Source: Natranaeroarchaeum aerophilus (GTDB lineage: Archaea > Halobacteriota > Halobacteria > Halobacteriales > Natronoarchaeaceae). From it: a DNA stretch of 64,000 nucleotides. The position numbers and the translations under genes were made by a program. The notes under the pieces are model-generated. The model saw only the letters and a list, made by a program, of their open reading frames with translations, did not search any database and was not told the DNA's origin. The stretch is taken from the NCBI RefSeq assembly GCF_023638055.1, contig NZ_JAKRVY010000011.1, forward strand, positions 1 through 64,000. The letters run 5' to 3'. Positions 1-64,000 of the stretch are shown piece after piece. The first letter of the stretch is position 1, and the number at the start of each line of letters is the position of its first letter.

Positions 1-710
1 ACACAGTTCCAACACCCTGCTTCCTTCATTGAGAACGTTTCTATGACACGCTCATACTCATACCAAGATTTCTCACTCCAGTAGAAGACCGATATCGAAG
101 GAGTCGATCAAGTCGGATTTAGTGTATTAATGCTGCATATGCGCTGTGTATTCAGCACGCGGTTTCTATCAGCTTTCGTGGACTTCAGTACAAAATAGCG
201 GCTCTCATAAGGAGGCACACCGAGGGATGTTTTTTGGTTACGTGACGGCCCGCCCCGCGCGTCGCATTCCGCCCTCCGCGTCGCTCGCGACCGACCATTC
301 CGGGCGGGCTTCCGCTCCGGTAGGTGCGGTTCCTGCCGGGCTAAAGTGCATGTGCCCTCGACGCCAGCGCTTCACCCGTTCGGGTCCTGCGGACCTCGGC
401 GAAGCCGACCCCGACGGACGTGGTTGCGTCGCGGCGAACGGGGAATGCGCTGGCCGCTCGCTCCGGGCGGGTCGCTGGAAGACTCACTCCGCTCGTCTTC
501 CAAGCCCTGCCTCGCTACACTCGGCAGGACGGCGCGCGGTGCTGGTTGGGTGGTCTCCCTATGGCGCGCTCTCGCTCGCGCCCATAGGGGCGCTCGCGAA
601 GGCGCGAGCGAGAGCGCGTAGATGATTCTGTCGGTCGGTGTCGTCGGAAAACCGCGATGTATAGGCATCGCGGTGGTGGCGCGTGAGCGCCTTCGGAGCA
701 AGTAACTCCA
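1..710. other. GC-rich intergenic region with no credible gene
   Basis: I see no convincing gene here. The first 200 bases are moderately AT-rich and the stretch from about 240 to 640 is very GC-rich. Open frames through the GC-rich part exist on both strands but read as low-complexity Arg/Ala/Pro/Ser text with no recognisable domain. The notable element is a perfect 18-bp inverted repeat at 565-618, listed separately. The region may be a long leader or control region for the OB-fold gene at 711. Confidence 0.5.
565..618. repeat. Perfect 18-bp GC inverted repeat (hairpin)
   Basis: The left arm 565-582 (CGCGCTCTCGCTCGCGCC) is the exact reverse complement of the right arm 601-618, with an 18-nt spacer. 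The second arm ends 92 nt before the ATG at 711. It could be a strong RNA hairpin in a leader, a terminator or a protein-binding site; the sequence alone does not decide. Confidence 0.7.
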
Positions 711-1607
711 ATGTCAAGTAACAACTCTAGTAGCAAGGTCGTTTCGGTGGATGAACAGGCATTCGAGAACGCGGACGAGCAGGCGGTCGACGAGGATGGC
801 TTCCCGGTCGTCGACGAGACGCCGGAGTTCGAGGCGGCGGTCGAGCAGGAGACGCAGGCGAAGGTGGATGCAAACCACCCGGATGGGATCGCTGACACGA
901 GCAAGGACCGGATTCACGGTGTCACCCTCGAACAGGAAGAGCGCATTCAGGCGCGGGAAGCCGAACTGGAGCGCATCAGTGCCCAAGCCGAGATGGGACC
1001 ACAGGATGGTCGGGAGCAACGCACGCGAGAGATCGCTGCGAGGCGGAGCAAAAAGCGCCGAACCATGTTCCAGAAGCGCGCGGCAAGCGTGAATCCGAAA
1101 GCCAATCCTGAGCGGGCCGATCCCCGAACGAAACTCGCACGGGAGGACCTGGCGGCTGTGAACAAACACGCCCGACGGTTGGCAGCCGAACTCGATGGGT
1201 GGTCCCGGGCAGCGATCAGTCGCTGGCTGGCCGAGGCGATCGTCGATGGCAAGAGTATCACCGACGCGGTTGTCAGCGTGCTCGAAGCGTGCAAGACGGC
1301 GCGTGGGCATGCGGTCCCGATCGGGGAACTCGAGGACGTCGCTCGTAACGAGGTGACCGTTGAGGGGCGTGTAGAGACTCTCTGGAAACCATCGCATCCA
1401 AAGATAGCCCAAGTCGGGCTGATTGCAGATGATAGTGGGAAGACCCGGGTGACGATCTGGAAGGCTTCAGACGCGAAGTGGCTTCGAGAAGGTGAGCGCG
1501 TTCGTATTCATGGGGCCTCCCGGAACTGGTACGAGGGGCGCGTCTCACTGGCCGTCACTGGGTGGAGCACCATTATGTTCCCAGGACGCGGTCGGTGGTG
1601 GGAATAG
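711..1607 (+). CDS. OB-fold single-stranded DNA-binding protein (RPA/SOSS-B-like)
   Basis: A 298-residue protein with two parts. Residues 1-200 are highly charged, rich in Glu, Arg and Ala, and contain a probable helical segment (around 145-200, including KHARRLAAELDGWSRAAISR). Residues 205-295 look like an OB fold of the RPA/aspartyl-tRNA synthetase anticodon type, with the pattern VTVEGRVETLWKPSHPKIAQ, then VRIHGASRNWYEGRVSLAV. Proteins of this layout are common on haloarchaeal plasmids and are thought to bind single-stranded DNA. The ATG at 711 is the first in frame and the acidic Ser/Asn-rich start is typical. It stands alone behind a long GC-rich leader with a perfect hairpin. The exact role, replication, repair or plasmid maintenance, cannot be read from sequence. 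Confidence 0.8.
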   Translation: MSSNNSSSKVVSVDEQAFENADEQAVDEDGFPVVDETPEFEAAVEQETQAKVDANHPDGIADTSKDRIHGVTLEQEERIQAREAELERISAQAEMGPQDGREQRTREIAARRSKKRRTMFQKRAASVNPKANPERADPRTKLAREDLAAVNKHARRLAAELDGWSRAAISRWLAEAIVDGKSITDAVVSVLEACKTARGHAVPIGELEDVARNEVTVEGRVETLWKPSHPKIAQVGLIADDSGKTRVTIWKASDAKWLREGERVRIHGASRNWYEGRVSLAVTGWSTIMFPGRGRWWE

Positions 1608-1922
1608 CCGGTAATCGGAGCTCTCTTTTTTGCTGTGTGCCAGACCGACCCTGACCCCGCCGCCCCACCCACCGCTCCGTGCTCGCGATGCTGCGCGCGC
1701 AGCCACAACCAGAAGGAAGGAATGAATCTCAAGGAACTCAAATACATCTATCAGACCGCCGAACCGGTGGTAGAGTCCTGATTGTCTGAGTCAAAGAAGT
1801 AATGAAGTCCGGAGGGTCGATCGTATAGTGTCACAGATGTGGCTTCGGTATATTCGCCGAAACACTCATTTCAGGTCTATCCATTTATGAAAAAGAATGT
1901 TGAGTTCCGGAGAAGGAGCTGA
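1608..1922. other. Intergenic region, nothing recognised
   Basis: A T-run shortly after the preceding stop (1622-1630) could end transcription. The remainder carries no recognisable gene. Confidence 0.4.
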
Positions 1923-2024
1923 TACCGCGGAAGCAGGGAGGACCCAGTGCGAGAACTCCACATCCTCCATGACATCATTGAGCCACAAATCGGCTCACTC
2001 ATCGAGTACTATGCCGAGAGCTGA
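1923..2024 (+). pseudogene. 3' remnant of an unidentified gene
   Basis: The frame ending at TGA 2022-2024 reads as natural protein text (VRELHILHDIIEPQIGSLIE, then YYAES) and overlaps the start of the next gene by 14 nt, as translationally coupled genes do. It is closed upstream by a stop at 1920-1922, so only about 33 codons remain. A GTG at 1947 could start a 25-residue peptide. It is probably the tail of a lost operon gene. The family is not recognised. Confidence 0.4.
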
Positions 2025-2732
2025 AAACGCGGTCGGTGTGGATTCCTGCCCCATGGGTGGTTCGCAACTGTCCTTACCGGAGGCAACATCGAGACGGAGC
2101 TGTACGAGGACTTCTCCGAAGTTCATACAGACAATCAAGAGGCTCGAGTGTTCGTGGATATCCCAGTCGGGCTCCCGACAGGGAGTAGGCACCGTTGCGA
2201 CATCGAGGCGCGTAATCTCCTCGGCTGCCGTGGTAACTCCGTGTTCTTTCCGCCGTGCGAATCTGCAGCCGCCATTGAAGATTACGACGAGGCCAACACG
2301 AGACATCGAGAGGAGATGGATCACGGTCTCTCCCAACAAGCCCACGCAATCAGCGACAAAATCAACGAGGTACAAACGGTCATGGACGAAACCTACGACG
2401 TGCCAATCTATGAGAGTCATCCAGAGCTCTGTTTCTACGCGCTCAACGGGCAGCCGGTTGCTTACTCGAAATCTTCGAAGCGAGGTCTCGTGTTCCGTCA
2501 GCATCTCCTCGAGGAGAAGCACTCTGGCATGAATGATAAGTACGAGCAGATACTCGACGACACTCTCCGGAAGAACATCCGGCGAGACGATATTCTCGAT
2601 TCGATGGCCCTCTCACTCGCCGCGCAGAGTGAGAAGTTACAGAGCGTTCCAGAAAACCCAGCGCCAGAGACCCCGCGTATCCACTACCCGGCCACACCCG
2701 CGCTCGCAGAGAGCCCGTGGAGTGAACTATGA
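2011..2732 (+). pseudogene. DUF429 family protein, broken by a frameshift
   Basis: DUF429 proteins are predicted RNase H-fold nucleases of unknown role. The start (MPRAENAVGVDSCP, ATG at 2011) has the expected GVD opening, but the rest (HGWFATVLTGGNIETELYED, then FVDIPVGLP, CDIEAR.LLG, YESHPELCFYALNG) lies in the next frame. The switch falls in a run of four C at 2048-2051; one more C would restore a single frame of about 241 codons. From there the sequence is intact to TGA 2730-2732, which overlaps the ATG of the next gene. The frame is otherwise well preserved, so this is a recent mutation, a programmed slip or a sequencing error in a homopolymer. A downstream start at 2148 would lack the first catalytic strand. 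Confidence 0.75.
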
Positions 2733-3415
2733 CGATTCAGGAGGCAATCGACCGGCTAGACGTGGAGTTTCAAAAGACACCGCTCAGGTTCACGGTCGAG
2801 ACCGCACTCCAAGCCCGGCTCCTCGAACTCCTACGGGCCAACGTGGGGGAGACAATTCAGGTACGCGGTGGCTACAACACGGCCGATGCGACTGGGTACA
2901 AGCGAAAGTATCTCGATCGAATCGCGAAGCCACAGTCCATCAATAGTGTTCAACCAGAGGTGAATTTCGGCATGTCAGGCGAGGGGAATCGGAGCCTCGA
3001 TATCGCAGTTCTAGAGCCGCGTCACGATTCGGAATATGACGACCTCGACTATCTTCCGGGGGTAGATGGCCCGAGGGTCACGGTCCGTCTTGTGGACGGA
3101 AGTAAATACTTCTCGACCATGTCGGTCAAACATGCAATCGAGCTCAAATACATCAAGAACGTTGACGTCGCCGGCGCAAAGTTCAAACGTGAGAATATCG
3201 ACAAGTGGCCGCATTTCTCCGCAGATTTAGCTAAGCTTGGCGACCTCTCGAATGCCGAGTCACGACACCTCATCGTCGTTTCGAACAAAAATCCATTCCA
3301 GCAAGGGGAGGTCGATAATCGGAGTACAGCGAAGGCACAGGGGCGTTACGAGAGAGTAAAAAAGGAGTGTGAAAAGCGAGCCGTCGAACTCACCGAAATC
3401 CACCCACGGGAATAG
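2729..3415 (+). CDS. Putative PD-(D/E)XK-type nuclease, coupled to DUF429
   Basis: A 228-residue protein starting in an ATGA overlap with the DUF429 frame. The middle has the layout of a restriction-endonuclease-like core: RSLDIAVLEP (acidic residue on a strand) followed at about residue 130 by VKHAIELKYIKN, an E-x-K pattern. An upstream helix with a conserved Glu (residues 20-40) would complete the fold. No helicase or methylase lies beside it. The coupling to DUF429 suggests the two proteins acted together, possibly in DNA or RNA cleavage. The nuclease assignment rests on motif spacing only; the family is not recognised by name. Confidence 0.6.
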   Translation: MTIQEAIDRLDVEFQKTPLRFTVETALQARLLELLRANVGETIQVRGGYNTADATGYKRKYLDRIAKPQSINSVQPEVNFGMSGEGNRSLDIAVLEPRHDSEYDDLDYLPGVDGPRVTVRLVDGSKYFSTMSVKHAIELKYIKNVDVAGAKFKRENIDKWPHFSADLAKLGDLSNAESRHLIVVSNKNPFQQGEVDNRSTAKAQGRYERVKKECEKRAVELTEIHPRE

Positions 3416-3473
3416 GGCAATCAAACCAGTTGTTTGATGATCCACTTAGTCTGAGCCACAGTCCAGCTATATT

Positions 3474-3644
3474 TACCAAACTGGCTTCGACGAAGACGTC
3501 CAAACGGGATCCAGTGCGAACTCATGTCTCGAGTGCAGTGGCAGGATTACTACCAACTCGGTCGAAACCACCTATGAAGACTGTGGACTCGTTGTTGACA
3601 AACAACGAAGCGACCACGGTCCGGATTGGCGGATGTACGATGAG
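3474..3644 (+). pseudogene. TFB (TFIIB) N-terminal zinc-ribbon fragment
   Basis: The frame beginning TAC at 3474 reads YQTGFDEDVQ, then CLECSGRITTNSVETTYEDC, then GLVV and DHGPDWRMYDE. This is the zinc-ribbon and B-reader start of archaeal TFB, with one normally Cys position replaced by Tyr (TYEDC). It has no start codon and no cyclin repeats follow. The segment resembles the second TFB remnant at 5648 closely at the DNA level (ACTGGCTTCG.CGAAGACGT in both). It lies just beyond the 3' end of the DUF262 gene. Confidence 0.75.
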
Positions 3645-3706
3645 GTCAATCTTGAATTCGGTTCGTGTCTTCGCGTTTTTAGTAGAGATCGAAGTTGAGT
3701 GGGTGC

Positions 3707-5392
3707 TTATTCTGATCCCTCTGAGGTGTCCTCAATTAGGATTGAATCGGCAGGAAGGTTCAACAAGTAAGCAGACTTCTCAATCAAATAATCGCGGTGT
3801 GCCTCAATCGCTTCTGGAGACCAATCACCATAGTCTCTGCGAGCTACTCGCAGTGCCAGGTCGAAACTTGAACGCGGTTTACCCCGCTTCCCCTGATAGA
3901 TAGCAGCTTTCTCATCAAATGGCTTCTGAGCAGCCTTTGCATTGAGATCGTACTGTAGAGGAATCAAATTCCCGAGCGTGTTTCTCAACTGACTTGCCTC
4001 CTCTCTGCTGAAATTGTCTTCCCAGTAATCGTATTTTTCCATTGCAGAAGCGTATGACTTGGGAAGCACGTGTTCTATATGCATTCCACCGCCTCTCTTC
4101 TTAATCCGCTCAACCTTCTGCGAATCACTCAGGCTGTATTCAATAGCAATCAGCAGGCTCTTGTGCCACTTTTCGTCTCCATATACATTATCAGAATACA
4201 GGCCATCTCGAACCCGTTCCGGAATATTATCTCGCTTCCTCTTACTCTCAATATACTCCTGGATCTCCTCCAAACTGGCACCATCACGCAGCAGAGTCAG
4301 AATCTTGATTGAGGGTATCTTGATTTTCTCACTGGTATAGTCTCCAATCCAGTACGAATAGTAGAATCCGATGAGCTCATCACGCAACTCGTCAAAGTAA
4401 TCAAGACCGTCTTTCTTAGCGCCAATAAGAATCGTCTTCCAATACAAAGTATGTGACAGATTTTCTAGGATGAAGATTTCTTTCGAACCTGAGTTTTCGA
4501 TCAGGTTGTAATTGTCCACGAAGTCCCGAATATCTTTGACAATTTTCTTAGGGTTCTGTCCTTCAAACTCGGACTTCAGCTCCTGATACCTCGTTTCCTG
4601 TGCCTTGGACTGTTGAAGATACAGCCGATACATTCCAAGGATACTGTCCAAGGTATCATAGTCATCATCAACCTTCGTAGTGATTTCCTGCCAGACCTCG
4701 ATTACATCGTCCTTGTCTTCATCATCCTCCAAATTGCTAAGCAGATAGCTCTTGGTGAGATCAGAAACCGTCAAATCCTTCCCACGAGTATTGATGGTCT
4801 GGAAAAGCCTGACAGCATGTGTAAGATCATCGCTGATGATTCTAATCAGTTCGATATTCTGATCGATGAACTCGAAGAAGTCGTTGAGATCTTCATGTCT
4901 ATCTCCAAACTTTGTCTCCAGACAATCTATCAGGATTTCAGCAGCCTCAGTGTACCTGTTTTCCTCGTCTAAGTCTATCGATTTGAGTACTGATTGTTCA
5001 AGATCAGTTTGCTTACTTGTTCTCAACCGAGGCCTCTCTAACGCCTGTTCATGGAGTCTTCCTTCGACCCTTCTCTTGTTCATATCGCTCAAGTAATCGT
5101 GGAAATGGTCGTTGAAGATTGCATAGAGAATGATGAGAGAAGTCATCCTCTGCTGTCCATCCAATATATCAAAACGTGAATCGCCGTCCTCTTTCACCAA
5201 AATAACCGATCCCAGGTAGTAGGGACTGTCTCGGTCCTCACTCCACGATTCGTAGAGGTCATCAATCAACTGATCAATATGCGATTTCTCCCAGCTATAC
5301 GGTCGCTGATACCGAGGAATTTGATAAAGGTCCTCCTCACCATCAAACAGATCCCGGCACTTCACCGGATCCGGATTGAAACTGTGCTGCAT
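3707..5392 (-). CDS. DUF262/DUF1524 protein (GmrSD-like type IV restriction)
   Basis: A 561-residue protein with both hallmark domains of the GmrSD/SspE/BrxU group. The N-terminal DUF262 (ParB-like NTPase fold) has the motif FDILDGQQRMTSLI at residues 75-88. The C-terminal DUF1524 has an HNH-type motif HIEHVLPKS near residue 437 followed by LGNLIPL. Family members use NTP hydrolysis to trigger cutting of modified phage DNA. Here both domains are in one chain and no partner adjoins it. The gene is more AT-rich than its neighbours, which suggests transfer from another source, and it sits between two decayed TFB fragments. The ATG at 5390-5392 fits the family start (MQHSFNPDPVKCRDLF). Confidence 0.88.
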   Translation of the reverse strand: MQHSFNPDPVKCRDLFDGEEDLYQIPRYQRPYSWEKSHIDQLIDDLYESWSEDRDSPYYLGSVILVKEDGDSRFDILDGQQRMTSLIILYAIFNDHFHDYLSDMNKRRVEGRLHEQALERPRLRTSKQTDLEQSVLKSIDLDEENRYTEAAEILIDCLETKFGDRHEDLNDFFEFIDQNIELIRIISDDLTHAVRLFQTINTRGKDLTVSDLTKSYLLSNLEDDEDKDDVIEVWQEITTKVDDDYDTLDSILGMYRLYLQQSKAQETRYQELKSEFEGQNPKKIVKDIRDFVDNYNLIENSGSKEIFILENLSHTLYWKTILIGAKKDGLDYFDELRDELIGFYYSYWIGDYTSEKIKIPSIKILTLLRDGASLEEIQEYIESKRKRDNIPERVRDGLYSDNVYGDEKWHKSLLIAIEYSLSDSQKVERIKKRGGGMHIEHVLPKSYASAMEKYDYWEDNFSREEASQLRNTLGNLIPLQYDLNAKAAQKPFDEKAAIYQGKRGKPRSSFDLALRVARRDYGDWSPEAIEAHRDYLIEKSAYLLNLPADSILIEDTSEGSE

Positions 5393-5647
5393 TATACAGA
5401 CTGAATCAAACTACAGTTCTTTAAGGATTTTCACAGAGCTCTCAATACATATTCCGACCTACCGAAAGCACAGGATTCCCTATATCGATGGTGACTGCTC
5501 GAGGGTGCATTCCCGAACAGCATTTGAGGAACTCAGCGTAGGTGTGTCGAGGTTTCAACTTTTCAATTGGACAAACCAGCTTGCTCGCAGTTGTTTATTC
5601 CCCTAGGATGGGTGCAGGGTGCAGACAAGGCACCTCGCGAACTACTG

Positions 5648-6212
5648 ATGGCGACTAAGAAGATCTACGAAACTGGCTTCGCCGAAGACGTATCGAACAA
5701 CAACACACCATGTCCCGAGTGTTACGGACACGTGAGAACGAATGCAGTTGAGACGATCTGCGAGGATTGTGGGCTCGTCATCGACGAATAGCGGATCAAC
5801 CACGGGCCGGAGTGGCGATCGTTCAAAAGTGACGACGAAACTCCGAATCGTGCAGGTACACCACTTACCGTCGCACGTCATGACCGAGGTATATCACAAA
5901 AATCGGTCGCAGGACCGATTCAAACGGGAACGAGCCCTTCGGGAGAAAGCACCAGCAGTTAGCTCGAATACGGCGTGAGTAGACCCATAGTCGGTTACAG
6001 CCGAAAGCCGAGTGAAACCTCGCACACGGCTTGGGCGAGGTCAGCGAGATGGCCCCGTCCCGGAGTCGGGAGTCACGAACGCCTATAAAACGCTGAACGA
6101 AAAGCTAGGGCACCCTGCCAAGCCCGTTTCCCCCATATATTCGTGCCGCGCCTCGCCTCGGTCCTTGAGTGTCCGGACGCATCACGAGACACTAAAGGAA
6201 CAAGTGGTCTAA
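5648..6212 (+). pseudogene. TFB (TFIIB) pseudogene with several lesions
   Basis: The gene starts normally (MATKKIYETGFAEDVSNN, then CPECYGHVRTNAVETICEDC, GLVIDE) and meets a TAG at 5789-5791. Beyond it the same frame continues as RINHGPEWRSFK and TPLTVARHDRGISQ. The TFB text then moves to another frame (KIGRRTDSNGNEPFGRKHQQ, LARIRRE) and breaks up; a last piece near 6090-6212 (LNEKLGHPAKPV) matches the second cyclin repeat. At least one stop and two frameshifts are present, so it cannot make a basal transcription factor. With the fragment at 3474 it shows that at least two TFB copies once lay here. Confidence 0.85.
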
Positions 6213-6283
6213 TCGATGTACGAGTTGGAGAAGGAATAATTTTCTGAGAAATCTATTTGTTTCTACAATGCGTAACCTCCCCT

Positions 6284-6796
6284 ATGACCGAGACATGGGA
6301 CGACGTCAACGAACAGGTCAAAGCGGACTGGAAAGACGACACCACACCGTTCGAGCGTGTGTACGAAATCGTCGAGCAAACCCACGATGGACAATCGGCA
6401 GCCGAGATCGCCGATCGAGCGCTCGTGAGCGAGCCGACAGCGCGTCGCCACTCCAAGGCGCTCGTGAACACGGGCTTCGCCGAGACCGAACAAGACGGCC
6501 AAACAACGCTATACAAGCGAAACAGTGACCAGGTCTTGATGGCCCGGATGCGTGAGCTGCGTGAGGAGGTCACCCGCTCGGAGTTGCTTGACAGCATCAA
6601 GGACATGAAGGCCGAGATACGACGCTACGAGGACCGCTACGACGTGGTCTCACCCGAGGAACTCGCCCAGCAACTCGACGCCGACGAGACGGCGGGCTGG
6701 GACGATCTCACCGCGTGGCGAACGACACGGCAGAATCTCGCCGTCGCCCAAGCAGCACTCGCCTACGACGAGGCCAGCCACCAGCTTGCTGTATGA
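6284..6796 (+). CDS. Winged-helix protein, putative antitoxin of a TumE-like pair
   Basis: A 170-residue protein with an HTH at residues 30-70 (SAAEIADRALVSEPTARRHS) followed by a wing (GFAETEQDGQTTLYKRN) and a helical, charged second half probably used for dimerisation. The ATG at 6284 (MTETWDDVNE) is preferred to 6257 because family members begin with this peptide. Its stop overlaps the start of the next gene (GTATGA), so the two are coupled. A related protein lies at 7253-7804 on the other strand. An upstream DNA-binding antitoxin with a toxin directly downstream is the usual order, but function here is inferred from context. Confidence 0.75.
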   Translation: MTETWDDVNEQVKADWKDDTTPFERVYEIVEQTHDGQSAAEIADRALVSEPTARRHSKALVNTGFAETEQDGQTTLYKRNSDQVLMARMRELREEVTRSELLDSIKDMKAEIRRYEDRYDVVSPEELAQQLDADETAGWDDLTAWRTTRQNLAVAQAALAYDEASHQLAV

Positions 6797-7245
6797 ACGA
6801 CGACGATCGTGCCGGCGAGTTCGGGCCGATCTATCTTCCGGCACTTCAGCGGATTCGTGACATCTGGCTCGAACTCGAGCCGCTCGTCGACGAAACAGGG
6901 TACGACGACGCCGTCGCCCCCACGGAACTACAGATCAGCCTTAGTGATGGGCTCGGCGACGCCGAGAGCGCTCGGCTCGATATCCAGTGGAGTGAACTGG
7001 GGATGTATTCGTTCCATTACGTCGATAGCGACGACGTCAATTGGCGCTTCGATTGCCACCCGAACACCCACTCCCCGGAGATTCATTTCCACCCACCACC
7101 TGAAGCTGCCACGACGGACGCCGAACTGTCCTGTATCGACGTGACCGAGGTCTCACTTGTGACTCGTGCAGTCCATGCGATGTGGCGAGCAGCGTACGAC
7201 AGCGATGACGTCGATCAACTGAATAGCGCATCAAACCCGCCGTGA
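6793..7245 (+). CDS. TumE-like protein, putative toxin
   Basis: A 150-residue acidic protein coupled to the HTH gene by a 4-nt overlap. The segment VNWRFDCHPNTHSPEIHFHP, near residues 78-97, resembles the conserved centre of TumE-family toxins, where an R-x-D stretch is followed by a His-rich loop. The surrounding strands (LDIQWSELGMYSFHYVD) fit a small beta-rich domain. TumE proteins pair with HTH TumA antitoxins, which fits the gene order. Identity is below what would make this certain, and another partner of the HTH family is possible. Confidence 0.5.
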   Translation: MNDDDRAGEFGPIYLPALQRIRDIWLELEPLVDETGYDDAVAPTELQISLSDGLGDAESARLDIQWSELGMYSFHYVDSDDVNWRFDCHPNTHSPEIHFHPPPEAATTDAELSCIDVTEVSLVTRAVHAMWRAAYDSDDVDQLNSASNPP

Positions 7246-7252
7246 GACGGCA

Positions 7253-7804
7253 TTAGCGCATAGTTCGGTCAGCCGCGTCGATCATCTGGTCGCGAGCGGC
7301 TTCGACATCGGAGTAGAGTGCCAATGCGTGTTTGATAAGCCGGCGGTCTTCCAGATTCTCCTCCCAGCGGGTACTCGCGTCGCGCCGTTCGTGAAGCTCG
7401 TCACTTACGAGGTCGCCATCGGCGAGCGACTGTTCGAGCTCCTCCCACGTTTCGACGTCGTAGGTGGCCTGCCACTCCTCGATCTCCTCGGTGATCGCGA
7501 CCAATTCGTTGCGCAGTTCCTCGCGGGTGTTCTCCTCGATGAGCGTGCGGATTTCCTCAAAGAGCAGTCGTGTATAGTCCGGCTGATAGCGCGTGGTCTC
7601 GCCGGTCTCGACGCGACGCAGCTGCCCCTGGTCGACGAGATCCTGGAGTTCCTCGTTGGTCGTACTCCAGGCGGCGTCGGCCTGCTCGCTGATCCAGTTG
7701 ACCGACCGCGGTTCGCGAAGCGTCTCAGCGACCGCACGAATACGGTCACGGGCACTCATCGACTCAGTCCACGACTGGACCCCAACTCGCGAGAATTCGG
7801 ACAT
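7253..7804 (-). CDS. Winged-helix DNA-binding protein, paralogue of the 6284 gene
   Basis: A 183-residue protein with an N-terminal winged helix (VAETLREPRSVNWISEQADA, WSTTNEELQDLVDQGQLRRV, then TRYQPDY) and a long charged helical second half (ELRNELVAITEEIEEWQATY). It shares its layout and several motifs with the protein at 6284, including the helical tail with DVET.EELEQ..ADG. The ATG at 7802-7804 gives the family start MSEFSRVG; longer frames upstream look non-coding. It is divergent from the zinc-ribbon gene at 7929 with a 124-nt shared promoter region. No toxin gene sits behind it; 7 nt after its stop comes the stop of the convergent TumE-like gene. Confidence 0.75.
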   Translation of the reverse strand: MSEFSRVGVQSWTESMSARDRIRAVAETLREPRSVNWISEQADAAWSTTNEELQDLVDQGQLRRVETGETTRYQPDYTRLLFEEIRTLIEENTREELRNELVAITEEIEEWQATYDVETWEELEQSLADGDLVSDELHERRDASTRWEENLEDRRLIKHALALYSDVEAARDQMIDAADRTMR

Positions 7805-7928
7805 GCTTGGCACCTCTTGTGACGGTGGGGGTCCCCTACTCGCATATATGTTTGTACTCTCTCGTATAATCAAGAGCCCATTGCGAGCGAGGGCGTCCGG
7901 ACATTGAAATACGAAACCGACAGAAGCT

Positions 7929-8822
7929 ATGAGCCAACCGATGCACAACCGATATTCTGACTTCGAGGAACTGCGTCCGACCGGCGAGGCGTCCCACATT
8001 CCGGACACAAGGCTGGACATCGACGGTGTGGGTGACCCCCGGCGGCAACGCGTCGCGACGAGCACTGATGGCTACCCCGATGCGCCGACGGTAACCGACG
8101 GCGAGTGCCGGTCCTGTGGGGCGTCAGTCCCAGACGGCCAGACGAAATGCCGGTTCTGTCTCACCAACCATCTCGGTAGTGAGGCCACTAGCACGAACGA
8201 GTCAGCGTCGACGACGGTCCTCGGCATCGTCCACCTGGTCGTCGAATCGACCACATTCTACGGCGCCGTCGCGAAGGGCAGCGCCGCGGCGACCCTTCTC
8301 TCTGCCAACGACGCGGTGCCGGCCGTCGACGACTACACGCTCATTTACGATCTCGACGAGGCGCCAGCGCGCCAGCTGGCCGATCAATGGCCCTCACTCC
8401 CTGACGCGGTACAGGTGTCGTCAGAGGAGGGAGAGCGGCTTCTCAGTGCTGCCCGTGACCGGACTGGGTGGCACGGGCAGGGAGCGTCGGAGCGTCAGGA
8501 GCAGGCCCCGACGCGGCTCTACGACCAGCGTGGGGACGGCATCCGCAACGCGTCGCGTCTCGACGTGGTCCTCGACGATGCCGACGACGCGGTGTGGCTG
8601 GTTCCAGCGATGGCACTGACCGAATCTACTGGTGAGGCTGCGGGTGATCGGCAGGTGTCGTCGGTACCGACGGTACAGGAACTCGACTGTCAAAACTGTG
8701 GACGTGCGACCGACCATCGGTTCAAAACCCATGAGTCGGTCCCGGATGAGGCGTGGACGGGGCACCCGATGTGGGAGTGCCGGGTGTGTGGCTCCCTTCG
8801 TCACGGACCCAGTCCCGGGTAA
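7929..8822 (+). CDS. Zinc-ribbon protein of haloarchaeal plasmids
   Basis: A 297-residue acidic protein with two Cys4 elements. The first is CRSCGASVPDGQTKCRFC at residues 60-77. The second, near residues 251-290, is CQNCGRATDHRF followed by WECRVCGS. Between them is a segment of about 140 residues with a plausible alpha/beta domain (TVLGIVHLVVESTTFYGAVA and DDYTLIYDLDEAP). Similar proteins recur on haloarchaeal plasmids without a known function. It is divergent from the winged-helix gene at 7253-7804. The 41-bp inverted repeat family has a copy 19 nt after its stop. Confidence 0.7.
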   Translation: MSQPMHNRYSDFEELRPTGEASHIPDTRLDIDGVGDPRRQRVATSTDGYPDAPTVTDGECRSCGASVPDGQTKCRFCLTNHLGSEATSTNESASTTVLGIVHLVVESTTFYGAVAKGSAAATLLSANDAVPAVDDYTLIYDLDEAPARQLADQWPSLPDAVQVSSEEGERLLSAARDRTGWHGQGASERQEQAPTRLYDQRGDGIRNASRLDVVLDDADDAVWLVPAMALTESTGEAAGDRQVSSVPTVQELDCQNCGRATDHRFKTHESVPDEAWTGHPMWECRVCGSLRHGPSPG

Positions 8823-8841
8823 CGCCAGTGTTGAGCATCGG

Positions 8842-8883
8842 TTAACCAACAGTCTGGGAGTATGTTCCAGGTTCGTTGGTTAA
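8842..8883. repeat. TTAACCAAC/GTTGGTTAA inverted repeat, copy A
   Basis: Perfect 9-bp arms at 8842-8850 and 8875-8883 separated by 24 nt. It lies 19 nt after the zinc-ribbon gene and 35 nt before the next start. One of six copies in the window. Confidence 0.85.
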
Positions 8884-8918
8884 AGCCGCGAGCTCCTGCA
8901 AGCCCGACGCCAGTCTTG

Positions 8919-9149
8919 ATGGAGAGTCTTTCCCCGCCAGCGAGCGGTGAGGCGCTTCCGATGGAGCAAGAGTTCAAACAAGGGTACCGGATGCATCGTA
9001 TACTCAGCAATCTCAACCGACTCGACGTCGACCGATTAGACGACGCGGATCGAGGGCGAGTCGAGACCGCGAGAGACCTTCTGGAAGAGGTGAGCCTTCT
9101 CACGCGGCCGGGCGACGGAGCCGGGGCGGACGCCCATGCAGACTCCTAA
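8919..9149 (+). CDS. Small acidic helical protein, unknown
   Basis: A 76-residue protein (MESLSPPASGEALPMEQEFK) whose second half is a plausible helical pair: HRILSNLNRLDVDRLDDADR followed by ARDLLEEVSLL. It begins 35 nt after inverted repeat A. An in-frame ATG at 8862 lies inside the repeat and would give 95 residues with an unlikely start. No family is recognised. Its end overlaps a doubtful small frame at 9136. Confidence 0.55.
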   Translation: MESLSPPASGEALPMEQEFKQGYRMHRILSNLNRLDVDRLDDADRGRVETARDLLEEVSLLTRPGDGAGADAHADS

Positions 9150-9351
9150 CTGGAGTCGCCCGCCACGTCTCGGGAGTCACCTCTCGCGTCGGTTTATCGC
9201 CCCCGACAAGGGTACGGGGGCGACCCCGCGAAGTCCAGACATGGCGACACGGCAAGCTGCGACGACATCAACCGGCGTGATCACGACCGAGTATGAGACG
9301 GCAGGTTTGGACACGACGGGCACTGTCGTGGGTGATTCACCGTTTTCGTAG
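9136..9351 (+). CDS. Possible small protein, low confidence
   Basis: A 71-codon frame overlapping the end of the preceding gene by 14 nt. The second half (TAGLDTTGTVVGDSPFS, residues 55-71) reads as natural haloarchaeal text, while the first half is basic and poor. It ends 15 nt inside the 3' end of the convergent HhH gene. It could be the tail of a lost plasmid gene. Confidence 0.3.
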   Translation: MQTPNWSRPPRLGSHLSRRFIAPDKGTGATPRSPDMATRQAATTSTGVITTEYETAGLDTTGTVVGDSPFS

Positions 9352-10203
9352 GTCTCCCAACTTCTTCGCGACATACACCCGTCCACCATCCTCCCAGTAC
9401 TTGTTCAGAAGCCAGAGTGGTTTGTCTACTTGAACAGGAACGAGCTCGTTTCGCTGACAGAGTAACTGCCAGAAGGTTCGGAGCGTCTCCTTGTCATCAG
9501 CGTCGTACTGACTGAACTGCTTGCCGTTCGAGTGCAGTCGGTTCGTCATGCCCACGATATGGAAGTCGACCGGGATATGGACCTCCTCGATTCGTCGAAG
9601 TTCGTGGACCTCTTCATGCATCAGCCGGAGCCAGAGCGGTCTGATCTTTTCACCACCAAGTGCAGGAAAATCGTTAGATTGTACTGCCTTCTCGATCGCG
9701 GGTGCATCGTAACTAGGATCATCGACGGTATCAGACTCGATCATCGGAGCCTCCAGTAGATTTCGAGGATCGCCGTCCCACTTCGTACCAAGGGTTTGAG
9801 CGTTGCGATACCACCAGTCGGGATCGCGGTGATCCATGAGCTCAAGGGAGCCGAACAGCTCCACGAGTTCGTCCTTTCGATCCTCGTCGACGAGTTTCTC
9901 CGGGAGAAACGTCCATCGGTGCTGCTTCCAGAGATTCGCACAGATTCGCCAGAGTCCATTCGGACCGTCCGTCTTCTTGCTGTCTTGGGTGCCGTCGTGG
10001 ATATGATTCGTGACGCAGGTGAACGTCAGAAAGAGCGCGAGATCCCGACCTTGGAGCTGCAGGTCCTCGAGGATCACGTATTCCGGAAGTACGTGGGTCG
10101 AGAAGAACTCTGCACCTGCATTGTAGTCTTCCATGATTTCCGGGAGGAGAAAGTCGAGTTCCGAAGGATCCTCAATCATAGCTCTAGCTGTGAGATCTAG
10201 CAC
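9337..10203 (-). CDS. HhH-GPD-like protein (DNA glycosylase fold)
   Basis: About 280 residues. The centre has the signature of the helix-hairpin-helix GPD superfamily: FPALGGEKIRPLWLRLMHEE near residues 180-200, then EEVHIPVDFHIVGMTNRL, where the Asp of VDFH sits at the catalytic Asp position of OGG1/EndoIII enzymes. Upstream, LWRICANLWKQHRW and DPDWWYRNAQTLG are typical glycosylase-core helices. No iron-sulphur cluster cysteines follow. The start is GTG at 10203 or ATG at 10179. It follows the DUF1998 helicase on the same strand after 223 nt, so the two may act together on damaged or foreign DNA. Substrate unknown. Confidence 0.6.
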   Translation of the reverse strand: MLDLTARAMIEDPSELDFLLPEIMEDYNAGAEFFSTHVLPEYVILEDLQLQGRDLALFLTFTCVTNHIHDGTQDSKKTDGPNGLWRICANLWKQHRWTFLPEKLVDEDRKDELVELFGSLELMDHRDPDWWYRNAQTLGTKWDGDPRNLLEAPMIESDTVDDPSYDAPAIEKAVQSNDFPALGGEKIRPLWLRLMHEEVHELRRIEEVHIPVDFHIVGMTNRLHSNGKQFSQYDADDKETLRTFWQLLCQRNELVPVQVDKPLWLLNKYWEDGGRVYVAKKLGDLRKR

Positions 10204-10426
10204 CTTTGACGTTGCGCCGAATCATCCGCCGATAGCATTCAGAACTGATCTCGGAGACTTTCTGCCGTAACTATCCAATGCGCCTCGATCGGATCGGTCT
10301 CGACTTCGGTCCCCTTGTGGAGTGCGTCGTGTTCGTCGAGCCTCGCGAGACTGAACAAGTGTTCGGAATCGCGGTTGTTTCGATGTGTCTGGAGCCTCAA
10401 TCAGAGATTCGTACTCTGTCAGACTT

Positions 10427-12943
10427 TCATTGTGCTTGGAACTCCGCTCGACTCGCCGTAAGCAACACCTCACCGAGCTGTTTATTCAAATGACGGTTCG
10501 CGTTCCCACAATGAGGAGAATGAATACAGGAGGGACACCCTTCTTCACAGTTGCATTGTGTTACAAGCGATCGCGTTTCCTCGAGCAAAGAGTGCAAGCT
10601 CTCGAACGCTGCCCGGCAATACCCAGCGCCCCCTTCGAACCCATCATGAATGAAGATCGTTCCGCCGGTCGTTTGTGAGTGTCGTTCGATCGAGAGACCC
10701 CCAATATCCGCGCGGTCGCACAATACTTCTCGCGGAAATAAGGAGATCATCGCATGTTCGGCTGCGTGAAGGGCGTTCCCCCACCCTTCCGCATCAGTCG
10801 CTTTTTTACGAACGGCGGCCTCTAACCGGTTCGGGAACTCCAAGACGAGTCCAGTTGTCGTATATTCCGCCGGTGGGAGAGGCTCGTCGATCGGTCGTTC
10901 GACTGGGTTATCATCTTTTAGATTGTCGTGGTAGAGGTAGCTCTCAACTTGCTCGGTGACGGCCACCTTTGCAAGCGTTTTTTTGACATCAATCCCGTTC
11001 CAATTGACCGTTCCTCGTTTTATTGAATCTTTAATAAGGATCTCTTTGTCAGTGATCGCCTCAGTGTACGCCTGCGTCTGTTCGGACTCTAACCGTGCCT
11101 CGCCGTTTTGCACATCAAAATCGGTTACCTTGTACGTACGTTTCTGGTGGGTGTAAAGCGCACCAGGATGAGCGTCTCGCATCGCCGACTGGTACTGCAA
11201 TTCCCCAATGGTGTCATCGTTCAATCGATCCTGAAGAGTTATTTGTTGGCCTTTGATGCCACGGATATCCGTGTTCAGTTGGGGATCGTCCTCGTTAGTA
11301 CCCCAGAGGATCCGTTCGCGTTCATCGACAGATTGAATTCGACCGTTCTCTTTTAGTTGACGAATGACCGATGGGAATAGTTCTCCAAAGTGCTTTTTAT
11401 CATCCGGTTCGAGCCACCAGTCATCGGCCGCAGAGACCACGTGGTCGGGGAGAATCGCCTCGTTCTCTGGGTTTACTATTGCTGCCTCGACATCACCGTC
11501 AAACAGTTGGTCAGGATCACGCATTACATACTGGTCGAGAGGATCGTCCCCACCGACGAGAATAATTAAAGAGTCATCATCACCACGGCCCGCACGTCCA
11601 GCTCGTTGAAACGTTGACATTCGCGTTCCCGGATACCCATCTAGAATAACGACATCCAGTGTGCCAATGTCGATGCCTAATTCCATCGCTTCTGTAGACC
11701 ACACTCCGCGAGCATCACCGTTCCGAAGCGCTTCCTCTAGTTCGATACGAGGGTCATTGTCGAGTGCACCATGGTATGCATGAATGCGCTCTGCGAGATC
11801 ATCGCGATTACGACCACGGAGCAGGCGGTCTGATCGTTCGGCATACTGTGCGGCTCCTTGCCGGGAACGAGTAAATACAATTGTTTGGTATCCACGTTGG
11901 ACTAGATCAGCAAAAAGACGGACGGATTCTTGATGATGTGACCGTCGTTCCCCACCCTGGACGGTATCACGGTGTGGTATCGCCCGGGGCTGGGAGCTGT
12001 CATTGTCCGTGTCCGGCGCTACCGGCGCGCCAGGGTTATTCCCAACCGGAGCTCTTTGGTCGGCACTGTTCGATTCCTGAGATTCAATCTCGCTCGACTG
12101 ATCTCCATCGGATGTATCCTCCGACTTCAGTGGCGGATTCCATAGCAACCAGTGTTCATCACCTGTCAGTGACGCATCCTCGTCAATGAGCGTAAACGAT
12201 TCCGAGGGTTGGTCGGTGATCGTCGACGCATGTTCGACCGGGTTTCCTATTGTCGCTGAGCAACAGATGTACGACGGATCCGCGTTCAGTCGCTCGCACA
12301 GCCGGTTCAGGCGCCGAAAGACAAGTGAGATATGACTCCCGAAGTGGCCTCTGTTCATATGGACCTCGTCAATGATAATCGTGCCAAGTTGGCGGAACAG
12401 CCATTCCCAATTTCGACTCGAGTTCCCATAGGGGACGACCGAGAGATGGATTTGATCGATGGTCGTGAGGACGATGTCGGGCTGTTTCTCTCGTTTTAAT
12501 TGTTCTTTTTCAGCCTCCTTTGTTTGTCCCGTTTGAACACCAACGTCGATGTCGTACCCGAGGTCATCAGCATAGTCTTGAAAAGTCTTAGCCTGATCGT
12601 TGATCAGGGCCCGATATGGTGCGATATAGAGCGTCTTTTCGTTTTGTTCTACCGCTCGCTCCAGCGCCGGTATTAGATAGGTTAGAGACTTACCAGACGC
12701 TGTGGGCGTCGCAACGACTGTGTTCTCTCCGTCTCGAACAGCTTTGATCGCTTGTACCTGGTGGTCGTACAACTGATCAATACCACGACGATCTAAAGCT
12801 GCATTCACAGCCGGCAGCATATCCAACGATGATGTCGATGCAGACTGTCCAGATAGTGTCCGATGATCGGTGATCTGTCCGTTGTAATAATCCCGATCTT
12901 GCAACCATGACACGGTCTCGGGAATGGAGGGACGCTCGGTCAT
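10427..12943 (-). CDS. DUF1998 DEAD/DEAH helicase (Hrq1/MrfA-like)
   Basis: An 838-residue superfamily 2 helicase. The core has Walker A TPTASGKS and the DEVH box IIIDEVHMNRG, SAT (CCSATIGN), and motifs V/VI EAMELGIDIG and QRAGRAGR. The C-terminal DUF1998 domain ends in a four-cysteine zinc site CNCEEGCPSCIHSPHCG. This layout is that of Hrq1 and bacterial MrfA (YprA), which repair interstrand crosslinks with the nuclease MrfB. An acidic low-complexity insert lies at about residues 275-330. The only MrfB-like sequence in the window is the truncated gene at 49673-50146. The ATG at 12941-12943 follows AT-rich promoter sequence. Confidence 0.9.
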   Translation of the reverse strand: MTERPSIPETVSWLQDRDYYNGQITDHRTLSGQSASTSSLDMLPAVNAALDRRGIDQLYDHQVQAIKAVRDGENTVVATPTASGKSLTYLIPALERAVEQNEKTLYIAPYRALINDQAKTFQDYADDLGYDIDVGVQTGQTKEAEKEQLKREKQPDIVLTTIDQIHLSVVPYGNSSRNWEWLFRQLGTIIIDEVHMNRGHFGSHISLVFRRLNRLCERLNADPSYICCSATIGNPVEHASTITDQPSESFTLIDEDASLTGDEHWLLWNPPLKSEDTSDGDQSSEIESQESNSADQRAPVGNNPGAPVAPDTDNDSSQPRAIPHRDTVQGGERRSHHQESVRLFADLVQRGYQTIVFTRSRQGAAQYAERSDRLLRGRNRDDLAERIHAYHGALDNDPRIELEEALRNGDARGVWSTEAMELGIDIGTLDVVILDGYPGTRMSTFQRAGRAGRGDDDSLIILVGGDDPLDQYVMRDPDQLFDGDVEAAIVNPENEAILPDHVVSAADDWWLEPDDKKHFGELFPSVIRQLKENGRIQSVDERERILWGTNEDDPQLNTDIRGIKGQQITLQDRLNDDTIGELQYQSAMRDAHPGALYTHQKRTYKVTDFDVQNGEARLESEQTQAYTEAITDKEILIKDSIKRGTVNWNGIDVKKTLAKVAVTEQVESYLYHDNLKDDNPVERPIDEPLPPAEYTTTGLVLEFPNRLEAAVRKKATDAEGWGNALHAAEHAMISLFPREVLCDRADIGGLSIERHSQTTGGTIFIHDGFEGGAGYCRAAFESLHSLLEETRSLVTQCNCEEGCPSCIHSPHCGNANRHLNKQLGEVLLTASRAEFQAQ

Positions 12944-13227
12944 TGTTTAAAGAATATTGTCGGGGTATTTGAATGTTTGTCACGACACTATTAGGTCCAG
13001 TTGGGGACTCGGGTTTTTTGTAAATTTATTATACATATTATGTGTTTGCTAAATTAATCATTATTGCTTAATACGAGGAGAGAAATGAGGATCGAATCCT
13101 CGTCTTCAAGAATTACACTATTGAGAGTCCCTGTATACCTCTCTGATCACGGATTTCAGGAAGCAGCCGTTGGACACTATTCTCATTCCGCGCCACATCG
13201 AACTATCAGAGCTTCGTACCACGAGCT

Positions 13228-13469
13228 GATGCCGACAACGGCTATCCGGTCTGTTCGCGGGGGTACGAGACGAAGGACGGGACCTCGTTCCATGACGAAT
13301 TCCGGAAGCGGCCCGCTCCGGACCTCAACTGCCCGGAGTGTCCGAACGACGACGTCCGCTTCGGCGAGAAGGCAGCAGACTGAGCGACGGTTCAGCGTGG
13401 TACGACTGCCCTGACTATGGGTACGAAGCCCTCACGCCTTGCCGACGGCTCCGAACGGTGAGCGGGTAA
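13228..13469 (+). pseudogene. Small zinc-ribbon gene, frameshifted
   Basis: The first part reads DADNGYPVCSRGYETKDGTS, then DLNCPECPNDDVRFGEKAAD and meets TGA at 13381-13383. The continuation LSDGSAWYDCPDYGYEALTP lies in another frame. One inserted base near 13380 would restore it. A Cys to Tyr change (CPDYGY for the expected CPxCGY) would also damage the zinc site. No start codon is obvious upstream, so the 5' end may be lost. The 284 nt between this and the helicase gene are AT-rich and carry nothing recognised. Confidence 0.6.
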
Positions 13470-13537
13470 ATCCGCACTGAGCGTTGTTTTTTGTCGGGCA
13501 CAAAGGGGTGACCCGGTACGGCCGGGGTGGTCAACTA

Positions 13538-13933
13538 ATGAGTCTCGTAGTACTTGATCGATACAGTGACGAATTGTTCGAGTTCCTCTGATGCCCCGTC
13601 TGCGGGCAGGAGGTATTCACCCACATTCCCTTCGAGGGAGTGTTCTGCAAGAACTGTAACACACAGGTCGTCCTCCAAGAGTCCCGAGAGACACGCGGCT
13701 ACGAGGAGGCCGCCCTCGCCTGCTTTGACACGGACGTGACGTGGAACCTTCACGTCGACGAGAAGCTGCGTCGCGACCTGCCTGACGGCTCGGCACGGGC
13801 GAAAATCCTCGGCGCGCCGGGAGACTATGAGGTCGACTGGTGGAGTCCGAAGCCGGATGAGGACTGGGAGCCGGTCGAGCGCGGCGAGTTCGACGACGTC
13901 GAAGAGCCAGACGAGGTGTCACATCTCGCGTAG
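13538..13933 (+). pseudogene. Zinc-ribbon protein gene with an in-frame TGA
   Basis: The frame opens at ATG 13538 (MSLVVLDRYSDELFEFL), hits TGA at 13589-13591 and continues unbroken as CPVCGQEVFTHIPFEGVFCK and NCNTQVVLQ to a stop at 13931-13933. In related haloarchaeal plasmid proteins this position is Trp, so a single TGG to TGA change explains the stop. The Cys4 site CPVC...CKNC is intact. The acidic tail (EDWEPVERGEFDDVEEPDEV) is normal. A shortened product from ATG 13640 would lack the first CPVC pair. Treated as a recent nonsense pseudogene; sequencing error is possible. Confidence 0.65.
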
Positions 13934-14028
13934 TCGGCTGTCGAATCCTTCAAGAAACCACTGGTAATCGAGTGTTTCTCTGAATAATCACACTCAACTT
14001 TATCATCGTCTGTTGTCTCCTCTCGACA

Positions 14029-15423
14029 ATGTCGGATAGACAATCGAAAGAGGAAATCTGGGATGAGTGGGTGCGGAGGACAGTTCTCCCAGATATCCAG
14101 TCGGATGCGTCCCCTGATCCAGTGTCAATAGTAGATGCAAGCAGTTCGGAACTATCGATGACCGACGAGTACGATGCGTATCGGCTGGGTCGGGGGCGTG
14201 GTGACTATCTGTATCTGTTGTACCTCCTTGATGAACCCGCAGACGGACCCTCCGACGTGATTCCGGTGTACATCGGCGAAACGAGCAATGTCGCGAGTCG
14301 ACTGATGGACCACTTCAAAAAGCTCCGAGACGCCCTCCCCATTTCGGAGTGGAAAGACGATGGGTCGTGGGGCAGCTACGGGAAGTACGACCACATCGCG
14401 ACCGTCTATGAAAAATCGGCGTCACAACTCTACGCGTGGGTAGTCAACGTCGACGATCTGGAGGCAGGTCCGTACGGATATCCGACGTACCGACACGAAC
14501 TCGAGGGGAAGCTGGTCGGGCTCGTTCACTCGCTTCCCCGGTTCGACCGCGTCTTCGCCAACCGCGACTTTGTACCAAATCGCGTTTCTCACGAGATGGC
14601 GCAAGTGGGTCCAGAATGGGTTGATAAGGACCACAATTCGTTGAACGAGGAAGCAGCGCGTCTCGCTGAGCACCCCGTTGAGAAGTCGACCGCACAGAGT
14701 AAGACCGAACTGTGGTACGAGTGGGTAGAAAAAACCATTTGTCGAGACATCACCGACCGCGAAGAGTCAGATCCGATACCGCTTTTTGAGACTGACGAAG
14801 ACCTCGTTGTTGAGACGAAGACGCTTGGCTCCTCGACAGTACTCAAGCGAAGTGATGCCATTGACGAACGGATCCGGCAGGAGGGAAAACAATGTGTCCA
14901 CACGAACGGCGTGAAAGATGGAGAAAGTGGATTGCCCTACGTCCTGTTCCAACTCGCTTCTGAGAACCCGTCCCCGACGGAGGTTATACCACGATATATC
15001 GGAAAAGGTGAGGCCTACGGAAAAAAGAACGAACTAAGTGCAAACTTCGAGGAGATAGCGAAAGATCGGAGTGGGACACGGAGTTTCGCTCGTTGGGGCG
15101 ACGGAAGTTACTGGCACGTAGGTGAACTCTCGGAGACTGTCTTCGGCGAGGAATCGAAGAAACTCAGTTGGGCGAGCGAACTCTTCAAAGAGGGGACGCG
15201 CCATCTCAAACAACAGACGTACCTATGGATCCGCGCGTGGGACCCGGAAACGTATCCAGGGCCGTACGGCTATCCAGCGTATCTTGCAGAAGTTGAGCCG
15301 CTACTGGTCGGGCTCGCATACGAGGCGTGGCCCGATTACCTTCTTAACCACAACGAAGTCCCGAGTGACGCACCGGCAAACAGCCGCGAGTTCGAATTTC
15401 GACCTGTCGAGGAGGATCACTGA
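14029..15423 (+). CDS. Tandem GIY-YIG-like nuclease-fold protein
   Basis: A 464-residue protein made of two homologous halves. Each starts with K.E.W.EWV...I..DI, carries a GIY-YIG-like pair, and closes with a GPYGYP.Y..E.E..LVGL segment. In the first half the pair is YLYLLYLL (60-67) and PVYIGETSNVASRLMDHF (80-97). In the second it is YVLFQL (from 304) and PRYIGKGEAYGKKNELSANF (from about 322). The basic and acidic residues expected of an active GIY-YIG site are only partly clear, mainly in half one (R91, and E117 or later). A TATA box at about 13995-14005 fits a near-leaderless ATG at 14029. Possibly a defence or homing-type nuclease; the exact family is not recognised. Confidence 0.55.
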   Translation: MSDRQSKEEIWDEWVRRTVLPDIQSDASPDPVSIVDASSSELSMTDEYDAYRLGRGRGDYLYLLYLLDEPADGPSDVIPVYIGETSNVASRLMDHFKKLRDALPISEWKDDGSWGSYGKYDHIATVYEKSASQLYAWVVNVDDLEAGPYGYPTYRHELEGKLVGLVHSLPRFDRVFANRDFVPNRVSHEMAQVGPEWVDKDHNSLNEEAARLAEHPVEKSTAQSKTELWYEWVEKTICRDITDREESDPIPLFETDEDLVVETKTLGSSTVLKRSDAIDERIRQEGKQCVHTNGVKDGESGLPYVLFQLASENPSPTEVIPRYIGKGEAYGKKNELSANFEEIAKDRSGTRSFARWGDGSYWHVGELSETVFGEESKKLSWASELFKEGTRHLKQQTYLWIRAWDPETYPGPYGYPAYLAEVEPLLVGLAYEAWPDYLLNHNEVPSDAPANSREFEFRPVEEDH

Positions 15424-15494
15424 ACGGCTTCCCCGGATCCTGTGGCAAATTCACGTGCGCAACGACAAAGGTAGTGGTTCCAGTAGTCCCGAGT

Positions 15495-15635
15495 ATGTCC
15501 ACAGATACGGATCGCGACAACGGCAGGTTCGAAGAGAAGGTCCCAGACAACGACATTCTGTTGGTCTTCGAGCGTGTGAGTTGGCAGTTCCACGGGCCGC
15601 TGGAGAACGCACTCACAAACCTCGTTGCCGAATAA
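15495..15635 (+). CDS. 46-residue protein, probable HTH regulator fragment
   Basis: A complete small frame, MSTDTDRDNGRFEEKVPDND then ILLVFERVSW, ending at TAA 15633. The opening resembles the N-terminus of haloarchaeal winged-helix regulators (F..KVPD..IL.VFER), but the recognition helix is absent. It may be a truncated gene rather than a working one. Confidence 0.4.
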   Translation: MSTDTDRDNGRFEEKVPDNDILLVFERVSWQFHGPLENALTNLVAE

Positions 15636-15696
15636 CGGCACTGTCAACCTAAATCCAGAAACCTATTTATAGCTACGGGGTTTAGAGTATACACAG

Positions 15697-16647
15697 ATGC
15701 TCACCAAGGTCGGACTCGCCGTCATTGACGTATTGAGCACCGGCCGTGAGGCGACGACAGCGGAGCTCGCGACAGAAACCGAGTATTCGCAGGCACACCT
15801 CTACGATGTCCTCGATGAGTTGCTGGAAGCAGGCCTCCTCGTCGAAGTCCGTGGGCCCAATAACCTGCGCCGCGTCTCAGTTACGGACCATCCGGTCGTT
15901 GAAGCGTATCGGAGTCTCCGATCAGAACTCGGCCACGTCGAGTGGGCAGATCTCCTTTCGCCGGCCCTCCTCCGAGTGTGCTGGTATCTTGACGAGCCCC
16001 GCCGAGTATCCGAGATCGCGGAGCGACTCGGAGTCACTCGGCAAGGCGTTCACAAGGCGCTATCTCCACTCAAGCATCGAGCGATGCTGTCCCCTTCGGG
16101 TCCGGAGTACGCGTTGACCGATGGCCTCTCCCCCCTGCTGGCGTTCGCCCGTGCTGTCGTGCGTCACGAACACCGGTCGCGAGTCCGAGCGGTTGCTCCG
16201 AGTGCGACCGTCGAGTGGTGCGACCCGAAACGGGCGCTCGTCCGTGTCCAGACAGCCGAGGATACGGACGCATTACAGACCGCACCCGACTGGCAACCTA
16301 CCGGACTCGGTCGATTTGAAGCGTACGGACTGCAGTTCTTCCTCGCAGGGGAACCCGCGTTCTGGTATGCGCCAGACGAGGAACTCACGCCGACCGACGT
16401 GGTGTGCCACACGCTCGTCCTCGATAGCGGCTCCCGCCGCGTCAGCTATGCGATGCTCTTGATAGAGCAGCTGGATATCGATCAGGAAACGCTGATAGAG
16501 ACGGCAACGTGGTACAATCTGGAATCCACGGTGGGCGCACTGTACCGGCCACTCCGAGGGGATTTCAATGCGTCGGATGACTCCCCTGTCGTGCTCCCGA
16601 GTGAAGCAGAATTCACGGCACTCAAAGAGCAATACGGAGTCTCATGA
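15697..16647 (+). CDS. Two-HTH regulator, putative antitoxin of a nucleotidyltransferase pair
   Basis: A 316-residue protein with two winged helices, at residues 5-60 (TTAELATETEYSQAHLYDVL) and 85-130 (RVSEIAERLGVTRQGVHKAL), then an effector-like domain containing TGLGRFEAYGLQFFLAGEP. A TATA box at 15662-15672 places transcription start next to the ATG. The stop overlaps the start of the nucleotidyltransferase gene (ATGA at 16644), so the two are coupled, in the antitoxin-then-toxin order of AbiEi/AbiEii-type systems. A clear paralogue at 45205-46131 shares the architecture and the GLGRF...LQFLL motif but lacks a partner. Confidence 0.75.
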   Translation: MLTKVGLAVIDVLSTGREATTAELATETEYSQAHLYDVLDELLEAGLLVEVRGPNNLRRVSVTDHPVVEAYRSLRSELGHVEWADLLSPALLRVCWYLDEPRRVSEIAERLGVTRQGVHKALSPLKHRAMLSPSGPEYALTDGLSPLLAFARAVVRHEHRSRVRAVAPSATVEWCDPKRALVRVQTAEDTDALQTAPDWQPTGLGRFEAYGLQFFLAGEPAFWYAPDEELTPTDVVCHTLVLDSGSRRVSYAMLLIEQLDIDQETLIETATWYNLESTVGALYRPLRGDFNASDDSPVVLPSEAEFTALKEQYGVS

Positions 16648-17513
16648 CGATCTTCAGGGGTAGCGAGGCGATCAAAGCGTTTCTCGACGAGTTCGACAGT
16701 TGGCTCTCGGAGTCCGTGACGGTGTATCTCCTCGGAGGCTCTGCGATGACGGTTCAGGGGTTGAAAGATCAGACCGAGGATATCGACCTAGCGCTGGGTG
16801 TGGTATCTGAATTTGAGCACGTCTACCAGACGCTCACAGCGCAGGGATTCACGGTCGTCGACGAGCCAACCGAGTCGTTCGAGGGCGTCGGGAGAACTGT
16901 CGAGTTACATGACAACGAGCGCGGCATCCAGGTCGATCTCTTCGAACGGCAAGTTGTCGGGAAAGTGTGGATCACCGATCGGATGCATGACCGAGCCGAA
17001 GAGTTCTGGACCGGGCGTTGCGTAACCGCATTCATCCTCTCGGATGAGGATATGTTCCTGCTGAAAGCAGTTTCTGGCGGTGATCTAGCGAGTGGCCGGC
17101 GACGCGACATTGAGGATATGCGGATGTACGCCCAGCGTGGCCTGGACTATGAGGTGATTCTGACCGAGATCGACCAACAGCGACCGTTCAACACCGGCAC
17201 GACCGAAGCACGACAGATTCGTGACCGCTCACACCCGCTGTTCGCAATCGAGATTACGGTGAACTCCCTATCAGGGCTGCCCGCCACGTTTACGTCCCAT
17301 ATCGAGGAGTTCGCGACAGTGTTTGAAGTTGAATATACTGTGTTAGGAGCTGTCGACGATGGCATCAACAACGTCGAAGCGATCCGAGAGCGAGTTCTCT
17401 CGAATGTGCGAGCGTTTTCCGGCGATCAAAAAGACGCCATTGACGATGCGATTGATCGACTGGTGGGCAAACAGATCCTCGAACGCGACGGGGACACAAT
17501 CCGACTCCACTGA
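16644..17513 (+). CDS. Nucleotidyltransferase-fold protein (DUF6036-like), putative toxin
   Basis: A 289-residue protein with the minimal nucleotidyltransferase signature: YLLGGSAMTVQGLKDQTEDI then DLALG, giving the G-G/S and D-x-D elements at residues 30-52. A later acidic strand (IQVDLFERQVV) could supply the third carboxylate. The pattern FILSDEDMFLLKAVSGGDLA followed by GRRRDIEDM is typical of DUF6036/AbiEii relatives. The C-terminal 90 residues (INNVEAIRERVLSNVRAFSG) form a separate helical domain. Toxins of this fold transfer nucleotides to tRNA or protein targets in other systems; target unknown here. Both signature Asp residues are present, unlike in the AbiEii copy at 26431. Confidence 0.75.
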   Translation: MTIFRGSEAIKAFLDEFDSWLSESVTVYLLGGSAMTVQGLKDQTEDIDLALGVVSEFEHVYQTLTAQGFTVVDEPTESFEGVGRTVELHDNERGIQVDLFERQVVGKVWITDRMHDRAEEFWTGRCVTAFILSDEDMFLLKAVSGGDLASGRRRDIEDMRMYAQRGLDYEVILTEIDQQRPFNTGTTEARQIRDRSHPLFAIEITVNSLSGLPATFTSHIEEFATVFEVEYTVLGAVDDGINNVEAIRERVLSNVRAFSGDQKDAIDDAIDRLVGKQILERDGDTIRLH

Positions 17514-17690
17514 GCGAACCTTCTGTGAGAAGCCCCTACACCGGCAGTCGGAGCTCTAACGGTGTCTACAGCGATCACTTGCGATTTTCGTGATACAGAC
17601 GTTTCACAGCATGTGGGCACAACAGCGAGGGCGACGGTGATGAGTCGTCTGTTCTGTCTTTCTCGCCCTCGAGAGGTGGAGGCTACAGAG

Positions 17691-17912
17691 ATGGAGCAGT
17701 CTACGATTAGCGACAGAAGTGACGACGAGTTCCCGCCCAAGAAGCGTCTGGAAGCACCGAACACGCGCCTGATCAAGGCCGGGATCGCGACGATTTCCGA
17801 TATGGAGACACTTCGGGAGTGTGTTGCCTACGAGAACACCCACCAGAACCGAACACAGATTCTGCGCCATCTCAAGTGGAAAGCTGAAGAGCTGCGCGAG
17901 GAAGAGAAGTAA
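17691..17912 (+). CDS. Small conserved-looking haloarchaeal protein
   Basis: A 73-residue protein (MEQSTISDRSDDEFPPKKRL) with a compact helical second half, IATISDMETLRECVAYENTH then NRTQILRHLKWKAEELREEE. The ATG at 17691 is chosen over the in-frame ATG at 17562, because the stretch before it is basic and does not look like haloarchaeal protein. Inverted repeat B begins 9 nt after the stop. Function unknown. Confidence 0.6.
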   Translation: MEQSTISDRSDDEFPPKKRLEAPNTRLIKAGIATISDMETLRECVAYENTHQNRTQILRHLKWKAEELREEEK

Positions 17913-17921
17913 GCAGCTCCT

Positions 17922-17961
17922 TTAACCAACAATCAGCGAACGATTTCCTATTGTTGGTTAA
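17922..17961. repeat. TTAACCAAC/GTTGGTTAA inverted repeat, copy B
   Basis: The arms extend to a perfect 12 bp here (TTAACCAACAAT at 17922-17933, ATTGTTGGTTAA at 17950-17961), 9 nt after one gene and 78 nt before the next. A run of eight T follows at about 17979-17986, so it could also act in termination. Confidence 0.85.
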
Positions 17962-18039
17962 CTAGATGCAGTCGGAGTTTTTTTTGCCCCAAAGAGGGTG
18001 AGGGCTCCATTAAGAGTCCTCGTTCAGAGGTGACTTCCA

Positions 18040-18387
18040 ATGAGTCAACAACAGAGTGACGACACCGCCTCAATCGACGACATCCCGGTCGATATCGACA
18101 CCACACAATCAGCAGAGATCGATCCCGCCGACGTCCCCGACGAAATCGAGTCCATCACCCGTAGTCTCGCCGATGAGCAGCCGCCAACGAATCCGCTGGT
18201 CGTGCTGAAAGCGGCGCGCTGGTGGTACATTCACGGTAAGGGCGGGACAGATCCCGCCTTCCAGTGGGCCATCGAGTGGGCGCGTCACCTTGCAATAGAC
18301 AAACCCAGTGAATACGAGCGGTCCGACGAGTTCCTTGAGTACCTCGTCACAGTCGGCTTCGCTGACGAACCTCACGAACTCCGCTAA
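18040..18387 (+). CDS. Small acidic protein, unknown, with a truncated copy at 24036
   Basis: A 115-residue protein with an acidic disordered start (SIDDIPVDIDTTQSAEIDPA) and a conserved-looking core, VLKAARWWYIHGKGGTDPAF then QWAIEWARHLA. The last 66 codons are repeated at high identity at 24036-24233. No family is recognised. The gene lies between inverted repeat B and a decayed DUF234 ATPase gene. Confidence 0.65.
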   Translation: MSQQQSDDTASIDDIPVDIDTTQSAEIDPADVPDEIESITRSLADEQPPTNPLVVLKAARWWYIHGKGGTDPAFQWAIEWARHLAIDKPSEYERSDEFLEYLVTVGFADEPHELR

Positions 18388-18405
18388 CCGACAGCCCGGG
18401 TTTTT

Positions 18406-19139
18406 GTGCGCCTGCTCTTTATCACTGATCCGCGTGTTAGGAACCAGAATATAATAGTTCAAACTATTATAGTTCTATTCCTAATTCCGGAGCGTATAAA
18501 CGAGATCACCAAAGGAGCCGGCATCGAGAACACCAACACGTCGTACTACTTCGACCGGCTGGAAACGCTCCAGATCATCAAGAAACACCATCCAGCACTC
18601 GCCGACCCGGCGCGCAGCAAGCGGACCCGGTACCAGATTCGTGATCCCGTATTCCGGTTTTACTTCCGCTATCTCTACGGCCGCGAGGGACAGTACGAAC
18701 TCTACGGCGAGAACGCCTACGCGGATCTCATCAAACCGGAATTGCCTGACTTCGTAAGCGAAACGTTCGAATCGCTCTGTCACCAGGTTGTGCCAGATCT
18801 CTATGCAGACTACCAACTCACGCAGGTGCCAAGGCAGTGGTGGTACAAGGGCCGGAGGTAGATGTTGTCGCAACAACTGACGAGTCAACGCTGATCGCTG
18901 GCGAAGCGAAATTCACCAACACTCCCCTCGGCTATGACGGGCTCGCGGGTCTCGAAGACGACGTCCCCTATATCGACTGGACACCACCTGGAGGCGATGA
19001 GCCGACGTATGAATTCGCCTTGTTCAGCCGCTCTGGGTTCAAACGCTCCGTCGAGGAAGCAGCAGACGAACGTGAGGACCTCCGTCTCTTCGATCTCTCC
19101 GATATCGTTGCCGTTCTCGAGAGTGGGACCGACCAGTAA
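18406..19139 (+). pseudogene. Archaeal ATPase with DUF234 domain, 5'-truncated and frameshifted
   Basis: Only the C-terminal half of an archaeal MoxR/AAA_14-type ATPase with a DUF234 nuclease-like domain remains. The first frame reads INEITKGAGIENTNTSYYFD, RYQIRDPVFRFYFRYLYG and ends near WWYKG. The next frame, from about 18850, continues as EVDVVATTDESTLIAGEAKF, which is the DUF234 catalytic strand pair (E-V-D then E-x-K). The ATPase core with Walker motifs is missing. The DNA just at the break with upstream sequence contains a perfect palindrome (18451-18470). Confidence 0.75.
18451..18470. repeat. AT-rich palindrome at the broken ATPase 5' end
   Basis: ATAATAGTT, 2 nt, AACTATTAT: perfect 9-bp arms. 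It lies where the upstream part of the DUF234 ATPase is lost and may mark a junction or an old promoter/operator. Confidence 0.6.
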
Positions 19140-19230
19140 ACACCCCACCCGAGTCGTTCTCGAGATGGAGAACTCGACGAACGCAGTCATGCTAACATCT
19201 ACTCGTGGAGGAATATCGTGATTCAATGTT

Positions 19231-19245
19231 AACCTATAAAAATCT
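19231..19245 (+). promoter_or_regulatory. Promoter of the three-gene AAA+ operon
   Basis: The TATA-like AACCTATAAAAATCT is centred about 28 nt before the ATG at 19265. That spacing fits a leaderless archaeal transcript and decides the start of the first gene, against upstream in-frame ATGs at 19205 and 19229. Confidence 0.6.
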
Positions 19246-19264
19246 CGTCTGTATTGACACGATT

Positions 19265-20365
19265 ATGTCATTGGAAGGGCCGGGACGCCCGATATTCGAG
19301 TGGCTTGACGACGGATATCTCGAGAGACTCGTCGTCAAACTCAATGCACTCCCATCTGGCGACCAATTCCAGCGGGAAGTAGTCGAGGATCTCGAACAAA
19401 AACTTGGGATTGCGGGTACAGAACGGACCTATGAGGAGCTCCAGGACGCACATGGGGCGCTCGTCGGTTCGATAGAAGGCGACGAGGATCGACTACCATG
19501 GTGGTTGTCGGAATTCGAGTGGACAGTCAACAGTGAACAGCTATCACGACTCACGCTGGAAAGTAGTACGTTGGGTGAATTTGAAGAATATCCTCGTGAA
19601 TCGACCTACGTCGAGTCGATTGAACTGACCGGTGCGACAACATTTCGAAAGACACTCGATGCTCTCGTCAGCCTGGAGGGCGAACTCAACCAAGTCTTGG
19701 AGGCTGATCCCGCTGCCCTCGCGAAAGACTATGATATCGATCCGAGTGACTACAATATCCCAGATCAGTTCTTCGAGCTACCGGAGGCGAGTGTCGCAAC
19801 GACGAGTTCTGCAGAAGAATGGGTTCAGCAGGTAATCAGTCTTTGTCCACCCGCAGACCCATCGCTCACGGCGTTATTACGTGTAAACGTTGGAGTAAAG
19901 CAACGACACGCTAAAAAGGAATTAGACGATGAGGAACGACAGCGATTGGAGACACTCAAACTCATCACGTCCGACGAAGAAGACGAGCGAATTTTCAATG
20001 AAACGTACTATGAGAATCTCATTCAGTTGCTTGAGACCGACGCCCCCTTCGACCTGTCAATCGATATTTCGAGTGACAAGGATGATCTGACGGCACTTCA
20101 GTATCTCTTCTATCGGTCTTGGGCAGAGAATATTGAGCGACGACTGCCTGAGGAACAACGATGGCTGCAGGCGGTGAAGAATCAGTCGGACCTCGATGAA
20201 GGAGAGCAATTTCGGTTTGCTAGCTACGCATTCCGAATGCCGATTCGTCTCGACAAAAACCAACCAGTCTTCACCCACCAAAGTAGGTACGGGAGTGACC
20301 GATATGTCCGAAGTCAGATTCTGCAATTGCTCTCAGAACATGGCCATCCAGCAGATAATGACTGA
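19265..20365 (+). CDS. Unknown protein, first gene of a three-gene AAA+ operon
   Basis: A 366-residue acidic protein (MSLEGPGRPIFEWLDDGYLE) with no recognised domain. Predicted mostly helical, with stretches such as TTFRKTLDALVSLEGELNQV and a C-terminal segment of about 120 residues containing DLTALQYLFYRSWAENIERR. The C-terminal RYVRSQILQLLSEHG could be a DNA-binding helix pair. There are no obvious catalytic motifs, membrane segments or zinc sites. Its stop overlaps the start of the next gene (ATGACTGA), so all three genes are coupled. By order it may be a recruiting or adaptor subunit; that is inference only. Confidence 0.7.
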   Translation: MSLEGPGRPIFEWLDDGYLERLVVKLNALPSGDQFQREVVEDLEQKLGIAGTERTYEELQDAHGALVGSIEGDEDRLPWWLSEFEWTVNSEQLSRLTLESSTLGEFEEYPRESTYVESIELTGATTFRKTLDALVSLEGELNQVLEADPAALAKDYDIDPSDYNIPDQFFELPEASVATTSSAEEWVQQVISLCPPADPSLTALLRVNVGVKQRHAKKELDDEERQRLETLKLITSDEEDERIFNETYYENLIQLLETDAPFDLSIDISSDKDDLTALQYLFYRSWAENIERRLPEEQRWLQAVKNQSDLDEGEQFRFASYAFRMPIRLDKNQPVFTHQSRYGSDRYVRSQILQLLSEHGHPADND

Positions 20366-22175
20366 CAAGAAAAACAGTCGACAAAATGTCCCTGAAGACG
20401 AAGACACCAGCGAGCGACACTCTCATGTCACAGGGACGAATACTGCGTCTGACTCTGGTGGAGAAGGAGAAACGGAGATGGACCGCCCTGACGGTGAGAT
20501 TACGCTTGCCATCGAACAAATTGAGATCAGCAACACTAATGAACAGGTGCAAATCCCGACCAGTCCACGCCCTATCTCGGAACTAGAAAGGTCAAATGAC
20601 CTATCAACCGACAAGATCTCGCTGGAGCGGATTTCACACTCGATCTCGAAATCACGGACTCCAAAATCCACCCTCGAACTGCCGGATTCCAAGCTTGTTC
20701 CGTACCGGGTTTCAGTCCGGCGGCGAACAGAAACAACAACAGAACAGTCCTCGTCGTCCCCACAAAAGCAGGCGCAACAGACGAACAGAGGCCAAACTGT
20801 TAGTGAGCAAGAGATTACCGTAACGCGGCTGCGCGAGCGAGTTGACCATGAGTCACAGCCGCAGTCTTCACAACTCACTCCAGTAGCTGGCAATCAACAA
20901 CTACTGGATGAACTGGAGGATTCTGATCCGGTCTTTCGCTGGGGGGGTGGGATGCCCTATAGTAATGATCGACCCGTCTGTATCGTCCATCGCGAAACAG
21001 AAAGCGTTCCTTCGTTCGAGTTTCTGCAGCGATCTCTCCGAGACGCATATTCGGAGCTACGTGGTGGGGAACCATCTGTTAAACACGCAGAATTCGTCGC
21101 GAACGAACTCCGGATACCCGAGGTATCAGGGTCGATCGTCACACTAGACGTCTCGGGAGACGAGTGGTCGCCGTCACAGACGAACGATCGGCCGGCAATC
21201 GAGTATGCCGGGGTCGACATCGTTCCGGACCTTGTTAACCAAGTGAAGGATCTCTATAGCGGCGGGCTCGGATATTTTCTCATCAACGTCCCACAACGGT
21301 GGGAGAACTCAATCCGCTTCGGTGACTTCAGCCAGAACCTTGTCGAGCATCTCACCGCTGCAACACTCCCCGGCGATGAGGTACCGACAGGAATTCTTGA
21401 GAAACTACAATCGGCACCAGTCTCGATTGCGACACCATACGTTACTGAAATGGATGCATTCGATGACCGAATCTCGCATTATTATGCATTCGATGGGAGA
21501 CCGGAATCCTGGGAGTCAATCGCACAGGCAGATAGTGCTTTTCAGCGGCTCTTGCGGAGCGGCCGCTGGACACAAGTTATACTCACAGAACGGCAGGCTG
21601 CGGGCGAAGAAAGTGACCAGCACTACAATTGGAAAGGATTGCTCATCGAAGGATTAGCTTTGGCACTGTGGCAGAAAACTGATCCCGAAATCCCGTTCAA
21701 CACGTTCGTCCGGGAAACACTCCTCGAAAAAGATGCTCTGAAGAGTGAACATGAACTGAATGACCAAGAATCCCCAGTTGCAGATATCTATCTCGACACG
21801 ACATTAGACCATACCGACGAGGCACTGAGGAAGTTCTTGCTCGGTGAAGAAGGCGAATCGATCGAGGTCGGTCTTCCAGCTGCTTTCGAGTTTGAGACCG
21901 GATTTTCGGAGGGGGCATTCCAATATCGAAAAATGATCGAATCGATCGAAAAATATCGCGGCCAGATGGACTCAGTTAGTTCGATCTATCTGATCATCCC
22001 GCCACGCATTCTCTATCGCGGGAAAAAGCAGGCACAACTAGTTCTCGACCTCGTGACGACTGAAGCAACACAGTTTGACGAGTCTACCGTCGAGCTCTGT
22101 ATTCCCGTTTTGGAGAGCGGGAGATGTATCGGACTGCGACGTGCAGAACCGCTTATCGATGCACTCTACGACTAA
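20358..22175 (+). CDS. Long protein with disordered N-terminus and PD-(D/E)XK-like C-terminus
   Basis: A 605-residue protein starting at ATG 20358 in the overlap with gene one. Residues 1-175 are Ser/Thr/Gln/Glu-rich and probably disordered. The middle (PVFRWGGGMPYSNDRPVCIV onwards) is a globular domain of unknown type. The last 190 residues have the order expected of a restriction-endonuclease-like fold: an acidic helix (NWKGLLIEGLALALWQK), a strand with Asp (PVADIYLDTTL), an E-x-E/T strand (PAAFEFETGFSEG) and a supporting helix-strand (SIYLIIPPRILYRGKKQAQL). It also contains a sequence-typical YFLINVPQRW strand. The last residues overlap the AAA+ gene by 1 nt (TAATG). The nuclease reading is inference from motif spacing; the family is not recognised. 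Confidence 0.65.
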   Translation: MTDKKNSRQNVPEDEDTSERHSHVTGTNTASDSGGEGETEMDRPDGEITLAIEQIEISNTNEQVQIPTSPRPISELERSNDLSTDKISLERISHSISKSRTPKSTLELPDSKLVPYRVSVRRRTETTTEQSSSSPQKQAQQTNRGQTVSEQEITVTRLRERVDHESQPQSSQLTPVAGNQQLLDELEDSDPVFRWGGGMPYSNDRPVCIVHRETESVPSFEFLQRSLRDAYSELRGGEPSVKHAEFVANELRIPEVSGSIVTLDVSGDEWSPSQTNDRPAIEYAGVDIVPDLVNQVKDLYSGGLGYFLINVPQRWENSIRFGDFSQNLVEHLTAATLPGDEVPTGILEKLQSAPVSIATPYVTEMDAFDDRISHYYAFDGRPESWESIAQADSAFQRLLRSGRWTQVILTERQAAGEESDQHYNWKGLLIEGLALALWQKTDPEIPFNTFVRETLLEKDALKSEHELNDQESPVADIYLDTTLDHTDEALRKFLLGEEGESIEVGLPAAFEFETGFSEGAFQYRKMIESIEKYRGQMDSVSSIYLIIPPRILYRGKKQAQLVLDLVTTEATQFDESTVELCIPVLESGRCIGLRRAEPLIDALYD

Positions 22176-23803
22176 TGACTGACAAAACGTTCGGTGCTTG
22201 GCTGCATACACAACTCGACAATACCCTCGAAGAGATTCGACTATCGTTACAGGATGAACGTGGATGGCTGGCACCAGATCAGCTTGGTGACGACACAACC
22301 TACACATTCACGCTCCGAGACAATAGTCGGAACCCGACCGACCACTATCATCTGATAACTGACGACGCAGACGAGTTGAGACAAACACACTGGATCCAGT
22401 ACGAGTTCGCTCAGGCTGATGAGGAAGAAGCTGAGTTCCGGACACGTCTTATTCTCGAACTACCACTCGATATCGAGGCGTTCCGCAATCGAGTGACGGA
22501 ACCAATCACGCTCACGGCAGAGGAGATCAAGTCGCTTAAGACCCATAATGGAGTTCGCTCAGCCTCTGCTGGACGGGTCGCTGGTCTCGACTCGCAAAAG
22601 CGAGAGCTACGACAGTTCCTCCGGATGTCGAATGCTGAATGGGGACTGTCAGACCGGACAGGGATACTTTTGGAGGGACCACCTGGGACTGGTAAAACGG
22701 AACTCGTTATCGAGACCTGCCAAGAGGAGTTTAACGGGATGCCAGTCACGATATCCGGACCCGAGATCCTCAGTAAATGGGTCGGTGAGTCCGAGAGATT
22801 ACTACGGAAGAAATTCGAGGAAGCCCGAAACGCAGACACGAACGTTCTCTATATCGACGAGATCGACGCGATCGCACGCAGTCGCAGCGAAGCCTCACAG
22901 GAACATAGTGCACAACTCGTTGCTCAACTCTTAGTTCTGCTCGATGGGGTCGACGCGAAGACCAATGAGGCGCCGAAAGTTATTGCCTCTACGAATCTCT
23001 CCAAAGTACTGGATCCTGCACTCCTCCGTCCGGGACGGCTCGGTAACGAACCGATCTCGTTCCCGCGTCCAGACAAACCTCAACGTAAAGCGATCATCCA
23101 TCACTACATCGAACAGATTCGGCGACAGAATCCCGAGCATCTCACGACACCACTTCAAGGACTAGCCAAGCAGCCGATAGGATCCAGTTTGCTTACAGAA
23201 CTCGCCGAGGAGACGGAGGGGTTCACTGGTGCTGATGTCGAGGATGTGTTCATCGAGGCCGCGGTCAACGCACAGACAGGTCAAGAGGGGCTGCAATCAC
23301 TTAGCGTCGATATCGTCCGGGATGTCATCAGGAATCGGGAGATCTACCGTTCCGATTTCTACAATGACCAGTGGTTAGAAAAGTCAAAGAACGCGATTTC
23401 CTTCGAGAGCGCAGGTGAGGTCGCGATCGTGGACGATGACGTTGAGATAGATGTGCGAGATCTCGTGGATGCGTGGGCAGCAGAACTCATCAGCTCCGGT
23501 AGCAAACCAGTATGTTTTCGGAAGGTCACACTTGCTCAGCTTCTAATGCACGATGTTGGAGATACTCGCGATCGAATCGTTGAAGTTTTCCAGCGAAATG
23601 CCGACGATGGCCTCTGCGTGTATATCGCTGGGCTGCCACGACTCCTTCAGATGCGGGATCAAACGAATCTCGCAGACACCGCATTAGAAACAATCCACGA
23701 ACAACTCCTCCAGTGGAACGAAAATAATCTTCTCCTGCACAACAACCCGGGAGAATCAGTCAGTCGGCTGTCTGGCCAATATCGAGACTATGATACCAAA
23801 TAA
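22175..23803 (+). CDS. CDC48/PAN-type AAA+ ATPase, third gene of the operon
   Basis: A 542-residue protein with one classical AAA+ module: Walker A GPPGTGKT at 168-175, Walker B VLYIDEIDAIARSR with the DE at 228-229, sensor ASTN, arginine finger region LLRPGRLG, and an AAA lid with GFTGADVEDVFIEAAV. The first 130 residues are a separate domain (PDQLGDDTTYTFTLRDNS) in the place where CDC48-type proteins bind substrates. The last 140 residues are unique. Such ATPases remodel or unfold proteins. Direct coupling to a nuclease-like protein and an unknown protein suggests a defence complex in which the ATPase senses or loads. It starts at ATG 22175, overlapping the previous stop. Confidence 0.88.
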   Translation: MTDKTFGAWLHTQLDNTLEEIRLSLQDERGWLAPDQLGDDTTYTFTLRDNSRNPTDHYHLITDDADELRQTHWIQYEFAQADEEEAEFRTRLILELPLDIEAFRNRVTEPITLTAEEIKSLKTHNGVRSASAGRVAGLDSQKRELRQFLRMSNAEWGLSDRTGILLEGPPGTGKTELVIETCQEEFNGMPVTISGPEILSKWVGESERLLRKKFEEARNADTNVLYIDEIDAIARSRSEASQEHSAQLVAQLLVLLDGVDAKTNEAPKVIASTNLSKVLDPALLRPGRLGNEPISFPRPDKPQRKAIIHHYIEQIRRQNPEHLTTPLQGLAKQPIGSSLLTELAEETEGFTGADVEDVFIEAAVNAQTGQEGLQSLSVDIVRDVIRNREIYRSDFYNDQWLEKSKNAISFESAGEVAIVDDDVEIDVRDLVDAWAAELISSGSKPVCFRKVTLAQLLMHDVGDTRDRIVEVFQRNADDGLCVYIAGLPRLLQMRDQTNLADTALETIHEQLLQWNENNLLLHNNPGESVSRLSGQYRDYDTK

Positions 23804-23828
23804 ACTGTTTCGGAATTAAGTAGACTGG

Positions 23829-23868
23829 GACGCCAAAGGCGTCTCATCATCAAGAGAGAAAGATGATC
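23829..23868. terminator. Two small hairpins after the AAA+ operon
   Basis: GACGCC-AAA-GGCGTC at 23829-23843 is a perfect 6-bp stem with a 3-nt loop. ATCATC...GATGAT follows at 23846-23867. They begin 26 nt after the AAA+ stop, which suits a terminator or RNA-stabilising structure, though no long T-run follows. Confidence 0.35.
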
Positions 23869-24035
23869 TCTCAGACGACTCCGAGACTCTCGTCCTGACT
23901 TTTCGGTAGATTTACTGTCACCGATGTTTCTGGACTGCTGCGTCCCCCGGTTAACGAGATCAACGGTGAGTAGAGACTTCACACGACCAAAGTCGAAACC
24001 GCGGACGACGACTCAGCGGTAAGCAGCCGCTGTCG

Positions 24036-24233
24036 AATCCACTGATCGTGCTAAAAGCGGCGCGCTGGTGGTACATTCACGGTAAGAGCGGAACGGATCC
24101 CACTTTCCAGTGGGCCATCGAATGGGCGCATCACCTTGCGACCGACGCGCCCAGTTACGTCGAGCGGTTCGGCGAGTCCCTCGAGTACATTGTCAGGGTC
24201 GGTTTCACTGATGAAAAGGAAACGCTTCGCTGA
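24036..24233 (+). pseudogene. N-terminally truncated copy of the 18040 gene
   Basis: The frame reads NPLIVLKAARWWYIHGKSGT, then FQWAIEWAHHLATDAP and ends at TGA 24231. It matches the last 66 codons of the gene at 18040-18387 closely at both DNA and protein level, including an identical GCGGCGCGCTGGTGGTACAT. Only scrambled traces of the shared upstream part (CAGCCGCTG for CAGCCGCCA) are visible. An internal GTG at 24048 could still start a 61-residue protein. The two copies are direct repeats 5.85 kb apart that bracket the DUF234 remnant and the three-gene operon. Confidence 0.75.
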
Positions 24234-24380
24234 TCAGAACTCGTAGTAAGCGACATCCTCAACACCGCAGCCTGGACACTCTTCGGCGCCTTCTGAGAGT
24301 GTCTCGCCACAGTTTCGACACTCCCAGAGGATCGAGGTTTCCTCTTCGACGGCCCTACGGAGTGTACTCAAGAGACCCAT
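24234..24380 (-). CDS. 48-residue zinc-ribbon protein
   Basis: A tiny complete gene, MGLLSTLRRAVEEETSILWE followed by CRNCGETLSEGAEECPGCG. The two CxxC(G) knuckles form a classic zinc ribbon of the CPxCG type that is abundant in haloarchaea. Its stop directly abuts the stop of the truncated frame on the other strand (24233/24234). A TATA-like TTTTTAATACC lies upstream near 24400. Small proteins of this type often regulate transcription or bind partners; no specific role can be read. Confidence 0.8.
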   Translation of the reverse strand: MGLLSTLRRAVEEETSILWECRNCGETLSEGAEECPGCGVEDVAYYEF

Positions 24381-24536
24381 TTTGGCTTATCTGACGTGTG
24401 CGCGGTTTTTAATACCACACCCTGCCATCTATCCGTGTTTAAATTATTTTCGTGAAGCGGTATTTTTCTGCGCCCCCGAGGGGTGCGGCGCGGTCTGAAC
24501 AGACGCAGTCGCCGTGATCTTGATTCGGTGAACACA

Positions 24537-25469
24537 ATGGCTACGACCAGTAATTCGTCGGTCTCCTTCGAGCAGACCGACACGCGATCAGACGAGATGA
24601 ACAGCACTATCGAACAGTGGATCGACGACCTCGTCGCCGGCGTCGACGACGCGCAGGCCAGCGCAGAGTTCCAGGAGTGGCTTGACGTCCAGAGTCGGTT
24701 CCACGATTATTCGTATCGGAACACGCTTCTCATCAAGCGCCAGTGTCCCCAGGCAACCCAGGTAGCGGGCTACCGGACATGGCAAGAGGAATTCGACCGC
24801 CACGTTGAGGAGGGCGAGTCGGCCATCTGGATCTGGGCGCCGATTATCGCAAAGCAGTGTCCGGAGTGTGAGAACTCGCCGAGTTACCACAAGAACAGCG
24901 ACTGTGAGTATGACGAGACGCCGCCTGAAGAGTGGTCGAAGGGGCTGGTCGGATTCAAGCCGGCGCCGGTGTTCGACGTCTCTCAGACCGAAGGCGAACC
25001 GCTTCCTGATCTCGACACGGAAGCAACCGGGGACGCCGGCGACCTCGTCGAACAGTTGACTGCCGCCGCTGATGAACTCGGCGTGACGGTGCGGATCGTT
25101 CCCGACGAAGACTGGACCCACGGCGAGGCGAAAGGCATCTGCGAGCAGCTGAGTCTCGTCGATATGCAACCGCGTGTCGAGGTGCGTGATCGGGCGAACG
25201 AGGCCGACCTCGCGCGGACCCTGATCCACGAGTACGCCCACGCCCTGCTCCACTTCGACGTCGACGACCACACCGAGCGGTCGAAACGCGAAGTCGAGGC
25301 CGAAGCCGTCGCGTACGTCGTCGGGCGGTACTGGGGTCTGGATACCAGTGGGTCGGCGTTCTACCTAGCCGCGTGGGAGTCGGACGATCCCGAGATCGTT
25401 CGCGACCGTCTCGACCGGATCAGTTCCACAGCAGAAGAGCTCATCGACGTGCTCGAAGACGGCGTCTGA
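24537..25469 (+). CDS. ArdC-like/ImmA-type zinc metallopeptidase
   Basis: A 310-residue protein. The N-terminal third (IEQWIDDLVAGVDDAQASAE, YSYRNTLLIKRQCPQATQVA then GYRTWQEEF) matches the ArdC-type single-stranded DNA-binding domain found on plasmids. A four-cysteine insert (CPECENSPSYHKNSDC) may bind zinc. The C-terminal domain is an ImmA/IrrE-type (DUF955) peptidase with HEYAH at 231-235 and a downstream Glu (REVEAEAVAYVVG). ArdC-family proteins protect incoming plasmid DNA from restriction. The ATG at 24537 gives the normal acidic start; the upstream in-frame segment is Arg-rich. Inverted repeat C starts 4 nt after the stop. Confidence 0.85.
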   Translation: MATTSNSSVSFEQTDTRSDEMNSTIEQWIDDLVAGVDDAQASAEFQEWLDVQSRFHDYSYRNTLLIKRQCPQATQVAGYRTWQEEFDRHVEEGESAIWIWAPIIAKQCPECENSPSYHKNSDCEYDETPPEEWSKGLVGFKPAPVFDVSQTEGEPLPDLDTEATGDAGDLVEQLTAAADELGVTVRIVPDEDWTHGEAKGICEQLSLVDMQPRVEVRDRANEADLARTLIHEYAHALLHFDVDDHTERSKREVEAEAVAYVVGRYWGLDTSGSAFYLAAWESDDPEIVRDRLDRISSTAEELIDVLEDGV

Positions 25470-25473
25470 ATTC

Positions 25474-25515
25474 TTAACCAACACTCGGTTCTACTCCCCC
25501 AATTTCGTTGGTTAA
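25474..25515. repeat. TTAACCAAC/GTTGGTTAA inverted repeat, copy C
   Basis: Perfect 9-bp arms at 25474-25482 and 25507-25515 with a 24-nt spacer, 4 nt after the peptidase stop and 79 nt before the AbiEi start. With copy D it encloses the AbiE pair. Confidence 0.85.
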
Positions 25516-25594
25516 GTCTGCTCGTCTCCGCCGTCCGCGGTAGTCGCAAGGCTAAAGCAGGCCCGTGTTTATACTCTATGTAAGAAACGCAGGT

Positions 25595-26425
25595 ATGAGT
25601 ACCATAAAACAATCTCAAAATATACGCCAGGGTCTCTCGACTCGAGAAAGTCGACTCCTCGCACGACTCGCTGGCGCGGGTCACCAGATCATCTCCGTCG
25701 ACGACATCGAGACGACGCTGGAGGTCCCCCCAAACACCGCCCGCGAGATCGCCTCCCGGCTCACCGAGAAGGGCTGGCTCGATCGGCTCTTCCCGGGCAC
25801 ATATCTCATCGTTCCACTCACAGCCGGCGAGGAAGCCGTGTACACCACCCACGAGTACCTCATCGCCGCCCACGTCGCCGAACCAATGTACATCGGTTAC
25901 TACAGCGCCCTCAGCCACCACGGGCTGACCGAACAGGTTCCCCGGACGGTGTACGTCGTCACGCCGACCCGAGCGCAAAGCCGAGAGATCCACGGTGTCC
26001 CGTACCGCGTCACGACAGTCACCGAGCGGAAGTTCTTCGGCTTTGAGCCGACATCCATCGAGGGCACGACCGTTCAGGTCAGCGACCTTGAGAAGACACT
26101 GGTCGACTGTGCGGACCACCCCGAGTTCTGTGGAGGCCTTCGGGAACTTGCGACCGCGATGCGTACTGCCGACGAACAGGGTTGCGACTGGCTCACTGTC
26201 GGCGAGTACCTCGAGCGCCTCGACAACGGCGCGGCGACCAAGCGGATCGTCTACCTCGCCGACCAGCTCGGCATCGACCTCCCCGCCCGCGAGGAACTCG
26301 TCGCGTCGTTCACGAGTGGCTACTCGTTGCTGGACCCGACGCGACCCGACACCGGATCGACCGACAGTACGTATCGCCTCCGAATCAACGTGGAGCCAGC
26401 CATGCTGGAGCCGACGGAGTCCTGA
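25595..26425 (+). CDS. AbiEi-type antitoxin
   Basis: A 276-residue protein of the AbiEi family. The N-terminal winged helix (ESRLLARLAGAGHQIISVDD and NTAREIASRLTEKGWLDRLF, PGTYLIVPL) is followed by the AbiEi-core, with the typical YIGYYSALSHHGLTEQVPR and DLEKTLVDCADHPEFCGGL. In type IV toxin-antitoxin systems this protein represses the operon and counteracts the nucleotidyltransferase toxin. A TATA box (GTTTATAC, 25567-25574) about 28 nt before ATG 25595 indicates a leaderless start. The toxin gene follows after 5 nt. Confidence 0.88.
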   Translation: MSTIKQSQNIRQGLSTRESRLLARLAGAGHQIISVDDIETTLEVPPNTAREIASRLTEKGWLDRLFPGTYLIVPLTAGEEAVYTTHEYLIAAHVAEPMYIGYYSALSHHGLTEQVPRTVYVVTPTRAQSREIHGVPYRVTTVTERKFFGFEPTSIEGTTVQVSDLEKTLVDCADHPEFCGGLRELATAMRTADEQGCDWLTVGEYLERLDNGAATKRIVYLADQLGIDLPAREELVASFTSGYSLLDPTRPDTGSTDSTYRLRINVEPAMLEPTES

Positions 26426-26430
26426 TCGCG

Positions 26431-27234
26431 ATGATCAGTCAGGACCGGCTCCGGATTCTCGCTCGCGAACTGGGCGTTCGGCAAGGGTACGCCGAAAAGA
26501 ACTACGTCAATTCGTGGCTCCTCTGGGGCATCTTCACGAGCAGCTACGGCGACAACCACCTGTTCAAAGGCGGGACCGCGCTGTCCAAGCTGTATTTCCC
26601 GCAATCGTGGCGATTCTCGGAGGACCTCTATTTTGGCGTCGAAGGGGAGTACCAGGGGTCCAAACAAGAGCTCCGAACGGTCCTCGATACGATTGCCGAC
26701 CGCTCTGGCATCGAATTCGAGATTCGCGAGCACCACGAATCCCAGCAGGACCACTACCCGACCCACTACGTCGACATCAGCATTCAGTACCGCGCCGTCC
26801 TTAACCACCCCAACACGACCAGCATCGACGTGATGGTCGACGAGCACGTCGCCTTCGACCCTGTTCAGCACACGCACGCGTACGAAGACGTGCCCGAATT
26901 CGATCTCCAGGCGTACAGCGTCGAGGAGATCTTCGCCGAAAAGCTCCGGGCGATCTACCAGCGCGGGGCCGCCCGTGACTACTATGATCTCTATCAGCTG
27001 CTCGAAACCGATTCGGTCGCGATCAACTTTGCCGACGTCAGACCCGCCTTCGACGCGAAGTGCAAACACGATGGGCTCACTGTTGATCTGAACGACGGAC
27101 TCCCGGACGAACAACAAGAAACGATCCGCCACCAGTGGGAGACCACGCTGCCGGACCTGACCGGTGATCCGCCGGCGTTCGAGATGGTCTGGGAACAGTT
27201 GGACACGGCGATCTCCCGACAGGGATCTTCGTAG
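26431..27234 (+). CDS. AbiEii-type nucleotidyltransferase toxin with a lost catalytic Asp
   Basis: A 267-residue AbiEii protein: FKGGTALSKLYFPQSWRFSE at about residues 48-67, a family-typical IDVMVDEHVAFDP strand, and VEEIFAEKLRAIYQRGAARD then YYDLYQLLE. The signature SEDxDF reads SEDLYF here, because the codon for the second Asp is TAT rather than GAT. That Asp belongs to the metal-binding D-x-D of this fold, so nucleotidyl transfer should fail. The rest is intact. Start ATG 26431; a longer upstream frame overlaps AbiEi and is non-coding. This may be a toxin that was silenced while its antitoxin was kept. Confidence 0.88.
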   Translation: MISQDRLRILARELGVRQGYAEKNYVNSWLLWGIFTSSYGDNHLFKGGTALSKLYFPQSWRFSEDLYFGVEGEYQGSKQELRTVLDTIADRSGIEFEIREHHESQQDHYPTHYVDISIQYRAVLNHPNTTSIDVMVDEHVAFDPVQHTHAYEDVPEFDLQAYSVEEIFAEKLRAIYQRGAARDYYDLYQLLETDSVAINFADVRPAFDAKCKHDGLTVDLNDGLPDEQQETIRHQWETTLPDLTGDPPAFEMVWEQLDTAISRQGSS

Positions 27235-27622
27235 GCAACGGCCGATATCGGTGTAGAAGATTGATAGGTGTCACATCCGGAGATCTGCCGATTAACCAAC
27301 AGTTCTGATTTTCTGGCTGGTGAGTTGCTTAAGTTTTGTACTTTTATGTAGAAGCGCGGATAGGCCGTATGATTGGCTGGCGTTGGTTAACACGGAGAGC
27401 CAATGGCTCCACGAACTACCGATTCCACGTGAACCGCCCTATAGAGGTCGTCAACATGCTGGTTGGGGGTTTCGGTATATCCATACAAACCACCTGAGGG
27501 ATTCCATATTACCTGGCAGCGTCCATTTTCAGATCAGTTTGACGGAGCCTTTCCGTAAAAACGTCTGTATCTGCTGTCCATCGGGGCAAAACAGGACAAC
27601 GTGATCGCTTCGTCAGAGAGCG
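27235..27622. other. Intergenic region with repeat D and an extra half-site
   Basis: Between the AbiEii stop and the convergent AAA ATPase lie inverted repeat D (27292-27332) and a further right arm GTTGGTTAA at 27382-27390. A 94-codon frame over 27320-27604 looks non-coding. Nothing else is recognised. Confidence 0.5.
27292..27332. repeat. TTAACCAAC inverted repeat, copy D (imperfect)
   Basis: Left arm TTAACCAAC at 27292-27300, right arm GTTGCTTAA at 27324-27332 with one mismatch and a 23-nt spacer. A perfect right arm recurs alone at 27382-27390. It lies 57 nt after the AbiEii stop. Confidence 0.65.
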
Positions 27623-29350
27623 TCAGCAGATGAGTAAAAAGAGCCAGTACGGGAGGTAGCAGATCGAAACGCCGTTTCGCTCGGTAACGAGAGAGCCCTC
27701 AGCAACTGGCTCCGACGAGAGGTTATCCGTGATAACGAACCGATAGGGCGCTTCGTAGTCTAAGTCTCGTAATTCCTCGCTGTCAGATTTTGAGTGTTGA
27801 CCGACACTAGGATCAAATTCGGCAGCGATCTGGGTTGCCGCGTCGTTGTAGGGTTGGTACGAGAGCACGAATGGTACGACGAGTCCATCGTGGTGAAGAA
27901 TGTAATCGACAAGCCCAGAATCTGTCTCACAATACTCTACATCGTAAGCACCAACTTGGAATGCAAGCCTCTTAGCATGGTCAAACGCAACCATTCGAGC
28001 GAGTTTGTACTCAAACTCGTGATTGAGTATATTCTGTTGCTCATACTTTTCGAAACCATAGTGCTCCTGTCGTTGTGAGAGGAGTACCGCGTGTCGGGGA
28101 TTACGGGGATAGAGGCGTGTGCGACGATGCCGACGAAGTGAGAAGTCCTGGGACTCCGTTACGACAATTCCCTCCTTATCAAGGAGGTTGAGATACTGGT
28201 CAACCGTCCGTCGGTCGACGCCAATCCTGTCACTGATGTCGGTATACTGAACTTCTTCACCAGCATGACTGGCCGCAAACGAACAAAGTCGGTGGAGGTT
28301 CTCAGGATGCTGCACCGAACCATACTTCGCTAGTTCCTTGTAGAGGAACAGCAGGAACTGTGACCGAACAAGGTCGTTTCGGACCGACGCATTCTTCGCT
28401 TGATGGAGAATTCCCCCCTTCCGAAGATAGTCGCGAGCAGCGTCATGTAGACCGTCTCGCTTGTCCGGGTCGATATACTCGAAATAGAGTTCCTCAAGGG
28501 TCTGTACTGCACCCTTGAGATCAGCGCCAGTTAGGTCAAGATCGAGTCGGATTTGCTTGATCGGAGATGATCCAGAGAGTCCTTTAGAACGGTAAGAGCG
28601 GAGCTGCTCGGGGAAATCTGCCTCAAATTCTACCTGAAGCCCGCCCTCGTCTTCAGGATAGCCAATAGTGTCAGCGAACTTCATAGGAAGGACGGGAAGA
28701 TTATAATGAATCTCGTCGATTTGGTCTCCATTATCCTCCCTAGTGAGATCAACCTGATCCTCTACAACTCCGGAGAGAATTAAGTAGGTCTCTTCGTCGA
28801 CTAAGTCCCGGAGCACGCTGGGTCTGCGGTCTCCGAGATCAAGTACGTTCACGTCATCGAGGAAAATGTACTTTCGACCGCGACGAGGCGCAACGTGCGA
28901 ACGGAAGTATTCCACTACTTGGGTCAGTTCTTGTGCTTGATCCTCTGGGGATTCCAGATGGTACAGCGAGTCTTCAAGAGGAAGATAGAGCACCTGTCGG
29001 GGATTGGCCGAAGAGAGGAGATCATATTCTCGACCGCTCTCTGGGAAATCGACCGTGTCGATTAGTGCCGCAACGAACTGTTTAAGCATCGTCGTCTTTC
29101 CAATACCTGTCTGTCCGAATATCGGGTAGATGAGCGACTCCACCCCTTCTTTATCATACTCATTAATGTCGCGTAGAATCCTATGAAAATCCGACCGAGG
29201 TGACCGCTTAATAACCTCCTCAAGTTCGATAGAAGGGCCCTCGTTCCACCATTCGTTATGTTGCTCTATGTCAGCGATGTAATCTTTCCCTGACTCCACA
29301 TTCGGCATATACGCCGTATTTATACCCGCCGGGCAAAAGTCTTCCCACAT
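27623..29350 (-). CDS. AAA_14/DUF4143-like ATPase, divergent from Argonaute
   Basis: A 575-residue P-loop ATPase. Walker A is GQTGIGKTT at 79-87 and Walker B is KYIFLDDVNVL at 160-170. A winged helix follows at about 395-445 (YTDISDRIGVDRRTVDQYLN, LLDKEGIVVT), then a C-terminal domain with HEFEYKLARMVAFDHAKRLA and VEYCETDSGLVDYILHHDG, probably the degenerate nuclease-like domain of DUF4143 proteins. The start MWEDFCP at 29350 is chosen because TATTTTAATA lies about 25 nt upstream, fitting a leaderless transcript; a longer frame to 29440 has poor text. It is divergent from the Argonaute gene with a 290-nt region between them. Whether it belongs to the Argonaute system is unknown. Confidence 0.75.
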   Translation of the reverse strand: MWEDFCPAGINTAYMPNVESGKDYIADIEQHNEWWNEGPSIELEEVIKRSPRSDFHRILRDINEYDKEGVESLIYPIFGQTGIGKTTMLKQFVAALIDTVDFPESGREYDLLSSANPRQVLYLPLEDSLYHLESPEDQAQELTQVVEYFRSHVAPRRGRKYIFLDDVNVLDLGDRRPSVLRDLVDEETYLILSGVVEDQVDLTREDNGDQIDEIHYNLPVLPMKFADTIGYPEDEGGLQVEFEADFPEQLRSYRSKGLSGSSPIKQIRLDLDLTGADLKGAVQTLEELYFEYIDPDKRDGLHDAARDYLRKGGILHQAKNASVRNDLVRSQFLLFLYKELAKYGSVQHPENLHRLCSFAASHAGEEVQYTDISDRIGVDRRTVDQYLNLLDKEGIVVTESQDFSLRRHRRTRLYPRNPRHAVLLSQRQEHYGFEKYEQQNILNHEFEYKLARMVAFDHAKRLAFQVGAYDVEYCETDSGLVDYILHHDGLVVPFVLSYQPYNDAATQIAAEFDPSVGQHSKSDSEELRDLDYEAPYRFVITDNLSSEPVAEGSLVTERNGVSICYLPYWLFLLIC

Positions 29351-29640
29351 TTCGATGTCCCTATCTATTAAAATAGTTTGTGTGGAGGTTGGGTCTCTAC
29401 ATAGTGTATCGGTGCTCGTGCCGATCGACACTACGGACAAAACAGTATGAAACGAGAGGTCAGCAGCGGCAGACGGTTCTGGAGTCGAACTTGAAGAACC
29501 GCATAAGCAGAGTGAACCAAGTTTCGAGTATCCCTTGTCGAGAATATCTTACTCTCCAAATACGCCTTTGTCAACATTACTGTGTTTGTAATGCGTCTAG
29601 TCGTTAAACTTTTGCCACTGGGTGTTGACTGTTGAGGTAG

Positions 29641-32157
29641 ATGGTAACCCAGCCCGACATTGAGGACAAGGAGCGAATCGACATGCGGGTGCAGGTTATG
29701 GCGGAATTGGATCGTCCATCTAAAAAGATGGCACAGCGATTCGAGGTCGTTGACACTGCTGGAAACAAATTCCCGCTCACGATTTGGAAAAATAACGCAC
29801 TGAGTGATTTCGACTGGGAGTTGGAGCAGTGGTACAAACTCGAAAACGCGGGGGGGAACGTGTTCCAAGGAGAGAAAAGCTTGAATGGCTCCTCGAGACT
29901 GCGGGCCACCCCAATCGATCCCCCCAAAGAGATAGCTCAAAACAAACAGTTGTTCGAAGCCGTTGAGGACGGTCTCCCATATCTATCGCTATATCCCATA
30001 GACAGCGATTTCGCTGAGTTGTCAGTCTACGAGTACCAGATACAAGCGGAGGGAACCTTCGACGACTCGCCGATGGACGCCACGTACGACTTAGCGGCGT
30101 ACCTTCGAAAGTGTACTGACTCGCTCGTAACCCATGCGGGAGCTTTAAACATCGTCTCAACAGGTCGTATGAGTGTTGAATTACCAGACCCCTTCGTACT
30201 CGCTGAGGAACAGCAGACGGCGCTTCGAGCCGCTGAGCGAAGGGAGAACAATCAGATCGAACGGTTGCTCAAGCACGCACTCAAGAGAGCTGTTGACGAA
30301 GACACCTACGAAGCACAGAAGATCAACCGAATTCTGGAACGAGATCCCGTTATTGTCGGTTCAGATTCTCTCTTCGAAGCATGTCTCGCGTATGAGGCGC
30401 GCATCGAACTGTTCCCGTCGGGCGATGCGTTCGTCGGAGTCGAAGTGCGGTACCACACTCGGAGCCAGATAACTGTTAACGAGTACGTGGATCAGGTGGA
30501 TGCCGACATCGAAGATTTCGTCGATACACCTGTCGAACACGATCCAGACACCTATGATACCCCGGGGAGTGGAACACTGAAGGGATTCGCCGACGCACAC
30601 TTCACCGATCCGCTTCCAGAGCTCGGCAACCAATCGCTCGCCGACTGGTACGAACAGAAGGGCCGTATCTCAGAGAATCTTGCTGACGAACTTCGCGACG
30701 TGGATCCACAGCTCGTCGAGATAAACTATGATCCAGATGATGACGAGACAGATGTCCACGTTCCTCACCTACTCCGGGTCGCCCCACGGAAGGAGGTAGT
30801 CAAAGCCGTCGCACCAAAATTCCACCGAGAATGGGACCAGTCAGCAAAGATGCTACCCAATGAGCGATTCCAGAAGACAACCGCGTTCGTTCAGGAACTC
30901 GGCGAACTTCCAAAAGTTGACGCTCAGGTAGATCCGAGTCCAGCCGGCCCAAGCCTTTCGTTCATGTCGGCAGAAGTCAGCCGATCCAACAATCTCCAGT
31001 TTGGGGACGGGCGGACAGCTGGTGTACCAAGGAGAGGCCTCCAGCGCCACGGTGTCTACGAACCTCCGTCCAATTTCCATATTCATTACCTCGTTCCGGA
31101 ATGCGTTGCGGACGAATTTGAGACACTCCGTGGCCGACTCGAAAGGAAATTGCGAGACATCAAATGCCCTCCAGACAAGAAAACCTACAGCGAATACGAA
31201 CTGGGGAAGGCAATCGAGTACAACGAAGCATCCGCTGCGATTGACGATGTGGACGTGGCGTTGGTCGTCGTTCCATCCCCTGACGCCGACTCGATCACTG
31301 AAGGTACGATAGACGATCCATATCCAGAGTTCAAGAAAGCGTTCGGAAAACAGCGTATTCCGACGCAGATGGTTCGGATGACCAACCTCGATAACAAGTG
31401 GGTTACAGACAATACGGCACTCGGGCTCGTCGCAGGTGCTGGTGGTGTCCCGTGGCGCGTCGGCGAGATGCCTGGGGACGTTGATTGCTTTGTTGGATTG
31501 GACGCAACTCGGGACCCAGCATCAGGACAGTTCCTGGGTGCCAGTGCGAACGTCGTGCTCGCCGACGGGACGGTATTCGTGTCAAAGACGCAGTCGCTAC
31601 AGTCCGGCGAGACATTCGACGAGGACGCTATCGTCGACGTACTCAAAGATATTCACCGAGAGTTCGTTCGAGCGGAAGGGAGGTCCCCGGAGAGTATCGT
31701 TATCCACCGAGACGGGAGGCTATTCGAAGACGTCGGTAAAATACTCGAACCATTCGCGGAGACTGAGATTGATATCGACATCCTCGACATCCGGAAGAGT
31801 GGCGCTCCACGTGCCGCAGTCCGCGAGGACGGGGATTTCAAGATCGACAACAAGGGACGTCTTTTCGTCGCTAAACACGGCGATTATGGATTCCTCACGA
31901 CGACCGGGCGCCCAGAGTTCGACGAGAGCGACGGACTGGGGACTCCCCGGGCACTTCGTGTCGTTCGCCGATCTGGGGACACACCAATGGCGACGCTACT
32001 GAAGCAGGTGTACTGGCTGAGTGAGAGTCACATTGGAAGTGCGCAACGGAGTACTCGACTTCCAGTGACGACCTACTACGCCGACCGGTGTGCCGACCAC
32101 GCACGGAGGGGGTTCCTCCTGAACGGAGAGCTCATCCGTGGAGTTCCGTACGTATGA
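29641..32157 (+). CDS. Long-A prokaryotic Argonaute (NgAgo-like)
   Basis: An 838-residue Argonaute. The N-terminal 110 residues form an OB/RepA-like domain (RFEVVDTAGNKFPLTIWKNN), as in the Natronobacterium gregoryi protein. The MID/PIWI half has the text ALGLVAGAGGVPW and the catalytic tetrad DEDD: D621 (FVGLDATRDP), E657 (QSGETFDED), D691 (VIHRDGRLFED) and D815 (TTYYADRCADHARR). It is therefore predicted to be catalytically competent for guide-directed cutting of nucleic acid. It ends GVPYV, the usual hydrophobic tail. The ATG at 29641 has GAGGT just upstream and TTAAACT about 35 nt before it. The PLD/P-loop gene starts 114 nt downstream, followed by the Mre11-HerA cluster on the same strand. 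Likely role: defence against plasmids or viruses. Confidence 0.95.
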   Translation: MVTQPDIEDKERIDMRVQVMAELDRPSKKMAQRFEVVDTAGNKFPLTIWKNNALSDFDWELEQWYKLENAGGNVFQGEKSLNGSSRLRATPIDPPKEIAQNKQLFEAVEDGLPYLSLYPIDSDFAELSVYEYQIQAEGTFDDSPMDATYDLAAYLRKCTDSLVTHAGALNIVSTGRMSVELPDPFVLAEEQQTALRAAERRENNQIERLLKHALKRAVDEDTYEAQKINRILERDPVIVGSDSLFEACLAYEARIELFPSGDAFVGVEVRYHTRSQITVNEYVDQVDADIEDFVDTPVEHDPDTYDTPGSGTLKGFADAHFTDPLPELGNQSLADWYEQKGRISENLADELRDVDPQLVEINYDPDDDETDVHVPHLLRVAPRKEVVKAVAPKFHREWDQSAKMLPNERFQKTTAFVQELGELPKVDAQVDPSPAGPSLSFMSAEVSRSNNLQFGDGRTAGVPRRGLQRHGVYEPPSNFHIHYLVPECVADEFETLRGRLERKLRDIKCPPDKKTYSEYELGKAIEYNEASAAIDDVDVALVVVPSPDADSITEGTIDDPYPEFKKAFGKQRIPTQMVRMTNLDNKWVTDNTALGLVAGAGGVPWRVGEMPGDVDCFVGLDATRDPASGQFLGASANVVLADGTVFVSKTQSLQSGETFDEDAIVDVLKDIHREFVRAEGRSPESIVIHRDGRLFEDVGKILEPFAETEIDIDILDIRKSGAPRAAVREDGDFKIDNKGRLFVAKHGDYGFLTTTGRPEFDESDGLGTPRALRVVRRSGDTPMATLLKQVYWLSESHIGSAQRSTRLPVTTYYADRCADHARRGFLLNGELIRGVPYV

Positions 32158-32271
32158 CCGATAATAGAATCACTCACCAATCCATGATTCCCGAAACCCT
32201 TCCCAAAACTGCACTGTGCAACCGACCCCGGCCTGACTGTGACAGCACGCAGTCTGTCGGAGGTGGTAGAA

Positions 32272-34371
32272 ATGACTGATACGTGGACCTTCCAGACAGC
32301 TTTCGACGACGATGATGTCGAGACGGAGATTCGAGTCCTCCGATCGTGGGGGTCGTTTACTGACGTGTTCGAAGACGCTGCAGAGGTTCAGACGATAACG
32401 TACTGCGACTCCCCCCAACTCATCCTTCGTCTTCTGGAAAGAGACGAGAACATCGAGATAGACTCTCTCGAGGTTGTCGTAGGTGACCGGACACCGGAGC
32501 AATACCGCGATAAACTCACTAATCACGTCGATGAGGCGTATCGGATGAAGAAACTCATCGAGGATGATCGACTCAGGATATACAATCTCGATTCATCGCG
32601 GTCAATCCTTCACACCAAGCTGTACCGGATCACCAAGCACGATGGCAGTCACACGCTCATTCTGGGATCGGCAAACCTCTCAAAACAGGCCTGGGAGAAC
32701 ACGAAACAAACCAACACAGTCGTTCTCTTTCATACTGACGGGACATCCGGCCTTGACGAGGCATTCAGGGAGGCGTACGAGACCCAGAAAGAGGACTACA
32801 CGACCGAGTTCATGTCGGGCCTCATCGAGGATTTGGAGGAAATCGAGACCAAGGACGACGAGCGAGAGCGCATCTCGGCATGGGTCGATGGGCGCGTGGG
32901 CGATCATGAGGAGGTGACTGAACTCAACAAGAAGGTGACTCAGGAGCTCGACGACGTCGACGTCGATATCCACAAGCTCACGGACGATCCGGAAGAGGCC
33001 GACAGCACAGTCTCGTTTGTCAGCGATGACGAGGAGGCAGACGAAGTCATTGAGGAGCGGATATCACTCTCTCGACGGGGATTCGACAACGGATCAAATG
33101 CGTTTGAGGGGCTTCGAGACTTCGACAACACCACGATCAAGGACGACGTCATCAGGACGACTCCCCAGGCCTACACAGAGTACCTCCAAGAGGAGTACGG
33201 AATTCCGAAGATGTGGTTCGCGGAAGACGACGGCAGACTGCTAATGGAAGGGCCTTCCAGGCGACATGGACTGATGGCTGACGGTCTCCCCGATGATCCG
33301 TCCCGGATTGACGCGGCACTCGCTGACCTCGAGGCTTACTTCGAGACGGTCGAGCGGCATGGAGACTCCAATGACTACAATGCTGTTAAGGCACACATGT
33401 TTGAGGCGCTCCTTTGGTTCTTCTGGGCACCGTTCATTAACAAGTACGCATCTCGGTTCCGGGATGCGAATCTCACACTTGACGACGCACTGCCTTTCCT
33501 ATACATCTACGGCGAATCGAACGCAGGCAAGGGGACGTTCGCCCAGTTCGCACTCTCACTCATCTCCCACAGTGTTGTCGATGAACCCGCCGATGCTGAC
33601 GAGATCGGTACTCGCCAGGTCCGTGGCCTACGAAAGGTCGACTCTGCGTTTCCGCTGGTCGTCGACGACGTGACGAAGAACAAGATTGACAACCGGATCG
33701 ACGGGCCGCTTCGCAATTACTGGAAGAACTGGCCAGGCGACATCCAGTACCCCGGAATCGCCTTCATCTCGAACAACAAGCGGCCAAAGAAGTGGTTCCG
33801 GAATCGAGCGAAGATCCTCCACTTCGACGTGTTTTTCGAAGGTACGTTCAAATCACGTCACGAGGTCGGGGAAGTCATCGACCAGGACAACCCCGTGTTC
33901 GAGTGGTTCACCTACGTACTCGGGGAGCGTGACATCGAACTTCGCGAATCGAACGACACACTATACGACGCTCGGCAAGCGTTTCTCACACTCTACGAGG
34001 CAGCAAATCGGGAAGTTCCAGAGTACTTCCCGCGGAAGCCTGCAGACGAACACCACGATACCGCGAAGGGGAAATGGCACCGAGCACATGACCGGGGACA
34101 GCTAGAATTCAGCGAGTACAACGGGAATCTCGTCGCAACGTTCAACGAAGAAATGTCGTTCGACGTGCGGTCGTACTGTCGGTCGCTCCCGACACGGATG
34201 CGGCCCGAGCCTAGCGGTCGTGAGATCGAGATCAAACACGTCGACAACTTCATTGAATGGTTCGGGGAGGATCCAGTCGGACTCCGGCCAGAGGAAGAAG
34301 CCAACACAGAGGAAGAGACCCCCGACACCAACGGCGTTACCTCTCGGCTCAGGAGGGCGATTTTCGGATGA
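32272..34371 (+). CDS. PLD-like nuclease fused to a P-loop ATPase, Argonaute-linked
   Basis: A 699-residue two-part protein. Residues 1-200 are a phospholipase D-type domain with a single HKD motif: HTKLYRITKHDGSHTLILGS then ANLS (residues 114-137). Residues 350-620 form a P-loop NTPase, with YIYGESNAGKGTFAQFA (Walker A at 414-422), Walker B-like FPLVVDDVTKNKI and FISNNKRPKKW, in the manner of superfamily 3 or primase-type helicases. The linker (about 200-340) is acidic. GGAGGTGG 7-14 nt before ATG 32272 makes that start better than the GTG at 32239. A single HKD implies that two chains form one active site. It follows Argonaute on the same strand and is probably part of the same system. Confidence 0.8.
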   Translation: MTDTWTFQTAFDDDDVETEIRVLRSWGSFTDVFEDAAEVQTITYCDSPQLILRLLERDENIEIDSLEVVVGDRTPEQYRDKLTNHVDEAYRMKKLIEDDRLRIYNLDSSRSILHTKLYRITKHDGSHTLILGSANLSKQAWENTKQTNTVVLFHTDGTSGLDEAFREAYETQKEDYTTEFMSGLIEDLEEIETKDDERERISAWVDGRVGDHEEVTELNKKVTQELDDVDVDIHKLTDDPEEADSTVSFVSDDEEADEVIEERISLSRRGFDNGSNAFEGLRDFDNTTIKDDVIRTTPQAYTEYLQEEYGIPKMWFAEDDGRLLMEGPSRRHGLMADGLPDDPSRIDAALADLEAYFETVERHGDSNDYNAVKAHMFEALLWFFWAPFINKYASRFRDANLTLDDALPFLYIYGESNAGKGTFAQFALSLISHSVVDEPADADEIGTRQVRGLRKVDSAFPLVVDDVTKNKIDNRIDGPLRNYWKNWPGDIQYPGIAFISNNKRPKKWFRNRAKILHFDVFFEGTFKSRHEVGEVIDQDNPVFEWFTYVLGERDIELRESNDTLYDARQAFLTLYEAANREVPEYFPRKPADEHHDTAKGKWHRAHDRGQLEFSEYNGNLVATFNEEMSFDVRSYCRSLPTRMRPEPSGREIEIKHVDNFIEWFGEDPVGLRPEEEANTEEETPDTNGVTSRLRRAIFG

Positions 34372-34594
34372 GCACAACCAATCTGTATGGCCTGTGGGAG
34401 AACAGCCGGGAGAGCATATCGTCAGCTCTCCACTGCAGGCGGCTATCCCCCTTTCAGATAGCTCTAGAGCCTGCTGGGCTCCTTCAGCTGACCACGAGGG
34501 TTAATTTACAGCTATGTGCTGGAAACACTCCCAGATACGACCTCAGCATCGCGTGCTCAACCGCCCCACACAACCAGTTCGGTGACATTCAGCA
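34372..34594. other. Gap between PLD-ATPase and Mre11
   Basis: No gene is recognised in these 223 nt. It may hold a promoter for the Mre11-HerA operon, but no clear TATA box is visible. Confidence 0.35.
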
Positions 34595-36226
34595 ATGACC
34601 TACCAATTCCTTCACGCAGCCGACATCCACCTCGGTCACCGCCAGTATAACCGCACTCAACGTGAACGCGATATGTACGCCACGTTCAAGAAAACGCTCG
34701 AGGATGCCGTCAATGATCACGGTATTGACGCCGTCTTCATCCCAGGCGACCTCTTCCATTCCCGGGATCTACGGCCAAGTGTTCTCGAGACAGCCGAGCG
34801 AGCTCTCGATGTCGTTCCGGAGGACGTTCCTGTGCTGGTCACACCAGGGAACCACGATCAGAACCTCGATCGACGTGAGATGACCTGGCTGGAATATCTC
34901 CACCAGCGTGACGCTATCACGCTGCTTCAACCGGACTTTGCCGGCATTAGTCAGAATGAGCGATCCGCCGAGAAACTCTTCCCCTCACCACAGGCCGCAA
35001 GTGAGGGAGAGGGAACAGGTGTCGATGGAACGGTCCCCGGTTACTTCGATCTCGAAGTGTCTGGATTCGATGCCCCTCTGCGTGTATTTGGTCTGGAATA
35101 TCGAGGGGGATACATCGATACGGCACTCGAACAAACGAAGACTGCTATCAAATCAGTCAACGATCGTGCTGGTGAACCCAGCCACACCGTGTTAATGGGC
35201 CATTTCGGTGTGGCAGACGAAGTTCCCGATCTCGGGGCCGCAGCCCGGTACTCAACGCTCCAGCAGCTCGAAGACGTAGTCGATTATCTCGCACTTGGGC
35301 ACATCCACAAGCCGTACGAGGGCCCGGGTGACGACCCGTGGTTTTTCAATCCCGGCTCGCTCGAAGCCCATAGCACAGACGAGGCCCGCTGGGAGCTAGG
35401 CTATTACGTAACCGAGCTAGGTGCAGAAGACTTCGCTGCCAATCACCAGACGAGCAAACGTAGACCATTCTACACCTTCGAGTGGGATGTCGACGGATAC
35501 GATACATGGAGCGATCTCGTCAACGAGTTCGGCGAAGCGGTCGATAACAAGCGGGCAGACATCGAAACCTGGTGTAGCCGTGACGAATACACCACGAAAG
35601 ACGGCAATCCTCGAAGTCCCGTCATCGACCTCCAGATCCGAGGCCATCTTGAGTTCGACCGTCGTGACCTCGATGTCGAAGCCCTAGAATCGATGATTAC
35701 AGAGGTGACCAACGCTGTCCACGTCCAGACTAAAACGAGTGTCACCACAGCAGAGATCATCGACCTCGTTGAGGATATGGATGAAGAGGCGGTCTTCACC
35801 GACACCGGTACGCTTCGGACCGAAATTCTCGAGGATGAAGTGTTCACGACGGTAGCGAAGCAGACACCGTTCAGCGAGGATCCTGAAGCGACTGCAGAGG
35901 CGCTTACCCACGCAAAAGAACTAGTAATCGAAGAGCAGGCTAGCGGAGAGTCCGTCGCAGACTACCTGCAAGAACGCCGGCGAGAAACGTTTCAGGGAGG
36001 CGTCGGTTCAGTCGATCCGACGTACGATGAGGTTGCCGATCATGCTGACGACGGAGGGATTGATGACGAAGTTTTCAACGCAGTACACGCCGGTGAAGAG
36101 GTCGATCCAGTAGAAGCTGCTGCACAGACAGTAGAAGCCAAATCTGAAGAAACTCCGGCTATCGAAGAAGTACCTAAGGATGTCGATGACGACGCATCAG
36201 TAGCAACGAAGGGAGGTGAGAACTGA
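34595..36226 (+). CDS. mre11: Mre11 nuclease
   Basis: A 543-residue calcineurin-like phosphoesterase. The metal ligands of the family are present: AADIHLGHR (D9, H11), FIPGDLFHS, TPGNHDQNLD, LMGHFG and LALGHIHKP. The C-terminal part, acidic and extended, would hold the Rad50-binding region. With Rad50, Mre11 opens and trims DNA ends. The stop overlaps the rad50 start by 1 nt (TGATG). This copy is more divergent than a housekeeping Mre11 and sits in a cluster with NurA and HerA next to Argonaute, which suggests an accessory rather than chromosomal role. Confidence 0.93.
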   Translation: MTYQFLHAADIHLGHRQYNRTQRERDMYATFKKTLEDAVNDHGIDAVFIPGDLFHSRDLRPSVLETAERALDVVPEDVPVLVTPGNHDQNLDRREMTWLEYLHQRDAITLLQPDFAGISQNERSAEKLFPSPQAASEGEGTGVDGTVPGYFDLEVSGFDAPLRVFGLEYRGGYIDTALEQTKTAIKSVNDRAGEPSHTVLMGHFGVADEVPDLGAAARYSTLQQLEDVVDYLALGHIHKPYEGPGDDPWFFNPGSLEAHSTDEARWELGYYVTELGAEDFAANHQTSKRRPFYTFEWDVDGYDTWSDLVNEFGEAVDNKRADIETWCSRDEYTTKDGNPRSPVIDLQIRGHLEFDRRDLDVEALESMITEVTNAVHVQTKTSVTTAEIIDLVEDMDEEAVFTDTGTLRTEILEDEVFTTVAKQTPFSEDPEATAEALTHAKELVIEEQASGESVADYLQERRRETFQGGVGSVDPTYDEVADHADDGGIDDEVFNAVHAGEEVDPVEAAAQTVEAKSEETPAIEEVPKDVDDDASVATKGGEN

Positions 36227-39000
36227 TGCGCGTGACAGAAGTTAGTTTAGAGAACGTCAAAAGCTACGAGGAAAAGACGACGATCTCCCTCGGAGAAGGA
36301 GTGACAGCAATCCTCGGTGAAAACGGTTCTGGGAAGTCAACAATCGCCGAAGCGATCGGATTTGCGCTGTTCAACACTCTACCGTACAATAACCAGGATG
36401 AATTCGTCCGGGAAGGGGAATCCTCAGGAACAGTTTGGGTGAGCTTCGAGATCGGCGGAGAGGAATTCACCGTTGAACGCAGTACCAACGGCACCTACAA
36501 CGTTAATCACGAGACCGAAGATGCTGAATTGGAGTTCGATACCCACGACGAGGTGAAAGATTGGATCCGTCGCAAGTTCAGTCTCGACAAGGAGAGCGAC
36601 GTCGACTTGTCCACCCTATGGGAGAAATGTCTCGGTGTAGAGCAGACGAAATTCCTCTCCGACTTCCGTGGCTCGCAACGGACTCGAGAGGAACAGTTCG
36701 ATCCGTTGCTGGGACTTGATATCTACGAACAGGCGTGGAGTTCACAGAGCACCCACAACCTGAAACAACCAGTCGACGAACTGAAAAAACGCAGGCAGAC
36801 TGCCAGCGAGCGGATCAACAAACTCCAGGGGATGGTCGAGGGCCTCCCCGAGCAGCAGAAAACCCTTGAGGGACAACAAAGTGAGGTCGAAAGGCTGTCA
36901 AAAAGACTTAACGAGATACAATCGGACCTCGCCAATGCGAGAGAAGAGTTCGGCGACCTAGACGAACTAAAGGAACGGCAAGATGAACTGAAACGAGTAG
37001 TCGACAACGTCAAGAGTCAGATCGAAGGCAAGGTCGAACAGCTCGAGACAGCACGGTCTGATCTTGAGGAGGCCCGGAGCGCTGCAAAGGCTGTCGACGA
37101 GACGGCAGAAGAGCATAACCAGTATTGTAAAGCAGACGAGCTTCTCGATGACTTGCGCGAGCAGAAGCGCGAACGAGACAAGCTTGAGAGCAGGGTGAAC
37201 GAAGCTACCACGGCGTACCGGGATGCAAAACGCGATTTCGAGACTGTACAGGACCGAGCCAAAGAGGCCCGAGCCGCCGAAGAGCGGATGGCCAGACTCG
37301 AGGACGCCTACGAGCGTTACAAGCAGTTGAACCAGAAAATAGAGGAGGCGCAAGAAGCCACCCAGCAAATCGATGAGAATGAATCACTGGTTCAGGAAGT
37401 TGACGAGATCGAACTTCCAGCAGCAGAAGAAAGGGTTACAAACCAGAAAGAGAAAATCGCGAAACTAGAGTCTAAGAAGCCGCTCGCTGAGGCAGCTGAC
37501 GAACTCGACGAAATGCGCGCCGATCTCAAAGCGGAGATTGAGCGGCAATCAGAGAAACTTCAAGATCTCGATGAACAGCGTGAGAGGTTGCTTGCCGTCG
37601 ACATCGATAGCCGTGACCACGAGCACTCGGAGGAAGCAACCTGTCCAACCTGTGATCGCTCTATGGACGCCGACCTCCGTGACAAAGTCGTCAACAACAT
37701 CGAGGACCAGATCGAGGCCTGCCAAGCTGCGATCGAGGATGCGGAAGCGCGCCTTCCCGCTGTCAATACCGGTCTGGCACTTGCAAGGAATGCGCAAGAG
37801 GCAGTCGCCAGTCTCGACGCCGAGCGAGATCGGCTAAATGAGTTCGAAGAGGAAGTCAAAGAGATAGAAAATCGGCGCGAGCGCCTCGTAAATGAGTGTG
37901 AAGAGCTCAAGCCAGTTGCCGAACAACTGGCTGATCTCAAGCAGGAGCAATCAGATCTGGAAGATGACCATAGAGCCTACGAAGAGGCGGAGTTCGAATA
38001 CCAGCAGAAGTGCGATGCGATCGAGAAAGTCGACAAGGCTCGCGAGGAGATGTTTGAAGCCGCCCACGTGGTCGCCCATTTGGAACGTCGGCTGGAGACA
38101 GAATTTGATGATCTGGACGAGCAAATTGCTGACCAGGAGAAAATCAAGGAGGCGGCCGAAGATGCCCACAACCGGTATGTTCGGAACGAAGCCGATGCTG
38201 AACGGCTTGACGAACGTCGCGACCGAGTATATAGTCTGTACGAGGAGATTGAAAATCTCGAGCGCGACCGCCGAGAAGCGAAGCAAGAACTAAATCAGGT
38301 GGAAGCAGACTTCGATGCCGACCGCCATGCCGAACTCAACGAGCAGATTGATGACCTGGATAGTCAGGAGACAAGACTCGATACGGAACTTAGCAAAGCA
38401 CAGGACAAGTTAGAAGAGATTCAGTCCGAGGTAGAACGACTCGAGACCATTGACTCACAGCTCGAACGGTGGAAGGAGACCCACGTACAACTCGAGCGGG
38501 ACATCAAATTCGCTGACACTGTTCGAGATGGTGTCCGAGACGCCGGTCCGAAGATGCGGGAACTAATCGCTAATCGAATCGGCGAGCGTGCAAACCAGAT
38601 CTACCAAGCGCTCCGAGGAACCGGTCGAGAGAGTCTGACGTGGGACGAAACATACCAAATCACCGTTCAAGACGGCAGCCAACACAAATCCTTTAGCAAT
38701 CTCTCGGGCGGGGAAAAGATGGCAGCCGCGCTGGCGGTTCGTCTGGCAATCATGGAACAAATCAGCCCGCTCGACATTGCGGTACTTGACGAACCCACGT
38801 CGAACCTCGACGATGAAAAGAAGAACAATCTGGTCCGGCAACTCGAGAACCTCGATGCGTTCGAGCAGCTCTGTGTGATCTCTCACGACGACACGTTCGA
38901 GTCGATGACCGAGTACACGATATCTCTCGAGAAACCGGATCGCGAGACGCACGTGGTCTCGGACGCAGAGTCTGAGGCACGACCGACGGGGGCCGATTGA
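36226..39000 (+). CDS. rad50: Rad50 ATPase
   Basis: A 924-residue SMC-like ATPase. Walker A is GENGSGKST at 31-39. A long coiled coil spans about 170-740, interrupted by the zinc hook CPTC at 473-476. The ABC signature LSGGEKMAAA is at 826, and Walker B with D-loop is IAVLDEPTSNLDDEKK, followed by the switch His (VISHDDTFE). Rad50 tethers DNA ends and controls the Mre11 nuclease. It lies directly between mre11 (1-nt overlap) and nurA (1-nt gap), so one transcript is expected. Confidence 0.95.
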   Translation: MRVTEVSLENVKSYEEKTTISLGEGVTAILGENGSGKSTIAEAIGFALFNTLPYNNQDEFVREGESSGTVWVSFEIGGEEFTVERSTNGTYNVNHETEDAELEFDTHDEVKDWIRRKFSLDKESDVDLSTLWEKCLGVEQTKFLSDFRGSQRTREEQFDPLLGLDIYEQAWSSQSTHNLKQPVDELKKRRQTASERINKLQGMVEGLPEQQKTLEGQQSEVERLSKRLNEIQSDLANAREEFGDLDELKERQDELKRVVDNVKSQIEGKVEQLETARSDLEEARSAAKAVDETAEEHNQYCKADELLDDLREQKRERDKLESRVNEATTAYRDAKRDFETVQDRAKEARAAEERMARLEDAYERYKQLNQKIEEAQEATQQIDENESLVQEVDEIELPAAEERVTNQKEKIAKLESKKPLAEAADELDEMRADLKAEIERQSEKLQDLDEQRERLLAVDIDSRDHEHSEEATCPTCDRSMDADLRDKVVNNIEDQIEACQAAIEDAEARLPAVNTGLALARNAQEAVASLDAERDRLNEFEEEVKEIENRRERLVNECEELKPVAEQLADLKQEQSDLEDDHRAYEEAEFEYQQKCDAIEKVDKAREEMFEAAHVVAHLERRLETEFDDLDEQIADQEKIKEAAEDAHNRYVRNEADAERLDERRDRVYSLYEEIENLERDRREAKQELNQVEADFDADRHAELNEQIDDLDSQETRLDTELSKAQDKLEEIQSEVERLETIDSQLERWKETHVQLERDIKFADTVRDGVRDAGPKMRELIANRIGERANQIYQALRGTGRESLTWDETYQITVQDGSQHKSFSNLSGGEKMAAALAVRLAIMEQISPLDIAVLDEPTSNLDDEKKNNLVRQLENLDAFEQLCVISHDDTFESMTEYTISLEKPDRETHVVSDAESEARPTGAD

Positions 39001-39001
39001 T

Positions 39002-40249
39002 ATGCTGCAAGATCCGGGCGCAGTGAGTAATCAACTTGAGGGGCTCCACGACGACCTCGCGGAGTTCGCTACTGGCGATCGGTCCCTGGCCGACATCTAC
39101 CGTGACACACTACTGGAGGAACAAGAAACGTCGAGTGCCAAGGAAGTACGTGAAGTCGTTTCGGGGACGTACGCTGATGCTCTACCAACGACCGAATTCG
39201 ACAGCATGGACGGTCTGACCATTCCATTTGAGACCGCAACAGAGTGGACCTCTCATGAAAGTGCTGGGCGATGGGCCAGTGATGTACTCGATGGGCTTCC
39301 AACAGTCGCAGTCGATGGCTCAGAACTTGACCCTACTACTGAGCTGAATGTCCCCGTAGCACTGGTGCAGGTGGTCTCATACGTCAACCATCACACGGCA
39401 GACGGGGAGTATAGCCTCGAATCTGAGACGACTGTCGTTCCGCCTGACGAGATCGTCGTCGGGTCAGACGATAACTCATACTCGTACGTCGATGAGACTC
39501 AGGCGCAACACGCTCGGTTTGAGCGGGAAACAGAGACGGTGAAAAACCTGATCAAGGAGTATGGGAGCCACCAACCCCCGCCTGTGATTCTCTTTGATGG
39601 GTCTCTCTCCGTCTCGTATGCTAACCTGTTCGACGACAATACTACCCAACGCTACGTTGAGGCGATGGCGGACTTACTTGCTGCAAGTCGAGCACACGGT
39701 GTCCCAGTCGTGGGATATATTGCTGGCTCGCAATCGTCAGACGTGGCGGACCTAATCCGGAAACTCCAGCCAGGGGCTCTGGGTAAGACGGGGCTTGCAC
39801 GTGACGCCGCCATCTTCTCCCCCCTCCTCGAAACGTGGGGTAGTCGGACCGCACTCTTCCAGAGTCAGCGCGACCGCTCCCTGGAGCAGCTACGGACGAC
39901 CTACCAGGGTGAAGAATACAAATTTGGAGACAGGCTCCGGTTCACGTACGCCGATTTCGGTGAAGGCTCCAGTCTAGATCGGCTCGAAGTGCCCCAGTGG
40001 ATGATCGAAGAGGATGCACCAGCTGATTGGCCTGGTGAAACGATGTTCGAGTATGCCTTCCGCGCAACCCAGGCTGAAGCCGCTGTCGGGCAGGGCTATC
40101 CCGAAGCCATCCAAGTCGCCGATCGAGAAGCGGTTCTCACAGGGAGTGACCGGGATAGGCTCCTCCGGATGTTGCTTCGATTAGGAGAAGAGGCTGAATT
40201 CCCAGTCGAATGGAACCCAAAAGATCGTAGCAAGCGCCGCCGCCGATGA
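39002..40249 (+). CDS. nurA: NurA-type nuclease
   Basis: A 415-residue NurA-domain protein. The first metal-binding motif is LPTVAVDGSELDPT near residues 98-111 and the second strand pair PPVILFDGSLSV near 195. A later conserved block (VVGYIAGSQSSDVADLIRKL) and the C-terminal FEYAFRATQAEA also fit. NurA is the single-strand endonuclease and 5'-3' exonuclease that works inside the HerA hexamer in archaeal end resection. It is 1 nt from rad50; a 58-nt gap separates it from the next gene. Confidence 0.9.
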   Translation: MLQDPGAVSNQLEGLHDDLAEFATGDRSLADIYRDTLLEEQETSSAKEVREVVSGTYADALPTTEFDSMDGLTIPFETATEWTSHESAGRWASDVLDGLPTVAVDGSELDPTTELNVPVALVQVVSYVNHHTADGEYSLESETTVVPPDEIVVGSDDNSYSYVDETQAQHARFERETETVKNLIKEYGSHQPPPVILFDGSLSVSYANLFDDNTTQRYVEAMADLLAASRAHGVPVVGYIAGSQSSDVADLIRKLQPGALGKTGLARDAAIFSPLLETWGSRTALFQSQRDRSLEQLRTTYQGEEYKFGDRLRFTYADFGEGSSLDRLEVPQWMIEEDAPADWPGETMFEYAFRATQAEAAVGQGYPEAIQVADREAVLTGSDRDRLLRMLLRLGEEAEFPVEWNPKDRSKRRRR

Positions 40250-40307
40250 TCAGCACAACACAACTGAAACTCACCAATATCGTAAACACTGACATCCAAA
40301 GAAAGCC

Positions 40308-40967
40308 ATGATGAACGCTCGAGACACCTTCGCCGACGCCAAGCCGCTCGGAAGCATCGCGCAATCGAAATCAACTATCGACTATACTGCCACAATCCTC
40401 ACGGAACGCGACGCAGACAACCCGCCCGATGTCACCGACTATGGATTCGGTCAGCCGGTGGTGCTCCCGATGAGTCGGAACGAGACCGAAGAGGTAGCGG
40501 TCGGGGTAATTCATGGAACCCAAGTAATCGATCCTGGGATGGGTGGTGTCGGACCGACACTTGGGACAGACGAAGCGACTAACCAGTTTCGACCGAGCCT
40601 GGTTGACGAGCCAACAACGCTCGTTGGTATCGCGCTGCTCGGCAGTGCAAGTTGTACTGGCGACTCGAAGACGGACAAACGAATCGAAAATCCGGATCAT
40701 TCGATCCCAGCATACGCTATCAGCCACGGGACGACCGTCTACAAGTGTCCAAACCAGACATTCCGAAGATTCCATCTAGTCGATGATAATCTTTCGCTGG
40801 CGTACTATCCGCGCTTGACGGAAGTGGCCGGGGCATTCGGAGCAGAGCTGGTCGGTGAGATCACGAGTCAACTACGCGAGTCCACCGACGAGTATAGCGA
40901 CCTTTTGGACGTGATCGAGCGGAAAGTAGCTCATGAGGCTAACGTTGAACGGGGTGTTCTGCAGTGA
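40308..40967 (+). CDS. Unknown protein between NurA and HerA
   Basis: A 219-residue protein (MMNARDTFADAKPLGSIAQS) with no recognised domain. It has a beta-rich first half (GQPVVLPMSRNETEEVAVGV) and a helical C-terminus (GAELVGEITSQLRESTDEYS). ATGs at 40308 and 40311 are equally possible starts. Its stop overlaps the GTG start of herA (GTGA), so it is coupled to HerA and may be a specificity or regulatory subunit of the NurA-HerA machine. Confidence 0.65.
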   Translation: MMNARDTFADAKPLGSIAQSKSTIDYTATILTERDADNPPDVTDYGFGQPVVLPMSRNETEEVAVGVIHGTQVIDPGMGGVGPTLGTDEATNQFRPSLVDEPTTLVGIALLGSASCTGDSKTDKRIENPDHSIPAYAISHGTTVYKCPNQTFRRFHLVDDNLSLAYYPRLTEVAGAFGAELVGEITSQLRESTDEYSDLLDVIERKVAHEANVERGVLQ

Positions 40968-42643
40968 GAAGCGATGATGCGGCTATCCTCGCTGCGGATC
41001 GCCTGTCCGACGAACCAGTCGTGGGTACAGTCGTCGAACCAGATGATGATGTAGGCGGATTTGTGTTCGCAACTCGTGACGAACAAGCAGTCTCGACCGG
41101 AGAGTTTGTTGCCTACAGCCAGTGCGTAGTTGGTAGTGAAGACGACGAGATCATCCTTGCTCGAGTGAATAACCGGGAACGGGAATCGGGACTCCCTACA
41201 TCCTTCATGGCTGATCCGACCGTCGATGCAGATCAAATCGCAACGACCCTCGGCGCAGAAGCAGACGGATGTGAGCTGTATCGGATCACGGCTAGCGTAA
41301 TCGGATACTACGATCCAGAATTCGAGTCGTTTAGAAATCCACGACAACTCCCGAGTTCGGGAACCCGTCTCTATCGTGCCCCGGGCGAGATGCTCGAAGT
41401 AGTTATTCCGAAGATTAAGCCGCCCTCACATCGGGACAACGACGAACCCGATCCTGGGATGGCCCAAATGGGCCGATTGCTGAATCGGACTGATGAAAGA
41501 GTATCTGTCGAGTTACCAGTCAACGAAATAGCAGCGACTCACCTCGCTATCCTAGCCTCCACAGGAAGCGGGAAGTCCTACACTGCTAGCGTTTTGCTTG
41601 AGGAGATGCTCAAGCCCGACACACGAGCTTCGGTGCTGGTATTCGATCCACACGGCGAGTATGAAAGCCTCGATCAGATGTGCGATCACGAAGCCTTCCA
41701 AGGGGCGGATGGCTACAGCCCCGCCGTCGAACTCCGCCGTTCTGACCAGTTATCGGTGAAGCTGGCCGATCTGACGTTCGATGATTTCTACTCAATTCTC
41801 GAACCGACCCAACGAATGTCGTCAGTGCTGAATGATGCCCTCGACGACCTCCAGGACGAAGAGTCGTTTACCGCATCTCAACTCCTGAAAGCGTGCCACT
41901 CGAACCATCCAGACGGTCAGGCGAACGGTCTGAAATGGCGAATTAATCGCCACATTGTACAATCAGACTTTTTCGATGGGTACGATCGGCTCGATCTTGA
42001 CGACCTCGTGAATCCGGGCCAGGTGACAGTCTTCCAGATGGGAGGTCTCACCCGTCGTGACCAGCAAGTGATGGCCGCTGTCTTGCTCCGCAAACTGTAC
42101 GCGTCAAGGGAAGCAGCGGTTGTGGGGAACCCGGAAGACGTCCGATCAGAGATTAAACATCCCGTTTTTACGCTCTTTGAGGAGGCTCACCGGTTCGCAC
42201 CCGATGGAGACTCACAGGCGTTACCGATCATCCGGCAAGTGAATAGCGAAGGCCGGAAGTTTGGCCTCGGCACTGGCCTAATCAGCCAACGACCATCGAA
42301 AATCGATGAAACAGTCCTCTCACAGTGTGGAACGCAGATTACGATGAACATCACCAACCCGAACGACCAGCAAGCGATACGCGACTCTATCGAAAACGCC
42401 GGAGAGGCGGTTTTAGAGGAATTACCTGGATTGACAAAAGGTCAAGCCATCATCTCAGGCGACGCAGTGAATACTCCGGTACTTTCGAAAATCCGAAACC
42501 GGCACACAGACCACAAGGCCGACAGTTTGAGTGCGGACCAGCTGTGGCGCGAGGCATACGATGACGCGAAGGGAGCACCGTCGACTAGTAAACCGGCACG
42601 CTCTGACGAAAGTGGCGTGTTTGACGGAGAGGAAGAAATATAG
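40964..42643 (+). CDS. herA: HerA hexameric DNA translocase
   Basis: A 559-residue HerA/FtsK-type ATPase. The N-terminal region (PVVGTVVEPDDDVGGFVFAT) is a HAS-barrel that docks NurA. The DUF87 core has Walker A LASTGSGKS (to 205), strand VLVFDPHGEYESL, Walker B HPVFTLFEEAHRFAP and the sensor segment GLGTGLISQRPSKID. HerA drives DNA through the NurA nuclease. The GTG start at 40964 lies in a GTGA overlap with the preceding stop. It ends the same-strand series that began with Argonaute. HerA also forms defence complexes with SIR2, DUF4297 and other nucleases. Confidence 0.93.
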   Translation: MRSDDAAILAADRLSDEPVVGTVVEPDDDVGGFVFATRDEQAVSTGEFVAYSQCVVGSEDDEIILARVNNRERESGLPTSFMADPTVDADQIATTLGAEADGCELYRITASVIGYYDPEFESFRNPRQLPSSGTRLYRAPGEMLEVVIPKIKPPSHRDNDEPDPGMAQMGRLLNRTDERVSVELPVNEIAATHLAILASTGSGKSYTASVLLEEMLKPDTRASVLVFDPHGEYESLDQMCDHEAFQGADGYSPAVELRRSDQLSVKLADLTFDDFYSILEPTQRMSSVLNDALDDLQDEESFTASQLLKACHSNHPDGQANGLKWRINRHIVQSDFFDGYDRLDLDDLVNPGQVTVFQMGGLTRRDQQVMAAVLLRKLYASREAAVVGNPEDVRSEIKHPVFTLFEEAHRFAPDGDSQALPIIRQVNSEGRKFGLGTGLISQRPSKIDETVLSQCGTQITMNITNPNDQQAIRDSIENAGEAVLEELPGLTKGQAIISGDAVNTPVLSKIRNRHTDHKADSLSADQLWREAYDDAKGAPSTSKPARSDESGVFDGEEEI

Positions 42644-42806
42644 ATTGCCTCTACGTTTTACAACAGCACTTGCCCGTGAAGAACATCAACGGAGTCAGGC
42701 GAACAAAGATTCAGAAACGTTCGCGAGTGCCTTTCGGCAGCTGAGGTTGATTTATTTCGGAGATACACAGATGTCTCGGCAGCGAAGGCTTCTATTATGC
42801 TGTTTC

Positions 42807-43079
42807 TCACAAGAATAGGAATTGCCCGAGAACTATGGCGGTGAGCGATACGGACAGTACTGCCATTCCATATGTTAAAAAGCCGTAATCTGCTGGATTT
42901 TTCGCTTCCTGCTCAGAGTTTTGCAGCCTGATCGCCCCTGCGGCTAATATTGATAATCCAACGCCGAGGTGACCGAGCCCTCGTATTTCAATCGTAAGAC
43001 CGAACCTTATGACGTAAGGTGCGAGAAGGAGCAGGCCACTGTAGATGAAACAAAACGTTACAAATCGAGCCGCTCGCAT
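42807..43079 (-). CDS. Small membrane protein with three hydrophobic helices
   Basis: A 90-residue protein starting MRAARFVTFCFIYSGLLLLA. Three hydrophobic stretches (about 5-25, 32-50 and 68-88) suggest three membrane passes with a short charged loop (NSEQEAKNPADYG). The upstream in-frame extension to 43217 is basic and unlikely. TTATTAG upstream could be the promoter. Family and role are unknown; it sits between HerA and a nuclease gene and may be a small effector. Confidence 0.5.
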   Translation of the reverse strand: MRAARFVTFCFIYSGLLLLAPYVIRFGLTIEIRGLGHLGVGLSILAAGAIRLQNSEQEAKNPADYGFLTYGMAVLSVSLTAIVLGQFLFL

Positions 43080-43189
43080 ACCTGAAAATCTGGTGTCAAG
43101 CTGATAAGGTTGTTTATTAGTCTCCACCTTTTGCCAACGAACTAGTGTCCAGCCAATAGTTATACGAGGTCGTTTTGTAAACAGACTAC

Positions 43190-45196
43190 ATGGTCTTATT
43201 CGTCGAAGAACTCTCAAAACAACATCTTTGGGAGTGGTTAGAAACTGAGGAAGGGTGGGAAGTGGACGGAGAAGTAAGAACAGCTAACGGACGAATTGAT
43301 CTCGCAGCACGTACACCCGACGGCGAATATATCGGAATCGAATTGAAAGCTGCCGCCAATCTATAGTTCGAGTCAACCCTCTCCGAGCAAATTCAACGCT
43401 ATATCGATAGCGGGCAGTTTGATGAGGTGTATTTTGCCGGGCCATCTGTAGAAGGGGTCGAAGAGGCACTTAGTGGAAAGGAGAATAACCCGTCAATCCC
43501 GGTTGTCCGTGAAGCATGCAAGTGCCTCAATGCGGGGGTTGCTGCTGGGAAGTATGAAAAACAGGAGGTCCTGAACCGGATTAGCGAGAATGTCTCAGAT
43601 GAAATCCTGACATATCAGTATGCACACGATGATCGGGATGTTTGGGACTATATTGAACGCCGAATGGACTACGATACAACGAAGGGAAGTTCGCCGATCA
43701 CCATCGAAGAAGGTGTAAGGCAAATCAATAACGCGGTTGTTCCTGAGGCGATTGGCGTCATTGAGGTCCCACTGCCGATTCAAGGCGGGTATTTGAGGAG
43801 TCCACGAATGGCGCTGACTCCAGGTGAGACGCATGATCCTGAGGTCATTGTTGAACCAGATACAGTAGAACGGTCAGGGACCCCTGAATTTGATAGGACT
43901 GGTGAGCCATGGATTCGCCATTGTGCATGGCGTGAGTTCGGCGGGATACCGGAAGGTCACATCCCTAACGTGATGGAATCGGAGACAACCGACCGGCCAA
44001 TTGATATCCTTGCGTATGATGGTGAATGGGACCCCTCAAAGATTGTTGCTGGTGACGAGAAAGGTGAGGTCATCGGAATCGAAGCGAAAGGTGTGAGCGG
44101 AGTTACATCAAACCGGACGCAAACACAACTTCGGGAGTTCTTGGAGACAGGCGTACTCTCACAGCTATATTTAGCTGTCCCACATTCGGAACGAGAACCT
44201 GCGATTGGTGTGCTTGAGAATGATTCCGTGCTGGACGCGTCAGTCGGATTACTCGCTGTTGATGAGGGTGGTATGGTGGAGATCATCCGTGAGGCTGCTG
44301 ACCTTGAGTTACAGTACGATGGGTACAAGCAGAAAGGAGATACGTATAAAACGGGGTATGGAGAACTGACGATTCCGAACGGAAAAGATGTCCAGTCTCC
44401 GTTTGATCTTTCAGAGTGGCGTGATCCGCTCTTTGATGACGAAGATCAACCAGTTGTCTGGGAAGATGATCCACGAGATTTCATTCGAACAGTCAATGGG
44501 AGAGATGAATTAGACTTATCCAATCCGAATGAGGTGCGTGAGGAATTGAAGCAATACTGCGACCAAAACCGTGTCCGGGCGTACCTGCTTCGTGGATTAT
44601 CCGCAGCGCCGTATGCGAAAGGGAAACCAGATGATCGCGCGCCAAAGAAAGGCTACACTCGACTGACATTGACTGAGTTTGAAACTGATGACGGCGAATA
44701 CGGTTTGGATTTGCACTTTGGGAGTGGCTCTTGGGAAGGCGGATATGTGTGTCTGGTAGGTGAGCAAGTTGATGATTTAGTGACAGTGTTGGCTTCTATT
44801 GACAATATCGAAGAGGCTACCGTCACTGGACAGGGCCGCGTGATTGATTTGGGCGAATTCCAGTTTGGGTATGGGCAGAACTACGAGTACAAGCTAAGTG
44901 GTGAGCAAGCCCGTCCAGAGCAACTGTTACCGCTTCAACTACGATCTGTGGAGACGGATGATGGAATTGGAGTCCGATTGCAGCTGTGCGAGGACTCGAA
45001 GTGCGGAGTTGATTTGGTAATGACTGAAGTTCAACGGTTAGATTTCCTCCGGACAATTCGGGTTGCCCGGTTTGGCCGTCCATCTGAAATACCAGGAGAC
45101 AATGGATATGAAAGAGTAGGGCCTGAAGGAGATGATACATGGGATAAGCGACGGTCGATTGAAGAACGTCATCAATCCGATCTCTCCGTATTCTAA
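43190..45196 (+). pseudogene. Double PD-(D/E)XK protein with an in-frame amber codon
   Basis: One frame runs from ATG 43190 to the stop at 45196, broken only by TAG at 43364-43366. Before it lies a nuclease core (MVLFVEELSKQHLWEWLETE, GRIDLAARTPDGEYIGIELK). After it the text continues without shift (FESTLSEQIQRYIDSGQFDE). A second core follows at about 43995 (PIDILAYDGEW, then GEVIGIEAKGVSG), and then a C-terminal domain of about 280 residues. If the stop is real, only a 589-residue product from GTG 43427 or a later start would be made, keeping the second core. The DNA is more AT-rich than its neighbours, suggesting separate origin. Likely a restriction-type defence nuclease, perhaps inactivated. 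Confidence 0.7.
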
Positions 45197-45204
45197 GTCT
45201 GATC

Positions 45205-46131
45205 TCATTGTGGAAATTGAATCTCGTAGTCAGCCGCCAGCTCCTGGAACTCGCCCCACTCCGGGAGCCAGTCGTTGTCGACCTCGCCGTGCGTCTCGAG
45301 GTAGCGGAGCAAGGCGTCGATTTCGTCTTCGAGGCCATACTTCGCCGACTGCTCTCGGAGGTCCGCCCCGTCGACGTCGACGTGGCTGAGTAGAAGGAGA
45401 CAGTACGAGCGGTGGCGGCTGCCGTCGTCGATTAACAGTGTGTGACAGCAGAGCTCCGCCGGCGAGACTGCGTCGAGGTTCTCGGAATAGACGTAGTAGC
45501 GATGGCCGGTGAGCAAGAACTGGAGGTCGAAGGTCGCGAACCGACCGAGGCCTGTTTCGTGGAACGCCTCCGCGTCGATCTCCGTCTCGGCCTGGGCGAG
45601 AAATTCGTCGTAGTCCTCCCAGAGAATCGTCCCCTTCGGGGCGACGGCTTCGAGGCGTTGACGATGCAGATGGTGTGCGAGTTCACGGGCGAACTCGTGG
45701 AGGCGGTCGAAGTCGGCGTTGAACTGGTAGTCGCCGTCGGTCGTCCCGACGAGACCCCGGTCGCGAAACTGCTTGAGGATACGGTTGACCGTGTTGCGGT
45801 AGTTGTCGCTCCGGTCGGCGATCTCGGAAACGGTTCGCGGCTGGTCGAGGTAGTACAGCACCTCGAGTGCCTTGCCGGTCAGTAGCTCGGGGAAGTCGAT
45901 GTGGGAGTGTTGGCGGACGAGGTCCCGATAGAGTTCGACGGCGCGAGCATCCGACGGGACGACTCGTTTTCGTCGGCCATCGCGTTCCGTGTAGACGAGC
46001 CCCTTCTCGACGAGGTCGCCGACGGCACGAGAGAGGTAACTCTCGCTGTGGTCGAGCTTCGTCGCGAGTTCGGAGATCGTGTCGCCGCGGTCGACCGTGG
46101 CGAGGACCTCGAGTTCGATGCGTCGGAGCAC
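45205..46131 (-). CDS. Orphan two-HTH antitoxin-like regulator
   Basis: A 308-residue protein with the same plan as the one at 15697: a first winged helix (TISELATKLDHSESYLSRAV), a second (TVSEIADRSDNYRNTVNRIL) and a shared effector domain (TGLGRFATFDLQFLLTGHRY, CCHTLLIDDGS). The start is GTG at 46129-46131: CTTATATATAAAG at 46151-46163 is correctly placed for a leaderless transcript and the N-terminus then aligns with the paralogue. No nucleotidyltransferase gene follows; 8 nt beyond its stop is the stop of the convergent nuclease gene. The partner has been lost, or the protein acts alone. Confidence 0.75.
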   Translation of the reverse strand: MLRRIELEVLATVDRGDTISELATKLDHSESYLSRAVGDLVEKGLVYTERDGRRKRVVPSDARAVELYRDLVRQHSHIDFPELLTGKALEVLYYLDQPRTVSEIADRSDNYRNTVNRILKQFRDRGLVGTTDGDYQFNADFDRLHEFARELAHHLHRQRLEAVAPKGTILWEDYDEFLAQAETEIDAEAFHETGLGRFATFDLQFLLTGHRYYVYSENLDAVSPAELCCHTLLIDDGSRHRSYCLLLLSHVDVDGADLREQSAKYGLEDEIDALLRYLETHGEVDNDWLPEWGEFQELAADYEIQFPQ

Positions 46132-46214
46132 GGTGTAACATAGTACGAAACTTATATATAAAGGAGTTTCGAGTAGTGTTACAGTCAACAGGCACGAGAG
46201 CCGTCTCCACCGTA

Positions 46215-46255
46215 TTAACCAACAAAACTATGGATTCGTGGGCCGTGTTGGTTAA
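46215..46255. repeat. TTAACCAAC/GTTGGTTAA inverted repeat, copy E
   Basis: Here the arms extend to a perfect 14 bp (CGTATTAACCAACA at 46211-46224, TGTTGGTTAATACG at 46246-46259). It lies 15 nt before the start at 46270 and 83 nt from the divergent GTG at 46131, so it could control either gene. Confidence 0.88.
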
Positions 46256-46269
46256 TACGAGAGTAGCCG

Positions 46270-46593
46270 ATGTCCTACGAACCCCCGACCCCACCGGCGA
46301 ACCTCCCGACGGAGATCGTCAACACGCTCAACGAGACGGACCCGGAGCAGCTCCGAGACGTTGCTTCGTACGCTGAAGCGCTCGCAGAGCACAAGGAACG
46401 AGAGGCCCGTCTCGAGGAGTCGGCAGACCAAGAAGAGGTCGAAAAGCGACCAGACGATCTCCCGGACAACGTTCCAGTGAAGGCAACGATTACAATCAAG
46501 GAGATCAACGACAATCGTTACGAATACTGGCAATGGCGAGACGGCGATCAGGTGAAATCGAAGTACAAAGGTCCCGTCAATCCGGATGACTAG
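46270..46593 (+). CDS. Small haloarchaeal protein with DUF6788-like tail
   Basis: A 107-residue protein. The first 70 residues are Glu-rich and helical (PTEIVNTLNETDPEQLRDVA). The C-terminal strand set (KATITIKEINDNRYEYWQWR, DGDQVKSKYKGPV) resembles DUF6788-type domains seen beside haloarchaeal mobile genes. The start ATG 46270 lies 15 nt downstream of inverted repeat E. It is the last gene before the replication region. Function unknown. Confidence 0.7.
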   Translation: MSYEPPTPPANLPTEIVNTLNETDPEQLRDVASYAEALAEHKEREARLEESADQEEVEKRPDDLPDNVPVKATITIKEINDNRYEYWQWRDGDQVKSKYKGPVNPDD

Positions 46594-46716
46594 CCCCGGA
46601 TATGCATTGTCATAGCGGTTACTGACGGTCGGTGAAAGGCCCAGTCATACCCGTCAAGGTCGAATGCAACTGCCGCCAGATCAAGCGGTATAACACTGTA
46701 CTGAAGAGAGTGCCGT

Positions 46717-46740
46717 TTTCACATCGATGACGGAGGGGGG
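46717..46740 (+). repeat. Origin recognition box 1 (left side)
   Basis: TTTTCACATCGATGACGGAG followed by GGGGG. First of three plus-oriented boxes upstream of the orc gene. Confidence 0.75.
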
Positions 46741-46747
46741 CCGTTAG

Positions 46748-46768
46748 TTACACATCGATGACGGGGGG
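46748..46768 (+). repeat. Origin recognition box 2 (left side)
   Basis: TTACACATCGATGACGGGGG plus G, the consensus form. Confidence 0.85.
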
Positions 46769-46861
46769 TCTGACGCACAGCATGCACCACGACGACGAGG
46801 AGAGTGATCAAACCTACAGATAGAGTATGGTTTACTTTCGAAAGCTAAAGATCGTCCGAAT

Positions 46862-46882
46862 TTACACATCGATAACGGGGGG
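46862..46882 (+). repeat. Origin recognition box 3 (left side)
   Basis: TTACACATCGATAACGGGGG plus G; one change (ATAAC for ATGAC) from the consensus. Confidence 0.82.
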
Positions 46883-47022
46883 TCTCCCTCCGGATATACT
46901 TCGGTGTCGGTTTGAACGAGTTCGATCCGGAACCTTCGAATACGGATGATAAACCGAGTTTACCGGCCGTATAAACATCGACGGAGGTCAATCTTTTTAA
47001 CCCTCCAACGTACAGAAAGTGT

Positions 47023-48501
47023 ATGGCCGGCAACAATCAGGATGAGGCTGCTCACCCACCTCCTGATAACCAGATACGTTCCGATCTGAATGAGGATGTA
47101 GACGTTTCTGAGACGAATTCAGAGGACATCAAGGAGACACCCAGCGAAGATATCGATCCCGAAACGGAGGAGGTGGCTACTGAGGAGGGAAACCAGCGAT
47201 CGATCAGAGAGATGCTCGATGACGAGGGGACGGAGTCTGTCTTCGTCAATCGCGACCTCGTCGAACCCGATACGATCATCGACGAGGAGCGGATCGTCGG
47301 TCGAGACGATCAACTCGAATCCGTAGTCTCGTTCTTGAAACCAACCTTACAGGGGAACCGTCCCCCGAATATGCTGCTATACGGACCCGCTGGCACCGGC
47401 AAATCGCTCATCATCGGAGCAGTGACCCAACAGATTATCGATCTCTGTGAATCGAAGGGTGAACGCTTCGGTGTCGTCGATATCAACTGCCAGCCGATCA
47501 ACACACTCGATCAGGCCGTCTATGAACTCGTCCAGAGCGTCGCGAGCGATGTCGGTGCGCCAGTCGGTGTCCCCGAGACCGGTGTGTCGACGAAACGGAA
47601 ATACCGCCGCCTGTACGAACTCATCAATAATCATTACGACTCTGTCATATTCATCCTCGACGAAATCGACCTCCTGGTCGGCCGCCGTGCCAACGACGAA
47701 CCCGCCCATTCGAAGTTATTGTATCAGCTATCGCGTGCCAGCAACACGAACGAGATCGAAGGCCGCGTCTCAGTCGCAGCACTAACAAACGATCCGAAGT
47801 TCATGCAGGATATCGACGGTCGTGCCGAGAGTTCGTTCAACCCCCGTGACGTCTATTTCCCCGATTACGATGCGACACAACTCCGCGAAATCCTCGATAA
47901 CCGGCGGGACGCGTTTCGCGAGGACGCCCTCGAGGACGGAGTGATCCCACTTGTCGCCGCGTTTGCCGCACAAAGCCACGGTGATGCTCGAAAGGCGATC
48001 GACCTCTTCCGCGGTGCTGGCGACCTTGCCGACGAACGTGGTGACGGCGAGGTGACCGAAGATCACGTCCGAGAATCACAAGAGGAAATCGACAAAGACC
48101 GCTCTCTCAAACTCGTCGAGGGACTGACGATGCAAAAGAAAGTCTCGCTGTACGCCACTGCCGCCGTTGCATCCTACTCGAACCAACCACGAAGCTCTGT
48201 CCCGAGTCCGGTCGGCTTCAAAATCTACCAGTGGGTTACCGACGAACTCGATGCTGACCAGATGACCCGCGAGACCTACGTCAAGTACGTCAAAGAGCTC
48301 TCGACGTACGGACTGATCTCGACTTCTCGAAAGAGCCGCGGCCGGGGCGGTGGCATGTTTATGGAATTCACGTTCACCGGTGATCCCGAGAGCATGATGA
48401 AGCGCATTGTCGACGATACCCGACTAGAGGCGATCGCCGAAAAGGAAGAACTCCTTCACACAGTGGTCAACACCCAGCTGCGGGATTTCCACGAGCAGTA
48501 A
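47023..48501 (+). CDS. Orc1/Cdc6 replication initiator
   Basis: A 492-residue initiator. The first 70 residues are acidic and disordered. The AAA+ core has YGPAGTGKS (Walker A from 121), VIFILDEIDLLVG (Walker B), sensor VAALTNDPKFMQDI and the lid. The C-terminal winged helix (SPVGFKIYQWVTDELDADQM) contains the DNA-binding wing with RKSRGRGGG. It binds origin recognition boxes and loads MCM. A TATA-like TTTTTAACC at about 46992-47000 precedes ATG 47023. Three boxes lie upstream and four downstream, so the gene and its origin form one module. Confidence 0.95.
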   Translation: MAGNNQDEAAHPPPDNQIRSDLNEDVDVSETNSEDIKETPSEDIDPETEEVATEEGNQRSIREMLDDEGTESVFVNRDLVEPDTIIDEERIVGRDDQLESVVSFLKPTLQGNRPPNMLLYGPAGTGKSLIIGAVTQQIIDLCESKGERFGVVDINCQPINTLDQAVYELVQSVASDVGAPVGVPETGVSTKRKYRRLYELINNHYDSVIFILDEIDLLVGRRANDEPAHSKLLYQLSRASNTNEIEGRVSVAALTNDPKFMQDIDGRAESSFNPRDVYFPDYDATQLREILDNRRDAFREDALEDGVIPLVAAFAAQSHGDARKAIDLFRGAGDLADERGDGEVTEDHVRESQEEIDKDRSLKLVEGLTMQKKVSLYATAAVASYSNQPRSSVPSPVGFKIYQWVTDELDADQMTRETYVKYVKELSTYGLISTSRKSRGRGGGMFMEFTFTGDPESMMKRIVDDTRLEAIAEKEELLHTVVNTQLRDFHEQ

Positions 48502-48583
48502 TTCGAGAGGGAACCGCCTCGGGGTCGAGACCCGAGGCTTAGGTATAGTTTATGGACACAATTCAGATGATGTCGTGGGGACA

Positions 48584-48607
48584 CCCCTCCGTCATCGATG
48601 TGTAAAC
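48584..48607 (-). repeat. Origin recognition box 4
   Basis: CCCCTCCGTCATCGATGTGT followed by AAAC; inverted relative to the boxes upstream of orc. Confidence 0.8.
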
Positions 48608-48639
48608 GAAACTGAGATCGAATCATTCGTACCCACACA

Positions 48640-48662
48640 CCCCCCGTCATCGAAGTGTAAAC
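48640..48662 (-). repeat. Origin recognition box 5
   Basis: CCCCCCGTCATCGAAGTGTA followed by AAC; one change from the consensus. Confidence 0.8.
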
Positions 48663-48724
48663 AGCTCCGATGCTACAGTGAAGTTATCAGTGCTACAACA
48701 GGAAGCAACTATCGACGACCCCCT

Positions 48725-48747
48725 CCCCCCGTCATCGATGTGTAAAC
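48725..48747 (-). repeat. Origin recognition box 6
   Basis: CCCCCCGTCATCGATGTGTA followed by AAC; it borders the AT-rich region. Confidence 0.85.
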
Positions 48748-49092
48748 AGCAAAGAAGCGGCGGGAGTTGAACTGGAAGCTAGCGGTTCAATTGTCGAGAA
48801 CAGACTGCTCAAGGGTATCTTGAGTGGGAAACCACCGTGTGAGAAATAATACGTCGAGTGATGTACTGCCAACACAGTTACACGCTCATCTCGAGAGTAT
48901 CTCTCTATTCACCTGTAACTAGATCTATTACGGTTATTGTTCAAAGGCTTTCTACATAAAGCTTCGTCAGACAATAGTTCCTTTTTAGATTGTGTTGTAT
49001 ACTACCGGCTGAGAGGTCATCGGCTATCTTAACCACCGATACCGTTTATCACGCTGTTTCACCCACCCATCCCCCACCCTGCTCTCGTGGTT
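48748..49092. other. Replication origin: AT-rich duplex-unwinding region
   Basis: This gene-free stretch lies between box 6 (minus orientation) and box 7 (plus orientation). It is markedly AT-rich, especially 48890-49020 (for example ATCTATTACGGTTATTG). Inverted origin boxes flanking an AT-rich region next to orc1/cdc6 is the standard haloarchaeal origin layout, so this is the most likely unwinding site. Confidence 0.75.
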
Positions 49093-49113
49093 TTACACAT
49101 CGATGACGGGGGG
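49093..49113 (+). repeat. Origin recognition box 7
   Basis: TTACACATCGATGACGGGGG plus G, facing boxes 4-6 across the AT-rich region. Confidence 0.85.
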
Positions 49114-49120
49114 AGGGAGT

Positions 49121-49438
49121 TATGGATTGTCTGCTCTCCTGGATTCGATTGAGCAATCATTGGCTGGACGCGATCTGGGCGAGTGTCGTCGTCGCATGGC
49201 CGTATGCGTCGACCCAGAAGGCTGGCCCATCGTGCAGGAGGTGGTCGAGCACGAGCGATTGCAGGATAGGGACGCCGCGGCCTACATTCACGTCGAGCAG
49301 CGTGATGCCGTCGTCGAGCTGTGGCAGCAGCATCTCGTCCGTAGCCGGATCGCCTTGGTCAGCAAGGGACCGATTGCGGTCTGCGCCCCGAGTTGGCTGG
49401 TCCACCGCCAATCGGTTCGACGTTGAGTGTTCTCCCAC
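49121..49438 (-). pseudogene. RecA-fold plasmid protein, truncated remnant
   Basis: On the minus strand the frame from GTG 49438 reads GEHSTSNRLAVDQPTRGADR, then LLDVNVGRGVPILQSLVLDH and FWVDAYGHATTTLAQIASSQ before TGA at 49157-49159. After the stop LLNRIQ continues the expected text, so an Arg codon probably mutated to TGA. The pattern resembles a RadA/RecA-like family carried by haloarchaeal plasmids, in which a glycine-rich VGRGVP segment takes the Walker A position. Only about 100 of some 230 residues remain. Plus-strand frames over the same DNA are shadows. Confidence 0.55.
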
Positions 49439-49602
49439 ACTCGACTAGTTGTCTACGTTCCCGATAAGCCGCGGCGTGGCGCTTCCGCGCTTCAGGGAAG
49501 GGCTAGAAGGTATGTAGAACCGGACTCAGGCAACGGATTTCTGCTATCGTTCGATCGTTTTCGAGAACGTTTCCAGAGAGGAAGGCGGATAGCATCGTCG
49601 GA

Positions 49603-49643
49603 TTAACCAACAGTTCGGGGGTCACAGCTCAATCGTTGGTTAA
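49603..49643. repeat. TTAACCAAC/GTTGGTTAA inverted repeat, copy F
   Basis: Perfect 9-bp arms at 49603-49611 and 49635-49643, 23-nt spacer. It sits between the RecA-like remnant and the MrfB-like remnant, with no intact gene on either side. Confidence 0.85.
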
Positions 49644-49672
49644 GAACTTCTGAACCCATGGTGATATCGCGC

Positions 49673-50146
49673 TCACGTAATTCTGCTGACGGCCCCCGCA
49701 TATCCCCCGAGCCTACGATCTGATCTGATCTGATCGACGATTGTTCTCAGTGAGGTTACATCGTCGTTGTTGTACTGTTTGAGTCGATCCCAGTCTGGTT
49801 CTTCGCCGTCGAGGTGATATCGCGTGTACTTGCTCCCGACCACAAATCCATCGACAGTCGGGTCTTGGTATTCAAAGCCGAGTGCGCTCGCTACGACGTC
49901 CAATTTATGCCGATTGAAGGGCCCGAAGAGCTCCTGATGTGCAGTTATCCCGGGGTCGTGTGCCCGCTCCAGATGGTCGATCCCCTCAGTGATGGCGTGT
50001 TCGTCGAATCTTCGACTGAGACACTGTTCGTCGAAGTAGTTCCCTCCGTAGTAGATGATTGGCTCGGTGCTATGGTGATTAAGGTACTCAGACACCTCCT
50101 GAAGTAGTGCTGACTCGTCGTCCGTTATGACTAATACAAATATTAT
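49673..50146 (-). pseudogene. MrfB/YprB RNase H-like exonuclease, 5'-truncated
   Basis: The frame is open from 50146 and reads FVLVITDDESALLQEVSEYL, IIYYGGNYFDEQCLSRRF, KLDVVASALGFEYQDPTVDG and YNNDDVTSLRTIVDQI. This is the C-terminal part of the YprB RNase H-like (DEDD) exonuclease domain, with the final catalytic Asp in the YNNDD segment. The first catalytic strand (FDIE-type) is missing, so the enzyme should be dead. A GTG at 50095 could start a 140-residue product. The break coincides with the promoter of the YrdC gene, which suggests a recombination junction. Its usual helicase partner type is present at 10427. Confidence 0.7.
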
Positions 50147-50173
50147 TTATACCGACAACAAAATACAAAAACT

Positions 50174-50821
50174 ATGGCAGAAGGAGACTCATACGAAGTT
50201 TTGGAACCCAAACCGGAAAACATTGAACGAGCGGCAGACTGTCTGCAAGAGGGCAGACTCGTGGTAGCACCATCGGACGCCAATATGGGTCTCGCCGTTG
50301 ACCCTCATGACATCGATGCCATCGATAGGGTCTATAAAGTGAAGCAACGCGATCGGTCGAAACCGCTGACGCTGATGTTCCACGACCCTTCGGACTGGAC
50401 AGAGTACGGTTCTGTCCCGGACGCGGACGTGATGAACGGGTTCGTTGAGGCGTTCTGGCCTGGGCCGCTCAATATTGTTGTGAACAGACAGGACGTGTTC
50501 CCGGACGAACTGGTCGGTGGGATGGAGACGATTTCACTGGCGTGTTACGAGAACCCGACGTGGCGGGCATTTGTCGAACATGCGGAACCCATCGCCATGA
50601 CCTCCGCAAACATCTCGGGGGAAGCCGACGGGCAGCTTGTCGACCGAGGGATGGCTGAGGAACACGTCGGCGAGGCCGTCGAGTACATCATCGACGGCGG
50701 ACCTCACGAGACGACGCAGTCTACGACGATCATCGATCTCAGCGACACGTCGGACCCCTCGGTCCTCCGGCAGGGTGATATCAGCGTGAGTCAGCTTAAC
50801 GACGTCCGCGACTGCTTCTGA
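50174..50821 (+). CDS. YrdC/Sua5-family threonylcarbamoyl-AMP synthase-like protein
   Basis: A 215-residue YrdC-fold protein with the family motifs VVAPSDANMGLAVDP, a KVKQRDRSKPLTLM basic loop and IAMTSANISGEADG. Family members make threonylcarbamoyl-adenylate for tRNA t6A or transfer carbamoyl groups in antibiotic pathways. It lacks the extra Sua5 domain. TATTATTTATACC at 50141-50153 and ATG 50174 suggest a leaderless transcript. As an accessory copy next to a metabolic cluster it may serve carbamoylation or another acyl-adenylate step rather than tRNA; this is inference. Confidence 0.85.
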   Translation: MAEGDSYEVLEPKPENIERAADCLQEGRLVVAPSDANMGLAVDPHDIDAIDRVYKVKQRDRSKPLTLMFHDPSDWTEYGSVPDADVMNGFVEAFWPGPLNIVVNRQDVFPDELVGGMETISLACYENPTWRAFVEHAEPIAMTSANISGEADGQLVDRGMAEEHVGEAVEYIIDGGPHETTQSTTIIDLSDTSDPSVLRQGDISVSQLNDVRDCF

Positions 50822-50911
50822 CAATCGGTAACTCTCACGGCGCCAGTTCGTTTCAGACCGTCGTTTCACCCCGATTTTCCAGGGACGCACATCCCAGTAT
50901 CAATTCTAATC

Positions 50912-50977
50912 ATCTATATATAGATTATATTTACACTAATAAGGAAAATTTTAAAAGGTTCCAATAGGTATGGAACC
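50912..50977. promoter_or_regulatory. Promoter/operator of the metabolic operon
   Basis: ATCTATATATAGAT at 50912-50925 is a perfect 14-bp palindrome. AAAATTTTAAAAGG at 50946-50959 is a TATA box about 27 nt before the GTG start at 50980. GGTTCC-N9-GGAACC at 50957-50977 is a perfect inverted repeat between the TATA box and the start, as expected for a repressor operator. Confidence 0.65.
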
Positions 50978-50979
50978 TC

Positions 50980-52113
50980 GTGGCCAGCAAGACCAACGAT
51001 TCGACACAGACCACAGTTGTCGCAGACGCGGATGCACACATCACTGAGACATTCAGTGAGATAGCGAAGTACATTGACGAGGGCGAGTTCGGTGACGTCA
51101 AGAGAATCTGTGAGACGGCAGAACTCCCGCTCAACGACATTATGCACCTGAAGCGAGCGACGCCGTCACAGCCGTTCAACGACGAAGGCCGCTCCGGTTC
51201 CGACGTGCTCACGAACGAGATGTCGGTGGAGAAGAAGCTCGAAAACATGGACGAGTTCGGTATCGACTGTGGGATTATCACCCCCACGCTGTCGATACTT
51301 CTCCCGACCGTCAACCGTCCGAGGTACGCCGTGGCGCTTGCGGAAGCGTACAATCGGTACATCTTCGACCGGTTCGCGGTGGGCAACGACCGTCTAAAGG
51401 TCACGGTCACTGTGGCCCCTCACGATCCGGAGCGTGCCGCCACTGAGATCGAGAAACATGCAGACAAGGAAGACGTCGTCGGCGTCCAGATGTCGGCGAC
51501 TGGACTTGTCCCGCCGCCGGGGGCACGGAAGTACGACCCGATATATCGCGCTGCTGAGGAGAACGACCTTCCCGTGCTGTTCCACTCGGGACTCAACACC
51601 GCCGACGGGTTCCCAGTTATCTCGCGGACGGCGAACTACTACGTCGAGGAACACGCCGTCAACCACCCGTTCTCTCATATGTGGAACCTCACCACGATGA
51701 TTTTCCGAGGTGTCCCTGAGCGGTTTCCGGACCTGGATATCGTGTTCCAGGAGGCCGGAATCGGGTACATCCCCTACTTTATGTGGCGCCTCGACGACCA
51801 CTACCTGGACCGTGGCGACGAACTCCCACACCTGAACCAGCTCCCCAGCGACTACATCGAGGACAACTGGTACTTCACGACCCAGCCTATCGGACAGACG
51901 CGCAAACCGACCGGTAGCGGTGCTCAGGACCACCTCGCCAACATCATCGAGATGGTCGGGGCGGAGAATCTCATGTTCGCGACTGACCTCCCACACCCGG
52001 ATTTTGATGTTCCGAACGAACTCGAAGACCGTGTCCAGTCGAAACTCGATCAGGACCAGATAGACGCCGTCATGGGGCAGAACGCGATCGATGTATTCGA
52101 GTTCGAAGTCTGA
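50980..52113 (+). CDS. Amidohydrolase (amidohydrolase_2 / ACMSD-like)
   Basis: A 377-residue metal-dependent hydrolase. The first strand has VVADADAHITE, and later motifs include PVLFHSGLN, NHPFSHMWNLTTMIFRGVPE, FQEAGIGYIPYFMWRLDDHY and the final Asp in LMFATDLPHPD. Relatives decarboxylate or hydrolyse carboxylated aromatic or pyrone-like compounds. GTG 50980 is the only start consistent with the TATA box; a nearby ATG is in another frame. It is the first gene of a tight operon with the Rieske and aconitase-family genes. Substrate unknown. Confidence 0.85.
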   Translation: MASKTNDSTQTTVVADADAHITETFSEIAKYIDEGEFGDVKRICETAELPLNDIMHLKRATPSQPFNDEGRSGSDVLTNEMSVEKKLENMDEFGIDCGIITPTLSILLPTVNRPRYAVALAEAYNRYIFDRFAVGNDRLKVTVTVAPHDPERAATEIEKHADKEDVVGVQMSATGLVPPPGARKYDPIYRAAEENDLPVLFHSGLNTADGFPVISRTANYYVEEHAVNHPFSHMWNLTTMIFRGVPERFPDLDIVFQEAGIGYIPYFMWRLDDHYLDRGDELPHLNQLPSDYIEDNWYFTTQPIGQTRKPTGSGAQDHLANIIEMVGAENLMFATDLPHPDFDVPNELEDRVQSKLDQDQIDAVMGQNAIDVFEFEV

Positions 52114-52114
52114 T

Positions 52115-52474
52115 ATGTCCGACAGAACCCACCAGATAGAGGACGCCGACCGGCTCGACGAGCACGGTTCGCGAATCATTATAGAAATTGATGGTGTCTC
52201 GGTAGCCGTCCTCAACGTGAACGGTGAGTACCACACTATTCCGACCGTCTGCCCACACGTCGGCGGACCGCTCGGCGAGGGGGCGCTGGCCGGGCAGGCG
52301 ACGATAGATGAGTGTGGTGAGATCGGCTACGACGACACGGAGGAGGTCATCGAGTGTCCATGGCACACGAGACGGTTCGACGTAACCACCGGCGAGAACG
52401 CCGACGCGTCATGTTTTCAGATACCGACCTTCGATACGTGGGAAGAAAACGGTGAGATATACGTAGCCCTCTGA
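52115..52474 (+). CDS. Rieske-type 2Fe-2S ferredoxin
   Basis: A 119-residue soluble Rieske protein with both cluster motifs, VCPHVGGPL and ECPWHTRRFDVTTG. Ferredoxins of this type pass electrons to oxygenases. The spacer between the motifs is longer than usual, with an acidic insert (GQATIDECGEIGYDDTEEV). It starts 1 nt after the amidohydrolase stop. No oxygenase lies in the cluster, so its electron acceptor is elsewhere or unknown. Confidence 0.88.
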   Translation: MSDRTHQIEDADRLDEHGSRIIIEIDGVSVAVLNVNGEYHTIPTVCPHVGGPLGEGALAGQATIDECGEIGYDDTEEVIECPWHTRRFDVTTGENADASCFQIPTFDTWEENGEIYVAL

Positions 52475-52603
52475 GACCCGACACCGAGAAGGGCCGTGTG
52501 TCTCACGACACACAGCCTGCTGTAGCGGGTTCCACGACGAGATAGTATTATGTTACGAACACTCTCACGAAGGAGTTCTCGTAGTAACAGACTGAGGCCT
52601 ATA

Positions 52604-54025
52604 ATGAGTACGCAAACACTGTACGACAAGATTTGGGAGAGACACAAAGTAAAGACGCTACCGAACGGACAGGACCAGCTCTTCGTGGGGCTCCACCTGA
52701 TTCACGAAGCGACGAGTCCACAGGCATTCGAGATGCTCCGCGAAGCGGAGTTAGAGGTCGAACGGCCGGATCTGACCCATGCAACTGTCGACCATATCGT
52801 CCCGACCGACGAACAGTCACGACCTTTTGAGGACGAGGCTGCGGAATCGATGATGGCAGAGTTGGAGACCAACACCCAACAAGCGAACATCGAGTTCTCT
52901 GACCCGGAAAGCGGTGACCAGGGTATCGTCCACGTTGTCGGACCGGAACAGGGGCTGACCCAACCCGGGATGACCATCGTGTGTGGCGACAGCCACACGT
53001 CGACACACGGTGCGTTTGGTGCGCTGGCGTTCGGTATCGGTACGTCGCAGGTGCGGGACGTATTCGCCAGCCAGACGATCGCGATGGAGAAACAACGAGT
53101 CAGAAAGATTGCGGTCAGCGGCGAACTCGACGACGGCGTCGAAGCAAAGGACGTCATTCTATCGATTATCCGGCGACTGGGAACCGATGGCGGCGTCGGG
53201 TACGTTTACGAGTACGCCGGTGAAACGATAGAAAACCTCGACATGGAAGGGCGGATGAGTATCTGTAATATGTCCATCGAGGGTGGCGCCCGTGCCGGCT
53301 ACGTCAACCCAGACGAGACGACTTTCGAGTGGCTCGCGGCGACGGACCGATTCGAAACCGATTCCGACCGATTCGACGAGCTACGGGAGTATTGGGAATC
53401 TATCCGAAGCGACCCGGACGCCACGTACGACGACGTGGTTGAAGTCGATGCCGGCGAACTGGAACCGATGGTCACTTGGGGAACGACGCCCAGCCAGTGT
53501 GTCGGTGTCACGGAACCGATTCCAGCGCCAGAGGATCTTCCGGCGGGCAGGCGAGAGACCGCTGTAGAGGCCCAGGCGCACACGGGCGTTACGCCCGGTG
53601 AGACGATGGAGGGGCGCGAGATAGACGTGGCCTTCCTGGGCTCCTGTACCAACGCTCGCCTCCGGGACCTCCAGCGGGCGGCGGACATCGTCGAGGGGCG
53701 GCAGGTCCACGATGACGTCCGCGGGCTCGTCGTCCCTGGTAGCCACCGGGTCAAGGCCGCCGCCGAGGAACGGGGCTTCGATGAGTTGTTCACCAATGCG
53801 GGATTCGAGTGGCGTAATCCGGGGTGTTCGATGTGTACCGGGATGAATGCTGACAAGCTCGAAGACGACGATGTCTCTATCTCCTCCTCGAATCGGAACT
53901 TCGTCGGCCGACAGGGGTCGAAAGATGCCAGTACGATTCTGGCCAACCCGCAGATGGTCGTCGCAGCGGCGGTCACCGGTACTGTGATAGATGTCCGTGA
54001 GCTGAAAGAGGAGGTTGCCGTATGA
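52604..54025 (+). CDS. Aconitase-family large subunit (LeuC-like)
   Basis: A 473-residue hydro-lyase large subunit (TLYDKIWERHKV start). It has VCGDSHTSTHGAFGALAFGI and the three 4Fe-4S cysteines in GSCTNARLRDL and PGCSMCTGMNAD. LeuC isomerises isopropylmalate, and relatives act on homocitrate, citraconate/methylmalate and dimethylmalate. ATG 52604 fits the family start; the upstream frame to 52550 is basic. The stop overlaps the small-subunit start (ATGA). Presence in a cluster with a Rieske protein, amidohydrolase and CoA ligase argues for a role other than leucine synthesis. Confidence 0.9.
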   Translation: MSTQTLYDKIWERHKVKTLPNGQDQLFVGLHLIHEATSPQAFEMLREAELEVERPDLTHATVDHIVPTDEQSRPFEDEAAESMMAELETNTQQANIEFSDPESGDQGIVHVVGPEQGLTQPGMTIVCGDSHTSTHGAFGALAFGIGTSQVRDVFASQTIAMEKQRVRKIAVSGELDDGVEAKDVILSIIRRLGTDGGVGYVYEYAGETIENLDMEGRMSICNMSIEGGARAGYVNPDETTFEWLAATDRFETDSDRFDELREYWESIRSDPDATYDDVVEVDAGELEPMVTWGTTPSQCVGVTEPIPAPEDLPAGRRETAVEAQAHTGVTPGETMEGREIDVAFLGSCTNARLRDLQRAADIVEGRQVHDDVRGLVVPGSHRVKAAAEERGFDELFTNAGFEWRNPGCSMCTGMNADKLEDDDVSISSSNRNFVGRQGSKDASTILANPQMVVAAAVTGTVIDVRELKEEVAV

Positions 54026-54642
54026 CTGACGCTGTCGAGCCGATTCCCTCTGTAGAGTCAGTCACGGGGACGGGCATCCCGATACGGGGTGACGACATCG
54101 ACACCGACCAGATACTCCCGTCCCGCTTCATGAAGGTCGTCACCTTCGAGGGGCTCGGTGAGTTCTCGTTCTTTGACAAGCGGTTTGACCGCGATGACAA
54201 TCCGAAAGACCACCCTATGAACGAGGACCGGTTCCGGGACGCCAGCGTGATGGTAGTCAACGGGAACTTCGGCTGTGGCTCCTCCCGGGAGCACGCTCCC
54301 CAAGCGCTGTTGCGCTGGGGCATCGATGCGATAATCGGGGAGTCGTTCGCCGAAATATTCTCCGGGAACTGCTTGGCACTGGGCATCCCCACGGTCACCG
54401 CGGACGCTAAAACGATCGACCACCTGCAGGAGTGGGTCAAGGGGCATCCGCGAGAGGAGATCACGGTCGATGTGGCGGACAGGACTGTCAGCTACGGCGA
54501 GCACACTGCGACGGTCACCGTCGACGACGTCCAGCATGAGGCGCTGGTCGATGGCACGTGGGATATGACCGCGCTACTACGGTCGGATAGTGACGCGATA
54601 GAGCGGACTGTCGCCCAGCTACCGTACGTCCCACAACGGTAG
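54022..54642 (+). CDS. Aconitase-family small subunit (LeuD-like)
   Basis: A 206-residue swivel-domain subunit with GDDIDTDQILPSRFMK and NGNFGCGSSREHAPQALLRW, followed by SFAEIFSGNCLALGIP. It completes the dehydratase with the large subunit, to which it is coupled by a 4-nt overlap. Confidence 0.9.
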   Translation: MTDAVEPIPSVESVTGTGIPIRGDDIDTDQILPSRFMKVVTFEGLGEFSFFDKRFDRDDNPKDHPMNEDRFRDASVMVVNGNFGCGSSREHAPQALLRWGIDAIIGESFAEIFSGNCLALGIPTVTADAKTIDHLQEWVKGHPREEITVDVADRTVSYGEHTATVTVDDVQHEALVDGTWDMTALLRSDSDAIERTVAQLPYVPQR

Positions 54643-54711
54643 CCGTCCACCACGATACCGTCGGTCCCACGATTCCACAAGCATTTTTACAACTACAGAT
54701 AATTTGGTATT

Positions 54712-55809
54712 ATGTATAATGGTTATGGGCTGAATATCGTGAACGCACAGATACACCGTCTCCGGGACGGGCCATACGGTGATTCGCTCGCACCCGACGT
54801 AGACGCGGTGTCCTCGTGGGATGAGTTCCGTGAACTCCCGCTGACGACCGCGACCGACGTCAACCGTGCTGTCGCGGCCGCTCCGGTGCCATCCGACCTC
54901 GCGACGATCTCATACACTGCACTAGACGGGACGGAACTCCCGGTCCACGATACGTTGGCTGACGAGCAATACATGGCTGCCATCAACGCCAAATACTTTC
55001 AGCAGGCTGGATTCCGCCCGGGTGACCGCGTGTTGAACTGCTTCCCGTATACGGCAACCGGCGGTGGGGAGGTATTCGAGAAAGGGTTGCGGGCACTGGG
55101 CGCCGAAGTCGTTCCGGCGAGTGACGCGACGGCGTCGACCCTCCAGACACTGTTATCTGACCACCTCGACGGGCTGTGTGGACCACCCAGCACGGTCCTC
55201 GCGATGGAAGAAGACGTCAGCAGCGGTGTCGACATCTTCCTCGGGGCTGGGGAGCCGTTCACCGGCATACCGGGCCGGCGTAGCAAAGTCAAAGAGCGGT
55301 TGGGCGCTGAGACGGCCGTGGATTACTTCGGGACGCGCCACGCCCAGCCCATCGCCGTCGAGTCGGCCGCCGAAGATGGTCTTATGGTCTGTGACGACTA
55401 CGTGCTCGTGGAGATCGTCGACCACAATATCGGCCAGACACTCCCGGCAGGGACGTACGGGGAAGTCGTCATCACGCACCTTCACAAGACCGGCACACCG
55501 CTGTTCCGGTGTCGAACGGGCGATGTCGCTCGTCTGACGAGGCGAGACGGCAATCCCTGTCTGCCGGACAGCATTGTGGGGTCACGGGACGAGTCGGTGC
55601 GGGTCAGCGACCGGACGGTGTACAAGGCAGGACTCAGAAACGAGCTCCTCCGATTCGAGGGGCCGTCTGGCGACTTCGAGGTAGAGACCCACGGTGACAG
55701 CTCCTACAGTGTGGTGTACGAGGGCGCAGACCACGGCGAAGACATCCTTGGCGCGCTCGAAGCGACCCAGCCGGTAGCCCCGACGACGGTGAGGGCCGTC
55801 GACGACTAA
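54712..55809 (+). CDS. PaaK-like adenylate-forming enzyme with an altered ATP loop
   Basis: A 365-residue relative of phenylacetate-CoA ligase. Recognisable elements are DRVLNCFPYTATGGGEVFEK then LRALGAEVVPASD, VDYFGTRHA, CDDYVLVEIVDHNIGQTLPA and GEVVITHLHKTGTPLFRCRT GDVARL (the GD and R that bind ATP). The usual Ser/Thr/Gly-rich loop (SSGTTG) is replaced by YTALDGTELPV, and the protein is about 60 residues shorter than normal. It may use a different activation mode or be inactive. AT-rich sequence with a TATA-like element lies just upstream of ATG 54712. Probably activates an acid in the same pathway. Confidence 0.7.
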   Translation: MYNGYGLNIVNAQIHRLRDGPYGDSLAPDVDAVSSWDEFRELPLTTATDVNRAVAAAPVPSDLATISYTALDGTELPVHDTLADEQYMAAINAKYFQQAGFRPGDRVLNCFPYTATGGGEVFEKGLRALGAEVVPASDATASTLQTLLSDHLDGLCGPPSTVLAMEEDVSSGVDIFLGAGEPFTGIPGRRSKVKERLGAETAVDYFGTRHAQPIAVESAAEDGLMVCDDYVLVEIVDHNIGQTLPAGTYGEVVITHLHKTGTPLFRCRTGDVARLTRRDGNPCLPDSIVGSRDESVRVSDRTVYKAGLRNELLRFEGPSGDFEVETHGDSSYSVVYEGADHGEDILGALEATQPVAPTTVRAVDD

Positions 55810-56162
55810 ACCATCGTCCTCACTGGGGTGGTGTTCCTCAACGCGAACTACGGCGGTGCAGTGGCTGTCCTCCCGCTGCCCTCGAGTGTTTCGACCCGCC
55901 GCCACGTTCGAACTCACCGATCTTCCGTTCGTTGCAGCGAATTCTAGAGGTATATCTCGCTCCCGACGCCGATGGTGCGGAACGCGTCTGGCAGGCGCTC
56001 GGTGAAGGATTTTCTCGACCTCGAACCCGGTGCAGGGGGTTCCGACGAACAGGTCGACTTTGTCATCAAGCCAGTCGGCTGTGATTGGTCTCTTGCCATC
56101 TTCCTGACCCACGAGATTCCTGTGCGACCACGTTGAAGATGCTTTTCCCCGTAGTCCTCCGT
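55810..56162. other. Intergenic region, nothing firm
   Basis: No gene is recognised. A plus-strand frame ending at about 56136 (KDFLDLEPGAGGSDEQVDFV, then GCDWSLAIFLTHEIP) reads plausibly for some 50 codons and could be the 3' remnant of a lost gene. Confidence 0.35.
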
Positions 56163-56852
56163 ATGTGTGGCCGGAACTCGCTTTTCATCGACCAGGCCGA
56201 CCTCGAGGCTCGCTTCGACGCCGAGGTCGTCGCGGACGGCGGGTACACACCTCGATACAACATCGCGCCTGGCGAGGACCTCCACATCATCACGAACAAG
56301 GCTTCCGACGAGATCGACGCCTACCACTGGGGGCTGATTCCGTTCTGGGCGGACGAACCCGAGGAGGGCATCATCAACGCTCGCTCCGAGACTGTCGACG
56401 AGAAACGCGTCTTCGAGCGGGCGTGGGAATCACGTCCCTGCCTCGTCCCCTCGTCTGGGTTCTACGAATGGAAATCGCCGAACGGCGGGTCGAAGAAGCC
56501 CTATCGGATTTACCGCGAAGACGAACCTGCCTTCGCGATGGCCGGACTCTGGGACGTCTGGGAGGGCGACGACGAGACGATCTCGTGCCTCACGATTCTC
56601 ACGACGGAGCCGAACGACCTAATGAACTCAATCCACGACCGGATGCCGGTCGTCCTCCCAAAGGACGCGGAATCTGACTGGCTCACCGCAGGCCCGGACA
56701 CTCGCAAGGAACTGTGCCAACTGTACCCAAAGGACCACCTGTCCGCCTACGAGATTTCGACGCGGGTCAACAACCCCGGAAACGACGATCCCCAGGTCAT
56801 CGAGCCGCTGGACCACGAGCAATCGGGCCTCGGCGAGTTCAGGTCGGAATGA
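56163..56852 (+). CDS. SRAP-domain protein (YedK/HMCES)
   Basis: A 229-residue SOS response-associated peptidase. The conserved catalytic Cys2 (MCGRN), PRYNIAPGED, the Glu of GFYEWK and the His of HDRMPVVL are all present. HMCES-type proteins crosslink to abasic sites in single-stranded DNA and protect them. ATG 56163 puts Cys at position 2 as required. It is a single gene, followed by the GHKL giant protein after 196 nt. Confidence 0.92.
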   Translation: MCGRNSLFIDQADLEARFDAEVVADGGYTPRYNIAPGEDLHIITNKASDEIDAYHWGLIPFWADEPEEGIINARSETVDEKRVFERAWESRPCLVPSSGFYEWKSPNGGSKKPYRIYREDEPAFAMAGLWDVWEGDDETISCLTILTTEPNDLMNSIHDRMPVVLPKDAESDWLTAGPDTRKELCQLYPKDHLSAYEISTRVNNPGNDDPQVIEPLDHEQSGLGEFRSE

Positions 56853-57048
56853 GGCCGTATTAGAACAATTAGCACACCAAAGAGCAGGGTAAACGCTGAG
56901 GTTGATAAGTTCAGCGACCCTGCAAGATGATCCTTCGGTCTAGTTGTTCTTCTATATCGTTGCGACCATCCGTGCTCTCACCCTCGAAAGCCGATCAATA
57001 GGGAACTTGGTCAACACGAATAAACCCCTCGCCCGATTGACTGAATGT

Positions 57049-60000
57049 ATGCCAAATACTTCGCCTGAAGAGTGGGGGAGTTGGGTGGAAGACCAACTCC
57101 AGAAGATGGAAGACGTGTACCATCGGGACGAAGATCGACTCTTTTCAGACTATAATCGAGAGACAAAGCATATTGACGGATATTCTGGTCGTGGATTACT
57201 GGAGCTCATTCAGAACGCTGACGACGCCGGCTGGGAATCGTCCGGTTCGGTTGACGTCCTAATAGAACTGACAGAGGAAGGCCTATTCGTTGCTAATAGT
57301 GGGGAGCCCTTCTCCCGTGAGGGAATCAGTTCGTTAATGCTCAGCGACAATAGCCCGAAACAATTCCGGGAGGAATGTATCGGCTACAAGGGACTTGGAT
57401 TCCGGTCTATTTTGAATTGGAGTTCGGACGTGCTCATACACAGCGGAGACGTATCGATCGGATTCTCGGAACAGTTCGCAGCTGAGTTTTTAAACAAACT
57501 CCGTGCTGAAAACGACGAAATTGATAGGAAAGCTAAGCGATACGAGCAGCGGGGAACCTCAAATCCAATCGCAACGCTGAGCACGCCACGACTTCTCTCA
57601 GAGAGCGACGTTGTAGATACACGTTTCGAGGAAGTCCACAAACAAGGCCAGCAGATCAAGGCTCGAGGCTACGACACTGTAATCTGCATTCCTCTGTTTG
57701 ACAGCGACAGTCGAAACCAAGTTCAGAAGGAGATCAACTCCCTATTCAAAGAGCTCACGCTGTTCCTGCGGAGCGTAGATGATCTTCGGATTCGCAGTCC
57801 AGAACGAGAAGAGCACTGGAGTGTCAAACGCGGGGAAGAGAAGGTTATTGTTGACCACGGCAGCGGCGAACCGACTACGTGGAAAATATTCAAAGACTCG
57901 GGGGAAATTCCGGAGGAATATACCACCGCTTCGCAAACCAAAGATCGGTACGAGATTAAAATCGCTATACCAGAGGATACCAGAAGCAAGGAGCTACCAT
58001 CTGATCTCTTTGTTTTCTTCCCTACCAAGGTCTCGTTCCCATTTCCGATGTTGGCGCACGCCACTTTCCAGGTGACAGAATCACGAAATCACCTGATAGA
58101 GAGCGATGCGAATCGATTTGTCGCTGAACGATTAGCGTCGAAGATGATTGATGCAGCGGAGGATCACCGATCTGAAGAAACCCCGTGGGCCGCTCTCCGT
58201 ACAGTTTCACCCACTGGACCAATCGGTTCTACGCTAAACAACCTCGGAGCACCAGATGAAGCTCAAAGCTCATTCAAGCAGTTACTTGAGTCAGAAGTTG
58301 CTACGCGGTCACTCATCCCAGTGCAGGATGGTTCCTTTACAACACCCGCAAAGGCAAAGCGAATTTCCGGTGATTTTGATGACCTACTCCAAGGAGAGTT
58401 ATTCGACGATGTCTGTCTTCACACGAACAGTCAGGATGTGAAGAACCAGCTGGATCGTTTAGACGTTGGGCACATCAACTACACAGACCTACAAACGCGA
58501 CTTGATACTATTTCAAGCGACCTTTTTATGACAACCCGAGCAGGCATCATCACCCGTCTCGTCGATAATAATCTCATTGGAGACGAGACTCCACCGCGTC
58601 TTCTGGTTGATGGTGAGGGGAATACAATTCCGCCTGAACGAACTACTTTCCTCCCACCACAGGGAGAGTCGATTACACTCCCCTCATGGGTTCCAAGAGA
58701 TATTCTTCACCCTGATCTTGCATCAAAGCTGCAGTCAAGCTGGGGATTAACCAGTATTCGAGATCTGCGAATGAAGCTATCGTCGTTTAATATTCGTGAG
58801 TACGAGCTTTCAGGGCTAGTCCAAGCGGTTGTCACCGAAGCGAACGACCGCGTTTCTCAGAATCCGGACTCAGAGGCACATTGGCGCCGGAAGATGCTAC
58901 GTGGGCTGTGGGACCTCTACGAAGCCGGTGCCAAGGGGGTGAGCCTCACAGAAGTCTCGATTGTTATTCCGACACGTACCGGGACTTTCGCAAAGGCCAG
59001 CTCTCTCTATCTAATGGGTGAGTACCCCAACGGCAAATTGGTCGAACATCTGTATGAGTCAGTAGATCAGGAGCTGTTCGTCGTAAGTCCCACAGAATTA
59101 GACTTCTGTGACGATGTAAGCAAGCTAGAGTCGTTCTTGCTTTGGTTGGGTGTCGCCGATGAGCCGCGATTAGAGCGACGTGAGATGAGTAATTCTGACT
59201 TCTTCGACCACGTCCTCGAGACATTAGACTATCCAGCTGAGTTCGGGAGTGAAACAAAAGAAACCCCGAATGACGTTACGTCGACACGGAATTATCGGCT
59301 ACGAAGGGTCGAGACAGTCGACCGACTTGAGGAGATCGTCGAAAGGGCACATCCGTATGCGATACTCGCGTGGCTTGCGACGATTCCAGAGACGACCAAT
59401 CGCTGGCGGAAGAATGGATCAGACGCGATACTTGAGATCAAACCCAAGTACCACCAAAATTGGAAATCACTTAACGAGCAGTCTGTACCTTCCCACCCTT
59501 ACTGGATTCTCCGAACGAGCCAGTGGCTTCCTGTCCAAGGTGAAGAGACTAATCTTCAGACCCCACAGACCTGCTCGACTGCATCGTTAGCGGAGGATAT
59601 CTCGCCATTAGTTGGATATCCGGCAGTAGATCCAGAATATCCGCTCTTCTCCGAACTGGGTGTTGACGAAACTGATATCTCCAAAACGCTCCGAGACCTG
59701 GGTGTAACGAATACACTCGCCGATCTTTCGTGGGAATCGTTCTACGAGATCCTGTTTAACCTTCCTGATCGCGATCCGGACGGAAAGGTGGCAAAGCGGG
59801 TCTATCGAACCTTGCTAAAGAACCGCGAAAGTGACGAGACTCCACCAGCATCTCTGCGTGCTGATTTCATCGAGAATGGGGAAATGTTCGGAACTCACGA
59901 GGGAGTCGAAGGATACTATCCGGTGTCGGAGCTGCGATACACAAACACCGACTCAATTCCTGCGCCAGTTGAGAACAGATACCCCTCACTGATGCTCGAT

Positions 60001-61284
60001 AACCGCCAAGGTACTGAGAAGGTGAAACAGTTCTTCGGCGTAGAGGGACTCACAAACTCTGATATCAACATTTCAGACGTCGACTACGACCACCACCTGT
60101 ATATGGACGAGTTTTCGCAGGAGGTTGATGAGTTGAAGCCGTTCATTTACGCCTTCAGAGTTGATGGCGACGATAATCGCCGGGAGCTACGGGCGATACG
60201 CGATGCAGAAATCGTCCTATGTAACGCGGTAAAGGCGACTGCATCAGTTGGTAGCGATACCTTCGATATCGAACTTCAACCAGGATCGTACCTCATTGAC
60301 GATTCGACAGTGTATGTTGTGCCCGATATTCTCGACGGGAGGCCACAGGTGACTGATGACCATCTTGCTCGGTTGGTTGGAGATGTTTTTTCAGATGTCC
60401 TCGATAAGAAGCTGAGCAAGGATATTCTCTCGCTCGCAACGGCAAATGATAGGCGTCAGCGTTTGGAGGTGCTCTTAGGTGACGAATCCGCGCATGAACG
60501 CTTACGTGAATCTAGAGCGCTCCTCACAGGTGAGACCTCTGAAGAGTCGGACTCGGTTTTCACTGCGCCTGAAGTCACAGACGGAATGGATCGAACCAAA
60601 AAAACAGAAAGAGATCGATCGGAAGATAGTCCCTCGCGTGACGGAACGGCTGTCAATTCACAACAGCCGACCGATGAGACACCTGCTTCGACAGCACAAT
60701 CTGGCATCGACGAATCGATAGAAGGCGTTTCATCAAAGCAACAGGGCTTCGAAACGGTTGAGGGAAGATCCATCACGATTCGCCGAACATCGCAGACATC
60801 ACAGAGTCGGTCGACATCGGGAACATACGATGTACCCGATTCTGAAGGAGCCGAAAAACTCGCATACTGGTTCGAAATTGACGCGGGTCGTTTCCCAATC
60901 CTCGTTTCACATATCCAAGGAAGCGAAAGCTATGGGTGTGACGTATTGAGTTTTGAGACGGAGGAACGAAAAGAGGCATTCGAATCAGACCCTGACAGAA
61001 CCCTCATAGATCGATATATCGAGGTGAAAAGCAGTACAAGTCAACAGGGATACGTAACTTTGGATGACGGCCAGGTCCAACAAGCTCTGACCCGTCAAGA
61101 ACGGTTCTATCTCTATCGAGTGTATGATGGATCCAGCGAGGACGGGTCGTATGAACTGGCAGTACTCGAGAATCCGTTAGCGCATGTAGACGCGGTTAAG
61201 CGGAAAGCTTCGATAGATCCATATCGCACCGAGGAGGCCATTCGCTACTCTCTGGATCTTATTTCTGACGAGCAAGACGATTGA
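57049..61284 (+). CDS. GHKL ATPase with C-terminal DUF3883 (sacsin-like giant)
   Basis: A 1411-residue protein. The N-terminal HSP90-type ATPase has the N-box GLLELIQNADDAGW (Asn 56), a G1 box of the type NSGEPFSREG and CIGYKGLGFRSI (G2). A long middle of about 900 residues has no recognised domain. Residues 1150-1260 are Ser/Thr/Glu-rich linker. The C-terminal DUF3883 (from about 1275) has the nuclease-like pattern YGCDVLSFE (1295 on) and RYIEVKSS (EVK at 1325-1327). ATG 57049 is chosen, since sequence before it is poor. GHKL-DUF3883 proteins occur in defence islands, where ATP binding is thought to switch a nuclease. Confidence 0.88.
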   Translation: MPNTSPEEWGSWVEDQLQKMEDVYHRDEDRLFSDYNRETKHIDGYSGRGLLELIQNADDAGWESSGSVDVLIELTEEGLFVANSGEPFSREGISSLMLSDNSPKQFREECIGYKGLGFRSILNWSSDVLIHSGDVSIGFSEQFAAEFLNKLRAENDEIDRKAKRYEQRGTSNPIATLSTPRLLSESDVVDTRFEEVHKQGQQIKARGYDTVICIPLFDSDSRNQVQKEINSLFKELTLFLRSVDDLRIRSPEREEHWSVKRGEEKVIVDHGSGEPTTWKIFKDSGEIPEEYTTASQTKDRYEIKIAIPEDTRSKELPSDLFVFFPTKVSFPFPMLAHATFQVTESRNHLIESDANRFVAERLASKMIDAAEDHRSEETPWAALRTVSPTGPIGSTLNNLGAPDEAQSSFKQLLESEVATRSLIPVQDGSFTTPAKAKRISGDFDDLLQGELFDDVCLHTNSQDVKNQLDRLDVGHINYTDLQTRLDTISSDLFMTTRAGIITRLVDNNLIGDETPPRLLVDGEGNTIPPERTTFLPPQGESITLPSWVPRDILHPDLASKLQSSWGLTSIRDLRMKLSSFNIREYELSGLVQAVVTEANDRVSQNPDSEAHWRRKMLRGLWDLYEAGAKGVSLTEVSIVIPTRTGTFAKASSLYLMGEYPNGKLVEHLYESVDQELFVVSPTELDFCDDVSKLESFLLWLGVADEPRLERREMSNSDFFDHVLETLDYPAEFGSETKETPNDVTSTRNYRLRRVETVDRLEEIVERAHPYAILAWLATIPETTNRWRKNGSDAILEIKPKYHQNWKSLNEQSVPSHPYWILRTSQWLPVQGEETNLQTPQTCSTASLAEDISPLVGYPAVDPEYPLFSELGVDETDISKTLRDLGVTNTLADLSWESFYEILFNLPDRDPDGKVAKRVYRTLLKNRESDETPPASLRADFIENGEMFGTHEGVEGYYPVSELRYTNTDSIPAPVENRYPSLMLDNRQGTEKVKQFFGVEGLTNSDINISDVDYDHHLYMDEFSQEVDELKPFIYAFRVDGDDNRRELRAIRDAEIVLCNAVKATASVGSDTFDIELQPGSYLIDDSTVYVVPDILDGRPQVTDDHLARLVGDVFSDVLDKKLSKDILSLATANDRRQRLEVLLGDESAHERLRESRALLTGETSEESDSVFTAPEVTDGMDRTKKTERDRSEDSPSRDGTAVNSQQPTDETPASTAQSGIDESIEGVSSKQQGFETVEGRSITIRRTSQTSQSRSTSGTYDVPDSEGAEKLAYWFEIDAGRFPILVSHIQGSESYGCDVLSFETEERKEAFESDPDRTLIDRYIEVKSSTSQQGYVTLDDGQVQQALTRQERFYLYRVYDGSSEDGSYELAVLENPLAHVDAVKRKASIDPYRTEEAIRYSLDLISDEQDD

Positions 61285-61446
61285 AATCCAAGCCTCAGCT
61301 TCCGAGACGTGTTATTCGGCGAGAAAGTCGGGCGAATCTGAAAAATCTGTATCACGTACGCCCGTACGCGATCAAACCGTCCTGATTGGAACCACCGACA
61401 ATCGGGCCTCGGCGGGTTCAGTTCGGGATAGCTGACGGCATCACGG

Positions 61447-62390
61447 TCACTGCATCGGCGACGCCGCCGCCGAATCGACGAGCGAGTACTCTCGGTCCCG
61501 ACTCGTCCCCTCCGCCTCGAGAAGGTTGTACTGCTCCATCTTTGATAGGTACGTGCGGATAGTCCGCTTCGTCCGTGGATCATCGACATCCTCGGTATAG
61601 CGCTCGTGGATCTCGCTCGGCCCGACCGGACCGTGCTCGCGAACGATGTCGTAGACGACGCGCTGGTGCGGCGTGAGCGAGTCGAGGCTCTTCTGCTTGA
61701 TCTGGGCCCGAGCATCCTCGGCGGCGTCCAAGAGAATGTCGTCGGTGATGCGCTCGTGGTTCTCGAGATCGGCCTTCCCGGCGGCCGTTCGCAGGATGCC
61801 GATTGCGAGGCGGGCGTCGCCGGCGGCCGCGTCGGTGATTCGATAGAGTTGGTCGTCGGTGATGACATCCTCGTCGAGCCCCCACTTTGCCCGCGCACTC
61901 AGGATATCGTACAGTCGCTCGTCGTGGTACTTGTCCATCCGGACGTGTTCGCTGGAGCGCACCCGGCTCATGAGGGGGTCGTCGACGCGGCTGAACAGCT
62001 CCTCTTCCTAGTTCGCGATGCAGATGATCGCGAACTGGGGCAGGCTGTGGAGGTCGTAGATGACGCTGGGGTCTTCGAGCTGGTCGACCTCGTCGAGGAT
62101 AACGACGGTCCGCGGGCCGTCGTGTTGTTGGAGCCGGTCGACAAGTTCGTCGTGCGGCGTCGACTGCCGGTGGATGTCGATGGTGATGCCGAGGTTGTCG
62201 AGGATCTGGTAGAGCGTGCGGAACCGGGTGTAGTTGCGCCAGCAGTTGACGTAGGTGGTCTCGACATCGAGAACTCCTCACGGAGCCGTTCGGTTACGAA
62301 CTTCGAGATGCACGTTTTGCCAGTGCCGCTGGGTCCGGTGACGATGGCCGTGTCGGCGGGCTGCCCGTTCGTGATGGGCTCGAGAATATA
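61447..62390 (-). pseudogene. Orc1/Cdc6 pseudogene
   Basis: On the minus strand the AAA+ core reads EPITNGQPADTAIVTGPSGT then GKTCISKFVTERLREE, shifts frame near 62270 and continues LDVETTYVNCWRNYTRFRTL, VVILDEVDQLEDPSVIYDL. A TAG at about 62008-62010 interrupts IAN*EEELF. After it MSRVRSSEHVRMDKYHDERL and the winged helix (LTPHQRVVYDIVREHGPVGP) run to a stop at 61447. The N-terminus is missing at about 62390, a frameshift and a stop follow, and no origin boxes are found near it. It is therefore a dead second initiator, perhaps from an earlier plasmid merger. Confidence 0.85.
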
Positions 62391-62617
62391 TCATACTGGA
62401 ACCCCTCAATTCGTCACTACCGACGCCGGTTGGTTTCTTGCTCCAAAAGCGATTTACAGCTCCCATATGGCTTGAATCTGGGATTGGAGTCTCTTCTGGC
62501 TAAATTCTGATTTCAGCTTTCAAAACGTTGGTCCGATCATATCGTGCCCAAAACCCTCCGCGTTGGGTTTAGGTGACTGGTTTTATTTAGCCAACAGGCT
62601 ATTTATTGGTATCATCG

Positions 62618-64000
62618 ATGACTGAGGCCTACTTCGTTCATACTAATCGGCAACATCACAATCCAATCGATTTTGGACGGCTGTTCGAGGACGTCAGCGT
62701 AGCCGCGACGTTTGCCGACAAGTCGGAGTACGGGGAACAGCTTCAACCCCTGAATGAGGGCGACAGGGTGCTGATGTATGATCAACCCTCTGGCACTTAT
62801 GTTGGAGTTGGGACTGTGTCGGAGCCGTGGAGTGGTGAAGGTGTTACTGACCCTAAAAAAAAGGTCGCCCCAGATGATGATGTCGAAGAGTTTCACGTCG
62901 GCATCGATTGGGAACACTGGCGCCACCCGACGAATGGCTACAATCGGGCGAAGGTCAACCGGATTTTGGGATATGACGAGGCCTATGCTCCTCCACAGTC
63001 GGTTATGCCGATCATAAACCCTGATGAACAGGCGATCGAGCGAGTATACAGCATAATTAGTGACGGTGGAGAGATACCTACAATATTGACTTCCGACAAG
63101 CGGGAGGTACTCGAAGAGTGGCGAGAAGTCGCGGAAAACCACATCGCTGGCGAGGAATTTGATTTCGAAAACCACGACAGGACGAAAGATATCCGAGAGC
63201 GAGCGGATGCGTTCATCGACGATCCCACCTCGGAACGGTTCAAGTCGATGTGGGACCGGATGCATGCCGCTATTCAACGTGGTAATGCCGAGAATATACT
63301 GTCCAAGTGGGACAACTCGATTAAGGAACTTGCGGATCTTATAAAAGAAATTCGTGATGCCAATCAATACAACGAACAGTGGGAATCTGAACTAGGTGGT
63401 AAAACGACGGTCCGGGAACTCTTTGGCAACCTCCATATTGAGGAGTACCCGATAATCAACGCCGCCACTGAGAGCGGTCTGGCCTTCTTCGACTACGACC
63501 AACCAGACTCCTACGCAGAGGGCGTTGAGGAGTTCGAAGATTTCCTCGAAACATATGAGCAAGTTGTTGGCCACGCGACAGCGGAAGCTGATCACGGACT
63601 CGAGGTCCAGATCAGGCTTGAGGTGGATCAGCTATTCAACGTGATCGACAAGGTCGACGAGTCGAGTATCGAGAACGAATCTTCTGACGCGGCAATCCGA
63701 CTCTACCGGGCGGTGCTTGACGCCAAGACCGACTCTGGTGCTGAGGGCGGCGACGGATCGACGACAACAATCCAGGACCTCGCTGGGACGGACGCCAACT
63801 CGTTCTGGGTCAATCAAGGTAATCAAGCTGAAATTCGAGACGAATACTTGAGAGCTAAAGTGGATAATGAGTGGCACCACGAGCTTGAACGGGTAGCGGA
63901 AGGCGATGTAATCTTCCATAATTTCGACGACGAGCTCATCGGCTACTCAATCGCCACGGGTCACCACGAAACATACTCCCTCCGCGACCAGAAGTACCAG
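62618..64000 (+). CDS. EVE-domain, McrB-like protein (5' part only)
   Basis: An open frame from ATG 62618 running off the window (at least 461 codons). The first domain (AYFVHTNRQHHNPIDFGRLF, NEGDRVLMYDQPSGTYVGVG) is an EVE/PUA-like modified-base reader. A helical middle (FKSMWDRMHAAIQRGNAENI) resembles the N-terminal domain of McrB-type GTPases. A second EVE-like segment (ANSFWVNQGNQAEIRDEYLR, AEGDVIFHNFDDELIGYSIA) follows from about residue 395. An AAA+ GTPase domain would be expected just beyond the window. TTTTATTTAG about 30 nt upstream fits a leaderless start. Likely a type IV restriction component that senses modified DNA. Confidence 0.7.
   Translation, partial: MTEAYFVHTNRQHHNPIDFGRLFEDVSVAATFADKSEYGEQLQPLNEGDRVLMYDQPSGTYVGVGTVSEPWSGEGVTDPKKKVAPDDDVEEFHVGIDWEHWRHPTNGYNRAKVNRILGYDEAYAPPQSVMPIINPDEQAIERVYSIISDGGEIPTILTSDKREVLEEWREVAENHIAGEEFDFENHDRTKDIRERADAFIDDPTSERFKSMWDRMHAAIQRGNAENILSKWDNSIKELADLIKEIRDANQYNEQWESELGGKTTVRELFGNLHIEEYPIINAATESGLAFFDYDQPDSYAEGVEEFEDFLETYEQVVGHATAEADHGLEVQIRLEVDQLFNVIDKVDESSIENESSDAAIRLYRAVLDAKTDSGAEGGDGSTTTIQDLAGTDANSFWVNQGNQAEIRDEYLRAKVDNEWHHELERVAEGDVIFHNFDDELIGYSIATGHHETYSLRDQKYQ

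Follow-up and report, generated by a model that had tools for sequence, protein, structure and literature searches.

Three adjacent genes on one strand, here called A, B and C, constitute a real, conserved, patchily distributed and mobile unit. B carries a probable nuclease domain, C is by its sequence a CDC48-type AAA+ ATPase, and A belongs to a new family. The three most likely work as one functional unit against mobile elements (viruses or plasmids), with B as the effector, C as an unfoldase and A in recognition or control, a reading to which I give about an even chance.

The window, that is, the whole stretch of 64,000 nucleotides that was analysed, is part of contig C11 in the 3.29-Mb assembly of the haloarchaeon Natranaeroarchaeum aerophilus. 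The operon and its features occupy the following positions in it.

19235–19242, + strand: TATA-box-like TATAAAAA that precedes the ATG of A by about 27 nt, read from the sequence; putative promoter element
19265–20365, + strand: gene A, 366 aa; new family, mostly helical, core motif PWWLxxFxW
20358–22175, + strand: gene B, 605 aa; predicted nuclease
20358–20909, + strand: residues 1–184 of B; low-complexity tail with the recurrent motif h-x-h-x-[RKHQTE]-h
20919–21446, + strand: residues 188–363 of B; alpha/beta domain, best likeness to AAA+-like cores, without Walker motifs
21447–22172, + strand: residues 364–605 of B; PD-(D/E)XK-like predicted nuclease domain with E418, H422, Y423, K426, E464, D476 and E511-x-E513
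21888–21896, + strand: codons of E511-F-E513 in B; predicted active-site pair, third strand
22175–23803, + strand: gene C, 542 aa; AAA+ ATPase of the CDC48 type; N-terminal domain of its own, C-terminal lobe poorly conserved
22676–22699, + strand: Walker A of C, GPPGTGKT
22778–22786, + strand: pore loop W-V-G of C, invariant in 13 of 13 rows
22856–22861, + strand: Walker B of C, D-E

A linked and mobile three-gene unit

A preliminary description of this DNA had read the three genes as overlapping through stop-start codons behind one promoter. In the window A and B indeed overlap by 8 nt (ATGACTGA) and B and C by 1 nt (TAATG), and short overlaps recur elsewhere: A and B share 8, 4 or 11 nt at 11 of 12 loci (the exception is L034), and B and C share 8 or 4 nt at 10 of 12 (the exceptions are L026 and L034), L028 being left out of both counts. 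The spacing between TATAAAAA and the ATG of A is consistent with leaderless haloarchaeal transcription.

Homologous loci were assembled from matches in genomes of the class, two plasmid records and a metagenome-assembled genome. The linkage on which the preliminary description had staked its proposal is present throughout, since all 13 loci examined besides the window (L020–L031 and L034) carry A, B and C in this order on one strand. Relatives of the core B protein occur in 11 of 391 genomes of the class, in five families (the window's own included), a count kept apart from four weak B-like matches of the class search and a new one from a phylum search; the A profile retrieves this very set of 11 and nothing beyond it. 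A contig scan with the B profile, of limited sensitivity, returned four loci, all archaeal, of which three were already in the set and one (L034) was new. The three known ones were duplicates, L032 of L027, L033 of L028 and L035 of L031.

Pairwise distances among the A, B and C proteins correlate (r = 0.91 for A/B, 0.84 for A/C and 0.86 for B/C; none of 5000 permutations each) over 12 of the 14 loci, L034 not being included and L028 being dropped because its A gene is split (it was also left out of A2/A5/A7). Such correlation is as expected for a cassette that travels together. That the cassette is mobile follows from where its relatives are found: the nearest B protein comes from another family (G232, 66% identity), the one in a genome of the same family (G031) is only about 31% identical, and the 391-genome search found no B in a genome of the same genus (G033). 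Copies of the operon lie both on plasmids and on multi-megabase contigs. A is not intact everywhere: it is in two pieces at L028 and is split or frameshifted in G382 and G217 (in the latter the match to A lies in two frames), and in these two genomes assembly error or decay may be the cause.

A 204-nt repeat flanking the operon was considered as proof of insertion by recombination and rejected, the repeat being a fragment of a 115-aa gene. That gene is present in 9 of 31 genomes, the window's own included, and to me it looks like a haloarchaeal gene that is often duplicated.

The three proteins

Searches of C against Pfam, NCBIfam and PADLOC up to E = 1 gave AAA-type or P-loop models only, with 107 bits for PF00004. 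All 13 of the C rows examined have an intact Walker A, W-V-G pore loop, Walker B, sensor 1 and set of RPGR arginine fingers, in agreement with the preliminary description of a AAA+ protein with intact motifs; single substitutions occur in these rows, all outside the catalytic residues. By its sequence C is a classical AAA protein of the CDC48 type with an aromatic pore-loop residue, and the preservation of its motifs leads one to expect a threading ATPase. C is not CDC48 proper, because it has one canonical AAA domain and reaches 147.3 bits on the CDC48 model (NCBIfam TIGR01243), against a cut-off of 802.65 for two consecutive active AAA domains. Its C-terminal lobe, present in 9 of 13 rows, resembles AAA weakly (49 columns, hhalign E 0.0008, probability 24%), and its N-terminal domain is private to C.

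B matched no Pfam, NCBIfam or PADLOC family up to E = 1, bar one NCBIfam match far below its cut-off (E = 0.96, 9 bits against 225). E418, H422, Y423, K426, D476, E511, E513-T514-G515, E518, R524 and K525 are invariant in the 13 core B proteins, and E464 nearly so. When the alignment is widened to 18 rows (the 13 core proteins, L034 and four distant relatives of about 19–21% identity, one of them non-halobacterial), seven residues, H422, Y423, K426, E464, D476, E511 and E513, are invariant over 17–18 rows. Structure alignments were made without L021.

An AlphaFold2 model of B residues 175–605, built from 17 rows, has a pLDDT of 86 and a pTM of 0.85. In this predicted model the C-terminal half shows an alpha-beta-beta-beta-alpha-beta topology, which is the order of elements in the PD-(D/E)XK core (helix 246–267, strands 287–292, 300–305 and 334–338, helix 350–357 and strand 368–372, positions as listed for the model). 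E464 is placed on the first strand, D476 on the second, and E511 and E513 on the third strand or at its end. Foldseek alone found no match to the model at E ≤ 0.001. Of the 50 rows listed by VIA-align, eight cover the C-terminal half, and every one of these is a restriction enzyme (BstEII, EcoT38I or PaqCI), VC1899 or Can2, all of which I take to be of the PD-(D/E)XK class; their Z scores of 6.0–6.8 are in the middling range by the tool's own note. Can2 (Z 6.7) gives the best rmsd among the nuclease rows listed, 2.9 Å over 121 residues. What persuades is the agreement between the topology, the pattern of residues and the kind of protein matched, which is the same in every row, and the nuclease-like C-terminus proposed in the preliminary description is thus upheld by structure prediction: the C-terminal half of B probably has a PD-(D/E)XK nuclease fold with an E-x-E active site. 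The acidic residues of the (P)D...(D/E)xK pattern are recognizable as D476 and E511, invariant over 17–18 rows, while the usual position of the third-strand lysine is occupied by E513. With a glutamate for the usual active-site lysine, B might be weakly active or inactive. Some restriction enzymes, for example BamHI, do work with E-x-E or E-x-Q sites.

Residues 188–363 of B resemble AAA+-like cores in the VIA-align comparison (Z up to 7.0, 3.5 Å over 125 residues, e.g. 3glf_A) and contain no nucleotide-binding (Walker) motifs. That this middle domain is a degenerate copy of the AAA domain of C was considered and rejected, hhalign giving no support (E 0.15) and the fold comparison alone being AAA-like. 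No CARF or other sensor fold is among the 50 listed VIA-align rows for B, those over residues 188–363 being AAA-like. The N-terminal tail had been called disordered in the preliminary description; it is of low complexity and carries a recurrent short motif, hydrophobic-x-hydrophobic-x-basic/polar-hydrophobic. The motif occurs 23 times in the 13 tails, as opposed to a mean of 6.1 (sd 2.4) in composition-based shuffles, none of 500 of which reached that number, an excess that is overstated because the tails are related sequences.

As the preliminary description had it, A contains no recognizable domain at the thresholds used: there was no match in Pfam, NCBIfam or PADLOC up to E = 1, and its model (pLDDT 86, mostly helical) found no useful counterpart in the PDB or among viral models, Foldseek giving nothing at E ≤ 0.001. 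MarR-type winged-helix chains are weakly listed by Foldseek, which leaves room for winged-helix parts in the predicted structure; DNA binding by A would be a guess. The fixed place of A before the nuclease gene is the ground on which I propose that it is a recognition or control subunit. Relatives of A were absent from IMG/VR, as were those of B in a single-sequence query, and a search of 50,697 phage records gave no B relative. Measured against the families of Pfam, NCBIfam, PADLOC 2.0.0 and PHROGs, both proteins count as new.

Genomic settings and distant relatives of B

The preliminary description had proposed a defence operon in a setting dense with defence genes. The window itself is indeed dense in such genes. 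To gauge the homologous operons, 114 neighbours of 13 operons were compared with 114 of 121 proteins from 11 control stretches, which were taken from the same genomes or from the window's genome, with genes defined by a greedy ORF call. No clear enrichment of PADLOC matches around the operons emerged at E ≤ 1e-12 (30 families for the neighbours, 95 for the controls, in a table that counts families, not proteins, and in which kinase-type models inflate the control count). Among the 25 families listed for the neighbours are TmtA (two proteins) and pAgo (one protein); the control listing likewise has pAgo, along with AbiEi/AbiEii, each with one protein. The density of defence genes is therefore a property of this contig, from which no general rule can be drawn. 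The proposal is in part supported, its defence part being a candidate reading.

At L023 and L024 the gene immediately before A, read in the same direction, codes for TmtA (Tiamat), 2136–2153 aa long. Elsewhere nearby genes include those for replication factor A, TFB and a sliding clamp (L020), ParA (L022) and DNA polymerase B (L026).

Profile searches also reached distant B-like proteins whose loci lack a C-type gene (L051–L055). At L051 and L052 the B-like gene follows a partner of 222–226 aa, and at L054 and L055 one of 482 or 317 aa; among all these partners the latter two alone show a relationship, by BLAST (1.5e-9) and hhalign (88%). L055 comes from the same phylum and was reached by the phylum search alone. 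The possibility that these upstream partners correspond to A was rejected, hhalign showing no relation of A to the partners at L051/L052, L054 or L055. At L052 the pair stands directly after two BrxC genes. At L053 a protein of 1403 aa ends in the B-like domain. Its gene lies in a cluster in which the first gene has a weak match to ZacA (E 0.0018) and the second a match to ZacB (E 6e-17). I assign these ZacA and ZacB genes to Azaca, and the cluster is taken as Azaca-like. The Azaca system is named in a listing in PMC13321033. Since distant B-like genes are found behind unrelated partners, next to BrxC genes and in an Azaca-like cluster, the B effector has the look of a module that is reused under a range of controllers.

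Proposed function, precedents and rival explanations

I infer a complex, a nuclease activity, a trigger and a defence function as follows. B would be an effector nuclease that cuts DNA or RNA with an E/D/E-x-E metal site, and C a hexameric CDC48-type unfoldase that uses its W-V-G pore loop to thread or remodel a protein. A, the variable partner, would, alone or together with the B tail, hold B in check or recognize the invader, the tail with its repeated short motifs being a likely docking strap to A and/or C. With ATP, C would pull on A or on the protein coat of the invader and so leave B free to cut; alternatively, C might strip proteins bound to the invader's nucleic acid.

Several known systems share part of this logic. 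Type III CBASS combines a HORMA sensor, the remodeller TRIP13 and the nuclease NucC; A-B-C resembles it in pairing a would-be sensor with a AAA+ remodeller and a PD-(D/E)XK-type nuclease, and C scores on the PADLOC TRIP13 models. This identity was rejected, as neither A nor B matched a CD-NTase or HORMA family (Pfam, NCBIfam and PADLOC up to E = 1), and C scores higher on CDC48 and IetA models. IetAS consists of a AAA+ ATPase and a subtilisin-like protease. C matches IetA models (PADLOC E 1.7e-20), but IetAS was rejected because C reaches 68.6 bits against an NCBIfam cut-off of 510 and no protease family was matched by A or B. In McrBC a AAA+ GTPase has the PD-(D/E)XK partner McrC, and the likeness is that of a AAA+ ring with a nuclease partner; this too was rejected, C fitting classical AAA far better than AAA_5 and no McrB or McrC model matching A, B or C. 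The Can2/Card1 nucleases join a Rossmann-like domain to a PD-(D/E)XK domain, and B likewise has an alpha/beta domain before its predicted nuclease domain. B aligns well with them over the nuclease half alone, and no CARF match is among the 50 listed rows, an absence that carries no weight against such a domain.

A similar layout is that of the Type III-A CoCoNuT extension, in which, according to PMC11090510, a CDC48-like ATPase adjoins a PD-(D/E)xK-fold protein, as in A-B-C and likewise in a predicted immune context. In that account the CoCoNuT PD-(D/E)xK protein is inactivated, whereas B keeps the acidic residues of the predicted active site; the CoCoNuT ATPase has tandem domains of which the second alone is active, whereas in C the first AAA domain is the intact one; and CoCoNuT lies within a McrBC-type operon, whereas A-B-C, in an archaeal host, is without McrB and McrC. 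In Haloferax volcanii a nuclease complex associates with Cdc48a in DNA-damage recovery (PMC10470531). Together with the CoCoNuT operons it provides a precedent for pairing a CDC48-type ATPase with a nuclease. No description of A-B-C was found in the literature searched, a scope with few subscription papers and preprints; the undescribed composition noted in the preliminary description withstands the search of the profile libraries as well, and A-B-C is provisionally new in composition. A 2014 survey of archaeal dark matter lists a CDC48-family arCOG as virus or plasmid associated (PMC4158269), and that arCOG may include C-like proteins.

From the whole analysis an immune role of A-B-C is likely. 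In favour of the anti-mobile-element reading I count the linkage, the overlaps, the correlated distances, the invariant predicted nuclease residues, the intact motifs of C and the patchy mobile spread, and also TmtA upstream at L023 and L024, BrxC at L052 and the Azaca-like cluster at L053. Against it I count the lack of clear PADLOC enrichment, the lack of a Foldseek match at E ≤ 0.001 for B or A, the middling Z scores, E513 in place of lysine, the split A genes in G382 and G217, and the plasmid replication and partition genes near some operons. Replication and partition genes, at L020, L022 and L026, would suit an operon with which plasmids and integrated elements repair their DNA or assist its replication. 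In it B and C would process stalled or damaged nucleoprotein to the advantage of the element, and no immunity would be involved; the haloarchaeal complex of a nuclease with Cdc48a in DNA-damage recovery (PMC10470531) lends itself to the same view, and the neighbour control does not favour defence. Such an operon would hardly be expected to show a rare and patchy spread (11 of 391 genomes) or several copies on multi-megabase contigs, nor would its distant B-like relatives be expected to sit with BrxC and Azaca-like genes, and I regard this explanation as unlikely.

A toxin-antitoxin-like or plasmid-addiction module, with a toxic nuclease B restrained by A and released under C, would account for the conserved overlap of the A and B frames, for the place of A upstream of B throughout the core set and for B-like genes behind unrelated partners without C. 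I hold it to be quite improbable, three genes of about 4.5 kb with an ATPase being large for addiction and no known toxin or antitoxin family having been matched in Pfam, NCBIfam or PADLOC. It is similarly improbable that B is a catalytically dead PD-(D/E)XK fold that binds nucleic acid while the system acts through the C unfoldase. The E-x-E motif without lysine would fit such a protein, as would the CDC48-like ATPase beside an inactivated PD-(D/E)xK protein in Type III-A CoCoNuT extensions (PMC11090510). E464, D476, E511 and E513 are nonetheless invariant over 17–18 rows, which would be needless in a dead fold. The active E-x-E and E-x-Q restriction enzymes such as BamHI likewise argue for a live one.

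If the anti-mobile-element reading is extended to the distant relatives of B, a new archaeal immune class can be envisaged, tentatively and at rather long chances, in which a B-type nuclease with a motif-bearing tail is placed under varied controllers and, in A-B-C, is switched by an unfoldase that pulls on the sensor complex of the nuclease. The controllers would be the A sensor with a CDC48-type unfoldase, small unrelated partners, or a fusion in the Azaca-like cluster. Archaeal immunity beyond CRISPR is poorly charted. If the operon is protective, A and the B effector enrich it by two protein families that the searched profile libraries lack, and the operon would be a case of a CDC48-type unfoldase working with a nuclease in prokaryotic immunity. 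Further systems could be sought by way of the reusable B module, and the class built on it, if real, would be the archaeal equivalent of immunity by sensor, remodeller and nuclease, without a sensor in common.

Sequences bracketing the operon

The operon formed by genes A, B and C is bracketed in the window by a 115-aa gene and a partial copy of it, which lie about 5.8 kb apart. This gene is present in 9 of the 31 genomes searched, in no more than three copies. Two overlapping ORFs upstream of the operon, in different frames, read like a single broken protein, which I take to be the C-terminus of an archaeal ATPase; the broken gene is adjoined by an inverted repeat.

18040-18387, 115-aa gene
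18406-19139, the two overlapping ORFs
18437-18484, inverted repeat (23 nt, 2-nt gap, 78% complementary)
24012-24215, partial copy of the 115-aa gene (81-82% identical)

Defence-type genes of the window

The operon is surrounded by the first four entries below. In the fifth, a pAgo adjoins a full HerA-NurA plus SbcCD-like set, and this run is possibly a composite pAgo system that is interesting in itself.

3707-5392, GmrSD-type enzyme
10427-12943, DEAD helicase with an MrfA Zn-binding domain
24483-25469, IrrE/ArdC-N-like protein
25565-27234, AbiEi/AbiEii pair
29641-42643, all on one strand: Piwi-domain Argonaute, PLD-like protein, calcineurin-like phosphoesterase, Rad50/SMC-like AAA protein, NurA, 219-aa unknown, HerA

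Neighbours of A and of B-like genes in other genomes

At two loci carrying a homologous operon (L023 and L024), which represent two genera, A lies directly downstream of a Tiamat (TmtA) gene. Distant B-like genes were found at L052 and L053, loci that have no C-type gene.

L023:12217-18678, same strand as A, TmtA (2153 aa)
L024:12075-18485, same strand as A, TmtA (2136 aa)
L052:9100-10848, distant B-like gene and its partner of 226 aa
L053:5578-9789, 1403-aa protein with a B-like C-terminus

The 1403-aa protein is encoded by the third gene of a cluster that also contains a ZacA-like and a ZacB-like gene, located on a plasmid taken as that of Halorussus pelagicus. At L052, two BrxC genes are directly followed by the B-like gene and its partner, a pair that may belong to a BREX locus as a component not listed so far.

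Follow-up and report, generated by a model that had tools for sequence, protein, structure and literature searches.

Gene content of the array

The window analysed here, a stretch of 64,000 nucleotides from a 76.7-kb contig of Natranaeroarchaeum aerophilus that carries a Cdc6/Orc gene, encodes a prokaryotic Argonaute (Ago), a PLD-helicase protein and the five-gene cassette mre11-rad50-nurA-X-herA (MRNXH), all on the + strand between positions 29641 and 42643, as determined from open reading frames and Pfam and PADLOC scans (Table 1). The sequence-only reading had claimed such a set in one orientation over 13 kb, and every one of its genes was found where that reading had placed it. The cassette is compact: Mre11 and Rad50 overlap by 1 base, a gap of 1 bp separates Rad50 from NurA and one of 58 bp NurA from X, and X and HerA overlap by 4 bp. 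Every frame in the array is open, and the Mre11, Rad50, NurA and PLD motifs are intact. The GC content of the contig is 0.55, compared with ~0.62 in sampled stretches of host contigs C1, C2 and C4 and 0.595 on C13, and no near-identical copies of the array were found among known plasmids. A promoter and terminator scan gave sites no more frequent than in shuffled sequence, the promoter model used being bacterial and not applicable to archaea.

Table 1. Features of the array and of the gene divergent from it (positions in the window)
Feature	Coordinates	Strand	Description	Evidence
ORF605	27623..29440	-	AAA_14/DUF4143-type ATPase with wHTH, divergent from Ago	Pfam AAA_14 E 3e-7, DUF4143 E 5e-8
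Ago	29641..32157	+	Long-A prokaryotic Argonaute, 838 aa	PADLOC pAgo PDLC02388 E 4e-298; Pfam Piwi E 1e-12
PLD/P-loop (AgaP-type)	32239..34371	+	N-terminal PLD nuclease and C-terminal P-loop helicase-like domain	
Mre11-type nuclease	34595..36226	+		PF00149 E 9e-13
Rad50-type ATPase	36226..39000	+		Walker A, CPTC zinc hook, LSGGE, Walker B
NurA nuclease	39002..40249	+		PF09376 E 1e-28
X	40308..40967	+	219 aa; no family; HAS-barrel-like predicted fold	
HerA hexameric translocase	40964..42643	+		PF01935 E 4e-36; PADLOC HerA E 2e-51

An APAP-type Argonaute pair

Alignment with the solved CpAgo placed the tetrad of this long-A pAgo at D621, E657, D691 and D815, a whole DEDD set of the DEDX type, which bears out the earlier description of the Argonaute as catalytically complete. 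The protein encoded next to it, the true start of which is likely the ATG at 32272, has the AgaP-type catalytic residues H125 and K127 (HxK) and G143, S144 and N146 (GSxN at 143). These and the P-loop residues are invariant in an alignment of 15 homologues that includes AgaP of Natrinema pellirubrum, and the structure model (mean pLDDT 71) matches the NgoAVII R protein and the SCCmec Cch helicase.

Judged by sequence, Ago and the PLD protein are closely related to the pAgo-AgaP (APAP) system, which has been tested in haloarchaea, a known type of pair that the earlier reading overlooked. The window shares with the N. pellirubrum locus (PMC11442185) the Ago-PLD order, the catalytic residues of both proteins and the divergent upstream ATPase gene (a homologue of ORF605); the Ago proteins are 66% identical and the PLD proteins ~40%. 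In contrast, the N. pellirubrum locus lacks the MRNXH cassette that follows Ago-PLD in the window. The spacing between HxK and GSxN also differs, being 15 residues here and not the ~49 described for N. pellirubrum AgaP, where the longer spacing is an insertion found among the other aligned homologues only in L078 and L079. As the window protein does not show the split motif of ~49 residues, the pair is therefore classed as an APAP-type relative and not as a strict APAP member. The N. pellirubrum Ago-AgaP pair restricts plasmids, its described activity includes restriction of an ssDNA virus, it is functional in Haloarcula hispanica without MRNXH, and expression of its PLD nuclease in the absence of the cognate Ago is reportedly toxic (PMC11442185). 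Homologues of ORF605 with 57-61% identity adjoin Ago in most loci of two clades, that of the window Ago and the APAP/AddB clade.

The MRNXH cassette and protein X

The cassette NurA occurs in 36 of 392 haloarchaeal genomes, and the gene order of MRNXH is fixed over dozens of loci, with Mre11 first in all complete relatives. The phosphoesterase motifs of the cassette Mre11 are intact, and D105 and D199 of its NurA are invariant in 21 homologues. A housekeeping origin of the cluster is ruled out, because the host has separate chromosomal sets (Mre11-Rad50 on C13 and a NurA-HerA pair on C1), so that the array does not hold the sole copy; the genomic data identify MRNXH as a rare accessory mobile unit. 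Because a housekeeping NurA homologue is nearly universal in haloarchaea, the search for the divergent NurA2 is not usable as a plain presence/absence count, and at the checked loci its accessory copies were recognised from their scores and from the Rad50 and HerA genes next to them.

Protein X is conserved (28 sequences aligned) and, in the loci studied, was seen only with the MRNXH cassette. All 50 PDB entries listed as fold matches to its AlphaFold2 model (mean pLDDT 82) are HerA or HerA-defence-complex structures, with a best E of 5e-6 and a TM-score of ~0.4 by query length, and the HerA of the solved Sir2-HerA and HerA-DUF4297 complexes is among the proteins matched. At the profile level, X against the HerA N-terminus gave an hhalign probability of 0.4%, which is not significant, and a sequence search of X against the PDB gave a chance-level match only. 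According to the model, X is a stand-alone protein with a predicted fold matching the HAS-barrel part of HerA, and its most likely role would be that of an adaptor between the HerA ring and either NurA or Mre11-Rad50. Viral origin or carriage of the cassette was rejected, as no X homologue was confirmed in viral_contigs.

Several known systems resemble the cassette in part. The mre11-rad50-herA-nurA operon of thermophilic archaea, described as end-resection machinery (PMC7776575), is a tight cluster of the same four protein families, whereas the window set is accessory and sporadic, has the extra X between nurA and herA and lies in a host with separate copies. The T. kodakarensis HerA-NurA complex degrades both strands and an antiviral role has been proposed for it (PMC12977600). 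As in the antiphage systems Sir2-HerA and HerA-DUF4297, a HerA translocase is found with a nuclease partner, but here that partner is NurA, with Mre11-Rad50 and X in addition, and Pfam and PADLOC scans detected no Sir2 or DUF4297 domains in the array. Lamassu likewise uses a Rad50-type ATPase in defence (the Rad50/SMC-like LmuB profile matches with E 7e-36); however, in place of LmuA and LmuC, for which the PADLOC scan gave no matches, the array has NurA, HerA and a true Mre11 as the partner of Rad50.

The end-resection role assigned to the thermophilic machinery, together with the Cdc6/Orc gene on the contig, would suit a repair or recombination set that serves a mobile replicon by processing ends when it replicates, integrates or is repaired after damage, with Ago as a passenger or as a helper in decatenation or recombination; work cited in PMC7776575 indicates that a bacterial Argonaute can aid chromosome decatenation. 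We consider this improbable, as most MRNXH copies sit on contigs that are large, in several cases as large as a chromosome, rather than on small replicons, the hosts already possess their own sets, no virus contig with X was found, and the partner that recurs is a PLD nuclease with the toxicity noted above. Some copies have decayed (frameshifts in G179, a remnant in G389, an in-frame stop in the linked Ago of G172), as would be expected if the array came from a chance meeting of two islands and were now in decay; the open frames and intact motifs of the window, and a gene order conserved across dozens of loci, make that very improbable.

Linkage and a candidate composite anti-invader system

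Both Ago and MRNXH are carried by 10 genomes, and in 7 of these they lie within 10 kb of each other. As controls, in the 45 Ago genomes, 2 of 179 N6-methyltransferase matches and none of the 22 PglZ matches fall within this distance of Ago (Fisher P 3e-9 raw, and 2e-4 when the conserved clade is treated as a single case). On the NurA tree the linkage requires a minimum of three changes, and on the Ago tree it appears at three separate positions, which points to at least three separate joinings. The association proposed earlier thus stands for genomes that carry both modules but not as a general rule, since no Ago lies within 10 kb of 29 of the 36 cassettes and MRNXH is missing from most Ago loci; AgaP homologues adjoin 9 of those 29 cassettes.

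Other end-processing modules also occur beside Ago. In eight further genomes, a divergent mre11-rad50-nurA-herA set that lacks X is located no more than 10 kb from Ago, and in G287 it forms a near-gapless co-directional mre11-rad50-nurA2-herA-PLD-Ago array (gaps of -4, 2, -1, 23 and -41), with similar arrays in G124 and G152; ORF605 homologues of 35% identity are divergent from all three, as in the window. AddB-like, PD-(D/E)XK and UvrD-nuclease genes, an AddAB-like helicase-nuclease, are found in eleven other Ago-PLD loci, while UvrD-only and MrfAB neighbours were left uncounted as evidence. The best reading of these neighbourhoods is that haloarchaeal Ago/AgaP is repeatedly paired with what appears to be a dedicated, exchangeable engine for degrading dsDNA ends. 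We found no report of such a pairing in the accessible pAgo literature.

For the window itself, we somewhat favour a composite anti-invader system in which the APAP-type Ago-AgaP pair and MRNXH would work together as two modules. Counted against it are the 29 cassettes with no nearby Ago, the activity of the N. pellirubrum pair without MRNXH, the in-frame stop in the linked Ago of G172, the 223-bp gap between PLD and Mre11, the lack of MRNXH in all of the nearest Ago relatives (G153, which is N. pellirubrum, G372 and G306) and the lack of a detected Ago in the genomes of the closest cassette relatives (G036, G074 and G380). Alternatively, the APAP pair and a stand-alone MRNXH antiviral nuclease might be independent systems that are carried in one mobile defence island and do no joint work. 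Ago and MRNXH are each alone in most genomes, APAP functions without the cassette, the window also contains AbiEi/AbiEii, GmrSD and Tmt-like genes, and Ago does sit in islands, because methyltransferase genes are often 10-30 kb away. Such independence nevertheless seems less likely to us, as Ago hardly ever has a common defence-related gene within 10 kb, rare end-processing modules are repeatedly found that close, and the arrays of G287, G124 and G152 are nearly gapless and co-directional. Clustering of defence genes is general, and the replicon of the array is rich in them; this too was counted against the composite reading.

In the composite system, we infer that the genes may be co-transcribed and their products physically or functionally coupled, acting in the order that follows. 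Ago, with guides from multicopy or foreign DNA, would locate or nick invader DNA, and the AgaP PLD nuclease would assist it in cutting. Mre11-Rad50 would then open the broken end, and the HerA ring, to which X would dock by its HAS-barrel-like fold, would pass duplex DNA to NurA for degradation of both strands. At related Ago loci, the divergent Mre11-Rad50-NurA-HerA or the AddAB-like helicase-nuclease could replace MRNXH. The activities of AgaP and Ago and the two-strand degradation by HerA-NurA are taken from the cited papers and not from this analysis. An Ago cut followed by HerA-NurA/Mre11 degradation is plausible, and has a parallel in CbAgo, which, according to the introduction of PMC10164581, causes degradation together with RecBCD; the removal of invader DNA by CbAgo in E. 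coli reportedly involves this host enzyme. The proposed logic of a guided break and then processive, end-dependent helicase-nuclease degradation is alike in the two cases; however, RecBCD is there an unlinked host nuclease, whereas the window engine would be dedicated, unrelated and encoded beside Ago.

More tentatively, haloarchaeal Argonautes may be the part that carries the guides, at the front of a class of immune machines that each have an end-degrading engine of their own. At least three distinct engines (MRNXH, the divergent Mre11-Rad50-NurA-HerA and the AddB-like/PD-(D/E)XK/UvrD-nuclease set) would have been acquired on separate occasions; AgaP would be the linker that they have in common, and X a new adaptor subunit, with a HAS-barrel, of a HerA-NurA motor. 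The resection role of the HerA-NurA/Mre11-Rad50 machine has reportedly been questioned of late, with antiviral defence favoured, and the composite system would offer the machine a natural role. Haloarchaea reportedly have no apparent nurA and herA genes; contrary to this, they do possess a near-universal NurA homologue and accessory sets. The putative operon is testable in a genetically tractable group, and, if the proposal is true, dedicated end-degrading engines of several kinds beside Ago would answer the question of who completes the destruction of invaders in archaea.

The Argonaute array and its nuclease partner

All of the genes named in the sequence-only reading (Ago, PLD/P-loop, Mre11, Rad50, NurA, X and HerA) are present in the window, with open frames and in one direction. 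Together with ORF605, an ATPase gene upstream of Ago in divergent orientation, they form an eight-gene region. In the five-gene cassette mre11-rad50-nurA-X-herA (MRNXH), Mre11 and Rad50 overlap by one base and X and HerA by 4 bp, while Rad50-NurA and NurA-X are separated by 1 and 58 bp, respectively; the PLD-Mre11 gap is 223 bp. The claim that the Argonaute is catalytically complete held on alignment with the solved CpAgo, which revealed the full DEDD tetrad, and the motifs of Mre11, Rad50, NurA and PLD are also intact. An AbiEi/AbiEii-like pair (PADLOC E 3e-98 and 4e-92) lies upstream of ORF605 and Ago, and the contig carries four further defence-like genes (table).

The Ago and PLD module is known in kind. 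Its Ago is 66%, and its PLD about 40%, identical to the Natrinema pellirubrum Ago-AgaP pair, an APAP immune system by experiment, in which AgaP is toxic unless Ago is present (PMC11442185). An alignment of 15 relatives shows every AgaP catalytic residue, along with a P-loop, to be invariant. Because the HxK-to-GSxN spacing in the window PLD is compact (15 residues, not about 49), we term the pair APAP-type rather than a strict APAP member. In a structural model of moderate confidence (mean pLDDT 71), the AgaP N-terminus matches the NgoAVII R protein and the C-terminus matches the SCCmec Cch helicase and SF3-type helicases; AgaP is thus predicted to combine a PLD nuclease with a motor resembling replicative helicases. 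AgaP, present in 30 of 146 genomes (even sample), acts as a hub, and lies near MRNXH in 9/29 cassettes having no Ago within 10 kb.

Coordinates of features in the window and elsewhere (the four further defence-like genes are paired with positions in the order listed)
Feature	Location	Position
GmrSD/type IV	window	3707-5392
TmtA-like, NO VEIN C-terminus	window	56944-61284
IetA-like AAA ATPase	window	22124-23803
MrfA/BrxHI-like helicase	window	10427-12943
AbiEi/AbiEii-like pair	window	25565-27234
Host Mre11-Rad50 pair	C13	4985-8979
Host chromosomal NurA-HerA pair (L192, L005)	G000:C1	666577-667860 and 668236-670092
G172 Ago	L069	13157-15679

The MRNXH cassette and its linkage to Ago

Counting resection genes in the host, as had been suggested, disclosed a second Mre11-Rad50 pair and a NurA-HerA pair outside the window; the MRNXH module is accessory here. 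Cassette-type NurA occurs in 36/392 genomes of the order, 34 of which have all five genes in the order mre11-rad50-nurA-X-herA; of the others, G036 is cut by a contig end and G389 is a remnant. The G179 cassette is frameshifted. In a genome-collection scan (29 loci, partly from the same genomes), the order was identical wherever the contig was long enough, one remnant excepted. A 3-kb contig labelled Halanaerobiaceae bacterium MAG (L186) carries NurA-X-HerA and is probably mis-binned haloarchaeal DNA. More broadly, according to two papers (PMC7776575 and PMC12977600), H. volcanii lacks HerA and NurA, or haloarchaea have them 'not apparent'; a NurA-like gene in 378/392 genomes of the order runs contrary to such statements.

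X matched no Pfam or PADLOC family, and its sequence comparison with the HerA N-terminus was not significant. However, all 50 listed PDB matches of its model (mean pLDDT 82) are HerA-family structures, T. kodakarensis HerA-NurA among them, and X is therefore predicted to be HAS-barrel-like by fold.

Ago (E 1e-20 or better) was found in 45/392 genomes, and co-occurs with cassette NurA in 10 against 4.1 expected (P 0.004, phylogeny not corrected for). The proposed linkage stood in part: the two lie within 10 kb in 7/10 genomes having both, although each module also occurs alone. These seven are the window, G172 and a divergent arrangement conserved in G096, G141, G215, G219 and G275, which belong to different families. 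On the trees, Ago-linked cassettes fall at three places: the window, G172 and the G096 group. Natrinema hispanicum provides one additional linkage. In the same 45 genomes, only 2/179 N6-methyltransferase matches and 0/22 PglZ matches over cut-off were within 10 kb of Ago (Fisher P 3e-9 raw; 2e-4 with the conserved group counted once). The G172 Ago contains an in-frame TAA and may be inactive. In Halorubrum vacuolatum (L175), MRNXH is flanked by MrfA-MrfB and PLD, a layout close to that of the G096-type loci that have Ago; no Ago was detected, possibly through loss.

Other engines beside Ago

Eight other Ago genomes (G027, G124, G152, G162, G174, G270, G287, G299) carry a divergent Mre11-Rad50-NurA-HerA set, lacking X, within 10 kb of Ago; its NurA (NurA2) was identified by PF09376 (E 2e-7 and 1e-4). 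The G287 array reads mre11-rad50-nurA2-herA-PLD-Ago (gaps -4, 2, -1, 23, -41); that of G124 is similar with an added DUF2797 gene, which G152 also has, without PLD. In all three an ORF605-like gene is divergent, reproducing the window layout with its two halves swapped. Rad50-NurA2-HerA cassettes of this type were also found away from Ago. This second engine makes the Ago-engine pattern convergent. Counting G255, whose Mre11-Rad50 pair sits some 5 kb away from Ago provided that its contig is circular, 16/45 Ago genomes have a Mre11-Rad50-containing module within 10 kb of Ago. L130 (G027) and L134 (G162), from two different families, share near-identical Ago genes and virtually identical NurA2 and Rad50/HerA stretches, which points to recent transfer of the whole island.

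A third engine, a conserved trio of AddB-like, PD-(D/E)XK and UvrD-nuclease genes directly downstream in eleven Ago-PLD loci (L110-L119, L088), is a RecBCD/AddAB-like set in archaea; association of pAgos with UvrD/PD-(D/E)XK proteins was noted previously (PMC6299218). MrfA/MrfB-like helicase-exonuclease pairs adjoin several Ago genes (L070-L074, L079, L122-L124, L069), and in one large Ago clade the gene immediately upstream of Ago encodes a DUF2797 protein (L070-L075, L129-L137).

Possible coupling of Ago/AgaP and MRNXH

A text search of PMC2743648, PMC6299218, PMC11442185 and PMC12988326 found Mre11 named in none of them, HerA nowhere beside a pAgo and, in the latter two, NurA nowhere beside one; these are openly readable texts, so an earlier report elsewhere is possible. 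Only PMC2743648 of the four names HerA, in the context of sirtuins.

Functional coupling of Ago/AgaP and MRNXH is, on our analysis, slightly the better bet. Against it, each module is also found on its own, APAP is active in the absence of MRNXH, and the replicon is rich in defence genes. If the two are coupled, the logic would be to cut and then degrade, modelled on CbAgo and RecBCD as described in PMC10164581, with a HerA-NurA step modelled on T. kodakarensis biochemistry (PMC12977600). Ago/AgaP would break invader DNA, Mre11-Rad50 would then open the broken end, and HerA with X would drive the duplex into NurA, which would degrade both strands.
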